From a virus, in the IMG/VR virus record IMGVR_UViG_3300020470_004573, positions 1 to 58,125 of that record: a stretch of DNA of 58,125 nt; one strand, 5' to 3'. Made by a program: the position numbers and the translations under genes. The notes beneath the pieces were generated by a model. That model did not search any database, was not told the origin of the DNA, and saw nothing but the letters and a program-made list of their open reading frames with translations. Positions 1-58,125 of this stretch are shown here, in pieces. Numbering within the stretch: position 1 is the first letter of the stretch; every line of letters starts with the position of its first letter.

Positions 1-1481
1 AATCTAACAGAAACAGGACATTGTTTACTGATAGTACCATCCTTATGATTAATCTGTTTAAACTTACCTTCTCTTTCTATCCAATAATCTGTACCATTTA
101 TTTCAAGATTAAGTTTAGCTTTAAATTTTTTCTGTTTCTTATTTAATACATCAATAGCCCGCATTGTTCTACTACAAACATCATAAATTGTATATGCAAT
201 AGAATCCATAAGTGCTGATTTACCTGAATGATTTGGTGCAACAACACCGACAGTTCCATTTAACTTTGTAAAGTCTACTTTATTATTACTACCATAACTA
301 AACATATTATCAAACTCAAATGATTTAACTTTCCAATCTACATTCCTTGTAACATCACCATCATATATTTCCGGTGAATTATTTGTCATTTCATTTATTT
401 TTTGTACACGAGATATTACTTTATCATCTATTCCATCGACATTTCTTTTTAAGAAATCTTCTAATAGTTCATTTTGATAATTTATATCTCTCACATCACC
501 GATGTCTAATTTATTATCCCTATCATCTCCTATCTTAAAAGCATCTTGTCTTTCTGCTACTACTTCTCTTAACTTTGGATATTTTCTTGTTAACTTTATT
601 TGAATTTTTTTAATATCATCAAGAGTCGTGTTCCAATATTTTATTTTAACTCTACCTTTTGGTGGCATAAATGTAAATTCAAATGGTTTATTATTAGTTG
701 TCGAATTTTTTATTTCCCCATTTTCTACTCGTAAGATTTTATATCCATAATCATTCTGAACAGGATGAAATTCGGCTTTCTTTTTTTCCACATCCCATAA
801 TAAGAATCCGTGTTCAGGTGCTTCAGCAAAATTCTGTTGAATCAATGAACCTGGATATGCAATAGTTTCTTCTTCATTTAAGAATTGTCTTTTATGTATG
901 TCACCCAACAACACCATATCATATCCTTCAAATGTATCAATCTTTACATGCTCATCTCTTACTACAAAGTTATTATCATATTGATGTTTATCTACACCAC
1001 CGTGAAATAGAGCAATTTTGTGTTTATTCGTGAGGTTTTTGGGGTCAGGTAGTCCACTTGTCAACTGATTACCTTGTTTATCGTGGTCAAATATAGACAT
1101 ATGACCAAAGTCAATATTATCCATTGTGTAGACACCTGACTTTTTCCAGTAATGTAAATTAGGTGTAATCTTTTGTACTAAATCAACTATAGGTGAAAGT
1201 GTATCTTCTCTTGATTTGTTGTTTAGATTACAATCGTGATTACCTGGTATAATAATTGTAGGAGCAATCTTACTTAACTCTAAAAAGAAGTTTGCAACCA
1301 TTCTTACTTCTTCAGGTGATGTATCGAGTTTACCATGAACAACATCTCCACCAATATAGATAGCATCTGGTTTTAATTGTTTTAGTTGTTTATACAAGTT
1401 TTTAAATACCTGTCTATACTCTACAAATCTATGTAATTTTCTAATATGTATATCTGCTAAATGTGCAATTGTTTTAATCAC
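1..1481 (-). CDS. SbcD-SbcC (Mre11-Rad50) fusion, partial: nuclease plus start of ATPase
   Basis: Recombination and repair exonuclease; the gene runs off the left edge, with 493 codons visible. The first ~230 residues are an SbcD/Mre11/T4 gp47-type metallophosphoesterase: DIH at 10-12, GDVVH at 45-49, GNHD at 80-83, FHGG near 159-162 and GDIHKRQ at 193-199. After a cap-like stretch, the same reading frame continues into an SbcC/Rad50/T4 gp46-type ATPase head with Walker A APNHSGKS at 415-422, followed by the usual SALMDSIAYTIYD helix. No stop separates the halves. In T4 and E. coli these are two genes. The start is GTG at 1481: AGGAG precedes it, and the codon just upstream is a TAA stop. Last gene of the left-hand operon. 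The fusion is read directly; the function is known from the families. Confidence 0.9.
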   Translation of the reverse strand, partial: MIKTIAHLADIHIRKLHRFVEYRQVFKNLYKQLKQLKPDAIYIGGDVVHGKLDTSPEEVRMVANFFLELSKIAPTIIIPGNHDCNLNNKSREDTLSPIVDLVQKITPNLHYWKKSGVYTMDNIDFGHMSIFDHDKQGNQLTSGLPDPKNLTNKHKIALFHGGVDKHQYDNNFVVRDEHVKIDTFEGYDMVLLGDIHKRQFLNEEETIAYPGSLIQQNFAEAPEHGFLLWDVEKKKAEFHPVQNDYGYKILRVENGEIKNSTTNNKPFEFTFMPPKGRVKIKYWNTTLDDIKKIQIKLTRKYPKLREVVAERQDAFKIGDDRDNKLDIGDVRDINYQNELLEDFLKRNVDGIDDKVISRVQKINEMTNNSPEIYDGDVTRNVDWKVKSFEFDNMFSYGSNNKVDFTKLNGTVGVVAPNHSGKSALMDSIAYTIYDVCSRTMRAIDVLNKKQKKFKAKLNLEINGTDYWIEREGKFKQINHKDGTISKQCPVSVR

Positions 1482-1499
1482 TTAAGTTCTCCTAATTTA

Positions 1500-2240
1500 T
1501 TAATGCCACCACCTATCATCAACTTCGACTTTTGTAACATTTGGTTCTACCCATAAGTTTAAAATATATTTACTATTACTCAATGGTATATGTCCTTTAT
1601 GTTTATGAGTAGCATAAACTGGCCAAACCACCGCAGTACCTTTTTTAGGTTTAATTTTTAATTTCTGATAATACCATTCAGTCTCTCCACCCTTTTCGAC
1701 ATCATTTAAATAAAACATTATTACATGTGACCTTTTTAACCAAGTGTTTGACCTAATATCAAAATCAGAATGAAATATATGATAACCTTGATTTTCAATT
1801 TTTTCATATTTTTTTATTAACATATAAGGTTGTATGTTAAAACACCTTTTCAAATATCTCATATTTCTAACTTTAGGTAATTCTTCGACTGGCCAATAAT
1901 TTATTTCTTTTAGGTTTATAAATTCTCCGTGAAAATCATATTTTTCATCATATCTCATTAATGTATTATAACCAGCATCATATATTTTTTCTAAAATTGG
2001 GTCATAGGGTTGCCCATCATAAAATGACATTGAAGAATTTGGAGAATTATCATAATTTTGTCTCCATCTTTTTAAAAGGTCAAAGTCCCAACTATCTTTA
2101 ATTTCAGGCCTATGTAATCCACCAGTTGTTACTCCTTTATAAGTTTTATAATCTCCGTGATAATGTTCAAATTCATTAACAAGTAAATCACACAAATCAT
2201 CACTTAAAGCGTTTTCATATATTTCAATAAAATTATCCAT
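1500..2240 (-). CDS. 2OG-Fe(II) oxygenase (prolyl 4-hydroxylase-like)
   Basis: Predicted Fe(II)- and 2-oxoglutarate-dependent dioxygenase of 246 aa. The core has an HSD iron-binding pair (H157, D159), a conserved YLND-GGETEW strand region (about 177-189), KPKKGTAVVWP, then a His-rich segment (H212, H214, H217) supplying the distal histidine. The residue that binds the 2OG carboxylate, usually Arg, appears to be a Lys in NSKYILNLW. Such enzymes are very common in marine T4-like phages and usually have unknown substrates. It overlaps the upstream PMM-like gene by 8 nt, so the two are probably co-translated. The hydroxylated target cannot be told from sequence; protein is the more common substrate of this subfamily. 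Confidence 0.85.
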   Translation of the reverse strand: MDNFIEIYENALSDDLCDLLVNEFEHYHGDYKTYKGVTTGGLHRPEIKDSWDFDLLKRWRQNYDNSPNSSMSFYDGQPYDPILEKIYDAGYNTLMRYDEKYDFHGEFINLKEINYWPVEELPKVRNMRYLKRCFNIQPYMLIKKYEKIENQGYHIFHSDFDIRSNTWLKRSHVIMFYLNDVEKGGETEWYYQKLKIKPKKGTAVVWPVYATHKHKGHIPLSNSKYILNLWVEPNVTKVEVDDRWWH

Positions 2241-2988
2241 TAAGTTCTAATTCTTTTAATATTTTTATTGTTTTTTCCCAACCTTCTGTTTGATAATAAC
2301 TACAATTATCTGTTTCGTTCATTAGTTTTGCAAGTGGATAATCATTACCACTTTTATCTGTTCTGTCTCCTATAAAGATATATTCATCCATAGATGAAAC
2401 TATATTATCATCTCTTATGTGACTCAATACTTGTGATTTATCCATCCCCTTCGGATAAATATCAATTGATATTTGTCCACCAAGTACTGCATCTAATTCA
2501 GGGAACTTCTCTTTTATAGCAGTAGCTATTTTTTTTCTTTCACCATTTTTATTATCCCACTCAAAAAATATTTCTCTCTGCATTTGATTACAATCTCTAC
2601 CCACAATACTAAAATTAACCATAGAACCTCTATCCTCAATATGATTCCCATACCTATCTGGATAAGGACTGGCCATTAATACAACATTTAACATTGTCTT
2701 TAATTTATCAGTTAATTCAAATTTATTATCATATATTAAATCACAATGTTTTGGGTGAACGGCTGGGTCTGATTGCCAAAATTGATTTCCACAACAAGTA
2801 AAAATACCACTTGAATGTATTTCCATACTATTCATTTGTTCTTGTAACTTTGGTAAATCAGAACCTGTAACTAAATAAAAATTATTTCTTTTGACCCATT
2901 CTTCAAAAAAGTTTTTAAATTTTTCTGTCATTTGTAGTCTCGATGGTGTTAATGTACCATCAACATCAAATATATATATTTTTTCCAT
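2233..2988 (-). CDS. Eukaryotic-type phosphomannomutase-like HAD enzyme
   Basis: 251 aa, the usual length of the eukaryotic-type phosphomannomutase family (PMM, HAD superfamily). Visible motifs are the catalytic DVDGTLTP (D8 nucleophile, D10 acid/base), a VTGSD-LPKLQEQM segment, a MVNFSIVGRDC region, GGQISIDIYPKGMDKSQ and the metal-site GDRTDKSGNDYP. The last four match the order and spacing I recall in human PMM2, well beyond a generic HAD hydrolase. PMM converts mannose-6-phosphate to mannose-1-phosphate for GDP-mannose supply. The phage role may be sugar activation for glycosylation or, if the mutase activity is lost, sugar-phosphate hydrolysis. The start overlaps the upstream rimK-like stop by one base (TAATG). 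No glycosyltransferase is visible in this window. Confidence 0.85.
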   Translation of the reverse strand: MEKIYIFDVDGTLTPSRLQMTEKFKNFFEEWVKRNNFYLVTGSDLPKLQEQMNSMEIHSSGIFTCCGNQFWQSDPAVHPKHCDLIYDNKFELTDKLKTMLNVVLMASPYPDRYGNHIEDRGSMVNFSIVGRDCNQMQREIFFEWDNKNGERKKIATAIKEKFPELDAVLGGQISIDIYPKGMDKSQVLSHIRDDNIVSSMDEYIFIGDRTDKSGNDYPLAKLMNETDNCSYYQTEGWEKTIKILKELELNG

Positions 2989-3887
2989 TATGCTCCTATT
3001 TTCATTTTAATAAATGAAACTATCTCACCTGCTATATTCTTTTTTGTGAAAGTTTCCATACCTTCGAAACCAGGATTAGAATTAACCTCACATATTTTAT
3101 AACCATCCCCATCAAATAATAAGTCAACTCCTGATATATCTAAATCAAGTGCTTTAGATGATTCAATTGATAACCATTCAATCTGTTCATTTACTTCATA
3201 TGGGATACCTTCACCACCCCTTGTAATATTAGCTCTAAAATCATCATCAGTAGCTTGTCTCATCATACAACCTACTACTTTATTGTTTACGACTAATACT
3301 CGTAAGTCTTTACCCCAAGTATCTTTTATAAATTCTTGAATGATAATATTATAACCTGGTTTTGTTAATTCAGCCATAGTTAAAAGTTGTTTAAATTGTT
3401 TTTTAGTTTCTGCTAAAAATACACCTCTACCATAACTACCACTTATTGTTTTAACTATAACTGGAAACCCAATATGTTTTTCTACAAAATCTACATCAAT
3501 TGGATGTTTTAATAACATAGTATTTGGTATGTCTAAATTTGATTGTGCTAATATTTGGTGTGAATATAACTTATCTTTTACATTATCTATTGCATCACTT
3601 GTATTAATTACAGGTACTCCCATTCTTTCAAAGTGTCGTATAACTGCTTTTATATGGTATGTTGTTCCACTACCTGTTCTTGGAAATACAAACTTTGGTA
3701 AATCACTCGGTTCACCATTTACTAATATTGATTGTCTATTTTCTTTGTTTACAAAAATATCAATTGTATTTGGGTCTACAAGTTGAATCTCAATATCTTG
3801 TTTTTGAAATTCTTCAATTAGTCTATTGGTTTCATAAGCTTTCCAAAACTTATCTTTAACTAATATCCAACCAAATCTACTAGCCAT
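2988..3887 (-). CDS. RimK-like ATP-grasp ligase
   Basis: 299-aa ATP-grasp enzyme of the RimK/glutamate-ligase type. It has a pre-ATP-grasp N-terminal domain (FPRTGS near 69-74), a central ATP-binding region (FPVIVKTISGSYGRGVF and the strand IIIQEFI), DLRVLVVNNKVVG, and a C-terminal metal-binding CEVNSNPGFEGME. RimK enzymes add glutamate to the C-terminus of ribosomal protein S6; relatives make other amide bonds. The phage substrate is unknown. It sits between primase (8-nt overlap) and the PMM-like gene (1-nt overlap), forming a cassette of protein- or metabolite-modifying enzymes with the 2OG oxygenase. Family assignment is firm; target is not. Confidence 0.88.
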   Translation of the reverse strand: MASRFGWILVKDKFWKAYETNRLIEEFQKQDIEIQLVDPNTIDIFVNKENRQSILVNGEPSDLPKFVFPRTGSGTTYHIKAVIRHFERMGVPVINTSDAIDNVKDKLYSHQILAQSNLDIPNTMLLKHPIDVDFVEKHIGFPVIVKTISGSYGRGVFLAETKKQFKQLLTMAELTKPGYNIIIQEFIKDTWGKDLRVLVVNNKVVGCMMRQATDDDFRANITRGGEGIPYEVNEQIEWLSIESSKALDLDISGVDLLFDGDGYKICEVNSNPGFEGMETFTKKNIAGEIVSFIKMKIGA

Positions 3888-4800
3888 TCAATCTACCTTT
3901 TATTATATCTGAAAATTTTGATTGTTTAACATCACAAGTTAATTCCCAAAATTTATTAAAACCTAATTCGGAAGGGTCTTTTTGTCCCAACTCTAATAAG
4001 TATGCTTTGATTCCGTAATCCATTAAAAATTTAGTTAGTTTAACAGCATCTTGTTGTGCGTCTTGGTCAAGTGCAACATATATTGTTTTTACTTTCTTTT
4101 CTATTAATCTTTTTACTAATGTTTTACTTGGAAACTTACCTAATAAAGGTATTACATTTCTTCTAATTGAAATAGCATCAAACACACCTTCACATAAAAC
4201 AATTGGTTCATTCCAATTTATGAATAATTCAAAACACACTGTATCTTTTGACATTGGTGGATTTTTATATTTAAATTTTGAATTTGGAAACATATCTCTT
4301 GCTATAAAATAATTTAATTTACCTTCTACATCATAACTTGGTATAATAATTCTATTTCTATAATCACCACCATCACAATAACCTATAGAATACCTTAAAA
4401 TTTCTTTAGCACCTATACCTCTTTTATTTAAATAAGATAATGCATTTTTATATAAAGGGTCATTACTTTTTTTCCATAATGGTTTGTAAAATTGAGGTAA
4501 AGATACTTGATATTCAGTAACTTCTTTTTTATCTTTAGAATAAGAAACATATTCATTAAGAAGTTTTAAAGCTTCTTTTATAATCTCTCTTGATGCATTT
4601 ATTTTTCTTAATAAAATTGATATTTTATGACCACCTTTATTACATACCCAACAATGCCACTTTTGAGTATCAAAGTTTACTTGAAGTTTTTTCTTGTGAT
4701 GATTACAAAATGGACAATGGAAAGCATTCTCTCCATTTTTCATTTGGTAACTATTACCTAAAACTTTTTCTAATAATGATGTCAATTCGTATTTATACAT
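3880..4800 (-). CDS. DNA primase (DnaG-type, zinc finger plus Toprim)
   Basis: Synthesises RNA primers for lagging-strand replication. The 306-aa protein has an N-terminal zinc ribbon (C29-x2-C32 and C50-x2-C53), an RNA-polymerase-like middle region, and a Toprim fold with the glutamate in LCEGVFDA (E204) and the paired aspartates in ALDQD (D245, D247), then the DPSELG motif usual near the end of the Toprim domain. It lacks a C-terminal helicase-binding domain of DnaG size, as in short phage primases such as T4 gp61. The ATG sits where transcription from the TTGACT/TATATT promoter at 4807-4836 should begin and has no Shine-Dalgarno, so the mRNA may be leaderless here. Confidence 0.92.
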   Translation of the reverse strand: MYKYELTSLLEKVLGNSYQMKNGENAFHCPFCNHHKKKLQVNFDTQKWHCWVCNKGGHKISILLRKINASREIIKEALKLLNEYVSYSKDKKEVTEYQVSLPQFYKPLWKKSNDPLYKNALSYLNKRGIGAKEILRYSIGYCDGGDYRNRIIIPSYDVEGKLNYFIARDMFPNSKFKYKNPPMSKDTVCFELFINWNEPIVLCEGVFDAISIRRNVIPLLGKFPSKTLVKRLIEKKVKTIYVALDQDAQQDAVKLTKFLMDYGIKAYLLELGQKDPSELGFNKFWELTCDVKQSKFSDIIKGRLNG

Positions 4801-4806
4801 TTATAC

Positions 4807-4836
4807 AATATACGAAAGATTTAGTATATAAGTCAA
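4807..4836 (-). promoter_or_regulatory. Sigma70-like promoter for primase operon
   Basis: Coding strand: -35 TTGACT at 4831-4836, 18-bp spacer, -10 TATATT at 4807-4812. The -35 overlaps the TGA stop of the RuvC-like gene and is preceded by AAGC, as at 53107 and 57563. The predicted start point is at about 4800, the A of the primase ATG. The spacer end CTTTCG and the -10 are the same as at 5777. Confidence 0.7.
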
Positions 4837-5345
4837 GCTTTTTTATTTTTATATAAAGACATAACTAAACCATCGTACATATCGATATTTCTTTTATCCC
4901 AATTTCCTCGTGTAGTTGTTTTACACCATTTAGATGTAGTGTACATTTTTTCTATTTTTCTTTTAACTAAATCTTTAGCTTTTATACCTTTAACTCTTGC
5001 TACTCCAAATACTTGTTTCCGAGCAGTCATTGGATTTATATTATGAACTTCAAATTCAAAATTTTCTAATGTAAAACATAATATAGCATTAAATTTAGCT
5101 AACTTAATTATTGTTTGTTGAGATGTTCTTCCACCAGCAAAACCTGATAGATTATCTTCAACATTAATGTCCATCACATCATCTATATATTTAGATTGAT
5201 TTAAAAATTCAATAACCTTTTCTACTTTGTCTCTTGTTGTTTTTTCTTTTTTGATGTCGATGAATCCCATATCGAGAATCTTCTTATCTTCTGTGAATGC
5301 ATATCCGACACAAGTTGTTGATGCATCTAATCCTAATGAAACCAT
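4833..5345 (-). CDS. RuvC-like Holliday junction resolvase
   Basis: 170-aa RNase H-fold nuclease that should cleave branched DNA during recombination or packaging. The acidic active site is visible: D7 in LGLDAST, E63 in NVEDNLSG, and D155/D158 in NIDMYDGL near the C-terminus. Length matches bacterial RuvC (about 170 aa). T4 uses the unrelated endonuclease VII for this task, so a RuvC-type enzyme differs from T4 but is common in other phages. It lies 11 nt downstream of the metallopeptidase gene and shares its transcript; its last codons contain the -35 of the primase promoter. Confidence 0.82.
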   Translation of the reverse strand: MVSLGLDASTTCVGYAFTEDKKILDMGFIDIKKEKTTRDKVEKVIEFLNQSKYIDDVMDINVEDNLSGFAGGRTSQQTIIKLAKFNAILCFTLENFEFEVHNINPMTARKQVFGVARVKGIKAKDLVKRKIEKMYTTSKWCKTTTRGNWDKRNIDMYDGLVMSLYKNKKA

Positions 5346-5356
5346 TTGTCTCCTAT

Positions 5357-5767
5357 TTAAATTAGTCCTTTTTGTTTAAATCTATTTTTCCATTTAGTCC
5401 AATTCTTTTGACCAAAGTCTTCTGCCTCTATCTCATACTTGTTGTCTTTATATTCGTCTTTATCCATAGATATCTGTAAATTCATTTCGTATTCATACAT
5501 TTCTTTGAACTTTTTCCAACCATATTTTTTAGCATCCATAGCGTGATATATTTCGTGAAGCATTGTAATCAAAAACTCTTTTAATTGTCTGTTTTTAATA
5601 GTTTTATATCTTGTTGATAACTCTAATGTTCCTCTATCTACATCGTAATGTGCGTGATTTTTCATTGATTTCTGTTTTACTTTAACACTACCAACTTTAT
5701 AATATTTTAGTAATGTTGAAATCATTTGATTTTTATTATTTTGTGATATAAATTCTTTTATTAACAT
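5357..5767 (-). CDS. HExxH metallopeptidase-like protein (SprT-like size)
   Basis: 136 aa with a zinc-metalloprotease signature HEIYHAMD (H71, E72, H75) on a predicted helix, after a hydrophobic strand LITML, and an acidic C-terminal EAEDFGQKNW that could supply the third ligand. The arrangement resembles small SprT/DUF-type minigluzincin peptidases found in many phages; the substrate is unknown. It is the first gene after the structural operon and begins within a few bases of the predicted start of the promoter at 5777-5805, so it may also be leaderless. No Shine-Dalgarno is visible before the ATG. Confidence 0.7.
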   Translation of the reverse strand: MLIKEFISQNNKNQMISTLLKYYKVGSVKVKQKSMKNHAHYDVDRGTLELSTRYKTIKNRQLKEFLITMLHEIYHAMDAKKYGWKKFKEMYEYEMNLQISMDKDEYKDNKYEIEAEDFGQKNWTKWKNRFKQKGLI

Positions 5768-5776
5768 ATTACATAC

Positions 5777-5805
5777 AATATACGAAAGTTTTATTTAAAA
5801 AACAA
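5777..5805 (-). promoter_or_regulatory. Sigma70-like promoter for metallopeptidase operon
   Basis: Coding strand: -35 TTGTTT at 5800-5805 (weaker than its relatives), 17-bp spacer ending CTTTCG, -10 TATATT at 5777-5782. It lies immediately after the TAG stop of the last tail gene. CTTTCGTATATTGTAT is identical to the stretch at the primase promoter. Predicted transcription start is about 3 nt from the ATG at 5767. Confidence 0.6.
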
Positions 5806-5806
5806 G

Positions 5807-6802
5807 CTAAAAATCTATTTGAATTTTAAATGTCATTTTTTGATTCATTAATTTTTGAATTGGTGATGGTAATCCAGCAATCATAATTAATTCATTTTCT
5901 TGATTATAAATACCTATTTTACTAACATAAGTTTTAAATTCATTTGTTCTAAATAGTGGTTTAATTGTATAATCTTTTACATTTCTAATACTTCCACTTT
6001 GATGATAAGATGGTAATCCAACATTAATCTGTTCCATTGTATTATGTTCGTAATTTTGTCCACCTGTAGAAAGAGGATTTTCATATCCTCTAGAATCATT
6101 AAACTTTGTAGTTTCTATACTTCCACTGTATAATACAGTAGGATTACTTGTTGTATTATATTCATGTGCCTCTAATACACAACTAATTTCCATTGTATTT
6201 ATTGTAGTCGTTGATTCGAAAGACATTGAAACACTTCCTGTAAGATTTGGATAACTCTTACCTGATTTAAAAGAAGCCGTTTCTGTAAGGACGGCTAATC
6301 CGTGTTCATAAAAAATATTTCCAACATAGTTATCTGATGATGATATTGAAGTTGCTCCACTTTGAGATAATATTAAATTACCTGTTCTATTAGTTGGGTA
6401 TAAATTACCATAACCATCATCTCTTATAGATATGTCAGTTCCACCATCAGAAGCTGTTAATGAAAATGAACCAGGTTTTATTCTTTCACCATAAACACTA
6501 CCCGATACTGAATATAGTACTCCTGAATTATTAAATTTATTTTTATGTTGAGGATTTGGGGCTTCTTGAGTATAAGAATACAAAGTACCTTTATTAGTAG
6601 ATGTGCAATTTCCACCATAAAAATGACTTTTATAAAAAAGATGATTTAAAGCATTGTAGTAAGCGGCTGTTTGTACTTCTCCATCAGAACCTTGTTGATA
6701 TTGAACAATTGATAGCCCATTAGATGAGCTATCAATTGTCGTAGTTTTATTTACTTGATTCTGTGAATATTGAATATCACTAGGTGAGAGTAATTTAGAC
6801 AT
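5807..6802 (-). CDS. Tail structural protein, paralog of the 378-aa neighbour
   Basis: 331 aa, rich in Ser, Thr, Gly and Asn, with many SGS/TGS turns and no signal peptide or membrane segment. Its C-terminus (VSKIGIYNQENELIMIAGL near the end) aligns with VSGIGLYNSFGELIAVAKL at the end of the upstream 378-aa protein, and both carry YNTTSNPTVL/YNFTSNPTFI-type segments, so the two are paralogs. Position at the end of the tail operon and composition suggest a distal tail-fibre or baseplate-attached protein. I recognise no catalytic motif. Last gene of the late operon; its TAG stop abuts the next promoter. Confidence 0.65.
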   Translation of the reverse strand: MSKLLSPSDIQYSQNQVNKTTTIDSSSNGLSIVQYQQGSDGEVQTAAYYNALNHLFYKSHFYGGNCTSTNKGTLYSYTQEAPNPQHKNKFNNSGVLYSVSGSVYGERIKPGSFSLTASDGGTDISIRDDGYGNLYPTNRTGNLILSQSGATSISSSDNYVGNIFYEHGLAVLTETASFKSGKSYPNLTGSVSMSFESTTTINTMEISCVLEAHEYNTTSNPTVLYSGSIETTKFNDSRGYENPLSTGGQNYEHNTMEQINVGLPSYHQSGSIRNVKDYTIKPLFRTNEFKTYVSKIGIYNQENELIMIAGLPSPIQKLMNQKMTFKIQIDF

Positions 6803-6819
6803 AACATATCCATATCCCT

Positions 6820-7956
6820 CTAACCATCAAGTTTAGCAGCGATTGTTAATTCCTTATTAAAGTTTTTCTTTTGAGGAACATTCAACTTAGCTACTGCAAT
6901 CAACTCTCCAAAACTATTGTATAATCCAATACCACTAACATATACAGTTGGGTCACCTTGCATATCTTCTAATATGTCACCAAGTGTTGAACCGCTTTGG
7001 ATAAATGTTGGGTTAGATGTAAAGTTATATTCATTATGATACATTCTACAATAGTAAGTTGTTTGATTTAAATCTTGTTCACTTCTTAATGTAATTGAAC
7101 CACTTTGAAGAGCTTTTACAAGTTTCATTTTATTGTCAGCTGTACCATCACTTCTTCGGTCAACTGCAAATCCAAAAGATGTATCACTGTATTTTGAACC
7201 TGATGTTACACCACCAACACCTTCAGCTGAACCTGTAGGACCTGGTATACTTGCAGATAATTTAGTTGCTGATAGAATAATTGTTCCCAAGTTTGGATAA
7301 AAATGTCCGTACACTGTATCCCACTTTAGATTTCCTCCGATATCATCGGCTGAAGTTGTACCACCATTAAGAGCTCCTCCACTACCTGAAACTACATAAT
7401 AGTAATCACCAGCTATTGATGGGAATCTACTTGCAGTATAGTTTGTTAAAACTAATGTATGAGGTGTACCTTTGGTTGCAATTGCACCGGCCGCACCTGA
7501 ACCTGTGATAGAACCACTTAATTCAAGTGTGAATTTAGTGTGAACTCTATCTTTCATTTTATCTGTTTTAACTACAAGACCATATATTTCATCTTCTTGA
7601 AATGAGTTACTTCCAGAAATGTCAGTAAAGTTGAATTTAGCATAAGGGTCATCTAACAATATATTAGAAAATTGTTTATATATTGTTTCCGTCTCCCTTA
7701 AGTCATTCGTTCCACCATTAGAACCATAGTTATTAGCACTTCCAAAGAAAACATCAAAGTAAGACACTGCAGAAGCGTCTGAATTGACTTTATCCTGTAT
7801 TGTATAATAATAAGAATTATTAGAAGAACTAATCGATGCGGTATAAACAGAACTACCTGCTAATTGTCCTGCACCGTTCGCGAATATTCCAGCAGTCAAC
7901 TTTGTTGTATCTGTAAAAATATCATTATTAGTTAGTTGTTTAAATATTGTTGCCAT
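6820..7956 (-). CDS. Tail structural protein, paralog of the 331-aa neighbour
   Basis: 378 aa, Gly/Ser/Thr-rich, beginning MATIFKQLTNNDIFTD. The N-terminal part includes SYFDVFFGS and IYKQFSNILLDDP, of a type I associate with marine T4-like structural proteins. The C-terminal ~100 residues match the downstream 331-aa protein (see its entry). Likely a multimeric beta-rich tail component; exact position in the virion is unknown. It starts 20 nt after the 219-aa gene, with a GGAG ribosome site. Confidence 0.65.
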   Translation of the reverse strand: MATIFKQLTNNDIFTDTTKLTAGIFANGAGQLAGSSVYTASISSSNNSYYYTIQDKVNSDASAVSYFDVFFGSANNYGSNGGTNDLRETETIYKQFSNILLDDPYAKFNFTDISGSNSFQEDEIYGLVVKTDKMKDRVHTKFTLELSGSITGSGAAGAIATKGTPHTLVLTNYTASRFPSIAGDYYYVVSGSGGALNGGTTSADDIGGNLKWDTVYGHFYPNLGTIILSATKLSASIPGPTGSAEGVGGVTSGSKYSDTSFGFAVDRRSDGTADNKMKLVKALQSGSITLRSEQDLNQTTYYCRMYHNEYNFTSNPTFIQSGSTLGDILEDMQGDPTVYVSGIGLYNSFGELIAVAKLNVPQKKNFNKELTIAAKLDG

Positions 7957-7976
7957 TCTTCATTTCTCCTTATTTA

Positions 7977-8636
7977 TTATGTTTGGATAACACTGTTAGG
8001 TTCAACTGTCACAGGAACTTCAGACCTTGCGTTTGTTGAAGTACCGATTATAATAATTTTGGTTTCCCAATTATAAGCTGTATTATTCCATTTAGGTGTC
8101 ACTTCGATTGTAGCATTAGTAGCAACTTCAAAAGCTTTTGCATAAGTAAATCCAGATTGACCTATAAAGTTTTGAACTGCTAATGGGTTTACATCTATCA
8201 TTTGAGCACCTGGAGCATTTATATCAGCTTTGGTGTTATCCAATAATATTACTTTCATTCTTGGTTCGTCAATACCTTGAATAGTAACATTCAATTGAGT
8301 AACCGACTCTATGAATTTTAACTCCACAGATGTCGGATTCAGAACGAATGTAGCCATTCTTATTTGACCTCTATCTAAATCTTTAATTAGATTGTATTTA
8401 GCCTGAAATATAGCACTTGTTACAGGCTCTAATAATGGAAGAGCTTCTATCGCTTTTCCATAATACAAATTTCCATCGGTATGACCAGTATTCCACAAGG
8501 AATAATCAATTTCATCATCCAATGGAGAAAATCTTGCTATTGTAAATCTTGTTTGGTCTGTTAACAGATACTTCTTACCTAAGTCAGTAAGCTTCGCGTG
8601 TACTGTTACAACACCATTTTTTAATTGAAATCCCAT
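7977..8636 (-). CDS. Virion structural protein (conserved marine-myovirus type)
   Basis: 219 aa. The segment TDLGKKYLLTDQTRFTIARF followed by SPLDDEIDYSLWN resembles a motif (L-x-x-G-R/K-x-x-L ... F-x-D-DEIDY-x-L-YN) that I associate with unassigned structural proteins of marine T4-like phages. The remainder is beta-rich with no enzymatic motif. Strong ribosome site AAGGAG before ATG. It is the first gene after the 130-bp gap at 8637-8766 that holds a late-type promoter element, so it and the next two genes can be transcribed separately from the giant genes. Confidence 0.65.
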   Translation of the reverse strand: MGFQLKNGVVTVHAKLTDLGKKYLLTDQTRFTIARFSPLDDEIDYSLWNTGHTDGNLYYGKAIEALPLLEPVTSAIFQAKYNLIKDLDRGQIRMATFVLNPTSVELKFIESVTQLNVTIQGIDEPRMKVILLDNTKADINAPGAQMIDVNPLAVQNFIGQSGFTYAKAFEVATNATIEVTPKWNNTAYNWETKIIIIGTSTNARSEVPVTVEPNSVIQT

Positions 8637-8698
8637 TATTAATCTCCTTGATTTTTTTCAAAACTCATATTTTGGATCTACTTATAAAACATTAGTTT

Positions 8699-8719
8699 TA
8701 TTTATTCGTATATAAATAT
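8699..8719 (-). promoter_or_regulatory. Putative late promoter element (copy 2)
   Basis: The plus strand reads TATATAAATAT at 8709-8719, flanked on the low side by TATTTATTC (8699-8707), i.e. GAATAAATA on the coding strand. The 21-bp block is the same as the one at 49039-49059 apart from one base. It lies 63 nt upstream of the 219-aa gene in a 130-bp noncoding gap. Sigma-dependence is inferred. Confidence 0.55.
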
Positions 8720-8766
8720 ATAATTAATTAAAAAATTGTTTTATTTTTGTTCAGTTTTTTTATGTT

Positions 8767-11700
8767 TTATGGTTCAACTTTTAATCTATTACTTGTTCCA
8801 GTACCACCTACATCAACTGACCAGATAGCACCATTCTTATTTTCACTTTTTAATTGACCTGTTGGGTCGTTGTGAGTTAAATTTTCACCAGTTTCAATCG
8901 TACCTTTAGCTTGTTCTTCTATTAATCTTTTATCAATGTGATGACCAATCCAATTATCAGGATAAGTAATTTCACCAGTAGTATAATTTATATCTACTCT
9001 TGAAGTTCTACCTTGTTCAGAATTTTTAAAATGATTTGAATTTGATGTATCAAAATCTTCATATTCAAACATTTTATGCCCTTCACTCCAACCACCTTGT
9101 GTTTTTACTTTGACATTTATTTGTTTAGGTGTTCTACTACTTATAATTTCTGTATCTCCTATAAATTCACTAATAGCACCTCTTTCTTCAAAATAAGATT
9201 GTTCTTTTAAAGTGTAAGGATTAAGTTTAGCGAAATTATCATTATTACTTGAACCCCTATGTACATATTTATCTATAATTTCTTGTTGCATATTTGTTCC
9301 AATAACACTATCAAAGTTTGTATTACTATCTGTAGTGTTTCCTTGTAAATTACTTTGAACTTCACCACTTGGGATATAATTATCATTGGAAATTGATAAA
9401 GCAGTAGCTGTATCAACAGTTGATACTTGTGTATTTTCAGTAAGTCCAACTTGAGATTGAACATCAAGTACATCAGCAGAATAATCTACAAATACATCTC
9501 CACCAACAGTTGCATAATTTTCAGTTAAACCTCCAACTGAAGTATCTTGGGTAGGTTCAATTTCTATTTCAGATGATGACATATCAACAACTTCAGTAGA
9601 AGTATCTATGTTTCCACCAGTTCCAACATCTTGAGGTTCTGAAGATAATTCAACTAATTCAGTAGCTGTATCTATACTACCCTCTATAGTACTATCGGTA
9701 GATGATTCTAATTCCGTACCTGGAGTTTCTATAGCATTACTTTCGTAAATTTCATCAATTTGACTTACCATATTTATAGTATCTATAGTAGGAACAGTAT
9801 CCTCACTTACAACATTTAAATTACCAGTAAGACTTGTATCATTTATACCATAATCTTCTGTCATATCACCAATTATATTTTCAGAAATAGCTGAACTATT
9901 CATACTTTTATTTTCAGAAAGAGTTATAACAAATGAATTTTCATTTATAGCTTCACTGTTACTTGTATTTAAATTTATTTCATCAGAAGGACTGAATGTA
10001 AAATCAAGAATGTCTCCTTCATTATTAAAAATTGATGTTTCAATATATTCATTTTCATATGAAATATTATCTGTAGATTCTATAGAACTTTCAGATGTTG
10101 CTTCCATACTGTTTTGTACATTCTCATATATTTGGTCTAATGAACCTTCAGAAATAGTAATCATTTCTGTACCAGAATTTATATCAGTATTATCTGATAT
10201 TACGATTGTAGATTCAGGTGATATGTATAGTTCTTGAGAATCTAATGATGCTTGTAATTCATCTGTAAAATTTACATTTGATTCATAAGATTCTTGTTGT
10301 AATCCTGACATTCCGACTTCATCTTCAAGATGTGTAGTTCCTGATATAGGTTCATTTATTTCCGTAGAACCTATTCCGACATCTAAAACTTCGTCACCAT
10401 TAGTATTTACAAAAGTTTCTTGTAATGCCGAATCAGCAGTATTAAAATTGGTAAATTCTGTTGTTGAAAATTCTATTATACCTGCTTCTGCACCTTGAGA
10501 ACCACCACCTGTTCCGAAACCTATTTTATTTCTATGTAAAGAAACATTTTCAAGTGTTATCCCTTCATCCACTTCAACATTTTCTGGTAATATTTCTCTT
10601 AAAGCATCCCATAAATTTTTAGGAAATATTTTACTCATCCTTCTATTAAAATCATTTATATCAATAAAATCTTTTCCGAGTGTGTCATAAAATTTATTTC
10701 TCAAAGTATCTAAATCAGTATAATTCTCACCGTGAAAGTCAGAAGGAGTAGCTAATAATTGACCCATATCAACATCTGAAAAATTATCTGTTAAGAAATT
10801 ATCAAACAATGATGAAGGTGACAATCCAAATTTTACAACTGATTTTGGTTTTTGTTTTATATTACCAAATTCATCTCTATCAGGTTCATTTATTAAATTA
10901 TTATTATATAAACTCAACCCATTACTTTTAATATTAGGTGATGAACCTATGTTAACAGTTTTTGTACTTCTGTTATTACTTAAGTTTATGTTTCTTGGAT
11001 TAAATCTAAAAGTAGTTATTGTCTGTTTTCTAATACTTGGAGTTGTAAAACTATGTATACCAGATGATAAATCTTGATTCAGAGGATATACATTATTAGG
11101 AAATTGGTCTGTTACTCTTTTTGATATTTGTTGTGTTGTAGAATTAGAACCAAGTTGTTTAAAATCATATCTATAGTTAATTTCTTCAAAACCATACGGT
11201 GAAGAACCATTTGATGTATTATTAAAATTAAATACTCCGTTAAAAAAAGCACCAACATCTAAAGAACCACTTCTTGAAGAAATCATTCCTATAGAACCAG
11301 TAAAACTAGTTCCATAATGAGCTCTAAATCTATGATAAGCCAATGGTGGTACACCATCTTTGTAATTTTTAGCTAATGAACCTGTTAAAGTAAAACTTGA
11401 ACTATAAAAATTATCAATCTTATCACTATCATCACCTCTATGTGCAAGTCTCATCGTGTAACTACCTGTATGGTCAGCAGAAATTTCTGTTTGTTGTAAT
11501 TGAAGATGCCATAATTTCCTATTATCAGATTGATGTAGAGTAGGAACAGATATAGAATGACTTACAAAACTTGAACTTAAACTTCCTGTAAGTTGTGTAT
11601 TAAATGACCATTCAACCCAATGGCCAGATTGAGATGGTACTAACGATACTTTCCACATGTGTTGGTCTCTTACTCCAGATATATGTAACAAGTCTTGAGT

Positions 11701-14700
11701 TGATTTTTGGTCTGATGTTGAAAATATAAATGATAGTCCAGTTGAGTCTACTTCAAATATATCACTTACAGGTCTATCACCAGTAAAAGGTACACTAAAT
11801 CTATTATTATTACTATCAAAATTTAATAAATGTAAATCTTCTTTTCTTTCTTGATAGTTGTAATTATCACCAACTACACTTCTTAAACTAGCTGATTCTA
11901 AATTAACTAATCCAGGAGAAGATTGTATTGCCTGACTATCAGATGAAACTACATTTGATACTGTAAGTAAATCTGGTGGTATACCAAAAGTCGATAATAA
12001 AGCTCTTACAGAATTTTCAGTTCCTTTTGATTTATAAATGTAAATAAGATTATTTAAAATATGTCTCCAAATAGTACTTGTGACATCTTTATAAGATAAT
12101 CCTGCGGTTTCTTCACCGACATAATACTCTAATAAATTTTTAAAACTATTTGAATTTATAAACGACCAACCAAAATTATCACCTATATTTTTTAATAATA
12201 AATCAGGAACTGCTTTTTGTGGGTCATAATCTCTTGAATTTATATTTAAATAGTTATCAATATAATTTTTTAATACATCATACTGGTCACCCATTAGGGA
12301 CATAATTTTTTGAATTAATTTATTTTCATCTTCTTCTCGAACATGTCGAGGTAAATTCATAAATAAAGAATGAATATTATTACTATCATAATCTTTAGCT
12401 TTTGCTAATGATGAAGAATACCAATCTTGAACTATTTGAGAAGATGTAGAATATAAATGTGAAAATGGAATTACATCCGTTATACTACCAGTAGCATTTG
12501 AATAAGAAGCACTATACAGAGTGTCTTCTGTAAATATTTTTACATCTGTTATAAGAGATGATGTTAAAGGTGCATTATCATCAGAAGATGTTACATGATA
12601 TACTCTAAATAATTCACCGACTGGCATAACTGATTTATTTTCATAAGTTACATAAGGTTCTGTAAAAGTATTCATAAAAGTTGAATCTATTTCATAAGAA
12701 CCTGTGATAGAACTACCACTTAATATTTCAAAAGAATTTCCAGAAGTATCTTGAGCAGTTGTATCAGTTAATAAACCTGAATTTTCAGCTGGTCTCCAAT
12801 AAGATTGAGAAGCTGCATAAATATATCGATGCCAACTTCCAGTATATGTCATATTCGCAGTTGGGTTTACAATGTATTCTTGATTTAAACAATCAGGTGG
12901 TATATTAAAAGAACCTGATAAGTTTGAATTTTCCCATTCTGGATTTTCTTGCCATTTAGCTAAAAATGATAAGAAAAATTTTCCATTGTGACTTGACATT
13001 GGATAATCTTCAACACGATATTTATTTGTAAATATATCAGCTCTCCCATCTTGATTATCCATAGCTCTTCTTACAGTTAAGTTATCGATTGAACCAGAAA
13101 ATTCATTCGCAAAAATAGCTAATACATTATCTCCATTCTGACCTGCTGTATTATCTCCTTCTTGATATATATTTGTATTCGCAATTTCACCCTTTTGATA
13201 ACCCGTTGATGTAATTGTAAATGTTTTTGAACCACCCGTATAATTACCATTACCACCATAACCTAATTGAAATGTTAAATCACCATTAGCTTCTTTATCA
13301 ACTACTTGAAACTCTACAACATAATTTTTTCCTGATTCAAATGGAGCTAAACCTAATTGTTCACCCGCTGTAGTATACTCACTTGCAGTTATTTGATATA
13401 TTGGGTTTTGAGTTGAACCAGCATTAATGGTTTCTAATTTTCCTCTATCAACTCTCCAATTTGCAGTACTTGAACCAGTATACCAATAATCGTGAATATC
13501 TTCTTCAAATGAACCTGTATCAAAACTACTACTAACTACAACATTATCACCAACTGTAGAAACCTTATATACTAAATTAATTCCTTCAAAGTTTGTTAAT
13601 ACTTCACCATTACCATTTAAAGAATTAAAGTTTTCATTAAAACTACCAGTAATAGCAGGAACTTTACTATAATCTCTACCAGCATTTGGAAAAGAAGCAG
13701 TTGATTCAAAATCATAATACATCCATTTTTCAAAAGGTGTGAATCCAAGAATAGTATTATCTATTTTTGTAAATAAATTTTTTCTATGTGTAAAAGTTGA
13801 ATCTAAAGTTGATGAAGTTACTTCACCCAATGATGTACTTATTTCACTATAGTAATCTTCTATTTTTTTTACTTTTGAATAAAAGTTTTTTATTTTATGC
13901 TCAGCTGAACCAAAATGTGTATGGTTCGAAATTGAAGAATAATCTATGTTATTAACATCTAAACTAGATGAAAATATATTTTCTAATAATTTAGTTTTTT
14001 GTGTAGAAGTAATAGCTGTATCATTTATTATCTGATTGTAACTTTCAGCATCATCATTTAATTGAATTTCACTATCAGGTAAATTACCAATTGTTAAATA
14101 AGATGGTTTTGGGTCTTCGTGATATGCTTCAAAATAAGTTACTTCTTGTGTTTGTGAAGACCATATTTGTCTAACTAGTTGTATTTGGTCTAATACTTTT
14201 ATTAAATTTGGTACAGCATTATTAAATTTTAAAATTAAAGAATTTTTATCAAAAGATACTTCATCAAATGCATAATTAATAGCTCTTGTTAGATTAGCTT
14301 GTTTTCTATTTAAGATAAATAAATTAGCATCAAATTTACCATTTTCATCTAAATTTGTATTTTCAAAAGCTGTGAAAAAATCTTCTGTTAATTCCCAACT
14401 AGCGTTATCATCTTCTCCATCTGTATGTTTTGATAGTAATCTAATTTCTTTTCGAGAAGTTGATATTTCTTTAACTAAAAAACGAGGTTCAGTTAAATTA
14501 AAATTAAAAGTTTCTGTATCCCATAAATCTTGAACAAAATGAAAAGTAAATTTATATTTTCCTGTACCATAATCACCTCTTGGGTCTTTTTCAAGAATAT
14601 CATTAGGTTTGACAAATATATTACCTTGAGAATCTTTGTAATAAGGAACTTGAAGAACATCTGCCCAATCTTGTTTAGTATTGTCACAAGATATTTCGGC

Positions 14701-14961
14701 TTCACCATATTGTGTACCACCACACACAGGCTCACTTGTAGTCTCTACATCATAATATGGAACACCTTCACTATTTTGATAGATTGGCGTTCCGTCCCAT
14801 AAAGTGTCAGACCTAAAATGATTAAGAATTTTACCATTATCATTTTCAAGGGTAACACGCATATAATGGCCTTCATCAGGCTTCCATACAGTATATTGTA
14901 AATCTGGTTCTTTTATTAGATTTAATATATTATCTGGTAATGTGTTTTCTATATTTGGCAT
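8767..14961 (-). CDS. Giant tail/baseplate protein, 2064 aa, multidomain
   Basis: A 2064-aa beta-rich virion protein. From the N-terminus: a unique tail-associated region; a carbohydrate-binding-like jelly-roll (about 470-680; SGKNYVVEFQVVD and SIDNLTVRR are typical of CBM-type folds); a segment with YIYKSKGTENSVRALLSTFG (about 970-990), a motif I associate with baseplate or tail proteins of marine myoviruses; a LamG-like lectin region (about 1080-1260); then about 400 residues of Ser/Thr/Asp/Glu-rich sequence (about 1490-1895) with one Lys and no Arg before a short basic C-terminal domain. No transmembrane or catalytic motif was seen. It follows the 907-aa gene by 9 nt. Probably a host-contacting fibre or plate; the function is inferred from context. 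Confidence 0.72.
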   Translation of the reverse strand: MPNIENTLPDNILNLIKEPDLQYTVWKPDEGHYMRVTLENDNGKILNHFRSDTLWDGTPIYQNSEGVPYYDVETTSEPVCGGTQYGEAEISCDNTKQDWADVLQVPYYKDSQGNIFVKPNDILEKDPRGDYGTGKYKFTFHFVQDLWDTETFNFNLTEPRFLVKEISTSRKEIRLLSKHTDGEDDNASWELTEDFFTAFENTNLDENGKFDANLFILNRKQANLTRAINYAFDEVSFDKNSLILKFNNAVPNLIKVLDQIQLVRQIWSSQTQEVTYFEAYHEDPKPSYLTIGNLPDSEIQLNDDAESYNQIINDTAITSTQKTKLLENIFSSSLDVNNIDYSSISNHTHFGSAEHKIKNFYSKVKKIEDYYSEISTSLGEVTSSTLDSTFTHRKNLFTKIDNTILGFTPFEKWMYYDFESTASFPNAGRDYSKVPAITGSFNENFNSLNGNGEVLTNFEGINLVYKVSTVGDNVVVSSSFDTGSFEEDIHDYWYTGSSTANWRVDRGKLETINAGSTQNPIYQITASEYTTAGEQLGLAPFESGKNYVVEFQVVDKEANGDLTFQLGYGGNGNYTGGSKTFTITSTGYQKGEIANTNIYQEGDNTAGQNGDNVLAIFANEFSGSIDNLTVRRAMDNQDGRADIFTNKYRVEDYPMSSHNGKFFLSFLAKWQENPEWENSNLSGSFNIPPDCLNQEYIVNPTANMTYTGSWHRYIYAASQSYWRPAENSGLLTDTTAQDTSGNSFEILSGSSITGSYEIDSTFMNTFTEPYVTYENKSVMPVGELFRVYHVTSSDDNAPLTSSLITDVKIFTEDTLYSASYSNATGSITDVIPFSHLYSTSSQIVQDWYSSSLAKAKDYDSNNIHSLFMNLPRHVREEDENKLIQKIMSLMGDQYDVLKNYIDNYLNINSRDYDPQKAVPDLLLKNIGDNFGWSFINSNSFKNLLEYYVGEETAGLSYKDVTSTIWRHILNNLIYIYKSKGTENSVRALLSTFGIPPDLLTVSNVVSSDSQAIQSSPGLVNLESASLRSVVGDNYNYQERKEDLHLLNFDSNNNRFSVPFTGDRPVSDIFEVDSTGLSFIFSTSDQKSTQDLLHISGVRDQHMWKVSLVPSQSGHWVEWSFNTQLTGSLSSSFVSHSISVPTLHQSDNRKLWHLQLQQTEISADHTGSYTMRLAHRGDDSDKIDNFYSSSFTLTGSLAKNYKDGVPPLAYHRFRAHYGTSFTGSIGMISSRSGSLDVGAFFNGVFNFNNTSNGSSPYGFEEINYRYDFKQLGSNSTTQQISKRVTDQFPNNVYPLNQDLSSGIHSFTTPSIRKQTITTFRFNPRNINLSNNRSTKTVNIGSSPNIKSNGLSLYNNNLINEPDRDEFGNIKQKPKSVVKFGLSPSSLFDNFLTDNFSDVDMGQLLATPSDFHGENYTDLDTLRNKFYDTLGKDFIDINDFNRRMSKIFPKNLWDALREILPENVEVDEGITLENVSLHRNKIGFGTGGGSQGAEAGIIEFSTTEFTNFNTADSALQETFVNTNGDEVLDVGIGSTEINEPISGTTHLEDEVGMSGLQQESYESNVNFTDELQASLDSQELYISPESTIVISDNTDINSGTEMITISEGSLDQIYENVQNSMEATSESSIESTDNISYENEYIETSIFNNEGDILDFTFSPSDEINLNTSNSEAINENSFVITLSENKSMNSSAISENIIGDMTEDYGINDTSLTGNLNVVSEDTVPTIDTINMVSQIDEIYESNAIETPGTELESSTDSTIEGSIDTATELVELSSEPQDVGTGGNIDTSTEVVDMSSSEIEIEPTQDTSVGGLTENYATVGGDVFVDYSADVLDVQSQVGLTENTQVSTVDTATALSISNDNYIPSGEVQSNLQGNTTDSNTNFDSVIGTNMQQEIIDKYVHRGSSNNDNFAKLNPYTLKEQSYFEERGAISEFIGDTEIISSRTPKQINVKVKTQGGWSEGHKMFEYEDFDTSNSNHFKNSEQGRTSRVDINYTTGEITYPDNWIGHHIDKRLIEEQAKGTIETGENLTHNDPTGQLKSENKNGAIWSVDVGGTGTSNRLKVEP
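9280..10500 (-). repeat. Coding low-complexity acidic Ser/Thr-rich region without Arg
   Basis: Within the 2064-aa protein, about 400 consecutive residues are dominated by S, T, E, D, N, I and V. Only one Lys (in SENKSMN) and no Arg appear until the segment IIDKYVHRG. Loosely repeated pieces such as DTATELVELSS, DTSTEVVDMSS and VDTATALS recur. This looks like a flexible or beta-solenoid-like acidic stalk. Confidence 0.6.
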
Positions 14962-14970
14962 CTTCTCTCT

Positions 14971-17694
14971 CTAAAATGATAAATCTTCTACATTAACAGC
15001 TGGTAATTCACTTGGGTCTTCTCGTGTAATAGGTTTATCAAATCCAGCTTTACTAACCTTATAATCACCTATTACTATTCCCCTATTGTCGTTACCACTA
15101 CTATCTTGAACAGTAATTCCATCTATATAATCAAAATTTAATTCACTAATACAAGATTCCATTAATGGCGTATTACTATTGTTACTTATAAATAGCGTAC
15201 CGACACAAGTTCCTTCAGGATAAGTTGGATTTTCTGCAAATCCTCCGACTTCATTTTCTAAATCATAAAATTTATTATACTCATTATAATTTACAAATGT
15301 TTGACCTGTGACCATACAACTACCACCATCTGGACAATCAGTTCCTTCAGGACTATAATCACAAAATCCTCCGTGATATTTATGATAGTATCCATCACCA
15401 CCACAAATCAGTAAATTATCTCCAGGTCTCATTTGACCTGGATAAACTCCCTCTTCACACTCTCCAAAAGTATCACTACAATTTAGAGTATTTCTTAATT
15501 CAGGTAACATTAATAAATCATTCATATCATACGGTTCTGTAAAATATCTAAATTGTGCTAAATCAACTTTACCAAGATGGTCACCTAACTCATCAAGATA
15601 TTGTCCAGGTGTGTTAGCATATGCTTGTAGTGATTGTCCTTCTCTCACAATTTCATGTTCACTAAAAAAATTATCTTTAACTAAACTTTTTGTACTTTGA
15701 ACATATTGACTTGTTCTTGATATACCACCTATTATTGGAGATGTTTCTGGCCAAGGTATGTAGGTGTAATCATTTCCACCCAAATCACTAAAATCTTCGA
15801 CATAAGCATTATCACTATTCAAATTAATTTTTATAGTTACAGCTTTCCATCTCAAAGTTTGAATCCAATCATTACCAGCATTGAAAACTTTATTTGGATT
15901 TCTAATATAACTAAATACTATTGCTTTAATAATTTTTATACCAGGAGTAGTATACTCGTGACTTGCAAAATTATATCGCCAACCTTCAGTATCTCCTTCA
16001 GTCCAATTATTATGGTTGGAATCATAATAATAAAATAAATCAACTATGTCATGTGTACCTTCTTCTTGCATCAATAATAATTCAGTATATGTTTGTGGAA
16101 AGTTTTGCATTATATCTACCCAATCGATATCGGTGTTTATAGCATTCCAATCAGTAACAAAAAACATAAATCTTTGATTTTTTAGTATACTATCATTTAT
16201 TTCAATATAATCTAATCCTGTTTGTTTTGTATACCCATCTAAATAATCTGGAAACCAAGCCGCAGAATCTTCCGCTATTCTAAAAGTTAAATCGATAATA
16301 TTTGGAGCAGTTGTGTATACATAATCGTCACCATACTCATAAAAACTTTGTAAATCATAATCCCAACTTTCAGAAACTGAAACATAACTAATTGGTCTAA
16401 ATTGTAACACATCACTTCTTCTCGATAAAAAAGATGCATCAGAATCCGTATAAAATGGCATTTCATTTACACCATATTCTAAACTACCAGTTGAAAAGAA
16501 AGACATATAATTAATATCAGTATTAGGATTTAAATTTATAAATTCGGGTTGAGAAGCTACATTAACATAAGTCGAATCTAAATTAGAAGGATAATTTTCC
16601 AGTAAATATGCCTCGTCATCTAAACCACTTAAAGTTATTACTAATCCATCTACTTCATAAGCCGCACTTTTTTTATCATCACCGAACCACCCACCTTCAT
16701 CTGATTCAGTTCCGTGATTATCTTGTCTTGTAGGTGGAAGAGGAAAAGTATAAGTAGGACTTACATCATTCTTAGTATATGAACCTGAAACAAAGTTATT
16801 ATCCTTATCACGATAACCTGGTTTTGCAGTTATGAGCCATCCAGGATTACCCCATTTAAGAGTTACACTTGGTATACCTCTATTTGTCATTAAATCATAA
16901 AAATATTTTTTAGGTATTTTAAATTTTTGAAATGACCTATTTCTCCTATCTTTATTACAATATCCAGTTTCTTCAGCGTTACCATGCATTTTTATAACAA
17001 TCCATATATTAGAATCATCACCTATTCTCTGAACCTTGTCTGAAAAATTTTGCATGTCATCACTAAAAACTTGTGTAGGATTAAATTGGTTACATACAGA
17101 ACTACCTAATTCGATTTCAGATGGTCTATTTATATTATTAATTGATAGCTCTGACCAAGTTCCTCCAGTACTATGGTCTCCACAACAATCACACCCATCC
17201 CAATGTTCTATACCTTCTCTAGTACTACAAGTTCCGTGTTCTATACCAAAATTATTATCACCAAAACAAACATCACCTTCACCAGAATCGTGATTGTGAC
17301 AACCTTCATTCCATCTTAAAGGACCGAACAATTTATTTTCGTTATTACAATATCCGTCTATAATTCCACCATCTTCTTCATCAGCAATAAAAGGACTTAC
17401 ATCTTCATCAAAAATATGAACATATAGTTTACCATCTACAGTGTCATAGTTTTGTCTATTGTTTAAAAATATTTCATTGATTGTAAGTTTAAGTCCTTTC
17501 CAAGGCCACATAAAACCAGGATATGTAGAAATACCTAATTCATTTAGATATGTTCCTTCACTTAAAGAAAATAATTCTCTATTACCCTTAATAGAAGTAT
17601 CCATTATAGTTCCATATTCAGTATTAAAATTATACTGACCATTTGCTCCTCTATAAGGTTTCTGTCTATGTATTATTTTATCAAAATCTGCCAT
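14971..17694 (-). CDS. Tail fibre/adhesin-like protein, 907 aa, paralogous C-terminus to the 6224-aa protein
   Basis: 907 aa, with a Cys-rich N-terminal third (several CxxC-like pairs around residues 110-170) and a C-terminal third matching the end of the upstream giant protein. Shared landmarks, in order: YTYIPWPETSPIIGGIS versus YTFIPYNDSTPFVGGIS, LGDHLGKVDLAQFRYFTEP versus FGNHIGNIDMSQNRYFTKP, and IVIGDYKV versus LGVGDYRI with a following acidic tail. The common module is therefore a repeated structural unit, perhaps the part that assembles onto the tail. Its start overlaps the giant gene's stop by one base (TAATG). I see no enzymatic motif. Confidence 0.7.
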   Translation of the reverse strand: MADFDKIIHRQKPYRGANGQYNFNTEYGTIMDTSIKGNRELFSLSEGTYLNELGISTYPGFMWPWKGLKLTINEIFLNNRQNYDTVDGKLYVHIFDEDVSPFIADEEDGGIIDGYCNNENKLFGPLRWNEGCHNHDSGEGDVCFGDNNFGIEHGTCSTREGIEHWDGCDCCGDHSTGGTWSELSINNINRPSEIELGSSVCNQFNPTQVFSDDMQNFSDKVQRIGDDSNIWIVIKMHGNAEETGYCNKDRRNRSFQKFKIPKKYFYDLMTNRGIPSVTLKWGNPGWLITAKPGYRDKDNNFVSGSYTKNDVSPTYTFPLPPTRQDNHGTESDEGGWFGDDKKSAAYEVDGLVITLSGLDDEAYLLENYPSNLDSTYVNVASQPEFINLNPNTDINYMSFFSTGSLEYGVNEMPFYTDSDASFLSRRSDVLQFRPISYVSVSESWDYDLQSFYEYGDDYVYTTAPNIIDLTFRIAEDSAAWFPDYLDGYTKQTGLDYIEINDSILKNQRFMFFVTDWNAINTDIDWVDIMQNFPQTYTELLLMQEEGTHDIVDLFYYYDSNHNNWTEGDTEGWRYNFASHEYTTPGIKIIKAIVFSYIRNPNKVFNAGNDWIQTLRWKAVTIKINLNSDNAYVEDFSDLGGNDYTYIPWPETSPIIGGISRTSQYVQSTKSLVKDNFFSEHEIVREGQSLQAYANTPGQYLDELGDHLGKVDLAQFRYFTEPYDMNDLLMLPELRNTLNCSDTFGECEEGVYPGQMRPGDNLLICGGDGYYHKYHGGFCDYSPEGTDCPDGGSCMVTGQTFVNYNEYNKFYDLENEVGGFAENPTYPEGTCVGTLFISNNSNTPLMESCISELNFDYIDGITVQDSSGNDNRGIVIGDYKVSKAGFDKPITREDPSELPAVNVEDLSF

Positions 17695-20600
17695 TAAAAT
17701 GCCTTCTCGTCACTAGTATTTTTCGATTCTATTATTATAGGATTTCTTTCTGGTTTTCTACCATCATCAAACTCTATCCTATAATCACCTACACCTAATC
17801 CTATGTTTTCATTTCCACTCTTGTCCTCTGAAAGTCCGCTGATAGATTGATTTAAGTCAGTATCTATTAATAAAGATGAGTCTTTATAATTACTATCAGT
17901 TACAGGTGATGTTAAATCTTTTTCATTCCACATTCTATTAGGAGGACCGAATGGGATTCTACCACTACCTTGCATAATTTGTGTAAAATTACCAAATCTA
18001 TCAACTCTTGGTAAAACTGGATAATAATATCCATCAATCCAACTTTGGTCGGATTCCTCATCTATAATTAGTTCTTCAGTTATTAAATTTGTTTTTTCTT
18101 TTATTGATAAATCCCAAACATAAATTGAACTATTTTGATTTATTCCCAAGAAACCAAGTGATTGAGTATCCCCATTAGGGTTGTAAACATATTCAAATTC
18201 ATATGGAACATAATTATATTCATTATAAAAAGTTAAAAATTGTATTTCTTGATATCCATTTTCATCTATAAATCTTACTTGAGGTGAATAGCTATCATTT
18301 ATTGTTCCTTCATAAAAAGCTTTACAACTAATAATATAAGTTTTACCTTCTTCCCAAGTATAATTACCAATAAATTGACCTGATGATTGTGGGTCATTGA
18401 AGTTTATAGAACTACCGGCAGTTTCATTTTTATCATTTTCTAAATGTGTAATTTTTATCATTTTAATTCCATCATATTCTTCTACACTATCTTTTTCAAT
18501 AAATTCAAAATCGGAAAAATAAGGATTAGGATTTAAGACAATATCTGAATTTACTAATTCATTATTTAAAAATGATTGTTGATTTAATGATACTCCAATT
18601 CTATCTTCAATTGTAAAATCTTTCGGTATAATATTTTTCCAATATCTATCAGAACTTGGATTTCCACCATAAGATTCTATACAATCAGTATAGTCAATAT
18701 CTTCTATCGTATATGGAGAAAGTGTATCTCCCAACTCAAGTTGAGCTCCCCATACATATAAAACATCACTTGTATTTCCAGGTTGGTCTCCACCAGGTCT
18801 ACCAAATGGTGAAACAATTTGTACATTAATATATTGTCCAAAAAGGTCAATATCTTGTGTAGTAAATGTTCCATATATTCTATGCCACTCACCAATCATA
18901 TCAGCATTTATTGTATTACTTATATCTACTGTTCTATGTCCAGCATATGTAACATCACCTTGATAATCCCATTGATTATCTTGATTCGCTATTCCACCAT
19001 CTATCGTATAACAACCTTGATAACAAGAATAATGTTCTATAGCTGAAGAATCATTAGGTACACATTCTGCACCATCCCATTCACAAAATATTCCCATATC
19101 ACACTCTTCTTCTAAAAATGTGTTACACCACTCTTTGTCGACTATACCATTAGGAGTTTGGTCTAAAAATTCTTGAGTAATACAATATTGAGATGTTGTT
19201 GGGTCACCATAAGTAATAATACCATTACCTTGATTATTACCATGTTGAGCCCAATCTGAATTATTACATACTTGATTTGCATTCATTCTAAATTCTGGTT
19301 GGTCAAGGTCTTCACCAACTTGATTTCCTTCAGGTATATAAACATATGTTGAAAATGTATATGTTTGTCCTTCTTTAAGATTTGGATTATAATGGTCTGA
19401 TAATGAACTCAAACCATTGTAATTTAATCCTTTACCCAATCCATCTTTTGTTATTTTAAATTTATATCCAAATCTAATATCGTTAGTATCTGTAGTACTA
19501 CTGACATCAAATAATTTTGTTGCAGTATTAGTTCCATCAGGTGCTAAAACTTCAGTTGTATTCCCTACATCCTGTGAGTGATTTCTATAATTCATTCCAG
19601 CTTCAGGATTATTTAAAGGAATTGTATCTACAGCACTGTATATATCACAATTAAAACCTAACATTTGCCACATATCAATTGGTTTAGTAAAGTATCTATT
19701 TTGTGACATATCAATATTACCTATATGATTACCAAATTCAGAATATTTTTGGAAATCACCTTGATTTATCTGAACTGTAGAAGAAGGGTTATTTAATGAA
19801 CCATATTGGTCTACACTTCCACTAAAGAATCCTTGAACTAATGATGAAGATAATTGTAAAGGAACATCATTAGAATTTTCATAAACATATGTTTTAATTT
19901 TATCATCACTTTGTATTTGTTCATTGAAAGAAAATATATGAGCACCTGAACCAGTAAACTTACTCATTTCTTCACCAATATAATCTTCTTTTAATAAAGC
20001 TAATGCATATTCAGATTCTAATCTATCATTGTAATTTTGAAAATTTAATTTAAATGGATTTTGTTCATCACCAACATATCCTAATTGTCTTTTTATAGAT
20101 TTAAAATAAATACTATCTTCTGATATACCACCAACAAATGGAGTACTATCATTGTAAGGAATAAAAGTATATCCAGCACCACCGACTTGTTCGTGTTCAT
20201 TTTCATAACCAATGTTTTTACTAACTTTAAATCTAACTAAAAATTTATGATGTTTATCTATTCCCATAACTCTACCAACTTGTGCTAATTCTTCAGGAAT
20301 ACCTACTTCATCACATTCATCACCACACGCATATAAACAACTTACATAAGATTCTGTTTCTTCGTATAAAGGCCAAACATTAAATCCAGAACAAGCATCT
20401 TGACAATAAGATTCGCAATCTGCAGGATTATATCTAACAACCCTAAACATTCTACCAGTCATTTCATATATTCCTGGTCTTTCGTAATTATGTGTTAATA
20501 CACTATCATATCCAAGTTGAAATGGTTCAGTATCATATTCCATACTTGTACCATCACCCCAATCTATAAAACCAACATAAAGATTTTCATTATAAACTAA

Positions 20601-23600
20601 ATCTTCAAATGCATCTTTTTCTTCAAACATTATTCCATTACCATATTCTCTAGCATAAAAGTAAAATTGAACTTCGGTTCCGGCTGTTGTTTCGTTATAA
20701 TGTTCTGGTTGTAATTTAGGGTCATAGTATTCAAATACAGTAGAATAATTTCCAGATAATCTATATGATTCTCCTGTAAAACTCATTGGAGTTCTTGCAT
20801 CAACATCAGGAATAAAATCACCAGCTCCACCGTGAACAACTGTTTGGTCAAATGGACTTATATAAGAACCTGATGCTACAGAGTCCCATCTAACTAAATC
20901 TTCATATCCATCATCCGTTTCTCTGTATATAAAACATCCTAATTGAGGACGCTCATCTAAATCTACACTTTCAATTCTTCTTCGAGAGTTATTTAATGGT
21001 ACATTCAAAGTTTCTGGAATATTAACACCCTGCCAAGGTAGATATCGTTTTGGTAATGTTTGTTTGATTGGAATAACATAATTTATATCTAATCTTTTAG
21101 CATTATATCCAGTTTCAGTTCCACCTGATACATCATCATCAGGAACTGATGACCAATATGTATCAAAGGCTTGCATTACAACTTTATAAGTACCTACTTC
21201 TGAAAATCTATGTGTGTGTCCATACATTAATAAATCTTTAACCCAATTACCTTCTCTAGTATTACCATCACCTGTACAAGGCCAATTGTCTGGATGTTCA
21301 CACGCTCTCACACAATCTGTAGTTCCACTATAATCAACACCATCTATAATTGTACCATCAGGCCAAGGTAGTTGACACTCATCAGGTTCGTCTATACCAT
21401 AATCAGAACCATATCCTGGACAATAACTTCCATCAGGACAAACATATCTGTTAGTAAAGGTATTACCACTTTCTACATAAACTTCAGGTGGGTCTGTTGG
21501 TAAGGATTGTATTGGAGGATAATACCAATCTAATCCATATTCATTAAATGGATAAGCAATTGTCCAATCTCTCCAAGTTTTTGGATATCCATCTATTAAT
21601 TGAGCTTTGGTTGTTATCCATATACCACCAGCACCTTCAGAATCTTCGTCATTTTCACAATCAAGTCTATTGTCAATTTGATTACAACTAGTCCCATCTT
21701 CTAATTCGAATTGACAATCTGAACATCTACCCTCATATTCATTACAATCTTCATAATCAACCTCTTCACCATTTTCATCTACACAATGATAGATAGATAA
21801 ATCATATCTCCAGATTGTATCGTGGGTATCAGTTCCACCAGGATTAAAGTCTGGTTCTATTCCAGAACCTAACCAATTATAACCAATCCAAGTACCATCA
21901 GTACATTGTGCTTCTTGTCTATCATGTATAATATATGCGTTAAATTCGTGAGCTTCCCAATCAAAAGCTTCCCAAGTACCACCAAGACCATCACATACTG
22001 ACTCTTCTATACCCAAACAATAATCAGGACAATCCTCATCAAAACAACAAGACATACCTATTGTTTCACATACAGGTGGTGGGTCACATATTTCACCAGA
22101 AGGACAATCATCATCGGCTGTACAAGGTGTACTTGTAGTTACTGAACAAGTTCCAGTTTCAACACATCCACTTTCATAACAAACACCCAATGATGTACAT
22201 TCATCTGAAGTAATTTGCATTGGATAATGTGGGTCTTCATAGTGACTTAAACAATTACCATAAGTTACACACTCTCCAATTGTAACATCTGATTCACCAT
22301 TACTACAAGTACCTGAATTTTCAACACATACTCCATATGTTTCACAATTTAATTTATCATATTGATTATTTGGTGATTCTGTATTTGATTCATAATGTAA
22401 AGTGTCACAACTTCCATCAGAAGAATACATCGCAGCGTTTTTACTTAACCATCCACCATAGTTTGGATTTGGAAAATCATATACTCCAGTATTACCAACT
22501 TCATCATCCCAATATAATCTTTCTCTTAAATCACCTCCTGAAACAGAGAATAAATATGTATCAGGTGAAACTCCAAATGAACTTACCAATACTGGAACAA
22601 CTACTCCTTCGGGACCGGATGTATCTATTGAACTAATCTCAAACTCATATTTAACACAAGAACAAGTCATTGTCTCAAGGTGAGGGTCACATGTACAAGT
22701 CGTAGGAATACCTTTCCAATATAATCTTAAATCTTCGGGTGGAGTTTCAAATGGTGTTTGATTAGCATAAATTGTTACTGTCCAATGACCAACAGATTCA
22801 GGAGAACCTATAAATAAAGTTCCTTCAGGAGTAATGTTTATATTTAATGGTAAATCCTCTTCTGTATTAGAACTATAATACATTGTAAATGTAGGAACAT
22901 CATATGCATTGTTATTAGAATTTTCTGGGTCGGTGAAATCAACTGTATAAAGTCTGTCTTCTTCTTGACCAACTCTTAAAGTGATACCTGTTGTACTTAC
23001 ATCTTGTAATGTACCACCCGTATTTAATCCATTAATAACTAAAGGATAATCATTTCTAACCCATTTAACCCAAAGTCTTTTTGTTCTCTGTACATGAGTG
23101 AATCCATCACCATTTGGGTCTATAGAATTTTTATTTGGGTCTGTGACAGTAACTTCATAGAATCTTGTGATTTCAGTTAAATCATCTGGTGTATATCCAT
23201 AACCAGCTTCATAAGGGTCTATCCTAACACATTCATCACCAGTTTCTTGACAATCTTGGTCACTATATAAAATTTCACCACCATCAGATAATGCATAATC
23301 GTGCCATCCACCACCCATACCATCACATAAATCATTCCATTCTTCAGGTGTTGTATATCCAAATGGAGCTATTGTAGAATTACATACTCCATCCGATAAA
23401 TCAAATACTGAATAATTAAATGGATATTCTTCGGTTGTATACCAAGAAGCTCCTCGTTGATTAATACTATTACATTCACCACATCCATAAACACAAACAC
23501 CATCAAGAACCCCATCTCCATCATTGTCAGGTCCACAAGGTTCTCCACTACTTGTACAAGAAGCACCATATTGTCCAAACTCTTCAAATCCCTCACAACT

Positions 23601-26600
23601 AAATAATTCACATTCTTCATCTGATGGCCATTCAGTTATAAAATCACATACAGATTGTCCTGTACCAGTACCAGATGAAGCTATATAGTCTTCACAACTT
23701 TGTCCATCTGTTAAATCTCCACATAGAACATCGTACTCTGTCCCATATTCTTCTTTTGAAATGCAATATTCATTTGTAGGTAAAATTTCATATTGTATAC
23801 ATTCTTCTCGACATTCGTTATATGTCGTATACAATAATCCACTATCGTCACCTAAACAATTCCAACCTTGACCACCTGTAACAATTACTCTTAAGTCGTT
23901 GTCATCCCAAGTAGATTCAGTACAATCTTGTGGATTAAAATTACAATCTTCAGGTAAAAATTGACAAGGAAGTCCACCACTCTCCGAATCATTTACCCCA
24001 TTACAAGTAAAAGAACCTAATATAGGTTTTCTTAAAATAAGATAATCAATAATCCAATCACCACCAGCGTTATCACATTGTGTTTCAGTAAATATCTCTT
24101 CACTTTCAACACCCTCTATTTCACAATGAGCATTTTCATCCTTAAGTAATTCAACTCCAACTTCATCTACTTTTAAAGTTTGATTTTCATAATATTTTAT
24201 TTGAAGCATATAATCAAAAGGAAGTACACATCCACCATTTGTAATCCAAGTATTGCATCCATTACCTTCACATCCATAATCTGCAGATAGAGTAAAATCT
24301 CTTAAAGCATAATTGATAGCATCTGGGTCTAAACAACCACCATACAAACATTCATTATATGGGTCATATGTAGAACCATATAAGAAATTTACAGCTGGTG
24401 ATGGTGATAATAAACACTCAGTAACACAATCTATATCAGTTACAAAAGTTCTTGGCCAATCAAAATCATTTGATGAATCTAAACAAAAAGCTTCGTTAGA
24501 ATATTCAAGTAAAACATCACCACTACTACCAACACAAATACCGACCACACCATTTATTGTTCTACTACAAGTAGAGTCTTTTCCAAAATCAAGAATATTT
24601 CCGTTAGAGTTTTCACATTTATATGTTTCATCGAGAACATGTCCAAAAGAACCTTGATTGTTTTCATAAAATGTTCCATTAGGAGCTAAATTATCAACTC
24701 TACCATCATCTTGACAACCTATAACAGGATATCTACAACTTGAAGCACATTTTGCATCATCTACTGAACCTTCCCAATCACCTTGATTAATTGCAAACTC
24801 AACACATTGTGTATCGTTTGTACATTCAAAATTAATTTTAATATTACCATTACCATCTACACAATGATCCCAACTAGCTTGTGGGTCGTAGAATGCAGAT
24901 TTACTATCAAGAGATACTAAACATTCATTTGGAGAATTTAAAAGATGATGAGTAGAATCACAATAACTTTCAAAAACAGATGATGAATCATCAGTACAAC
25001 TATAATAATCAGTAATTCCATTAGAGTCACAAGACCCACACATATTAGAACAAGTATCACATATACAAGCACCATTAATCCAAACACCTTCACCATCTAT
25101 TATAGGTTCGTCAATACATCCTTGTTTTGTAATAATTGAAAATGTAACATTATCATACATTACACCTAAAGTAGGATAATTAAGTTCACCATATATAGGT
25201 AAAATTCCAGTAGAAGGATAATTAGTATGGTCACTTATAGTTGCATTGTTCCAAACAACATCTGTAATATCAAAATATTTATCATAATATTGAACACATC
25301 CAACTTTCCGTGTATCATCATCAATATCACCCTCACTCCAATAACATCCTGGCCAATCATCAATTCCGTTTTCACAATCTGATTGTGATAGAAATTGTTT
25401 ATCATTTCCGTCACCATCAACCCACCTTCCAAATGGTGTCGGACAATACCAATTACCAGTAGAAGTACCATCACTTCCGTTTGTCCAAGTTGGTAGTTCA
25501 CCTAATTGATTTAAACTTGGAGTTTCTGTCCATCCATTTCCAATAAATTCTATTGAAAAATCTCTATTAATATTAAAAGGTATAAAACTATATTGTATCT
25601 TTAACCAAATCTTATCATCTTTTGTAAAGTTCCAATCACAACTTTGTACATCAGGAGAATCACCTGAACAATTTGGAGATGACCAAGATTCCGAATCTCC
25701 CCCTATAGGTTTAACTACAGAAGCCGTCATTGTCGGTGAGTAATGGTCATTAGATACTGTAACAATTTCACTTTGTGCTTCTATTCCAAGACCACCTGTT
25801 GATACAATATAATAACTTACATCAGTAACAGCTGACCAATCTATATCATTTGTTCCATCTACAAATGTATCTGTAAACTGATAATTAACTTCAGTAGCAG
25901 ATACCTTTTCGTATGTGTAAAAATCACTTAAAACATCACCAAGAGAATACCAAGTAGCTCCCAAATCTACACTTCTATATATTGCAAATTTTTCTACACC
26001 TTCTTCATATCCCATACCCATATTTTGACCAGGGTCATATGACCATTTTAAAATAGTAGGGAAGTTAGAGTCGACTTGGTCATTTACTGTAACAACATAT
26101 CTACAAACTCCTCCTCCACATTGACTACCATCAATACATTCAATTGAAGGGTCATTATCACAATGTCCAGTTGCATATAATGGGACATCAAAATTATAAG
26201 AACAACAAGTGAAATCACCACCATTTAATACATTAACACAATCTAAAGATGGAGATGAAGAGTCATAATTATTTGCTTCCGAATCTAAACATTTAAATCC
26301 ACAATCATTTGGAGGGTCAATAGCATAAGAATCGTAACACACACCACATTCATCCAACTTATATTGACATTCTTCACCTAAATCATTACAAGTACAAGTT
26401 CCATTACAATCTTTATTGTTATTTACTTCACCAGGAGTATCCCAACATTCACCACATTCATCAGGTCCATAACCTGGACAAAAATCAGTTGATAAATAAA
26501 AATGTCCTGTAAAATCACTAATATTAGTACCTATACTATTTATGTCTGGTTGTGTTATTGATGGTAACCCATCTACAGTACCACCATAATAAACATTATT

Positions 26601-29600
26601 TTCATCTGACAAATTACCTACACAAATTCTTAATGTTGTAACAGGATAAAATGTTCCACCATCTTCACAAGTACAATCACCTTCAACAGCATTTGTACAA
26701 GTATATTCTTCTTCTGCTCCACCTTGACATACACCAATTTCACCAGTACAACCATCAAAGGATGGAGTGCCCGTTCTACATTCACCTGTACCTGTAGTTG
26801 TATAATCTAAATCTGGATAAACTGTTCTAAAGTCTGCAGGTGGACAACAATTACCCCAATCATCTACTTCATTTGTTCCACCACATTGACCACTACAATC
26901 AGCCACTCCATTATAATATGGTTGACCTTCAGTTGAACAACATTCATTAACAACATCATCGTATCCGTCTCCACCACATACACCACAAACATCAAAATCT
27001 ACAATTGGGTCACCTCCACTACCTACATTATTAGATGCACAATCATAACAACCACCTTCCCAAATATAACAATTACCATCACTATCAGGAGTTATAGTTC
27101 CAAGTCCTAAAACATTTGTCAAATCGTCTGGTTGAACTAAACAAGTTCCAAAGCATGAACCACATTCATCTATATCTTCACCAGCTTCGTGTTCTGTTGT
27201 CGTACCTGAACATACACCACAATCATCTATATATGAACCAAAGTTATTATCATATGGAAAATCCCAAGAAGATTCAAATTGTTCAGTATATGGAAAACAT
27301 ACACCATTACAATCTTGATTAGTACCTTCACCACTTGCTATATTTATAATAGAATTATTTTCAAGAGGAACTGAAATACCATTAGGTCCGTTGTTATAAC
27401 ATAAACCACAATCATCTACATATCTACAAACTCCTGTACCATTTTCGTCTTGAACACAGAATCCATTTTGTGGATATGTAGAATTACAATCAGTAGAACG
27501 AACTATTTCATCTCTACTCATATGTATAACTCTTACATCGGAAATTATAACCTGATGAGGTGGTAAATTATCACCACCCAAACCAAATCTTAAACTTGCG
27601 TGAGGATTACCTTGACCAGTTGATGGTTTTGTTACTTGAGAATTTGCAATAAATTCATAAACCTTATTTTTATCATTATTTGCGGTTACTTCAAAATTTT
27701 CATTTAAACCATATGTTTCCCAAGAAGTTCCATCTTCATCCCAATCTTCACCATTACTGTGTTCTATTAATCTAACATTGATAGTTCTATCTATCGTTGA
27801 CAATATCTTAAAAATAACTCTATATACATCACCCTCGTCAAGTGGAATATTACTTGGATATGATGGGAATACTTGAACATGATTTCTATCGAGTCCACCA
27901 TCATTAATTTGAATAGTAAATGATTCAGAATCTCCTTCCAGTATTTCTGAAGATGCACCTTCAGTTGTATTATTCCAAACAGTAAATTCGTTTATAGGTG
28001 TTCCTAATATATCTTCTCCGACAAAATCTGTAATACCGTATTCAGTATAACCTCCTAAAAATTGTTCTTCTGTCATCATATTATTAGTACAAACTTCAAC
28101 ACAATCACCATCACACCAAGTATCAAATGCACCAGGTGTACCATCAGGTGCAACACAATCACAATATTGGTCACCTATTAAATCTAATGTAGCTCTTGAA
28201 GGCCATAGTGAATATACAATATCATTATTACATGTACCACTACATTCAACATTACAACCTTGACCTTCTCTACAATGATACCAACCATTACCAGGGTCAA
28301 TATGTGGACAATTAGAATTTGTTATTTCACCACACCCTTGTAAATCTAAATCAGGGTCACCATAATATGTAATTTGTCCTACTCCGTGAACAGAATATTC
28401 CGTTGCACCATTTTGAGTTAAAGTATCTTCAGGACAATAATTACAACTATCTTTAAGACCAGGTAAACAACAATTGTATGTTGTGTTATATAATTCACTT
28501 TTATATAAACAACAAGTCTCATCACCATTTGAATCAAAACATCCGTTTGAATATCTATTACTATAATTACAAGTAGAATTATCTGAATCTTGACATCCAT
28601 ATCTTTTTAAATTTACGGCTACTTGTCTTTTATATCTCGGACCTGTCATTGTAGCACCTGTTAATGGGTCTGTTAATTCATACCAATTATAAGGCCACCA
28701 TATTGTAACATAGTTTGTACCCGAATAAGGACAAGGGTCTCCACCACAAGCAGTTGCAGAATCCCAATAAGAACTTTCCCAAGTCGAATTGGATAATACA
28801 ACATGATTTTCTGTTCCTGTTATATCATTTACATCTGTAAACGAGTATGTATTGTAACAAGTACCTGCTCCACCACCACAATCATCTAAATTAAAAGTAT
28901 TAGGACCATTTATTCCAAACACTCCCCTACCTACAAGAGTATTTATCGCACTTGCAGAATTTGATGTTATCGTATATGGGTCACCTGAACCTCTATCATA
29001 AGATAAGTTTGTTGTAAAATCATAATCAATATCATATTTAAAAGTTGACATATTATGTTGAACTGCATTATCTTGATTAAATACATTAAATTCAAGTGCT
29101 TGCCCATTAAAACTATTTATATATGGTGATGGTGTATGTGAAAGTCCATAGTCAAAGAAATCATTACATGTATTATTATATACATCTGTAGCATTACAAA
29201 AATGTTCATTTTGACTTAAAACTTCTGTTTTAGTTCCACCCACTTCAAAATGTGTAATATCAAATGTCGGATATTCACATTCAGGTTGATAATGTACATA
29301 ATCACATTCAAATATATCTAGTGTATAATCACATCCACAATTGTCAACAGATGTACAATTACCCGCATATGGGTCTAAACAACCATATGAAATATATAAT
29401 GGAGCTCCATATGAAACCACATTATGTAATGAAGTATCTAAATATGTATCACCTGCACTATCTCTATAAACATAAGTCCCACCATATTCAGCAGTTAAAT
29501 TATAAAAATCGATATAAAAACTATTATAGTTAGGTGACCAAGATGCTCCATTAACTAATAAATCTAATGTAAATAATTCTGTATCAGTTCCAATTGGAAT

Positions 29601-32600
29601 AGGTGTATTTGTAGTCATCTGTACTTGATATTGTAAGTAATCACCTTCATCAGTCGGAGAGTTAACAACAACAGTGTTAATGTTAGGATGTATTTTAGAT
29701 ACACTTCCTATAGTAATTGGGTCGTCACCTGGTTTAGAAAATAAATTAAAATGTATTTGAGTAATGTGACTAATTTCCGTAGTGTTAGTTATTCTAACCG
29801 GAAGTTTTCCTGTAGATGTGTTAAAAGTTCCAAAAGAAAATTCTGGTGCACATGTTGAACCATCACCATCACAGATACCACATACATCATTTTCTGGATA
29901 TCTTCCATCATTTGGATGACCATCATCTACACATTGACTTCCAGATTGGTCATATCCGTGATACCAACTTGAATCACAACCTTGAACACAACAATAGTCA
30001 GTACTAGATACACAATCTCCACAATTATTTGTCGAATGGTCATAGTCACCAGTATCACATGCAACATCTACACAATAACCATTTGTTCCACAAGGTTCTA
30101 AATAATCAGTACATCCCGATGTTCTTATTAATTCAACATTTGAAAATCTATATGAATTATTTTCATAACTATTGACAGAATAATGTGAACCATCTCTTAA
30201 ATATATCCTAATATTATCATCAGCATAATCTGGGTCGTACCAATGAGGTATAATCCATCTAGCCGTTACATTTCTCCAACCATCACCATCAGGTTCTGAT
30301 TCTGTTCCCCAGGGACTATCTGAATTATAATTCCAATATAAATAATCACCTGCCCACCAATCTACTCCTAAAGCAATAGCTTTTTCTTGACATAATACTG
30401 ATTGTTCGGCAGCAGTGCCTGTTATAGTGTAATCTACCCAAGCGTCTGCTTGGTCATTAGCAAAACAACTTGCAGCTGAGTTACATCCAAGATGACATCT
30501 ATATGATGGGCTTCCAGAAGCATAAAGAGAAGTTGCAACTTTTCTATTGTTTTCACTCCAATATCTAAATGATAATACTAATTCTTCTCCAGGAATTAAA
30601 CCACCAATAGTATGGTCAACATTTATAATCCGTAAACCATTGTTATTTGATAAACATGGGTCTGTATCATTACCTTCTAATTCCATTTTTGTACAACTTA
30701 CACCAGAAACTTCTTTTCCTGGATTACCAAGATTATCCACTATATCCGTTACAACCATCGCATTATCAGTACAATTAGTATTTGGATGACTTGAACAACT
30801 CCAAGAAAATGGATCAACATCATCAGGAATACCACTGTAAATTATAGTTTGATTTATAGCACCATCAGTTCCATCACTACATATTAAGTCACCAGTTATA
30901 CCTCGACAATCAACTGTTGAATTATAATCTGTTGAACCATCTCTACAATATCCACAATCATCATATTGATGAGTTCCATCACAAGCTAAATTATGTTCTT
31001 CTTTTGTTGTCCAAGAACCTGAACACTCACATTGACCACCACAATCAGTTGTATGAGGTCCGTCACATACACCCGCACAATCTTTTGTTTCTCCAGCAAC
31101 TGTAACTTGACCAAGATAATTTCCACCAAGATTATATGGAGTATAATCAGAAGTTCCTGTTATACAATATCCACAATCGTCTACACTATATTGACATTGA
31201 GGTCCACAAAAAGTATCATAACAAACACAAGAACCTGTTCCTTCTGTTGTTCCGTTTCCATTAGTACAACAACTTGTATAATCACAACAAGAATAATCAG
31301 TTCCATCTTTAACAGGAGGGTTAGCACAATCAGTTGTACCTGATGTAGAACAAGCATTTGCATCTAAACATCCAGAACAAGATGTGTTATCACCAGCACA
31401 AACACCACAATCATCAGTATCATTCGAATAACAATCACATTGCCCATCGTCATTATTAGTTACCCAACTTCCACTCATACTACTAACTAATGGATAAACA
31501 GTTCCAACATTTACAATTGTATCACCTTGAGAAAGACATAATGTCGATGCACTACCACAACCTAAACCATCACCATCTTCGTCTAAATAATATTGGCCTG
31601 GAGAAGGTCCGTTCGATGAAGAACCATAATTACAACCACAACCTACATTTGTTGCATTATTACCATTTGGTATACCACAATTATCTAAACAAAAACTATT
31701 CCAATATAAGTCTAAACACAGACCTCCAGTATCTGATACTACAGGGTCTTGAAAATCTCCACATATACACTTACCACATTCATCTGTTAAAGCAGTTCCA
31801 CTACATACACCTGCACAATCTGCGTCATCACCAACAACAAAACAAAATGTAGGATATGGACAATCTGATAAATTAGGATTATTTCCTAATTGTTTACAAG
31901 GAACACCTGTATTGAATGTTCCACTATAACAAGTTCCAGTTTCATTACCACCTTGATTTTGACAAACTCCACATGCATCTTTACTAGAATTTGCAACATA
32001 ATTATTTCCACCACAATTGTCACCGATACAAGAACATATTCCACAATCATCTATTTCATTAGTACCATTTGGAACATTGAAACAATCTGAACAAGATGAA
32101 TTATCTCCATCACAAACACCACATTCATCAAATTCATTAGAGAAACAGGTTTCGTCTTCATCATTGTCACAAGTATTATTCCAACCAGTCGTATCATCGT
32201 ATGGACAAAATTCTTGTTCTACTTCACAATTTGATGTTCCATCTCCATCCGTATCATAATAATATGTTGTTGTTCCATCACCTTCACATATACCACATTC
32301 ATCTCTACCACAATTTGTTAATGGTGTAGTATCATCACCAGGAGAACTACCATCAGCAGTTACCTCATTACAAGAACCAAGATGAGTTTGACAAGCACCG
32401 GCAATAATATTATAACCTTCACCAGCACCACAACCCTCATCAGTAGAAACATTATCTCCTGGTGCACAAGTTCCTTGACAATCTTTTGACCTTCCTTGAC
32501 CATTACATACACCACATTCATCATATTGAGTACCACCACAAACTGCGTTATGACCAGCATAATCACCAAGTGTCCAAGAATCAGAACATTCACAATCACC

Positions 32601-35600
32601 ATTACAATTTAGTGTAGCAGTACCATTAGGAGTTCCCTCACAATCACAACAAGTACAAGTACTAGATGGACAAGTTGTTAAACCTGTTCCATTTGGCCAT
32701 TGAGTCCATTCAGTACTCCAACAAGTTCCTCCACATACACCACATAAATCTTCCCTAACCCACGAATTACATTGGTCTGTCCAAGCTTGACCAGGGTCTA
32801 CACTACCACCATCACAAGGAGCTACATTACCAGCACAATCTTGACAATCAGTTGTTGTATAAGTTGGGTCACATTGACCACAAGCATTCCAAGTTTGATT
32901 CGGACATTCACAATTTAATGCAGTTGTTTCAACTCCACTCGCTTTATTTGCATATCCTGCAGGTTGTGTACATTGAGATTGTTGACCACCTATAAGACCA
33001 CCACCATCATCTAAAGATGGAGGACATCCTATACCATCCGAGTCAGAATCTAAATACCAAACAGGAACACCATTTGTAGTTGTTCCATTTTCAAGAGTAC
33101 AATCATAACCATCTGGACAAGGTGGAGGATTACCACAAGAATAAGTTGCAGTACCCCAATTACAACTATTATTTGTATTAGAACCATTAACTACACTTGC
33201 ACAATCACAACACGCATGTAAATTTGAAGGGTTTGGATATTGTACATTTCCATGTGCAACTAAACAATCTGCGTTAGTCCATATACCAGTTCCACCACTT
33301 GAATATCCATTTTGATGACAATTAGTACAATTATCAATTGTGTAATTACAAGCCATACTATATTGGTCATCAGTTGGACAAGAACATCCACCATTACAAT
33401 CCCACCATAAATTTCCACTACCACAAGCACCTGATGAATCACATTTATTTGTATTTACACATACACCATTATCACAAGACCATAATGTACAATTAGTTGG
33501 AGTGTTACTACAAGCAGTACCACTTGTAGGATTACATTGAGTTGTACCATCACTACATAAAAACCAATCACCATTTAGAGGTTCAGGTCCTTCAACACAA
33601 TTTCCTGTATCATCATAAATTTTACCACTACCTGGAATACCATCACAACCTGCACAAGAATGACAAGTTCCACTAACAAGAGTATCAGAACATTGCTCAT
33701 AACAATATGTACAAGTCTCTCCATTATCATTATACCAACACCCATCAGAATAATCAGAAGCAGCACATTGATTACAATTGTCAGTAGCTGTATGTGCATC
33801 ACCTGTACGATATGGATGTCCATTACAATCTGTACTTAATGTATCGGTATCAATAATATTAAATCCACCAGATTCATTAGTAGAAAAAGTAATTATTGGT
33901 GATGTTTGGTCTATTGAAAAACTTAATGAATTATTTCTTATATTTAAAGTTTGATTATCATCTTGATTTACATCATCTATAAGACTCTCATATGTAACTG
34001 TAAAAAGAGTATTACCGACAGTACAAGTAGAATCTGAACAAGGGAAGTCACCATAAGAACTCGGAGTTGGAAGAGGTATTGAAATAGTTTGATTTAATGT
34101 AATCAAAGATTGAGGATTATCTGGTAATCCGGTATGTTCAAAGTCACAAGTCCAATTAGCATTTGGAGGTTCACAAGAAGTAACTTTTATACCATCTAAA
34201 GTTATTTGATTTATTTCATCTACTGGTCGTGGATTCCACATTTTAAATGTAAGAGTATTTGTTGAATGCTCAACATCACCAAAATATAAATAAACATCCC
34301 ACATACAACTACCATCATCAACAACACAAGGTGAAGAACAACTATTATCCATAGTGTCTGCTAAACCTGTACAACAATCTTGGTTTATTTCTCCACCAGT
34401 ACACAAATCTTCTTGACCATCACCTGATTCATCACACCAATAATTGTTAGCATTAGAATGTGTACAATCATTAACTAATTGATAATAACAACTATTATTG
34501 TTATTTTCTTCATCATCTAATACCCACAATGGTAATTGTTCAGGTTGAGTAGCTACACCACTTGGACATATATCAGTATTAAAAACAAACTCATCTCTTC
34601 TACATATATAATTTAAAGCATCAACATCAGTACATACTTTATACCAAGTACCATCACAATCAGCTTCATTTATATTTAAATCCTCTTGTGTAAAATCGTC
34701 ACACCATCCACTTAAAATACTTGTAGAATATATTTGATTTACATCTATAGGTGTACCATAATTGTCTGCAAAATCAAATTCAGGTGGTAATGTAGTTTCT
34801 TGATTATTTGATGCATTAGGTTCTATAAAATCTATTTCTGAACCACTATAGTTTAAAAAACTATAAATACGATTTAAAGAAGAACCTGTTTTAAGTAATG
34901 GGGCAGAGTTAGTATCATCCAAATCCCAATTATTCAAATCAGTTATATGTTCTATTAAAGGTATGGCACCTGGGTTATGAGAATTATATTCAAGGGGATA
35001 ACCCTTTGGATAGGTGCCAGAAATTGTTCTGTCGTAACAAAAAATTGATTCCATTTGAGGAAAATACGACTCGTCTGGATTTGATTTCCATAAAATTATT
35101 TTACCACTACCGTGAACTTCACCCGCATGTTGATTTCTATAATCTATCCACGGCGTAGATGTACATTCATTATCTACAACTTGTATTTGTTTATCTAATT
35201 TAAAATCAGTAAAAGAAATGTTTAAAGGTAATAATGTTGCATTAATTCCAACCCATTCATTTTCAAGTGTTTCTAAATCACCTTCGATATCATTAATTAA
35301 ATCACCGAAACTTAAATTGGGTGAAAATTCTCCACTAGAATTAAAAACTCCATAATTATTTTCTTCGTGGTTACTTATAACTACATATTTATCACCGTGA
35401 CGAACAAAAATACAAGTGTCATCACAATTGTCATTACAATCTGAAAAATTATAATATTCGTGAGGTGAATTAGAAGGACAATAATAATTGTGAATAGGAC
35501 TATTATCTTTTGACTTCATGATAGATTTATAAATAAAACCATTATTATTATTTTCAGTATATCCATCAATACCACTTAAAGGTGAAAGTGATATTCTATC

Positions 35601-36368
35601 ACCATCACTATTAATTGATTCAATCCAATAATCTGATATATCAATATCTGTATTGGTTACATTAGTTAATTCAATCCACTGTGGGATTTTAACTTGGTAG
35701 TCAGATACAGCTTCATCACCTTCGTCATCTTTTAAAAAAACTTCCGATATGATAACATCATAGGAAGGTGGATATGTACAACAATCTGTAATGTTGGGGT
35801 CTGGAACTCCACTCGAATCAGGACAACCAGGATTTGATGAACTACCATTATCAGCAGTATCATCAGCACATCCATACGACATTAAGTATGTAGAAACATC
35901 AAGATTAGTTGATTCACAATTAGCTATACCAGCAGCTAACGCTGCACATGCAGGTAGATTCGGATTACATCCATAATCTTCTACTGGGTCAAATGAAAAT
36001 GTAAAAGTTTGATTTTCATATATTTCATATTGTGGATTACTATCTGTAATTTGAAAATTATAGTTAAGTACAGCACCACCATCTACAGTAAATGCACCTT
36101 TTAATGTATATTTACCATTCGAACAACAAGTTCCAGGTGGAATACAATTTACATTATCGTGAAGTCCCGGTGGAGCTATTTGATTAAAATTATCACATAC
36201 TCCAGTACAAGTTACATCCACCAATGTTACTTCAGGATAATCTACCCAATAGTCTCCACTACAACATCCGTTTGGTGAAGATGTATAACATGAATCAATC
36301 TGCGCTTGTGAAGTACAAGTCGTTGATGTAATTAATCCATTTATTGAAACTGGTAATGTATATGCCAT
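17694..36368 (-). CDS. Giant 6224-aa Cys-rich modular tail fibre/adhesin
   Basis: One uninterrupted reading frame of 18.7 kb, about a third of the window. Order of recognisable parts: Cys-rich N-terminus without a signal peptide; lamin-tail-like domain (about 201-250; IISEVFLKD ... WIELTN); beta domain about 690-840; a long array of CGVC-GGDG/DCAGVC-type Cys repeats with embedded DxDxDGxG calcium-binding-like motifs (about 846-2170); cohesin-like domain about 2172-2320; further Cys repeats; FN3-like domain about 3430-3545; Cys-rich linkers; PKD-like domains near 5050-5075 and 5262-5310 (FIDWGDGT ... HNYERPGIYEMTG); and a C-terminal ~800 residues paralogous to the 907-aa protein. These modules are known from secreted bacterial surface proteins. 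Role inferred: host adhesion or a very long fibre. Hundreds of codons follow the usual AT-rich usage of the neighbours. Confidence 0.75.
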   Translation of the reverse strand: MAYTLPVSINGLITSTTCTSQAQIDSCYTSSPNGCCSGDYWVDYPEVTLVDVTCTGVCDNFNQIAPPGLHDNVNCIPPGTCCSNGKYTLKGAFTVDGGAVLNYNFQITDSNPQYEIYENQTFTFSFDPVEDYGCNPNLPACAALAAGIANCESTNLDVSTYLMSYGCADDTADNGSSSNPGCPDSSGVPDPNITDCCTYPPSYDVIISEVFLKDDEGDEAVSDYQVKIPQWIELTNVTNTDIDISDYWIESINSDGDRISLSPLSGIDGYTENNNNGFIYKSIMKSKDNSPIHNYYCPSNSPHEYYNFSDCNDNCDDTCIFVRHGDKYVVISNHEENNYGVFNSSGEFSPNLSFGDLINDIEGDLETLENEWVGINATLLPLNISFTDFKLDKQIQVVDNECTSTPWIDYRNQHAGEVHGSGKIILWKSNPDESYFPQMESIFCYDRTISGTYPKGYPLEYNSHNPGAIPLIEHITDLNNWDLDDTNSAPLLKTGSSLNRIYSFLNYSGSEIDFIEPNASNNQETTLPPEFDFADNYGTPIDVNQIYSTSILSGWCDDFTQEDLNINEADCDGTWYKVCTDVDALNYICRRDEFVFNTDICPSGVATQPEQLPLWVLDDEENNNNSCYYQLVNDCTHSNANNYWCDESGDGQEDLCTGGEINQDCCTGLADTMDNSCSSPCVVDDGSCMWDVYLYFGDVEHSTNTLTFKMWNPRPVDEINQITLDGIKVTSCEPPNANWTCDFEHTGLPDNPQSLITLNQTISIPLPTPSSYGDFPCSDSTCTVGNTLFTVTYESLIDDVNQDDNQTLNIRNNSLSFSIDQTSPIITFSTNESGGFNIIDTDTLSTDCNGHPYRTGDAHTATDNCNQCAASDYSDGCWYNDNGETCTYCYEQCSDTLVSGTCHSCAGCDGIPGSGKIYDDTGNCVEGPEPLNGDWFLCSDGTTQCNPTSGTACSNTPTNCTLWSCDNGVCVNTNKCDSSGACGSGNLWWDCNGGCSCPTDDQYSMACNYTIDNCTNCHQNGYSSGGTGIWTNADCLVAHGNVQYPNPSNLHACCDCASVVNGSNTNNSCNWGTATYSCGNPPPCPDGYDCTLENGTTTNGVPVWYLDSDSDGIGCPPSLDDGGGLIGGQQSQCTQPAGYANKASGVETTALNCECPNQTWNACGQCDPTYTTTDCQDCAGNVAPCDGGSVDPGQAWTDQCNSWVREDLCGVCGGTCWSTEWTQWPNGTGLTTCPSSTCTCCDCEGTPNGTATLNCNGDCECSDSWTLGDYAGHNAVCGGTQYDECGVCNGQGRSKDCQGTCAPGDNVSTDEGCGAGEGYNIIAGACQTHLGSCNEVTADGSSPGDDTTPLTNCGRDECGICEGDGTTTYYYDTDGDGTSNCEVEQEFCPYDDTTGWNNTCDNDEDETCFSNEFDECGVCDGDNSSCSDCFNVPNGTNEIDDCGICSCIGDNCGGNNYVANSSKDACGVCQNQGGNETGTCYSGTFNTGVPCKQLGNNPNLSDCPYPTFCFVVGDDADCAGVCSGTALTDECGKCICGDFQDPVVSDTGGLCLDLYWNSFCLDNCGIPNGNNATNVGCGCNYGSSSNGPSPGQYYLDEDGDGLGCGSASTLCLSQGDTIVNVGTVYPLVSSMSGSWVTNNDDGQCDCYSNDTDDCGVCAGDNTSCSGCLDANACSTSGTTDCANPPVKDGTDYSCCDYTSCCTNGNGTTEGTGSCVCYDTFCGPQCQYSVDDCGYCITGTSDYTPYNLGGNYLGQVTVAGETKDCAGVCDGPHTTDCGGQCECSGSWTTKEEHNLACDGTHQYDDCGYCRDGSTDYNSTVDCRGITGDLICSDGTDGAINQTIIYSGIPDDVDPFSWSCSSHPNTNCTDNAMVVTDIVDNLGNPGKEVSGVSCTKMELEGNDTDPCLSNNNGLRIINVDHTIGGLIPGEELVLSFRYWSENNRKVATSLYASGSPSYRCHLGCNSAASCFANDQADAWVDYTITGTAAEQSVLCQEKAIALGVDWWAGDYLYWNYNSDSPWGTESEPDGDGWRNVTARWIIPHWYDPDYADDNIRIYLRDGSHYSVNSYENNSYRFSNVELIRTSGCTDYLEPCGTNGYCVDVACDTGDYDHSTNNCGDCVSSTDYCCVQGCDSSWYHGYDQSGSQCVDDGHPNDGRYPENDVCGICDGDGSTCAPEFSFGTFNTSTGKLPVRITNTTEISHITQIHFNLFSKPGDDPITIGSVSKIHPNINTVVVNSPTDEGDYLQYQVQMTTNTPIPIGTDTELFTLDLLVNGASWSPNYNSFYIDFYNLTAEYGGTYVYRDSAGDTYLDTSLHNVVSYGAPLYISYGCLDPYAGNCTSVDNCGCDYTLDIFECDYVHYQPECEYPTFDITHFEVGGTKTEVLSQNEHFCNATDVYNNTCNDFFDYGLSHTPSPYINSFNGQALEFNVFNQDNAVQHNMSTFKYDIDYDFTTNLSYDRGSGDPYTITSNSASAINTLVGRGVFGINGPNTFNLDDCGGGAGTCYNTYSFTDVNDITGTENHVVLSNSTWESSYWDSATACGGDPCPYSGTNYVTIWWPYNWYELTDPLTGATMTGPRYKRQVAVNLKRYGCQDSDNSTCNYSNRYSNGCFDSNGDETCCLYKSELYNTTYNCCLPGLKDSCNYCPEDTLTQNGATEYSVHGVGQITYYGDPDLDLQGCGEITNSNCPHIDPGNGWYHCREGQGCNVECSGTCNNDIVYSLWPSRATLDLIGDQYCDCVAPDGTPGAFDTWCDGDCVEVCTNNMMTEEQFLGGYTEYGITDFVGEDILGTPINEFTVWNNTTEGASSEILEGDSESFTIQINDGGLDRNHVQVFPSYPSNIPLDEGDVYRVIFKILSTIDRTINVRLIEHSNGEDWDEDGTSWETYGLNENFEVTANNDKNKVYEFIANSQVTKPSTGQGNPHASLRFGLGGDNLPPHQVIISDVRVIHMSRDEIVRSTDCNSTYPQNGFCVQDENGTGVCRYVDDCGLCYNNGPNGISVPLENNSIINIASGEGTNQDCNGVCFPYTEQFESSWDFPYDNNFGSYIDDCGVCSGTTTEHEAGEDIDECGSCFGTCLVQPDDLTNVLGLGTITPDSDGNCYIWEGGCYDCASNNVGSGGDPIVDFDVCGVCGGDGYDDVVNECCSTEGQPYYNGVADCSGQCGGTNEVDDWGNCCPPADFRTVYPDLDYTTTGTGECRTGTPSFDGCTGEIGVCQGGAEEEYTCTNAVEGDCTCEDGGTFYPVTTLRICVGNLSDENNVYYGGTVDGLPSITQPDINSIGTNISDFTGHFYLSTDFCPGYGPDECGECWDTPGEVNNNKDCNGTCTCNDLGEECQYKLDECGVCYDSYAIDPPNDCGFKCLDSEANNYDSSSPSLDCVNVLNGGDFTCCSYNFDVPLYATGHCDNDPSIECIDGSQCGGGVCRYVVTVNDQVDSNFPTILKWSYDPGQNMGMGYEEGVEKFAIYRSVDLGATWYSLGDVLSDFYTYEKVSATEVNYQFTDTFVDGTNDIDWSAVTDVSYYIVSTGGLGIEAQSEIVTVSNDHYSPTMTASVVKPIGGDSESWSSPNCSGDSPDVQSCDWNFTKDDKIWLKIQYSFIPFNINRDFSIEFIGNGWTETPSLNQLGELPTWTNGSDGTSTGNWYCPTPFGRWVDGDGNDKQFLSQSDCENGIDDWPGCYWSEGDIDDDTRKVGCVQYYDKYFDITDVVWNNATISDHTNYPSTGILPIYGELNYPTLGVMYDNVTFSIITKQGCIDEPIIDGEGVWINGACICDTCSNMCGSCDSNGITDYYSCTDDSSSVFESYCDSTHHLLNSPNECLVSLDSKSAFYDPQASWDHCVDGNGNIKINFECTNDTQCVEFAINQGDWEGSVDDAKCASSCRYPVIGCQDDGRVDNLAPNGTFYENNQGSFGHVLDETYKCENSNGNILDFGKDSTCSRTINGVVGICVGSSGDVLLEYSNEAFCLDSSNDFDWPRTFVTDIDCVTECLLSPSPAVNFLYGSTYDPYNECLYGGCLDPDAINYALRDFTLSADYGCEGNGCNTWITNGGCVLPFDYMLQIKYYENQTLKVDEVGVELLKDENAHCEIEGVESEEIFTETQCDNAGGDWIIDYLILRKPILGSFTCNGVNDSESGGLPCQFLPEDCNFNPQDCTESTWDDNDLRVIVTGGQGWNCLGDDSGLLYTTYNECREECIQYEILPTNEYCISKEEYGTEYDVLCGDLTDGQSCEDYIASSGTGTGQSVCDFITEWPSDEECELFSCEGFEEFGQYGASCTSSGEPCGPDNDGDGVLDGVCVYGCGECNSINQRGASWYTTEEYPFNYSVFDLSDGVCNSTIAPFGYTTPEEWNDLCDGMGGGWHDYALSDGGEILYSDQDCQETGDECVRIDPYEAGYGYTPDDLTEITRFYEVTVTDPNKNSIDPNGDGFTHVQRTKRLWVKWVRNDYPLVINGLNTGGTLQDVSTTGITLRVGQEEDRLYTVDFTDPENSNNNAYDVPTFTMYYSSNTEEDLPLNINITPEGTLFIGSPESVGHWTVTIYANQTPFETPPEDLRLYWKGIPTTCTCDPHLETMTCSCVKYEFEISSIDTSGPEGVVVPVLVSSFGVSPDTYLFSVSGGDLRERLYWDDEVGNTGVYDFPNPNYGGWLSKNAAMYSSDGSCDTLHYESNTESPNNQYDKLNCETYGVCVENSGTCSNGESDVTIGECVTYGNCLSHYEDPHYPMQITSDECTSLGVCYESGCVETGTCSVTTSTPCTADDDCPSGEICDPPPVCETIGMSCCFDEDCPDYCLGIEESVCDGLGGTWEAFDWEAHEFNAYIIHDRQEAQCTDGTWIGYNWLGSGIEPDFNPGGTDTHDTIWRYDLSIYHCVDENGEEVDYEDCNEYEGRCSDCQFELEDGTSCNQIDNRLDCENDEDSEGAGGIWITTKAQLIDGYPKTWRDWTIAYPFNEYGLDWYYPPIQSLPTDPPEVYVESGNTFTNRYVCPDGSYCPGYGSDYGIDEPDECQLPWPDGTIIDGVDYSGTTDCVRACEHPDNWPCTGDGNTREGNWVKDLLMYGHTHRFSEVGTYKVVMQAFDTYWSSVPDDDVSGGTETGYNAKRLDINYVIPIKQTLPKRYLPWQGVNIPETLNVPLNNSRRRIESVDLDERPQLGCFIYRETDDGYEDLVRWDSVASGSYISPFDQTVVHGGAGDFIPDVDARTPMSFTGESYRLSGNYSTVFEYYDPKLQPEHYNETTAGTEVQFYFYAREYGNGIMFEEKDAFEDLVYNENLYVGFIDWGDGTSMEYDTEPFQLGYDSVLTHNYERPGIYEMTGRMFRVVRYNPADCESYCQDACSGFNVWPLYEETESYVSCLYACGDECDEVGIPEELAQVGRVMGIDKHHKFLVRFKVSKNIGYENEHEQVGGAGYTFIPYNDSTPFVGGISEDSIYFKSIKRQLGYVGDEQNPFKLNFQNYNDRLESEYALALLKEDYIGEEMSKFTGSGAHIFSFNEQIQSDDKIKTYVYENSNDVPLQLSSSLVQGFFSGSVDQYGSLNNPSSTVQINQGDFQKYSEFGNHIGNIDMSQNRYFTKPIDMWQMLGFNCDIYSAVDTIPLNNPEAGMNYRNHSQDVGNTTEVLAPDGTNTATKLFDVSSTTDTNDIRFGYKFKITKDGLGKGLNYNGLSSLSDHYNPNLKEGQTYTFSTYVYIPEGNQVGEDLDQPEFRMNANQVCNNSDWAQHGNNQGNGIITYGDPTTSQYCITQEFLDQTPNGIVDKEWCNTFLEEECDMGIFCEWDGAECVPNDSSAIEHYSCYQGCYTIDGGIANQDNQWDYQGDVTYAGHRTVDISNTINADMIGEWHRIYGTFTTQDIDLFGQYINVQIVSPFGRPGGDQPGNTSDVLYVWGAQLELGDTLSPYTIEDIDYTDCIESYGGNPSSDRYWKNIIPKDFTIEDRIGVSLNQQSFLNNELVNSDIVLNPNPYFSDFEFIEKDSVEEYDGIKMIKITHLENDKNETAGSSINFNDPQSSGQFIGNYTWEEGKTYIISCKAFYEGTINDSYSPQVRFIDENGYQEIQFLTFYNEYNYVPYEFEYVYNPNGDTQSLGFLGINQNSSIYVWDLSIKEKTNLITEELIIDEESDQSWIDGYYYPVLPRVDRFGNFTQIMQGSGRIPFGPPNRMWNEKDLTSPVTDSNYKDSSLLIDTDLNQSISGLSEDKSGNENIGLGVGDYRIEFDDGRKPERNPIIIESKNTSDEKAF
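26000..33830 (-). repeat. Coding Cys-rich CGVC/GGDG repeat tract of the giant protein
   Basis: Imperfect repeats built on D-D/E-CGVC-x-GDN-x-S-C and DCAGVC/DCxGxC. Clear copies include DECGVCDGDNSSC, DDCGVCAGDNTSC, VCGICDGDGSTC and VCGVCGGDG. They alternate with YYLDEDGDGLGC- and YYYDTDGDG-type acidic loops resembling thrombospondin type-3 calcium sites, and with NPGKEV/cohesin-like globular inserts. The repeats have diverged at the residue level, so this is not a recent tandem duplication. Confidence 0.75.
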
Positions 36369-36372
36369 TTAA

Positions 36373-39300
36373 TTAAGTCCCCAACTCAAAATCTTTAAAT
36401 TTAATATAAGTTCCTGGACTATTAGCAGCCGCTAATAACAAGAAACCTTGACCAGGAGAAAATGTTAACTTTGGACTCCATCCAGATGAACAATTATCGG
36501 CTCCAAAAAATAAATCACAAACACTGCCATAATATATCGATGTTTCAATCATATTAGTAACGGACTCTTCAACTATAGTATTTTTAGATACAGTTAACTG
36601 GTAAGCAAATGCATCAGATAATTCTACCATAATCCCCTGTAAATAAGTATTATAATCTGATAAAGTTCCTCCAAATTCTGTGAAGGTTTGTGGTTTTTCA
36701 CTATAAAAAGAAGTTGATAATATTCCAATTTCAGATTCTTCTTGTAATGTATATGCCACATAATTCAAATTAACAAATGCAGATTCTTGAGCATATCCAT
36801 AAGCATCAAGAGCTGGTGTATCACCTACAAATCTATCAACACTAACAGTTGGAACATGTGTTGAAGCATCTACAAAATCAGTAGAGTTCGTACAATATAA
36901 ATCATAATAAGCAGTTGATGTAGCAGTATCACAATATGTACTATTATCAATTAAATAATTACAAGCAAGAGCCTGTTGATTATTTAAATCACTAAAGTTA
37001 CAACAAGTACCATCATCAGCTGTTGCATTAGAATCATAATTGTCAGCTGTTGAATCCATACAACCATCTATATATTGACAAGTTCCGTTGTCTACCGTAG
37101 CAGATGAATCATAATTAGTAGCATTTGGGTCAGTACATCCAGAACAAGAGGAGTTGTCACCTCCGTCTGCAATACATACACCACATAAATCTTTATCATT
37201 ATTTCCAAAACAAATATCACATTCATCAAGGTCTGAACTATAACAACAATCACCATATCTATCAATTGATTCTACACACTCACCGGCACAATTATAAATT
37301 GGTTCAGGGTCAGGTTCAAAACAAACTCCACAAATATTTTGGTCAGCGTTACCACCCTCACATACTCCACAATCGTCTGTGGTAGCCGAACCATCACACT
37401 CACCAAAACAATCATAAGTAAAACTTTGACAATCAGGGTCTTGTTCTTCGTTACAAATATTTGTCGTAGTATCTAAATTAGAACAATGGTCTTCCCATCC
37501 AGATTCAGGTACTAAACAATTACCAGTTCCTGCATGTACACCGAAATCTGCACAAGTGATTGATGTTATATTCCCTATCTCACTACACCATTCAAAACCT
37601 TCACCTTGAGCAAGTCCATCACTATCTTCATCTGGCCAATACATTATTGTACCTGATACTCCACATCCACATCCTAAATCTAATGCGTTATTACCACCAC
37701 AAACACCACATTCATCTAAAGTATTACCGAAACAATCACACTCTCCATCTGGAATACCTGAACCACCACATACACCACAATCATCAATATCTACAATACA
37801 ATTACCATCACAATCAAAGTTTTCTTGTGGGTATTCACAATTATTTAAATTAATATAACAATCACCATAAGATGTAGGGTCTGTATAATTACAAGATGTT
37901 GAATCAATACAATCAATTTCAGTCAGACTATTACTTAATGAATTAAACCACCCATCTCCAAGAAGTGTACAATCACCTGCACATAAATCAATAGATACAG
38001 TAGAGTCATAACATTGACTAACACTTTCATATTGATGATAACAAGTTGTAGATGTAGGTAATACACAAGAGCTATCATCAAATAATGCAGATGAATCATA
38101 GTTACATGCATTTTGATTTGTACAACCACTACAAGTCGCATTCCAATCTAAACTACCTTCATCTTCAGGTACACACGCACCACAACCGTCTATACAAGAA
38201 CCTAAAACTCCTTCAGTACATTGATATCCTATCCAAGAATTATTTACAGTACAATCATCGGAAACTTCTACAGAAATGTCATCGCTGAACGATACTCCAA
38301 AAGCTGCGGCACAACATTCTTCTGGAGAACCATATGTTCCATTAACATGTTCTTGCTCTGAAGGTCCACCACCTGGTGTAGTACATACTTTACACATACC
38401 ACCTGAACCAACACCAAAAATTATTGTACCTAAAATTTCTCCACCACATGTATTAGGACAATCACATTCATCATCATCATAATTTTGAACATAAGTTCCA
38501 CCACTAACTAAAATATCATCAGGACACAAGTCAGCAGGTTGATTACCACAACCCATTCCATCTCCATCATCGTCTCGATAATAAGTTAGTTTTGGAACAT
38601 TATTACAACCACACCCATAATTAATTGTACCATCACACGCACATGTACCTTCAGCTGATAAATCTATTTCACAATCACTACCATCAGGAGATGAAGAGTC
38701 TCCAATATAACAACAACAATCATTAGGACCTTCTGTTGTTAAAACTTGAGTTTCTTCAGTTTCATCACAAACACCAGGTATAAATTGTTGACAATTACAA
38801 TCTATCCAACCATCATCTCCGGATACCTCATAATCCACATTAGTTCTATTCGCCCATCTCCACGCACCTTGCATTCCCTCGTGATAAATAAATCCGTAAT
38901 GATTTTTTCCACTTTCAACAATAGTTCCAGCAGACCAATTAGAAACTGTACCTGCACATACATCTGAACAAAAAGCATCTCTTGTAAGACTACCATCTAA
39001 ATCATCACCTTCTTGCCAACCACCCCTATAACCTAATAAATTTATTTTATGAGACCACTGTGGATAATCTATATAGATATCACCAAATCCGTGATGATAA
39101 TCATCTATTTTATAACTATGATGGTCATCCATTGAGCTACCGTAGTTTATAAATGTGTCAGGGTGGTGATGACTATATAATGGAGATTGTCCAAATGTAT
39201 CATAATAACATTCATTATTAGAAACATCATATATCCATCCGACGCCATTCTCATAATCAATCTTATTTTTATAGTATCCACTACTACCCTCATTAACTCT

Positions 39301-40914
39301 TCCTGGGGCTGTTGGACATAACATATAAATATTTGGATTAGTAAACCTACATGTGGATACTTGTCCAGACATTGGTTCTGTAGATTCTACAGACGATGAG
39401 TCACAAGGTACATTAGCTGATGGGTTATAGTTACAAGCACTTGAATCCATACAACCAACGACAACTTCGTCACAAAAACCTTCTTGACAATAAGGTACAT
39501 TACTATTCCAACAATTACCAATTATTTCTAAATAACTACAATTACACCCAAGACCATATGGAGGATAAATACAAGACCCATCGTTTTGTTCTGCGTTTGA
39601 GTCGAAGTTACAAGCCGTACCATCCGTACATCCCAATACAGGTAAAGAAGGACAATAAGTATCTATAAAGTTTGTTCCTATTCCAGGATAATCTCCCTGC
39701 GTTAAATGTCCAAAAAGGGAATCAAACAAAGAATAAAATGCATCCCAATTATTAATTATGCCAGCTTGATAAGATATCCAACTTTGTAAATCAGTATAAG
39801 GACCTGCAGGAAAAACAGTATGACCTTGATCAGCTGAATAACCTATGACCATATAAGTTTGTAGGGCTTCAAAGAACTCATTTTCTGATAATGTTTGCCA
39901 ATCACAACCTACACAAGTTTCAGGACAAGATTGTGGGTCAATGTAATAATCAGGTAAACAATCCATCCCCTCACCATCACAACAAGAAAGCTCATCACAA
40001 CAAGATTCACCATTACCACACCCATCCTCGTCTTCACAATCGTGATATGGTGGTATATAATATCCTGGTATTGGGTCACAATCAGACATATCAAAATTAG
40101 GATTATCTCCACCTAATATACAATTTACCAACCATACTATATCTAATACATTTTGTTGACCATCGCCAGTTACATCACCCGGAAGTCCACCACCTACTTC
40201 TGTACCGTAAATAGGGTCAAGTCCTTGTGCGATTAAACACACATTATCATAACAACAAGAACCATCATCCGTTTCAGCGTCAGCGTCAAAGTTAGCCGCA
40301 TATATGTCTGTACATCCTGCTGTTAATGTAGGGTCAAAATCATCATCGGATGAGTCATCATCACCAGGGTCAATATCAACAGTATCTCCATCATCTGTAC
40401 AGCATTCATCACAACATCTATGTATTTTTGGATTGACAGGAATAGATGTATAATCACCATAAGAAACAAAACCATCAATATCGTAATTACAATCATCACA
40501 ATTAAATGAATCACATTCACATTTATAAGTATCATCGGCAGGTACACATTCACAACTACAAGAGTCTTGTATTGAATCAAAATATTCTGATTCTTTAAAT
40601 TGTGCAAGTGATGTACATTTTGGGACAAAGTTTCCAGAACTACCACATTGAGTTACAGGCACACAATTATTTTGTTTAATTGGTTCTATACCAACAGTTT
40701 CAATATTTTTTTTTCTGGGTCTACAAGTACAAGATGGTTTTACTGGATTTGGTATAATAGGATTATATTCTTCTTCTTGACTTAAAGGAGTTGACCCATC
40801 TAAACCACTATGGTCTAAAGCATATTGAAATAACATTTCAGCCCCTTGACGAAAGTCATATTTACGAGCTTCTCTTATTATTTCTTGTTCCGTGACTTTA
40901 TTCTTTTCAGCCAT
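36373..40914 (-). CDS. Cys-rich tail-associated protein with dockerin-like EF-hand, 1513 aa
   Basis: The N-terminus (MAEKNKVTEQEIIREARKYD) is charged and helical and probably joins the tail. The body carries at least six copies of a GCTDxxAxNYDxxAxxDDGSC motif (for example GCTDPNATNYDSSATVDNG), CGVCGG repeats, acidic YYRDDDGDGMGC loops, and a dockerin-like calcium-binding helix-loop GDVTGDGQQNVLDIVWLVN at about residues 245-265. A conventional dockerin has two such repeats; I see only one clearly. The C-terminal ~170 residues lack Cys repeats and look globular. It ends 5 nt before the giant gene. Probably part of one fibre complex with the 6224-aa protein; this is inference from shared modules and position. 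Confidence 0.75.
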   Translation of the reverse strand: MAEKNKVTEQEIIREARKYDFRQGAEMLFQYALDHSGLDGSTPLSQEEEYNPIIPNPVKPSCTCRPRKKNIETVGIEPIKQNNCVPVTQCGSSGNFVPKCTSLAQFKESEYFDSIQDSCSCECVPADDTYKCECDSFNCDDCNYDIDGFVSYGDYTSIPVNPKIHRCCDECCTDDGDTVDIDPGDDDSSDDDFDPTLTAGCTDIYAANFDADAETDDGSCCYDNVCLIAQGLDPIYGTEVGGGLPGDVTGDGQQNVLDIVWLVNCILGGDNPNFDMSDCDPIPGYYIPPYHDCEDEDGCGNGESCCDELSCCDGEGMDCLPDYYIDPQSCPETCVGCDWQTLSENEFFEALQTYMVIGYSADQGHTVFPAGPYTDLQSWISYQAGIINNWDAFYSLFDSLFGHLTQGDYPGIGTNFIDTYCPSLPVLGCTDGTACNFDSNAEQNDGSCIYPPYGLGCNCSYLEIIGNCWNSNVPYCQEGFCDEVVVGCMDSSACNYNPSANVPCDSSSVESTEPMSGQVSTCRFTNPNIYMLCPTAPGRVNEGSSGYYKNKIDYENGVGWIYDVSNNECYYDTFGQSPLYSHHHPDTFINYGSSMDDHHSYKIDDYHHGFGDIYIDYPQWSHKINLLGYRGGWQEGDDLDGSLTRDAFCSDVCAGTVSNWSAGTIVESGKNHYGFIYHEGMQGAWRWANRTNVDYEVSGDDGWIDCNCQQFIPGVCDETEETQVLTTEGPNDCCCYIGDSSSPDGSDCEIDLSAEGTCACDGTINYGCGCNNVPKLTYYRDDDGDGMGCGNQPADLCPDDILVSGGTYVQNYDDDECDCPNTCGGEILGTIIFGVGSGGMCKVCTTPGGGPSEQEHVNGTYGSPEECCAAAFGVSFSDDISVEVSDDCTVNNSWIGYQCTEGVLGSCIDGCGACVPEDEGSLDWNATCSGCTNQNACNYDSSALFDDSSCVLPTSTTCYHQYESVSQCYDSTVSIDLCAGDCTLLGDGWFNSLSNSLTEIDCIDSTSCNYTDPTSYGDCYINLNNCEYPQENFDCDGNCIVDIDDCGVCGGSGIPDGECDCFGNTLDECGVCGGNNALDLGCGCGVSGTIMYWPDEDSDGLAQGEGFEWCSEIGNITSITCADFGVHAGTGNCLVPESGWEDHCSNLDTTTNICNEEQDPDCQSFTYDCFGECDGSATTDDCGVCEGGNADQNICGVCFEPDPEPIYNCAGECVESIDRYGDCCYSSDLDECDICFGNNDKDLCGVCIADGGDNSSCSGCTDPNATNYDSSATVDNGTCQYIDGCMDSTADNYDSNATADDGTCCNFSDLNNQQALACNYLIDNSTYCDTATSTAYYDLYCTNSTDFVDASTHVPTVSVDRFVGDTPALDAYGYAQESAFVNLNYVAYTLQEESEIGILSTSFYSEKPQTFTEFGGTLSDYNTYLQGIMVELSDAFAYQLTVSKNTIVEESVTNMIETSIYYGSVCDLFFGADNCSSGWSPKLTFSPGQGFLLLAAANSPGTYIKFKDFELGT
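37000..40320 (-). repeat. Coding GCTD/DDGSC repeats in the 1513-aa protein
   Basis: Six clear copies of GC(T/M)(D/N)-x2-A-x-N-(Y/F)-(D/N)-x2-A, near 40252-40319, 39570-39640, 39400-39455, 38065-38135, 37078-37145 and 37005-37070. Five end in a D-x-(S/T)-C turn; the copy at 39400 ends in a different Cys-containing segment. The two at 37005-37145 are adjacent and nearly alike. A seventh, degenerate copy starts DCIDSTSCNY. The motif is known from secreted proteins of marine bacteria. Confidence 0.75.
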
Positions 40915-40931
40915 AACCTATAAGTCCCCTT

Positions 40932-42566
40932 TTATTTTACAGGTTTAAAACCACGAGCTCTCAATAAATCTGACTTTGATATTATTTCAACTTTACACCT
41001 ATTACCAAGTCCAGAATTATGAGTCATTATAGGTGTGCTATCATCTGTTAAATTATTTAACCAATAGTGATGATTATTCTCCATATCAGTAATATTTGAA
41101 GGTGAATAATCTTCATCGATATTAGGATTATATCTAGCAACTATAAAATACCATTCATCAAAATCAATTGGTACTCTCGTATAATTTGTATAAAAATTTC
41201 TGTCTACATCAGTAGCTGTCGAGTTGTTTGATATAGTATCAAATTTTGGATTTAAATTATTTCCAAAGTTAGAATCTCTTAAAGAACCGTCTCCCTCTCT
41301 TACAATTAAATTTACAAACCTTTCATAATTATTATTTGAAAATGGTATGTGACCATCTACCAATTCACTTTGACCAATATCATCAACTGAATCTCTTCTG
41401 ATAGTAAATGTTTCTAATCTTATACCAAAAGGATTATTTGACCTCAAAGGATTTCCAAAATTAAATAAAGTTCCTGAATTTACTTTATCTTTAAATTTAA
41501 CCCATTGTGTAATAGTAAATCCATTAATTAAAAATTCAGGTATTTCTATACCACACTCAAAACTACCACCAGCTAATGGATATAAGTCTAACCAAAATTC
41601 ACCAGCAGATGCACAATCAGGAAATGTACCACCTTCAACTGAACTACCAAGTATTATAGTATCACCAATACCTCTAGCCGAAGTTGGACTTTCGTGTTCT
41701 CCTCTTTTTATAATAATAGATTGATTTAAATTTCTTATTTCTAAATATCCTTCAGACTGATTACTATATTCAGGTCTATTATCATTCATAGTTTGAGGTA
41801 ATAATAATTCCATATCTCGAAGATATCTACTCGCGTCATTAACTAACCAAGCTAAACTTTGATTTTCATTAGCTACATTTTCTTCATCTATTTCTCTTGT
41901 TATAGGTGCATTTTTATCATCACCACCATTATCTTGAATAACTGAAATATTATTTTCTGAAGCCCAACTATCATATATAATTGAATTACCACAAATTGTA
42001 ACACCACTACCATCATCTAAAATAGGTCCATAGTCAAGTGTATAATTACCTTCACCATCAATACAATATGGAGGTTCGGATGAAGGTTTTAATAAATTAT
42101 ATTGACTAAAAAAATTATTTATTAAATCTTGTCTGTTGGTTTGGAAGGGTAAAAGTTCTGTTATTTTCGTATCAAGTGTTTCATTTAATTTATCAGGGTC
42201 AATTTGTATTGAACCAGATTGCAACCCAACAAATTGAGAAACATTATCAGGTTCAGAAAGTGAAATTAATGAACCTGTAATTAGTGTTTCAAATTGATTG
42301 TTTTGACCATCATAGTTTGATAAAAATTGTTGAAGACTTCCAAATGTAGAATCACTCATCAACTCATTAAAATCTTGAGTATCTAAACCGGCTAAACTTA
42401 ATACATCACTTTTATAAATAATTATATTTTGATTATTAGTAGTACCACCTTGAATAATACCATTCGATAAAACTTGTTGGTATTCTCCAATATCAGAATA
42501 GTTACTTCTTTCTAATGTGTTTTTAGCTATCCACTCAGCTATCTTTTCTTTTGTCCAATATGCCAT
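40932..42566 (-). CDS. Baseplate/tail protein with LamG-like domain
   Basis: 544 aa. The N-terminal region (MAYWTKEKIAEWIAKNTL) is helical; the C-terminal half contains a concanavalin-type fold pattern: FTITQWVKFKDKVNSGTLFNFG near residues 350-370 and EWYFIVARYNPN further on, as in LamG/pentraxin-like lectin domains. The protein ends in a conserved-looking KVEIISKSDLLRARGF segment. It lies between the DNRLRE-like protein and the Cys-rich fibre genes, so it is probably a baseplate-to-fibre adaptor that may bind carbohydrate. The lectin domain is a fold-level guess; the structural role follows from context. Confidence 0.6.
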   Translation of the reverse strand: MAYWTKEKIAEWIAKNTLERSNYSDIGEYQQVLSNGIIQGGTTNNQNIIIYKSDVLSLAGLDTQDFNELMSDSTFGSLQQFLSNYDGQNNQFETLITGSLISLSEPDNVSQFVGLQSGSIQIDPDKLNETLDTKITELLPFQTNRQDLINNFFSQYNLLKPSSEPPYCIDGEGNYTLDYGPILDDGSGVTICGNSIIYDSWASENNISVIQDNGGDDKNAPITREIDEENVANENQSLAWLVNDASRYLRDMELLLPQTMNDNRPEYSNQSEGYLEIRNLNQSIIIKRGEHESPTSARGIGDTIILGSSVEGGTFPDCASAGEFWLDLYPLAGGSFECGIEIPEFLINGFTITQWVKFKDKVNSGTLFNFGNPLRSNNPFGIRLETFTIRRDSVDDIGQSELVDGHIPFSNNNYERFVNLIVREGDGSLRDSNFGNNLNPKFDTISNNSTATDVDRNFYTNYTRVPIDFDEWYFIVARYNPNIDEDYSPSNITDMENNHHYWLNNLTDDSTPIMTHNSGLGNRCKVEIISKSDLLRARGFKPVK

Positions 42567-42574
42567 AACCTAAA

Positions 42575-43771
42575 TTACCTCACCACTTTAAATGTATAGT
42601 CATCATCTATTATATGTTCTTGCCCATCATCGTATTTTACTTTCAATATAATCTTGTAAACTCTATTCGGTTGAAATGTATTCAAATCTTGTTTAAAATA
42701 ATTACTATTAGAATCAATACTCATAGATGTAAATTGTCCAAATGGTATTATGGTTTCATCTGTTACTATATCTTTAATTGAATAGAATCCACTTCCTGTT
42801 GGAATAAAAGAACCTGTAATTGTTTGAACTGATGTTGCAAATGTTCGACCTACATATTTTTTTCTAGCACCTACTCTAAATTTAACAGTTTCGTTTTCTT
42901 TATATTCATCCCTTAAACCTTTTACATATATAAAATTATCTACATCACCAGTCATATCCAATGAACTCAAAGAAGCAGTATGAGTATTACCGGCTGGTGA
43001 ATCACTATCATTCCATCTAACCTCAAGTTTAGGTGAATATATTGTATGAGTATTCGATGAAAAGAATTTTAAATCACCTCTATTATTATCAGATGATTCA
43101 TAACTACCACTAAATTTTAATATAAGACCATAATTTTTTAATCCATTTGGAAATTTAGGATCATTAGCTCCAATTGAAGCTGGATTTCCTGGTTCACCAC
43201 CACCTGAATATGAACCTGTTATCCATCTTTTGACTATATTTGTAATGTCCATATCTATATCAGGAGATTGATATGAAAAAGATTGAGATTGTTGAAATCT
43301 TGAACCTGTAAACCATATACCACCACCCTCTTCTTCTAATCTATCACTACTACTTCCAGAAGTTCCAAGTCCATTTGTAGTACCTAATGACCAAGTAAAG
43401 TTAGCTGTTCTATGGTCATAGTTTTTCCAAGTAACACCATCTTGTAATGCAGGATTTGAATTTAATTTACCAGTACCTTCTTCCCAAGATTGAGATAAGG
43501 CAAATGCAGATATTTCATAAGTAGAAGGTAATTCTGATGTTTCAGTCGAATATAGTTTCAAATGATAAGTAGCATCAGTTGGAGTTGTCTCCTCATCTAT
43601 TGATTTTGATATGTCTGTTAAATCAAAATGTAGTAATGTCCTCGTAACTCCATTTACAGAATCACCACTAAAAGCTTTATGTAATTCTAATACCTCATCT
43701 CCACCATAATTTTGTGAATGAGATATGTCTGATATCCAAGAATCTTTGTTGGAATAGTAATATTTATGCAT
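42575..43771 (-). CDS. DNRLRE-domain-like tail protein
   Basis: 398 aa. The first ~260 residues resemble the DNRLRE/disaggregatase-related fold of secreted proteins: SWISDISHSQNYGGDEVL (repeated-unit start), RTLLHFDLTD, an LKLYSTET strand, a SWEEGTGK segment, DITNIVKRWITGS, YGLILKFSGSYE and KLEVRW, in the order typical of that domain. The remainder is an Ig-like region (VKFRVGARKKYVGRTF). Probably surface-exposed, with a carbohydrate-related or adhesive role. The start overlaps the gp6-like gene's stop by one base. Confidence 0.68.
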   Translation of the reverse strand: MHKYYYSNKDSWISDISHSQNYGGDEVLELHKAFSGDSVNGVTRTLLHFDLTDISKSIDEETTPTDATYHLKLYSTETSELPSTYEISAFALSQSWEEGTGKLNSNPALQDGVTWKNYDHRTANFTWSLGTTNGLGTSGSSSDRLEEEGGGIWFTGSRFQQSQSFSYQSPDIDMDITNIVKRWITGSYSGGGEPGNPASIGANDPKFPNGLKNYGLILKFSGSYESSDNNRGDLKFFSSNTHTIYSPKLEVRWNDSDSPAGNTHTASLSSLDMTGDVDNFIYVKGLRDEYKENETVKFRVGARKKYVGRTFATSVQTITGSFIPTGSGFYSIKDIVTDETIIPFGQFTSMSIDSNSNYFKQDLNTFQPNRVYKIILKVKYDDGQEHIIDDDYTFKVVR

Positions 43772-45945
43772 TATTCAACCTCCCCTTTTATATTATCTTT
43801 TGGATTTTTTAATTCAAATATAGAAGGTGTAGTCCAATGTGCAGGTGGAATAGTACCTGAAGATAATATATCAGCGTGTTCAAATTCATAAGCATACCCA
43901 TACTCACTAGTACCTGCACCTCCCACAAGATTAGGTGGAGTTCCACCATCCGCATATAAATTTACTCCTGTTTTTAAAAGATTACCACTTTGACTTATCT
44001 TTACATCTTTTACAATTTTAACACCCTCAACATTATATAATAAATTTTGAATATCATTTATATACAATGTTTGATTAAACTGCATATTTTTATTATCGAA
44101 ATATCTAATAATTTCATCAATACATTTTAATTTTAAATCAGATTTATTCACATGTTCTTTTGCTACTACTCTGAAAAATACTCCAAAATTTATTATAAAT
44201 CCATCTCTAATCGATATATTATCAGAAATAATTTTATATTGTTCTAAATATTTCTGTAAATTACTTTTTATTAAATCTGTAGTAGCTGTAAAATTATTAA
44301 ATCCATCATTGGATATTACATATATATCAATATTTTTAAATGATAAAACATCTGCAGTTGTTAATGACTCTGCATTTGTTAGCAAGTCTCTCATATTTTG
44401 TATAGCTGATACTTGGTCTTGAGTTATATCTTGATTACTACCTGGACTAAATCCAGCAAATATTGTATCAAATGCAGAAATATCACTATCAGTAACTTGT
44501 CCATCTCCATCATAATCAAATTGATTATATAATGTATCACCACCACTTCCAGTTATTTCAGTAAATGGTCTTCGTCTAACATATACTTTAGAAATATTTC
44601 CATATTTAGCCGGCATTGAAATAACTCTTGACTCATAATCTTTTTTAGTAACTGCTCTATTTTGTGAAGCGAAATGTGATTTAGCTCTTTCTCTTATTTG
44701 ACCCAATGATTCTTCATCCATACCACCACCCGCAGGTTTATCATTTGTGACTCGTAATGTATTAAGTACTGAATCACTCGGTGACGATATTACATTTCTA
44801 ACCAATACTTGTTCTATGGTATTAGCAGGAACATTTGTTTTTGAACCTCCACCGGTTCTATAGGTAATGGTTAATGTTGTATTGGCCGGAGTCTCACCTA
44901 ATGAATCTAATTTAGAACCTAGTGATGGGTCTAAACTTGAAGGTAAAGTTCCTTGAACTAAAGAATTTATTTGATTATTATCACTTATAACATCTTCTAA
45001 AACTGATGACCCACTCAAGTCTCTATTTAACAATCCATTACCAAATACTATTGAAGTTGTATTGTCTGGATTAGTTTCTACTATAAATCTTTTATTTACT
45101 TTTGACATAGAATTTAAAACATATGGAACAGGATTAGTTGTATTTACAGTTGTACCAGTAGTAAAATCTACATATGCACTACTTCTACTATCATCATCGC
45201 TATAGTGTGTATCCGTAAATACTTTATCTTGAGCTAGGTACTCTACTTCGTGCCAATTTTTACCAGAAGAATCTATACAAGATATAATACTCGTAACATC
45301 TTTTTCAGGTAATGTCAATCTTAAAAATTGAGTAGGTGATGTTACAGTAAAAGTTTTTTGTTTGGTTTCACCTGTAACTGCTATAATATCTTGTTTTAAT
45401 TTATATTCTGTAGGTACTCCATTTGAATCCGTAGATTCTATAGTTGGCTCATACCCCATACTCCCACCATAAGAACCAGTTATTGTGAAATCTAAAACAT
45501 CCAATGTTTCAAACTTAACATCTGATAAAGCTGATTGTAAAACCATACCTTTATTTAAAACTAAAGCTTCTGACATATCAGGTGAAACATTTGGTGCTGT
45601 ACCTGTAACTCCAACTGTTTGAGAAAAATTTAATACTACATAAGATGGAGAAGTAGGTTTAACTCTGTATCCCAATGTTTTGGCTAAATTAATTAGGTTT
45701 GTTCTTTCTTCTGCAGTAGAAACAAACATTTCTTTAAATTGTTGGTCAATATAAAAAGATAATATGTCACCCACATAAGCATTCATTTCTAACAACATCA
45801 TACCAGGTGATGTTTCATTAAAATCTTGATATGTATCTGGGAAATATGTTTTAGCATATTCTATTAAATCTTTTTTCAAAGAAGTAAAGTCTTTGTTTAA
45901 ATAATTTATTGATGGACTATTTACATCTTTATTATAATTTGGCAT
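43771..45945 (-). CDS. Baseplate wedge protein, gp6-like (baseplate J family)
   Basis: 724 aa. The N-terminus (SINYLNKDFTSLKKDLIEY, DTYQDFNETSPGMMLLEMNA, VGDILSFYIDQQFKEMF, LINLAKTLGYRVKP) is the signature of T4 gp6 / baseplate J-like proteins, which form the core dimer of each baseplate wedge. A mid-region RERAKSHFASQNRAVTKKDYE, followed by SMPAKYGNISKVYV, is also characteristic. An EF-hand-like FDYGDGQVTDSDIS-type insert (YDGDGQVTDSDISAF) sits near residue 480, which is unusual for gp6. It lies directly after the gp25-like gene, as in T4. Confidence 0.9.
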   Translation of the reverse strand: MPNYNKDVNSPSINYLNKDFTSLKKDLIEYAKTYFPDTYQDFNETSPGMMLLEMNAYVGDILSFYIDQQFKEMFVSTAEERTNLINLAKTLGYRVKPTSPSYVVLNFSQTVGVTGTAPNVSPDMSEALVLNKGMVLQSALSDVKFETLDVLDFTITGSYGGSMGYEPTIESTDSNGVPTEYKLKQDIIAVTGETKQKTFTVTSPTQFLRLTLPEKDVTSIISCIDSSGKNWHEVEYLAQDKVFTDTHYSDDDSRSSAYVDFTTGTTVNTTNPVPYVLNSMSKVNKRFIVETNPDNTTSIVFGNGLLNRDLSGSSVLEDVISDNNQINSLVQGTLPSSLDPSLGSKLDSLGETPANTTLTITYRTGGGSKTNVPANTIEQVLVRNVISSPSDSVLNTLRVTNDKPAGGGMDEESLGQIRERAKSHFASQNRAVTKKDYESRVISMPAKYGNISKVYVRRRPFTEITGSGGDTLYNQFDYDGDGQVTDSDISAFDTIFAGFSPGSNQDITQDQVSAIQNMRDLLTNAESLTTADVLSFKNIDIYVISNDGFNNFTATTDLIKSNLQKYLEQYKIISDNISIRDGFIINFGVFFRVVAKEHVNKSDLKLKCIDEIIRYFDNKNMQFNQTLYINDIQNLLYNVEGVKIVKDVKISQSGNLLKTGVNLYADGGTPPNLVGGAGTSEYGYAYEFEHADILSSGTIPPAHWTTPSIFELKNPKDNIKGEVE

Positions 45946-45959
45946 TTTCTATTCTCCAC

Positions 45960-46391
45960 CTATATTTCTAAAGTAACCGAATCAAATATATTCGGTAAAC
46001 TATTAAGATAAAATTGAATAAAAATATTCAATCTATTTGGATTACTGTTACTTGGATTTATCTGTAATTCTTTTATTCCAACATAAGGTAACCATTGTGA
46101 AATAGCTTTATTAATTCTATCTCTAATAATAGTTTGTACTTCAGAAGTCATATTTTCAAAAAGGACATCTTCTAAACCTATTCCAATATCAGTTTGAAAA
46201 ACTCTTTCACCTTTTCTCGTTTTTAATAAGTTTTTTAAATTTTCTCTAACAGCGTCTAGAGTAATATTCGTTGACTCAAAATAACCTTCACTATCTCCTC
46301 TTTCAAGAGGTAGTTTTAATCCAATAAGTTTACTCTTACCAGCAGTATTTTTATCAGTTGGTATATTAGGATTATTTATTCTGATAGCCAT
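45960..46391 (-). CDS. Baseplate wedge protein, gp25-like
   Basis: 143 aa, the length usual for T4 gp25. The conserved core NLKNLLKTRKGERVFQTDIG followed by GLEDVLFE marks the gp25/GPW family, a wedge component that contacts the inner tube initiation site. Downstream gp6-like gene and upstream hub-type genes support the assignment. The start overlaps the preceding stop by one base (TAATG). Confidence 0.88.
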   Translation of the reverse strand: MAIRINNPNIPTDKNTAGKSKLIGLKLPLERGDSEGYFESTNITLDAVRENLKNLLKTRKGERVFQTDIGIGLEDVLFENMTSEVQTIIRDRINKAISQWLPYVGIKELQINPSNSNPNRLNIFIQFYLNSLPNIFDSVTLEI

Positions 46392-46912
46392 TATTTATCA
46401 GCTCCATTTTTTACATCACCTGACATTAGTTTAACAACTGTAGAACTAGCGTCGCCAGTAGCTTTAGATGCATTTTTAAAATTAGGCATATCTATTCCAC
46501 CACTACCTTCAACTTTTAGACCATCACCAATTTTCCTAATTGTCCAAGCAGGAACAGAAGCTCCACCAGCAGAGACTTTTTGTGTGGCTTTTTTTATAAC
46601 CCCTTCCACTTTATCAATAATTGAACCTGCACCTGGAACTAATCCAGCTAATTGTTTCAAAGAACTTATTAATGGAGCATAAGGACCCATTAGTGTATTA
46701 GGTGCTACATCAGCTGCCTGGTCTTTTGTTATCCCTATAGAGTCAACATCTAATTTAGTTTTAAGTTTTACAACTCTAAACTCTTGTTCTAACACAAATT
46801 CTTCAACAGCTAAAGCAATTGAATGGGCTAATTCTTCAATGTTTTTATTAGGTCCTTCCAATTGAGCAGTTTTCTTTAAAGCATCTGCTATTTTTTTCTC
46901 CATACTAGCCAT
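46391..46912 (-). CDS. Putative baseplate protein, 173 aa, unrecognised
   Basis: I do not recognise this protein. It begins with a helical segment (MEKKIADALKKTAQLE), continues with AHSIALAVEEFVLEQEF and a region FRVVKLKTKLDV, then a Gly/Pro/Ala-rich hydrophobic stretch around LAGLVPGAGSIIDKVEG. No signal peptide or catalytic motif is visible. It is flanked by gp25-like and gp5-like genes with one-base TAATG overlaps on both sides, which argues strongly for a baseplate or hub component. Confidence 0.55.
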   Translation of the reverse strand: MASMEKKIADALKKTAQLEGPNKNIEELAHSIALAVEEFVLEQEFRVVKLKTKLDVDSIGITKDQAADVAPNTLMGPYAPLISSLKQLAGLVPGAGSIIDKVEGVIKKATQKVSAGGASVPAWTIRKIGDGLKVEGSGGIDMPNFKNASKATGDASSTVVKLMSGDVKNGADK

Positions 46913-47355
46913 TAACCATTCCTACCTTTAGATTTCTCAATACTCTTTTTTAATATTTGACTATAATCTTTATTAAATAAATTTTTAATGTTATCAGGTG
47001 CTGATGGTGTAGCTATTATATCACCATTACTTGATTCAGAACCTGGTTGAACATTGGAGTAAGCTGAACTCATTATTTCATTAGCCGAGTTAGAGTCGAA
47101 TGTCTCTCCACCCATAGATGGCCAATCTTCCATATCACCCATAGCAGTTTCATTTAACACATCATTTAAAACAGAATTATTAGAAAAGTTTTTCTTTTCA
47201 ACTATTTTTTTATTTTGTTTTGGTTGAGAAGTTTTCTGTGAAGTTGTTTTTGTAACTGGTTGTTTTAATTCACTTATTACCTCGTGAATAGCCATAGCAA
47301 CTTCTTCTCTTACAATCCCTCTAATTAATGTTCGTATGTTTTTTTTCTTTTTCAT
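46912..47355 (-). CDS. Small basic/coiled tail-associated protein, 147 aa
   Basis: Unrecognised. It opens with a Lys/Arg-rich segment MKKKKNIRTLIRGIVREEV and a short amphipathic helix (AMAIHEVISELK), followed by a Lys/Thr/Gln-rich linker, an acidic Asn/Ser-rich middle (about 60-110) and a basic C-terminus. The N-terminal IR-x-IVREEV pattern recurs in small proteins near baseplate genes of marine myoviruses, as far as I recall. Possibly a hub or scaffold-like factor; the function is unknown. Confidence 0.5.
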   Translation of the reverse strand: MKKKKNIRTLIRGIVREEVAMAIHEVISELKQPVTKTTSQKTSQPKQNKKIVEKKNFSNNSVLNDVLNETAMGDMEDWPSMGGETFDSNSANEIMSSAYSNVQPGSESSNGDIIATPSAPDNIKNLFNKDYSQILKKSIEKSKGRNG

Positions 47356-47367
47356 ATATTACCTCTT

Positions 47368-48621
47368 TTATTTATCACCATTTTTTTCTATAAAATGTTT
47401 ATCACTTAAAATTTGGGATAACTCTGTTTTTATTTGAGTCTCCAATTGAACCCATCCAGGTGAACCACCACCTTTTACAGGAACGGAAGTTCCACCTATC
47501 GTTCCAGCTACAAATAATTGACCGATAGCATCTATCATTTTTTCCAATGTTTCTTTTAATTGTGTACCTAATACCATTGGTTCATTATCATCAGGTGCAG
47601 TCTTCCCTAAATAAATATTTTTAGATTCAATAATTGTTGAATTATTTGTATAAATTTGTAAGTTATCCGCACTACCTATATTAATATTATTATAAGAAGA
47701 CAATGTCATAGGTGCATATGTTGAATCAAAAGTTAATTTACCAGATTTAATTAATATTTGATTACCACTTGTATCTTTCCATTCTATAGGTCTATCCGGA
47801 TTTTTATTTAAATTAGTTGAAGATGGATTCCAATTTTGTTCATAAAAATGTTGAGCTATTGTACCACCAGATGTAATACTAATTATACTACCATCAGTTA
47901 TTCTTTCCATATCTTGTTTATTACCACGAGAATTTGAAATAAATATATGAGGATAAGTTGAATGATAACCCAAACGAATACTATTTCCTTGTCTACCTTC
48001 TAATATCATATCACCATTGTTATGGTCTTTAAGTGTATCTCTCTCAAATCTTGGGTCTGAACTATCTATACCTGGCATATCAAGTCGACTTGGAACTGAA
48101 CCTGCTAACCTACCAACTGCACGAGAACCATACTTCCAAACAAATGATGGACTCATACCAAATAAATCTTTAATGTTTTGTTTGTTGTCACCTTTATTAG
48201 AAGTTAAAGATATATCAGGATTGAAATTAGGGTCATTAGCAGTATTCAAAGGACCTATATAATATCTTTGAGAACCAAATTGACATAACAAAACAGGGTC
48301 TCCGTCTGTTGGAATATCAGCCATACCTCTAAGTAAAGGTCTATATATTTCGGCTTCTTGTTCTAACATAAGTCTTTCATTGGGATGTAAATTCCATTTT
48401 TTAGTGTCAACAGTTGGATAAGCTTTAATACAATTTAAATAAAGTGGATTGTTACCTAACTCTCTATACAATTTAGCAGACTTATTAGTAGCCACATTGA
48501 CTACTCTACCAGGCACCCACTGCATAAAAACATCAAAATCAGATGATGGACTTTCACCATAATCATATCTTGTCTTAACTGAAGTAGAACCAGCTGGTAA
48601 TTGCATTATAAAATTTGACAT
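47368..48621 (-). CDS. Baseplate hub/spike protein, gp5-like without visible lysozyme domain
   Basis: 417 aa. An N-terminal OB-fold-like region is followed by the characteristic spike motif GDMILEGRQGNSIRLGY, then HIFISNSRG, and SIISITSGGTIAQHF. A further repetitive beta segment (SNNNINIGSADNLQIY-type strands, ESKNIYLG) suggests a short triple-stranded beta prism as in gp5/VgrG spikes. I see no T4-lysozyme catalytic Glu-x8-Asp region, so peptidoglycan cleavage would have to come from another gene. Position between a coiled-coil protein and small baseplate genes fits a hub assignment. Confidence 0.72.
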   Translation of the reverse strand: MSNFIMQLPAGSTSVKTRYDYGESPSSDFDVFMQWVPGRVVNVATNKSAKLYRELGNNPLYLNCIKAYPTVDTKKWNLHPNERLMLEQEAEIYRPLLRGMADIPTDGDPVLLCQFGSQRYYIGPLNTANDPNFNPDISLTSNKGDNKQNIKDLFGMSPSFVWKYGSRAVGRLAGSVPSRLDMPGIDSSDPRFERDTLKDHNNGDMILEGRQGNSIRLGYHSTYPHIFISNSRGNKQDMERITDGSIISITSGGTIAQHFYEQNWNPSSTNLNKNPDRPIEWKDTSGNQILIKSGKLTFDSTYAPMTLSSYNNINIGSADNLQIYTNNSTIIESKNIYLGKTAPDDNEPMVLGTQLKETLEKMIDAIGQLFVAGTIGGTSVPVKGGGSPGWVQLETQIKTELSQILSDKHFIEKNGDK

Positions 48622-48622
48622 A

Positions 48623-49021
48623 TTAGTTACCTATTATTTTATTTGATTTTTGTTTTAATATTTCAACTTCATCATTTTTTTTCTGTAAATCATTTACATC
48701 TTCTTGTAAAGCGTTTATTAAATCTTCTTTTTCAGATTCTGTGAGTAGTAATGATTCGTCTTCACCCCCACTTGATTTAGCTATAATCCTTTGTATCACA
48801 CCAGCTAATTTAACAAGATGTTCATCGTTTTTTACAGATACTTCATAAAATTCTTTTATTAAGGGAGCAACAAGAACTACATCATCTATAGTTTGAATAA
48901 AACCGTGAACTTCTTGTATCAACAAATCAAGTTGAAGTTTTTTATTTTTTTGGTTTTCATAAATATCTTTGGTTAAATCACTAAAAGATTTACCTTCAAA
49001 TATTTCATCATTAGATTTCAT
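48623..49021 (-). CDS. Coiled-coil protein, 132 aa, first gene of the baseplate operon
   Basis: Unrecognised. Mostly helical and charged, with a likely coiled coil at the C-terminus (EKEDLINALQEDVNDLQKKN and beyond) and another around residues 20-45. No hydrophobic membrane segment. The ATG has AGGGG upstream and is 18 nt below the putative late promoter at 49039-49059. It probably serves tail assembly, perhaps as a chaperone or spacer; that is inferred only from position. Confidence 0.55.
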   Translation of the reverse strand: MKSNDEIFEGKSFSDLTKDIYENQKNKKLQLDLLIQEVHGFIQTIDDVVLVAPLIKEFYEVSVKNDEHLVKLAGVIQRIIAKSSGGEDESLLLTESEKEDLINALQEDVNDLQKKNDEVEILKQKSNKIIGN

Positions 49022-49038
49022 ATAATTCCCCTAAAATG

Positions 49039-49059
49039 TATTTATTCATATATAAATAT
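49039..49059 (-). promoter_or_regulatory. Putative late promoter element (copy 1), baseplate operon
   Basis: Plus strand TATATAAATAT at 49049-49059, followed on the low side by TATTTATTC (coding strand GAATAAATA, close to the NATAAATA late motif reported for cyanophages). It sits between the terminator behind the sigma gene and the first baseplate gene, the natural place for a late promoter. The 21-bp block recurs at 8699-8719 with one difference. Confidence 0.6.
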
Positions 49060-49086
49060 AAAAACCCTGAAAAATCAGGGTTTTTT
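49060..49086 (-). terminator. Rho-independent terminator after the late sigma gene
   Basis: AAAAACCCTGA, loop AAAA, TCAGGG then TTTTTT: a 6-bp GC-containing stem extended by A:T pairs, with a T-run on both strands, so it can work in either direction. It separates the sigma factor gene (ending 49113) from the late promoter and baseplate operon. Confidence 0.85.
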
Positions 49087-49112
49087 ATATACATTATTTA
49101 TATCTAATTAAA

Positions 49113-49868
49113 TTAAAAGAATTTATTTTTAGAATCTTTATGGTCTATACTACCATATCGAGCATATTGTTCGTGAGCAACTTTATAATGTTTTTTTAAT
49201 TCGTTAACTATTTTAGTAACTTTACTTGTCTGTACACCAGTTATTTCTCTTATTAGAAGATATAAACTCTTTTTATTAAAGTTTTCTATTTCATCTCTCC
49301 TCTTCATAAGTTCTATAATTGCATACGCAATATCAATATCTCTTTTTTTCTTAAAGATATTTAATATTTTTTTCTCCAAATATAATATTAATTCAGAAGT
49401 AAAGTTTACCATACCACCACTCTGTACTCCGTGTTGTTCTACATATGATGGTGAGTCTAGTAATGTTAGTTCTCCGTGTGATTTTAATTTCTTATAGTTA
49501 GCATTATTATTTAGTATTAAATAATTTTTTGCAACTACAGAAAAATAACTAAAAGCTTTTGAACCTTTAGTGTGGTCATATTTGTGCATATTCATTACAA
49601 GAAAAGCTACAACTTCATGTTTAACATCTGCGAATGGAACATCGAAATAAGTAAACTTAAAAGTATTAATTATATTTTCTGCTAACTTATCAAAAGCTGG
49701 ATGTATTTCTTTTCCATATATTGCATTTCTGACATTTTCATCATTACTATCATTATATCTTACAATAGCATCTTGAACTTCCATACCAAAATACACTTTT
49801 CTTTTTGGTTTTCTTCCAGGCTTTTTCTTAACTTTTACTTTTGTATTATCAGTTTTATTTTTCGCCAT
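49113..49868 (-). CDS. Late-transcription sigma factor, gp55-like
   Basis: RNA polymerase sigma factor that should direct host polymerase to late promoters. The segments VRNAIYGKEIHPAFDKLAEN, IINTFKF, and MHKYDHTKGSKAFSYFSVV with KNYLI match the conserved core of T4 gp55-type sigmas, and a C-terminal helical region follows. A longer frame opens at 49913, but the ATG at 49868 has GAGGAG at the right distance and gives 251 aa starting MAKNKTDNTK; the upstream part overlaps the previous gene by far more, so I take 49868. A basic N-terminal tail (KVKKKPGRKPKRK) precedes the core. Followed by a strong terminator. Confidence 0.82.
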   Translation of the reverse strand: MAKNKTDNTKVKVKKKPGRKPKRKVYFGMEVQDAIVRYNDSNDENVRNAIYGKEIHPAFDKLAENIINTFKFTYFDVPFADVKHEVVAFLVMNMHKYDHTKGSKAFSYFSVVAKNYLILNNNANYKKLKSHGELTLLDSPSYVEQHGVQSGGMVNFTSELILYLEKKILNIFKKKRDIDIAYAIIELMKRRDEIENFNKKSLYLLIREITGVQTSKVTKIVNELKKHYKVAHEQYARYGSIDHKDSKNKFF

Positions 49869-50145
49869 CTTTATTCTCCTCTTGTTGTATCTCATCATCA
49901 TCAAATATATCATTTAACATTGTGCTTAGTTGTTGTACTTCTTTAAAAAAGAATCCTATCTCATCATCAGATTCAAAATGTCCAGAAGCGTCTATAGTTT
50001 TTACTCTCTCATTAGTATATTCTACAATTTGTTGAAATTGTATTATAAGATTTTCATAATTATTTATTCTCCTTAAAGAATAAAATAACAATACACTTAA
50101 AACAATACTAATAATAGAGAATAATATAGTTAAAAATAATAACAT
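49855..50145 (-). CDS. Small membrane-anchored protein with acidic tail
   Basis: 96 aa. One N-terminal transmembrane helix (residues about 3-22, rich in Leu, Ile, Val and Ser) is followed by a helical soluble domain with two conserved-looking pieces, ENLIIQFQQIVEYTNERV and FESDDEIGFFFKEVQQLS, and a very acidic end. Small proteins of this type sit beside the sigma and HD-hydrolase genes in several marine myoviruses, as far as I recall. Function unknown. It has a G-rich ribosome site (AGGGGG) and overlaps the sigma gene by 14 nt. Confidence 0.6.
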   Translation of the reverse strand: MLLFLTILFSIISIVLSVLLFYSLRRINNYENLIIQFQQIVEYTNERVKTIDASGHFESDDEIGFFFKEVQQLSTMLNDIFDDDEIQQEENKDGEK

Positions 50146-50154
50146 ATCAACCCC

Positions 50155-50892
50155 CTAATTAGAAAAAAGTTTATCAAACTCATTTTTAATCTCACCGACT
50201 TTTAGATTTTGTTTGTTAAACTCTTTTTTTGTTTCTTCAATTTTCTCTTGTTTCTCAACATTACCTTGAATATAATGTTGTTTTTCAGCTACAGTTGACA
50301 TCCAATCACCGAAGTGTACAATATAATGTAAAATATTTCTACTATCACTTGACCTTCTATAATAGTCTTCGTTACCTGCATCAAACATACCATCCGACAT
50401 TTTTATAGCTTTCCATACTTCAGCTGATATTTTAATGTTAAAATATTGTAGTAACCAAAGAGCTCTATCAGTTACACTTAAGTTTTCCATATCAGAATTA
50501 TGTGTATAAAACTCATTTAGTTTTTTTCTTCTCCAATCATCGGTCTGTATCTTGTAGTATGGGTCATCCAAATCACCTAGTTTTCCCAAGTCGTGGAACA
50601 TAGCAGCTAGTATCACATCTTCTTTTTCTGCAATTACATCAACGCCCAAACCAACAAAAAGTTCCCTTGTTTTTAAAGAAGTTTCAATTACTCTTAAAGT
50701 ATGGTCTATCCAACCACCTGGGAAACAATTATGATAGTTAGGTCTACCCGAAGCAGGTGCCTCAACCATTCTATCTTCGAAGTGATTAAATAGATTTTTA
50801 ATATTCTGAAGATTATCACCTTCAAAATTATCTTCTATTATTTTATTTAATTTATCCCAATTATGTTTTATATTTTCCGGTGTATTATTCAT
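50155..50892 (-). CDS. HD-domain phosphohydrolase
   Basis: About 245 aa. The HD superfamily metal-site pattern is visible: H in GGWIDHTLRV, the HD pair in AAMFHDLGKLGD, and a later D in HYIVHFGDWMST. Members hydrolyse nucleotides or nucleic-acid ends; substrate here is unknown, and nucleotide pool adjustment is a reasonable guess. Two starts are possible: TTG at 50898 (6 nt after AGGAG) or ATG at 50892 (12 nt after it). I list the ATG. Both overlap the end of the methylase gene. The C-terminus is a Lys/Glu-rich helix. Confidence 0.8.
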   Translation of the reverse strand: MNNTPENIKHNWDKLNKIIEDNFEGDNLQNIKNLFNHFEDRMVEAPASGRPNYHNCFPGGWIDHTLRVIETSLKTRELFVGLGVDVIAEKEDVILAAMFHDLGKLGDLDDPYYKIQTDDWRRKKLNEFYTHNSDMENLSVTDRALWLLQYFNIKISAEVWKAIKMSDGMFDAGNEDYYRRSSDSRNILHYIVHFGDWMSTVAEKQHYIQGNVEKQEKIEETKKEFNKQNLKVGEIKNEFDKLFSN

Positions 50893-51892
50893 TGTCAAAA
50901 AATTCTCCTATTAAATTATTTTTATTTTTATCAATTTCATCGTAATGTAATCCATCATTTCCATTCTGACCTATGATATCAATTCTTTTATTTAACTCAT
51001 CTTCTTCTATTTGTTCTTCGAACTTATAATTCATTATTAACAATTCTGTACCCTTATCTCTTGTACCATCCTTTTTAGTACCAGCTTGTTTAGTAAATTG
51101 TTTTTCTTCCCAAATAAATTCATTTTTTGGTAGCCATTCTTGTAATAGTTCAAAGTCATAATAAGATAATCCCCACTTTCCTTGTACATTTTTTAATTGT
51201 GTACATAATCTTTCGTGGTCATTTCTATCAAAGTCATGTTTAGAATAATAGTTTTCAGTTTTCCAATATGGTGGGTCTACATAAAAATATGTAGATGGTG
51301 AATCATACTTTTCAATGACTTCACCGAAATCCATATTTTCAGATATAGTTATATTTTCAAGTTGTCTCTGAAATCTATCATATTTACTTGTAGTTAATTT
51401 TTCTCTAAAAGTTCTAAATTTAGGTTTATACTTTCCTTTAAAATCTATATATTTAGCCTTTTCAGGTTGAGACCCTGAAAATATTTGAGTTAAAACAAAT
51501 GCATATTTCATAGCAACTTCCTTACTATTATCATTTGTAATTTTAAAATCATCAGCAAATATTTCTTTCTGATATGAATTGAATGTATCTATTCTTGTCT
51601 GTAATACTTCTGGAGAGTCTGCGTTCTCTGTACCATATTGTTGACAATCGTGAGCATTTAATAATTCTCCAAGTTCTTTATAATTACTACCTCGTACATT
51701 TTCAAATAGATTCCAATTTAATTGATTGAAATCATTATATACTACATTTTTAAGGTTTGGATATTTATCTTCCATACAAAAATAAACCCAAAACATTCCA
51801 CCAAATGTTTCAACATATGTTTCTATATCAGTAGGAATATATTCTCTAATCCATTTACCAATTATTGATTTTCCGCCTATGTAACTAATCAT
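50885..51892 (-). CDS. DNA adenine methyltransferase (Dam/D12 class)
   Basis: 335 aa. N6-adenine methyltransferase of the D12 class: SAM-binding segment YIGGKS (4-9) and VETFGG (27-32), then the catalytic DPPY (206-209) in FYVDPPYW, followed by FDRNDHERLCTQL, a typical helix after the catalytic loop. The C-terminal ~45 residues are an acidic extension. No matching restriction endonuclease is visible nearby, so the likely role is protection from host restriction or timing of phage DNA events. The recognition site cannot be predicted. It begins after a noncoding stretch of about 100 bp with repeated ACAGTTA boxes. Confidence 0.85.
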   Translation of the reverse strand: MISYIGGKSIIGKWIREYIPTDIETYVETFGGMFWVYFCMEDKYPNLKNVVYNDFNQLNWNLFENVRGSNYKELGELLNAHDCQQYGTENADSPEVLQTRIDTFNSYQKEIFADDFKITNDNSKEVAMKYAFVLTQIFSGSQPEKAKYIDFKGKYKPKFRTFREKLTTSKYDRFQRQLENITISENMDFGEVIEKYDSPSTYFYVDPPYWKTENYYSKHDFDRNDHERLCTQLKNVQGKWGLSYYDFELLQEWLPKNEFIWEEKQFTKQAGTKKDGTRDKGTELLIMNYKFEEQIEEDELNKRIDIIGQNGNDGLHYDEIDKNKNNLIGEFFDNE

Positions 51893-51953
51893 ATTTTTTT
51901 TATCCTCTTTTTAATTTTTTTTATCGTTTTCAAATTTTTCGTACTAGTTATAT

Positions 51954-52003
51954 ACAGTTATAACAGTTAACAGTATTAATAAAGCTTATATTATATTAAC
52001 TGT
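51954..52003. repeat. Repeated ACAGTTA boxes with inverted partner
   Basis: ACAGTTA at 51954-51960 and 51963-51969, ACAGTAT at 51970-51976, and the inverse TAACTGT at 51997-52003, enclosing an AAGCTT core. Located between the 114-aa membrane protein's end and the methylase start. Could be an operator, a weak AT-rich hairpin terminator, or chance in AT-rich DNA. Confidence 0.35.
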
Positions 52004-52335
52004 AAGATCATTATAATAACAGCTAATCCCATTGTAATCCACACTTTCAAAGTCATTGGTTCACCCAAGTACCAATATGTCATTATGGGAAATACTAACA
52101 TTGAAGTAGCAAATCCCATAAATCTTACAGCCCATAAAGTACCGAATCCAAGATAACCCCATTTAGTACATAACCACATTAATATACTGATAGGTATACC
52201 AAGTAATGACATCCATAACATTGACTTATATCCTTCAGCCCATTTCCAAACTAATTGGGAATTTAACTGATACCAAATCAATATTTGACTTATAATGAAA
52301 ACTATTGTAGAGATTATAACATATTTTATACTCAT
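51991..52335 (-). CDS. Four-helix membrane protein, EamA/SMR-like
   Basis: 114 aa, almost entirely hydrophobic, with four predicted membrane helices (about 4-22, 37-56, 64-86, 95-113). The LGEPMTLKVWITMGLAVIIM end resembles the last helices of small multidrug-resistance and EamA/DMT transporters, where GEP-x-x-x-x-x-W-x-G is typical. Transport activity is not provable from sequence. Its ATG overlaps the TGA stop of the 58-aa gene (ATGA), so expression is coupled. Confidence 0.65.
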   Translation of the reverse strand: MSIKYVIISTIVFIISQILIWYQLNSQLVWKWAEGYKSMLWMSLLGIPISILMWLCTKWGYLGFGTLWAVRFMGFATSMLVFPIMTYWYLGEPMTLKVWITMGLAVIIMILQLI

Positions 52336-52508
52336 TTATTCTTTCTTTTTTTTGATTTTTTAGTATCTTCTTTTTTATTTACATCACGAACTTTTTCTTT
52401 CCATAAAGATTTGGACACATATCTCCAACCTTCGTGAAATAAATTTGCAGCTTTTTCATCAGAGACTCTAACGACATTAGAGCCATCCACACTCATCATA
52501 CACTTCAT
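52332..52508 (-). CDS. Small basic protein, 58 aa
   Basis: A complete small frame starting MKCMMSVDGSN and ending in a Lys-rich tail. The central DEKAANLFHEGWRYVSKSLW segment resembles short phage proteins with an AAxL-x-x-GW-x-(Y/F)V-x-K-x-x-W motif. AGGAG lies 6 nt before the ATG. It fits between the 3D-domain gene and the transporter-like gene, with a four-base ATGA overlap. Function unknown; reality is supported by ribosome site, overlap and motif. Confidence 0.65.
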   Translation of the reverse strand: MKCMMSVDGSNVVRVSDEKAANLFHEGWRYVSKSLWKEKVRDVNKKEDTKKSKKRKNK

Positions 52509-52519
52509 TTGTGCTTCTC

Positions 52520-53041
52520 CTAATTTATGTAACCTTCAGTAATTAAATATTCTTCATTAGTATACTTATACATTGTGATATTATCATATCTGAATTTACT
52601 ATTTGTTGTGAGTATATCTACTCGTTTGACCCATTTAGGATTCATTGTATCTCTTACTTGATACACACCATCCCATTTACCTGTACCTTCAATAACAATA
52701 TAATCACCATAATCAAACGGACCTCCCCAACGGGCAATTAAATCTCTTGAAAGTGCAACATAACGATATTGAGTTGCCTTCTTTGGATTTATTCTTGTAC
52801 CATCAGCTGTGATGTTTGGTGTCGAATCACATTGTTGTCGAGTTGGATTGTAAGTAGTGACTGTAACATCAAAAGCTATTTTATTAGCTTCTGTAAAACC
52901 ACAATCATTTTCTAACTCCCAAACTCTTTCTTGTAACCTCATTTTCTCTTCGTGATATTCATCCATCATTCCAGAAAAATACCAAGTTATAAGTAACATT
53001 GGGATTATAGTTATCCCATATGCATATGAAGTCTTAATCAT
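52520..53041 (-). CDS. Membrane-anchored 3D (double-psi beta-barrel) domain protein
   Basis: 173 aa. An N-terminal membrane anchor (about 8-24) is followed by a short charged helix and a 3D/RlpA/MltA-type barrel. Motifs: VTTYNPTRQQCDSTPNITAD, GTRINPKK, then QVRDTMN (D131) and KRVDIL (D142), which supply the conserved aspartates of the 3D fold. Related proteins cleave or bind peptidoglycan, so this may act in lysis or wall remodelling. No classical lysozyme or holin pair is next to it. It is transcribed from the TTGACT/TATATT promoter at 53078-53107, with AGGAG before the ATG. Confidence 0.78.
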   Translation of the reverse strand: MIKTSYAYGITIIPMLLITWYFSGMMDEYHEEKMRLQERVWELENDCGFTEANKIAFDVTVTTYNPTRQQCDSTPNITADGTRINPKKATQYRYVALSRDLIARWGGPFDYGDYIVIEGTGKWDGVYQVRDTMNPKWVKRVDILTTNSKFRYDNITMYKYTNEEYLITEGYIN

Positions 53042-53077
53042 AAAGATTCTCCTATATTATTAAAATATACATATAAC

Positions 53078-53107
53078 AATATACAACCTTTATGACATAT
53101 AAGTCAA
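53078..53107 (-). promoter_or_regulatory. Sigma70-like promoter for the 3D-domain operon
   Basis: Coding strand -35 TTGACT (53102-53107), 18-bp spacer starting TATAT, -10 TATATT (53078-53083). Preceded by AAAAGC. Predicted start near 53071, leaving a ~30-nt leader with AGGAG before the ATG at 53041. Lies just past the PhoH stop codon. Confidence 0.75.
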
Positions 53108-53112
53108 GCTTT

Positions 53113-53976
53113 TTATTTTTTTAATTTATAATAATAATCATCGCGGGATAAAGAACCATCAGTTGGTGTCTCTAAATCATTCTCTTTTATCCACATTGAT
53201 ATTGTATCTTCAGCTGATATTTCATCGATAATATTAAAAGATGGTTTATATCTCTTGAGTAATCGTCTAACTAGTGAATGTCTAACAACATCTTTTTCTT
53301 TAAATGAAGCTAAACCTACTCCGTGAATACCTGCGAATCTTTTGATTGCATCTTCTAAACCACTTTTATGTTTGGCTATATCAGATTGTTCCAAGTCACC
53401 TGTGATAATATATTTACTATGTTCACCGATTCTTGTTACAAACATTTTGATTTGTTCAGGTGTAGCATTTTGAGCTTCATCTAATATAACAAATTTATTA
53501 GAAAGTGTAATACCTCTCATAAAAGCCATTGGTATAACTTGAATGACATTACTTTCTTTTAATATTTCTAATCTTTGTTTACCGATAATCTGTTCCATAT
53601 TATAATAAAACGACATCATAAATGGTGCTGTTTTTTCTTCTACATCACCTGGTAAGTATCCTATCTTTTCACCAGCCGCTTCTACGAGAGGTTTAACGAT
53701 AACGATACCATCTATGTGTGAATCCTTATCACCTAACTCTCTTAAAGCTCTATGTACTGATAGATATGTTTTACCACAACCAGCCGGTCCGATTCCAAAT
53801 GTTATATCTTTTGTAGATATAGTTTTGTAGAATCTTTTTTGTGCTGTATTCTTATACATCAATTCATCAAAGTTTAACATCTTTAAATCCTTTAATGCTT
53901 GGCGTTTATTATTTGTAGTATGATTATTTAATTCGGAAAGTGAAACCTTCTTTTGAGAACTTCTTGTTTTACTCAT
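53113..53976 (-). CDS. phoH: PhoH-like ATPase
   Basis: 287 aa, P-loop ATPase of the PhoH family, common in marine phages and also in bacteria, where one member is phosphate-starvation induced. Walker A GPAGCGKT (63-70), the VKPLVEAAGEKIGYLPGDVE region that is diagnostic for the family (94-113), Walker B ILDEAQN (164-170), and TGDLEQSDI (about 197-205). The biological role in phages is unresolved; an RNA-related helicase or ATPase function has been proposed. AGGAG precedes the ATG at 53976, and a putative late element sits at 54010-54020. Confidence 0.92.
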   Translation of the reverse strand: MSKTRSSQKKVSLSELNNHTTNNKRQALKDLKMLNFDELMYKNTAQKRFYKTISTKDITFGIGPAGCGKTYLSVHRALRELGDKDSHIDGIVIVKPLVEAAGEKIGYLPGDVEEKTAPFMMSFYYNMEQIIGKQRLEILKESNVIQVIPMAFMRGITLSNKFVILDEAQNATPEQIKMFVTRIGEHSKYIITGDLEQSDIAKHKSGLEDAIKRFAGIHGVGLASFKEKDVVRHSLVRRLLKRYKPSFNIIDEISAEDTISMWIKENDLETPTDGSLSRDDYYYKLKK

Positions 53977-54009
53977 AACAATTTCTCCTATATTAACCTC
54001 TGTTGGTTT

Positions 54010-54020
54010 AATATAAATAT
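54010..54020 (-). promoter_or_regulatory. Putative late promoter element (copy 4), phoH
   Basis: Plus strand AATATAAATAT, one mismatch from the 11-bp element. It lies 34 nt upstream of the phoH start and after the terminator at 54055-54088, where a promoter is needed. Confidence 0.45.
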
Positions 54021-54054
54021 TATATATATGGATGTTTCCACCAAATTAAATGCA

Positions 54055-54088
54055 AAAAGATGGGACTATTTTACTAGTCCCATCTTTT
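54055..54088 (-). terminator. Strong rho-independent terminator
   Basis: A perfect 14-bp stem, AAAAGATGGGACTA (54055-54068), loop TTTTAC, TAGTCCCATCTTTT (54075-54088). T-rich arms follow on both strands. It separates the 75-aa membrane-protein gene (ending 54111) from phoH. Confidence 0.9.
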
Positions 54089-54110
54089 ATTTGTGATTTA
54101 TATCACTATT

Positions 54111-54338
54111 TTAGTCATTCCATAAAGATAAAAGAATGATTAGAACTAACAATCCTGTTACTCCACCACTTAAGAAAGAGCCAACAAGAGCAGATATATT
54201 AGCGATAATATCAGTACCTAACCAACCATTACCAAATACTACAGTTGATAAGATTGAAACTGATACTAAACCAGTTAGTACACCTGATATACCAGTTAAT
54301 ACATCACCTATTGTTCCAAATATATTTTTAATATTCAT
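54111..54338 (-). CDS. Small two-helix membrane protein, holin-like
   Basis: 75 aa, with Gly- and Ser-rich hydrophobic helices at about 18-36 and 48-71 and a short polar end (LWND). Size and topology fit a holin or another membrane-perturbing peptide, but no family motif confirms it. It is the only gene between the beta-barrel gene and a strong terminator, so it is probably co-expressed with the outer-membrane protein. GGAG precedes the ATG. The holin call is tentative. Confidence 0.55.
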   Translation of the reverse strand: MNIKNIFGTIGDVLTGISGVLTGLVSVSILSTVVFGNGWLGTDIIANISALVGSFLSGGVTGLLVLIILLSLWND

Positions 54339-54363
54339 TTTTATTTCTCCGATTTATTGTTTA

Positions 54364-55245
54364 TTATTTGAATGAATAACTTGCTCTAATAGAGAAGTCA
54401 TTTTCGATTTCATTACCATCTGAATCTTTTCCAGATGTGAACTCAGAAACAACTTTCATATTGTCTGAGCATTTATACCCAACCCCATATGTCACAACTT
54501 CATCGGAGTTTAATCCGAGAAGTAGAAATGCACCTTGAGCTTGAGGTGGTGTTACCACTCCCCTTACCCAATACGCACCATCTGCCTCTTCTGACAAATC
54601 ATACTCAAGAGATGTTGTGAATAGGTCATTACCTAAACTAACATCTACAAGTTGAGATTCGTTACTATTTAATGATAGTCCGAAATTCGAATCTATACCA
54701 GCAAAAGAAACACCATAAGAAAATCTTGATGCCCAATATAGTGAACCTTCTTCGGTTACTACACCTTCTTCATCAAGAACATCTTCTGTGCTTCCACCAT
54801 AGAATAAATCAGCACCAACACCCCATTTGTTCAATCCAAATCCGACACCATTCGTAACGCTATGGTCTCTTGGAGTTGAAGCAAACCAGTTATTGGATGG
54901 TCTATGTAAGCCCCACGCTAATCCATATGGTTCTGCTTGACTACCGAATGTTAAAGTTAAAACATCTTCGATTACATTCCACGAATACTTCGCTTCTTCA
55001 ATGTTAACTTCACCATCTGATAGATTTGTACTTAAAACCCATCCGTCACCACTAAAGGTTAATCCAGTATATGGACTACCGAATGTAGTAGCGTCACCAA
55101 AGGTAATGTCCGTGCTAAATTCGCCAGTCACAGACACGACAGGTTGTGTAGTTTCTGTAACTACTTCTTCAGCTCTAACAATACCAAACAATCCCAAACA
55201 GGCAATTGAAAAGGTGATTAGAGTCTTCATACTTAGGTTCTTCAT
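54364..55245 (-). CDS. Predicted outer-membrane beta-barrel (porin-like) protein
   Basis: 293 aa. A signal peptide (MKNLSMKTLITFSIACLGLF then GIVRAEE; cleavage after RA) precedes about 270 residues of alternating hydrophobic/polar strands with Gly/Asp/Ser/Asn turns and no helices, ending FSIRASYSFK with an aromatic near the C-terminus, as in Gram-negative outer-membrane proteins. Codon use looks somewhat less AT-rich than the neighbours. It has AAGGAG before the ATG. A phage-encoded outer-membrane barrel is unusual and could alter host permeability or receptors, or block superinfection; all are inference. It could also be a virion protein, though the signal peptide argues against that. Confidence 0.75.
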   Translation of the reverse strand: MKNLSMKTLITFSIACLGLFGIVRAEEVVTETTQPVVSVTGEFSTDITFGDATTFGSPYTGLTFSGDGWVLSTNLSDGEVNIEEAKYSWNVIEDVLTLTFGSQAEPYGLAWGLHRPSNNWFASTPRDHSVTNGVGFGLNKWGVGADLFYGGSTEDVLDEEGVVTEEGSLYWASRFSYGVSFAGIDSNFGLSLNSNESQLVDVSLGNDLFTTSLEYDLSEEADGAYWVRGVVTPPQAQGAFLLLGLNSDEVVTYGVGYKCSDNMKVVSEFTSGKDSDGNEIENDFSIRASYSFK

Positions 55246-55440
55246 TTAGTTTCTCCTTAACTATTAACTTACTCGTTTACCTACTTACTATTTTATTACA
55301 TGCACAAATATGCAAAACTTTCCTACTATTTAATAACATTTGTAATAACATTGGATATTAACCAGGAAGAATCAGAGATTGATTCTTTTAGAAGTGTTGT
55401 TTATTTGTCTCATATAATAATACATTATAACCATTTTGTC

Positions 55441-55451
55441 TATATAAATAT
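55441..55451 (-). promoter_or_regulatory. Putative late promoter element (copy 5), barrel gene
   Basis: Exact plus-strand TATATAAATAT, within the 298-bp gap and ~195 nt upstream of the barrel gene start. TATAAT on the coding strand nearby (within CAAAATGGTTATAATG) offers an alternative sigma70 -10 box. Confidence 0.4.
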
Positions 55452-55468
55452 TAGATTTTTTTTAAAAC

Positions 55469-55486
55469 GACCACTTTTTTTTGGTC
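55469..55486 (-). terminator. Weak terminator-like hairpin
   Basis: Coding strand GACCA, A-rich loop, TGGTC, followed by GTTTT. Only five base pairs, so its strength is doubtful. It could end the transcript of the 117-aa gene. Confidence 0.3.
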
Positions 55487-55543
55487 TTTACATATAACCA
55501 TATTGTATTGTAAACCATTAAATTACTTGCTTAAAGTAGTTGT

Positions 55544-55897
55544 TTAAGACTCCCCAACTTGACCAGGAGTTAATTTATCCTTATTTTTTCTTAATTCTTC
55601 TTCAAACTCTTTTAAGTCTTCAAAAGTGTCCATATATTCTTTTACTAATTCTTTTAAATCTTTAAATTTTCCATATTTTTCGTCTAAATTTTTTTCAGTA
55701 GTTGATAATTTTGACATATAATCTTCAGTAACATCTTCCATTGTTATGTCAATTTGTTGTAAAAACTTAACGATAGAATTACTTTGTTTCACTAACTTTA
55801 CTATAACTGAACGATTATCAGCTGATATATCTTCTATGTGATTTATTTTAGCATTTATTTCTTTTAATAATTCTACTATTACTTCTTCTGTTTTCAT
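55544..55897 (-). CDS. Coiled-coil protein, 117 aa
   Basis: Unrecognised. Helical and charged throughout, with heptad-like patterning from about residue 15 to 105 (LLKEINAKINHIED ..., VKEYMDTFEDLKEFEEELRK). No membrane segment. A frame from 55921 adds eight residues, but the ATG at 55897 has GGAG seven bases before it, and the upstream ATG overlaps the late-type element, so I take 55897. Probably a structural or regulatory factor that acts as an oligomer; function unknown. Confidence 0.6.
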   Translation of the reverse strand: MKTEEVIVELLKEINAKINHIEDISADNRSVIVKLVKQSNSIVKFLQQIDITMEDVTEDYMSKLSTTEKNLDEKYGKFKDLKELVKEYMDTFEDLKEFEEELRKNKDKLTPGQVGES

Positions 55898-55901
55898 AAT
55901 A

Positions 55902-56036
55902 TTACTCCGTGAGTTTATCATATATAAATATCATGTTAGAACAGAATAACAATGATAAATAAACTATTGACATAACAAATGTGACACAGATTAAACACAT
56001 AATCCAAGGCATTATAAAAAGTATGTCTTTAATCAT
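55902..56036 (-). CDS. Putative 44-aa membrane peptide
   Basis: A small frame MIKDILFIMPWIMCLICVTF ... ending YDKLTE, with one long hydrophobic helix (about 5-33) and a charged end. It starts two bases past the deformylase stop (TAATATG) and its stop lies four bases before the next ATG, a tight fit that favours a real, coupled gene. No clear Shine-Dalgarno. The late-type element copy 3 lies inside its coding region. Confidence 0.45.
   Translation of the reverse strand: MIKDILFIMPWIMCLICVTFVMSIVYLSLLFCSNMIFIYDKLTE
55921..55931 (-). promoter_or_regulatory. Putative late promoter element (copy 3)
   Basis: Exact TATATAAATAT on the plus strand, 24 nt upstream of the ATG at 55897 and followed on the coding strand by GATAAAC. 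It lies within the small 44-aa frame. Confidence 0.45.
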
Positions 56037-56037
56037 A

Positions 56038-56598
56038 TTAAACTAAAGTCCAACCATCCTTAAAGTAAGGTTGTGCTTTTTTCCATTTTAAAATTTTACT
56101 ATCACCATCTTTTTCTATAGTAACCTTTTCGTTCCTACCAATTTTTCGAGTAACTCTTTTTATGGTATTGCTTTTTAATTTTCTATCAAACATTGTTATA
56201 CCATTTAAGTGGTCTATTTCGTGTTGTGCACAAACAGCTTCAAGTAAACTATCATCGTCTTCATCACTACCAAGTATAACTTCACCGTGATTAGCAGACC
56301 TTATAGTAACCCATCTGGCTCTATTTGTAGTAACAACCTTTTTAGGAAAAGATAAACAAGATTCAGGAACTAAAACATTCCCATCTAATTTTATAATTTC
56401 AGGATTAATAAAAGCTATAGGTTCTTTTACATTAATAACACACACTCTTTTATCAATTCCAATTTGATTTGCAGCTAATCCAATACCTTTATCTTTAAGT
56501 TCTTTAAATAATTTAACTGCGATATCTTCACCTTCTTGTAAGGTTGAAACTTCTTCACATTTCGTTCTTAATCTATCTTTATTATTTTTTATTATCAA
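56038..56598 (-). CDS. def: Peptide deformylase
   Basis: Removes the formyl group from the starting Met of new proteins. 186 aa with all three family motifs: GIGLAANQIG (38-47), ESCLS (79-83, metal ligand C81; the usual residue before C is Gly) and HEIDH (126-130, metal ligands H126 and H130). A ~45-residue Lys-rich C-terminal extension is longer than in the shorter cyanophage enzymes I recall. Overlaps the thioredoxin gene by four bases. Peptide deformylases are frequent in marine phages, where they may support rapid synthesis of new proteins. Confidence 0.93.
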   Translation of the reverse strand: MIIKNNKDRLRTKCEEVSTLQEGEDIAVKLFKELKDKGIGLAANQIGIDKRVCVINVKEPIAFINPEIIKLDGNVLVPESCLSFPKKVVTTNRARWVTIRSANHGEVILGSDEDDDSLLEAVCAQHEIDHLNGITMFDRKLKSNTIKRVTRKIGRNEKVTIEKDGDSKILKWKKAQPYFKDGWTLV

Positions 56599-57071
56599 CT
56601 TACTAACCCTTTTATTTTATTTATAATTTTATTAAAAGTAGATACAGGGTCTTCCTTTACTACTTTTTGGTGACATTTTCCACCACAACATTTATCTTTT
56701 TTTTTAGAATCATTAGATAATAGTCTACTATCTATAATTTCTTTTAATTGGTCTTTACTTGGTGCACCTGCCTGTATAGCTGGTTTACCATCTTTAGGAA
56801 TAAATACCAATGTAGGTACACTCCTAACACCAAATTGTTGAGATACTTCCAACTCATCTTCAATATTTAATTTATAAATGTCTATAGCACCATCATATTC
56901 TTTATCCAATTCTTCTAATATAGGATTTAATGCTTTACAAGGTCCACACCAACTTGCATGAAAGTCAAGTACTACAGGTTTTTTTCCAAGAAACTTTATT
57001 TCATCAGAATCTTTTACATTGGTGTCATATACATTTTTATCAAAATATAATTTATTTATGTTTTTTACCAT
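56595..57071 (-). CDS. Thioredoxin with Cys-rich C-terminal extension
   Basis: 158 aa. A thioredoxin fold with the canonical WCGPC active site (41-45), the segment VVLDFHAS before it, cis-Pro in VRSVPTLVF and a C-terminal helix. About 40 extra residues follow, including CCGGKCHQK, a possible metal site not found in ordinary thioredoxins. It may keep cysteines reduced or help form disulfides, which is of interest because the fibre proteins in this window have very many cysteines; that link is speculation. Overlaps its neighbours on both sides. Confidence 0.88.
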   Translation of the reverse strand: MVKNINKLYFDKNVYDTNVKDSDEIKFLGKKPVVLDFHASWCGPCKALNPILEELDKEYDGAIDIYKLNIEDELEVSQQFGVRSVPTLVFIPKDGKPAIQAGAPSKDQLKEIIDSRLLSNDSKKKDKCCGGKCHQKVVKEDPVSTFNKIINKIKGLVS

Positions 57072-57519
57072 TTAATTTTCCCCGCTTTTGTTTTTTTCTT
57101 TTTTTCCAATCACTTATTTGTTTATACAACTTTTCGTCTTTTGATAATTTCTTTTTCTTCTTTCGTGGTTTCACTTTTGTTGGTGGAAGAGTACCTTTTA
57201 AATCAGGTTGTTCTTTTCCTTTGTGAAACACATTACCATCCTTATCAACAAACTCATTCATCCACTGCCAACCTGGTGGTCTACCTGTTGGTTTATATTG
57301 TTTTGTTTTAAATGAATCAGGATATTTAATCATATCAATCATAGTTACACATTTACTACAAGTAATGTAACCAACTGGGTCATCTACCTTTTGGTAATCA
57401 CAACAAAATTTACATTGCAACCATTTCTGTCCATCCTCATCTACATAAGAATGTCTTTCAGGTTTAAATGATTTAAATCCATTTTTCTTTAAGTTTTTTA
57501 TATCATCTTCTCTTGACAT
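57052..57519 (-). CDS. Small zinc-ribbon-like protein, 155 aa
   Basis: Unrecognised beyond two CxxC pairs (CKFC near 36-39 and CSKC near 54-57) that could bind zinc, in a 155-aa protein with a Pro/Gly/Trp-rich middle (RPPGWQWMNEFVDKDGN) and a strongly basic C-terminal 60 residues. It could bind nucleic acid. First gene downstream of the promoter at 57534-57563; AAAGGA lies just before the ATG. It overlaps the thioredoxin gene by 20 nt. Confidence 0.6.
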   Translation of the reverse strand: MSREDDIKNLKKNGFKSFKPERHSYVDEDGQKWLQCKFCCDYQKVDDPVGYITCSKCVTMIDMIKYPDSFKTKQYKPTGRPPGWQWMNEFVDKDGNVFHKGKEQPDLKGTLPPTKVKPRKKKKKLSKDEKLYKQISDWKKRKKQKRGKLNGKKHK

Positions 57520-57533
57520 ACATTGTATCCTTT

Positions 57534-57563
57534 AATATACTACTTTTGATCTATATATGTCAA
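57534..57563 (-). promoter_or_regulatory. Sigma70-like promoter for the right-hand operon
   Basis: Coding strand -35 TTGACA (57558-57563), 18-bp spacer beginning TATAT, -10 TATATT (57534-57539), preceded by AAAGC. This is the best match to the sigma70 consensus of the four. Predicted start near 57527, ~8 nt before the ATG at 57519. Confidence 0.75.
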
Positions 57564-57566
57564 GCT

Positions 57567-57817
57567 TTAATTTTTTTTACGAGATTTTTTTTTCTTTACT
57601 CTTTTACCGAGTTTAGATTTATCGATAATCATACCATTTGACTCACCTTCAAAGTATGCAGAATGATTGTGTTTTACTTTACAATGATTAGGACATTGAT
57701 ATTTTTTATCTACTATAACTACTTGATTTTCATAGTGATAGGGTTGAGGTCCGTAATTATTTTGTATGTATCCTATAAGAAATGCTAATGCTATTAGTAC
57801 TAAATCGCCGTTCCCAT
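57567..57817 (-). pseudogene. Small membrane/Cys-His protein gene with apparent frameshift
   Basis: An ATG at 57817 with a near-perfect AAGGAGG stops after five codons (MGTAI). The frame one base earlier is open to 57567 and encodes a hydrophobic helix (DLVLIALAFLIGYIQ), a Cys/His cluster YQCPNHCKVKHNHSAYF, and a basic tail. I recall similar short proteins with this cluster in marine phages. So either a base is missing or extra near 57800 (sequencing error or true mutation), or an unusual start is used. It overlaps the gene to its right by 61 nt. Confidence 0.55.
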
Positions 57818-58125
57818 TTTGAATCCTCCTTCGGTTTCCACCATTTATCTATTAAAAACGCAATACCTATTCCGGCAACATCATAAGCTAAATCATATTT
57901 AGAAAATCCATCTCCACCCCATCTACCATATTTTTCCCAGGGTAATATTGCATCTATACATTCCTTTCCAAGACCTAAATAGAATGTGTATAATATAGAT
58001 TCTTGTTCAGTATATCCTTTGTGTCTAAAGAAAAAATAAGCACCTGCACTTCCTACAAAGTGAGCTTCTTTATCCATCGTGAACTCGGCAGTATCATCTG
58101 CCCATCTCCACTTACCAAACTCTTG
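57757..58125 (-). CDS. YfiM/DUF2279-like membrane protein, partial at the right edge
   Basis: At least 122 codons. An in-frame stretch before the ATG at 58077 (QEFGKWRWADDTAEFT) is open to the window edge and reads naturally into MDKEAHFVGSAGAYFFF, so the true start probably lies outside. The D-K-x-x-H-F-x-G-S, GLGKECIDAI, and FSKYDLAYDVAGIGIAFLI elements are those of YfiM-like/DUF2279 small membrane proteins, which carry such K-E-x-x-D and D-x-x-x-D-x-x-G motifs. Function unknown. Confidence 0.6.
   Translation of the reverse strand, partial: QEFGKWRWADDTAEFTMDKEAHFVGSAGAYFFFRHKGYTEQESILYTFYLGLGKECIDAILPWEKYGRWGGDGFSKYDLAYDVAGIGIAFLIDKWWKPKEDSKWERRFSTNSISISYRIHTK

Follow-up and report, generated by a model that had tools for sequence, protein, structure and literature searches.

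A stop-free frame of 6224 codons (18.7 kb) runs through the 58,125-nt stretch of viral DNA analysed here (the window), and it raises the question of whether so long a frame is a single gene and, if it is, what a phage would use its product for. The frame, first noticed in a sequence-only reading, was confirmed by the ORF call, its ATG start, six-frame codon usage and shuffled controls. When scored with the phage's own codon usage, the annotated frame was the best of the six in all 20 consecutive 300-codon segments, and GC3 stayed at 0.07-0.14 throughout (likewise in 300-codon segments). The other five frames contain 337-1014 stops over the locus, while mononucleotide shuffles produced no open frame longer than 121 codons. 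As codon-usage fit, GC3 and the shuffle test all agree, the giant ORF is a genuine gene, uniformly coding and with codon usage matching that of the rest of the phage.

An assembly error that joined several smaller frames had been named as the finding that would overturn this interpretation. The window contains no N's, but the exact length of 6224 codons comes from one assembly only: the sole near-identical contig, L013 (99.6%, with N gaps), departs from the window at position 41513 (L013 17162), before the giant gene is reached. The point of divergence lies inside the 544-aa gene, which is intact in the window, where it has its full length and aligns with its family from one end to the other; a misjoin is therefore likelier in L013 than in the window. 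We regard an artefactual fusion as very unlikely, because core-bearing relatives of intermediate length (5364, 3404 and 3389 aa) occupy the same slot in independent contigs, and because the in-frame coding signal is even across the 18.7 kb.

The sequence-only reading had also given the gene about a third of the window, which is correct for the window but not for the genome, since the window comes from a linear virus record, not a whole genome, and, among gp6 relatives of known genome, those with the best coverage have genomes of 160-484 kb. Estimated in this way, the gene's share of the whole genome is probably nearer a tenth. Similarly, the gene is very long but not the longest known, as huge-phage genomes encode proteins of up to 7,694 aa, some of them tentatively structural (PMC7162821). 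The argument that such a gene must repay a high packaging cost is weakened, because the genome exceeds the window and because a related contig, G025, carries a Cys-rich load of at least 10,262 aa over four ORFs.

Table. Features of the baseplate-tail block and of the giant protein, in the direction of the genes.
Feature	Position in window	Strand	Remarks
gp25-like baseplate wedge subunit	45960..46391	(-)	
gp6-like baseplate wedge (Baseplate_J)	43771..45945	(-)	
398-aa conserved protein	42575..43771	(-)	directly after gp6; outgroups have one too
544-aa clade-specific protein	40932..42566	(-)	ahead of Cys-rich genes
Upstream Cys-rich protein, 1513 aa	36373..40914	(-)	8.4% Cys
Giant gene, 6224 aa	17694..36368	(-)	ATG start, 683 kDa, pI 4.05, 374 Cys
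Lamin-tail-domain-like (LTD) stretch (aa 203-254)	35607..35762	(-)	below Pfam cut-off; G011 counterpart scores similarly
Cys-rich block 1 (~aa 780-2200)	29769..34031	(-)	145 Cys, 24 CxxC, D[ED]CGxC repeats
Cys-rich block 2 (~aa 2960-3420)	26109..27491	(-)	10.2% Cys
Conserved C-terminal core, part A (aa 5002-5595)	19584..21365	(-)	profile match; PKD-like stretches
~300-aa insertion within core (aa 5596-5897)	18678..19583	(-)	
Conserved C-terminal core, part B (aa 5898-6224)	17697..18677	(-)	profile match, BLAST
907-aa protein	14971..17694	(-)	C-terminal part a distant paralogue of the giant's core
2064-aa conserved tail-cluster protein	8767..14961	(-)	homologues downstream of gp6 in immuto, Mel-JY01, LR756508
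219-, 378- and 331-aa conserved tail-cluster proteins	5807..8636	(-)	

Relatives were found with the motif pattern D[ED]CGVCxGD in viral contigs and then with a profile of the shared C-terminus. The motif search returned 32 loci; when 26 contigs were tested for gp6, 11 had a match, which was strong in ten cases (41-52% identity), and in most of the gp6-bearing contigs the Cys-rich ORFs sit in the same block. Members sharing the giant's C-terminus were present in G011 (5364 aa), G018 (3404 aa), G013 (3389 aa) and G023 (2352 aa). The profile added eight further contigs, all with a gp6 43-49% identical, and seven of these encode a complete same-slot member low in cysteine (1295, 1619, 1624, 1752, 1858, 2111 and 2457 aa). 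The intermediate-length relatives that the earlier reading had proposed to look for thus exist, from 1295 to 5364 aa, in the same slot of independent contigs. The core is common to 13 contigs, and every core-bearing contig examined has it in the baseplate block. These alignments place the giant among the giant members of a family of ~1,300 to 6,200 codons, defined by a conserved ~700-aa C-terminal core.

Two other Cys-rich giants of the same block, ORFs of 6060 aa in G025 and 3086 aa in G027, were left out of the family because they lack the C-terminal core. In G025 (L067-L069), four consecutive Cys-rich ORFs of 2165, 6060, 587 and at least 1450 aa occupy positions 9470-40302, that is, 30.8 kb to the contig end. 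G017 and G033 have no Cys-rich ORFs in the giant's slot; each encodes, away from the baseplate block, a 1355-aa protein with 13.5% cysteine (G017 65632-69699; G033 35516-39583). When the giant's C-terminus and the 907-aa protein served as single-sequence queries against the viral contigs, no relative came up, and PHROGs yielded none of the giant either. Searched by tblastn, 50,697 annotated phage records gave no match for the giant's ends, the 1513-aa protein, the short member L243 or the 544-aa protein, nor for a 107-aa constructed repeat-like query, although the BLAST low-complexity filter may hide such repeats. A literature search, limited in coverage, returned no description of a core-bearing tail-cluster family.

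Across members, BLAST and profile comparisons revealed a conserved C-terminus and a variable N-terminus. Both parts of the core align with relatives, and residues 5591-5706, at the insertion, match residues 1575-1713 of the G011 protein, a module that by this alignment is placed differently in the two proteins. A PKD-like stretch at aa 5033-5071 of part A scored below the Pfam cut-off, and a second WGDG...HNYxxPGIY motif was found; the AlphaFold models, one for the core and one for a Cys-rich stretch, were poor (mean pLDDT 42 and 41), and the best fold match of a relative's weak core model was a PKD domain, with a probability of 0.93 but an E of 0.04. Together these results weakly suggest that the core stretches are PKD-like. 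Neither the giant nor its core matched PHROG, Pfam (including tail-fibre domains) or PDB, and the same collections disclosed no homology of the giant to known baseplate or fibre proteins of T4.

The N-terminal part, ~5000 aa, is rich in Cys and Asp, contains DECGVCxGDG-type repeats and has only patchy matches to relatives; a self-BLAST for internal repeats gave no hits. The N-termini themselves differ among members, being LTD-like in the window and G011, a subtilase (PF00082) in G023 and Cys-poor in seven short forms. The G023 gene (L080, 24583-31641) encodes a 2352-aa tail-cluster family member whose N-terminal subtilase scores E 4e-16. A 2357-aa protein of G017 (L085-L086, 16626-23699) has a Hint-like N-terminus, a Cys-rich middle and a C-terminus of the 378-aa family. 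Because the core family and this G017 protein both show such extensions, long N-terminal additions to conserved C-terminal domains are a recurrent design in this phage group.

Adjacent gp25 and gp6 homologues form a T4-like baseplate module in the window, which is a fragment of the genome of a T4-like (gp6/gp25-bearing) myovirus. The block runs gp25, gp6, 398, 544, 1513 (Cys-rich), 6224, 907, 2064, 219, 378 and 331 aa, so that the giant is encoded within a tail structural block, the order of which is conserved across contigs. Other genes of the window encode a primase, a RuvC-like protein, PhoH, a methyltransferase and further replication and accessory functions. They include a eukaryotic-type phosphomannomutase (PF03332, E 6e-29; 2233-2988), flanked by genes for a RimK-like ATP-grasp protein (2988-3887) and a 2OG-Fe(II) oxygenase (1500-2240), as well as a peptide deformylase gene (PF01327; 56038-56598).

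Tape measures and ejected proteins are among the very long proteins of phages, and the giant might accordingly owe its length to a structural role within the tail or head. We find this highly improbable, as the protein is 6% cysteine with a pI of 4.05, has PKD- and LTD-like stretches instead of long helical regions, lies downstream of gp6, and varies from 1295 to 6224 aa among relatives whose baseplates are conserved. Instead, the giant rather probably serves a T4-like phage clade as a fibre or adhesin attached to the virion, with its C-terminal core on the baseplate side and its Cys-rich array facing outward. This reading draws on coding throughout the frame, the gp25 and gp6 neighbours, the conserved gene order, a core present in 13 contigs against differing N-termini, the paralogous core in the 907-aa gene, the comparable arrangement in G017 and the bacterial surface-module homologues described below. 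Its presence in the virion is suggested by gene position; we infer its polarity, disulfides and contact with the host.

In the proposed arrangement, the core and the related 907-aa protein would both dock at or close to the baseplate, and the N-terminal array would project outward to touch the host surface or its extracellular matrix; because it would meet the host there, the array would change quickly. A simple hydropathy check found no signal peptide, hydrophobic N-terminus or membrane segment in the giant and, given the lack of an obvious export signal, its cysteines would stay reduced while in the cytoplasm of the host, so that stabilising disulfides could arise only once the cell had lysed. 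The protein may also bind calcium. The benefit that the sequence-only reading had imagined, passage through a thick surface layer, would be compatible with what is probably an extended tail-cluster protein; more specifically, its composition and homologies suggest Cys-rich modules of surface-protein type set on a conserved C-terminal core.

Counting against the fibre or adhesin as drawn here are the failure of the core to match PHROG, Pfam tail-fibre or PDB entries and the poor quality of the structure models. In addition, most characterised tail fibres attach by their N-terminus, the reverse of its polarity. Classical fibres carry C-terminal receptor-binding or trimerisation domains, a layout that the giant would match if the variable array were a virion-proximal shaft or sheath and the core a receptor-binding tip or trimerisation end. 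The core does have insertions, one of which, in the relative L248, resembles a carbohydrate-binding module (CBM60-like, below cut-off). We nevertheless consider the reversed orientation unlikely: the core is the conserved part and is also found in the adjacent 907-aa protein, whereas receptor-binding tips are usually the most variable, and it is the N-terminus that is swapped for unrelated domains, including the subtilase.

The Cys-rich block has bacterial counterparts. Among the matches listed, MAGs of Flavobacteriales and Neomarinimicrobiota often carry the D[ED]CGVCxGD-type motif, with bacterial proteins ~30-45% identical to the window's block over 90-340 aligned positions. Many of these proteins have, judged by eye, secretion-type tails at the C-terminus; four tested bacterial C-termini matched Por_Secre_tail (PF18962), and the phage C-terminus did not. 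This resemblance to secreted proteins would also suit a non-virion late product that is freed at lysis, acts on extracellular matrix or competing phages and is merely encoded in the tail operon. Such a role seems to us distinctly doubtful, given the placement in the baseplate block of every core-bearing contig examined and the paralogous core in the adjoining 907-aa gene. Returning to the tail-attached fibre or adhesin, we tentatively suggest that the clade may have built giant proteins from modules shared with its likely hosts' secreted Cys-rich proteins and added a new C-terminal anchor; host-like matrix modules would then bind or blend into the host surface layer and could be hardened by disulfides once in sea water.

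The repeats point to FCB-group bacteria as possible hosts; the cultured phages with the closest gp6 relatives have Microcystis and Flavobacterium as hosts. MAG bins that contain phage contigs were of no use in assigning a host, as the sole relative recovered, L251 (contig C60, MAG TMED198), is distant and has no giants. Its block consists of gp6, 373 aa and 102 aa, and then a 2059-aa protein.

In the gp6 tree, contigs with the giant-block genes form a clade (100/100) apart from immuto, Mel-JY01 and similar phages, and the Cys-poor short forms make up one nested clade (100/100). A history in which short forms are ancestral and giants derived was set aside, as with this nesting loss is at least as likely. 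The topology suggests that giant size was either lost in the short-form clade or gained more than once.

If the proposed function is right, the giant belongs to an undescribed family of phage tail-cluster proteins that vary about five-fold in length among relatives with similar baseplates, and the benefit of extreme length is testable by comparison, because length varies while the baseplates stay similar. The surface-protein modules that they share would also connect marine FCB-group bacteria with uncultured phages. The C-terminal signature (alignments A1 and A6) can be used to find more members.

Three known systems invite comparison. The very large proteins of huge phages share extreme length with the giant, a likeness of length alone rather than of compared sequence, and the available passages of that paper do not describe the giant's family (PMC7162821). 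Por_Secre_tail (T9SS-type) proteins of Flavobacteriales and Ca. Neomarinimicrobiota share its D[ED]CGxCxGD-type repeats; unlike these bacterial Cys-rich proteins, the giant has neither a sorting domain nor an obvious signal peptide and ends in a phage-specific core. Similar in the make-up of the tail and baseplate block are the T4-like phages immuto (a Flavobacterium phage) and Mel-JY01 (a Microcystis phage), which share the gp25, gp6, 398-, 2064-, 219-, 378- and 331-aa families in the same order. Between the 398- and 2064-aa families, however, each has a single short gene (112 aa in immuto, 413 aa in Mel-JY01), which takes the place of the window's 544-aa gene, Cys-rich giants and 907-aa gene.
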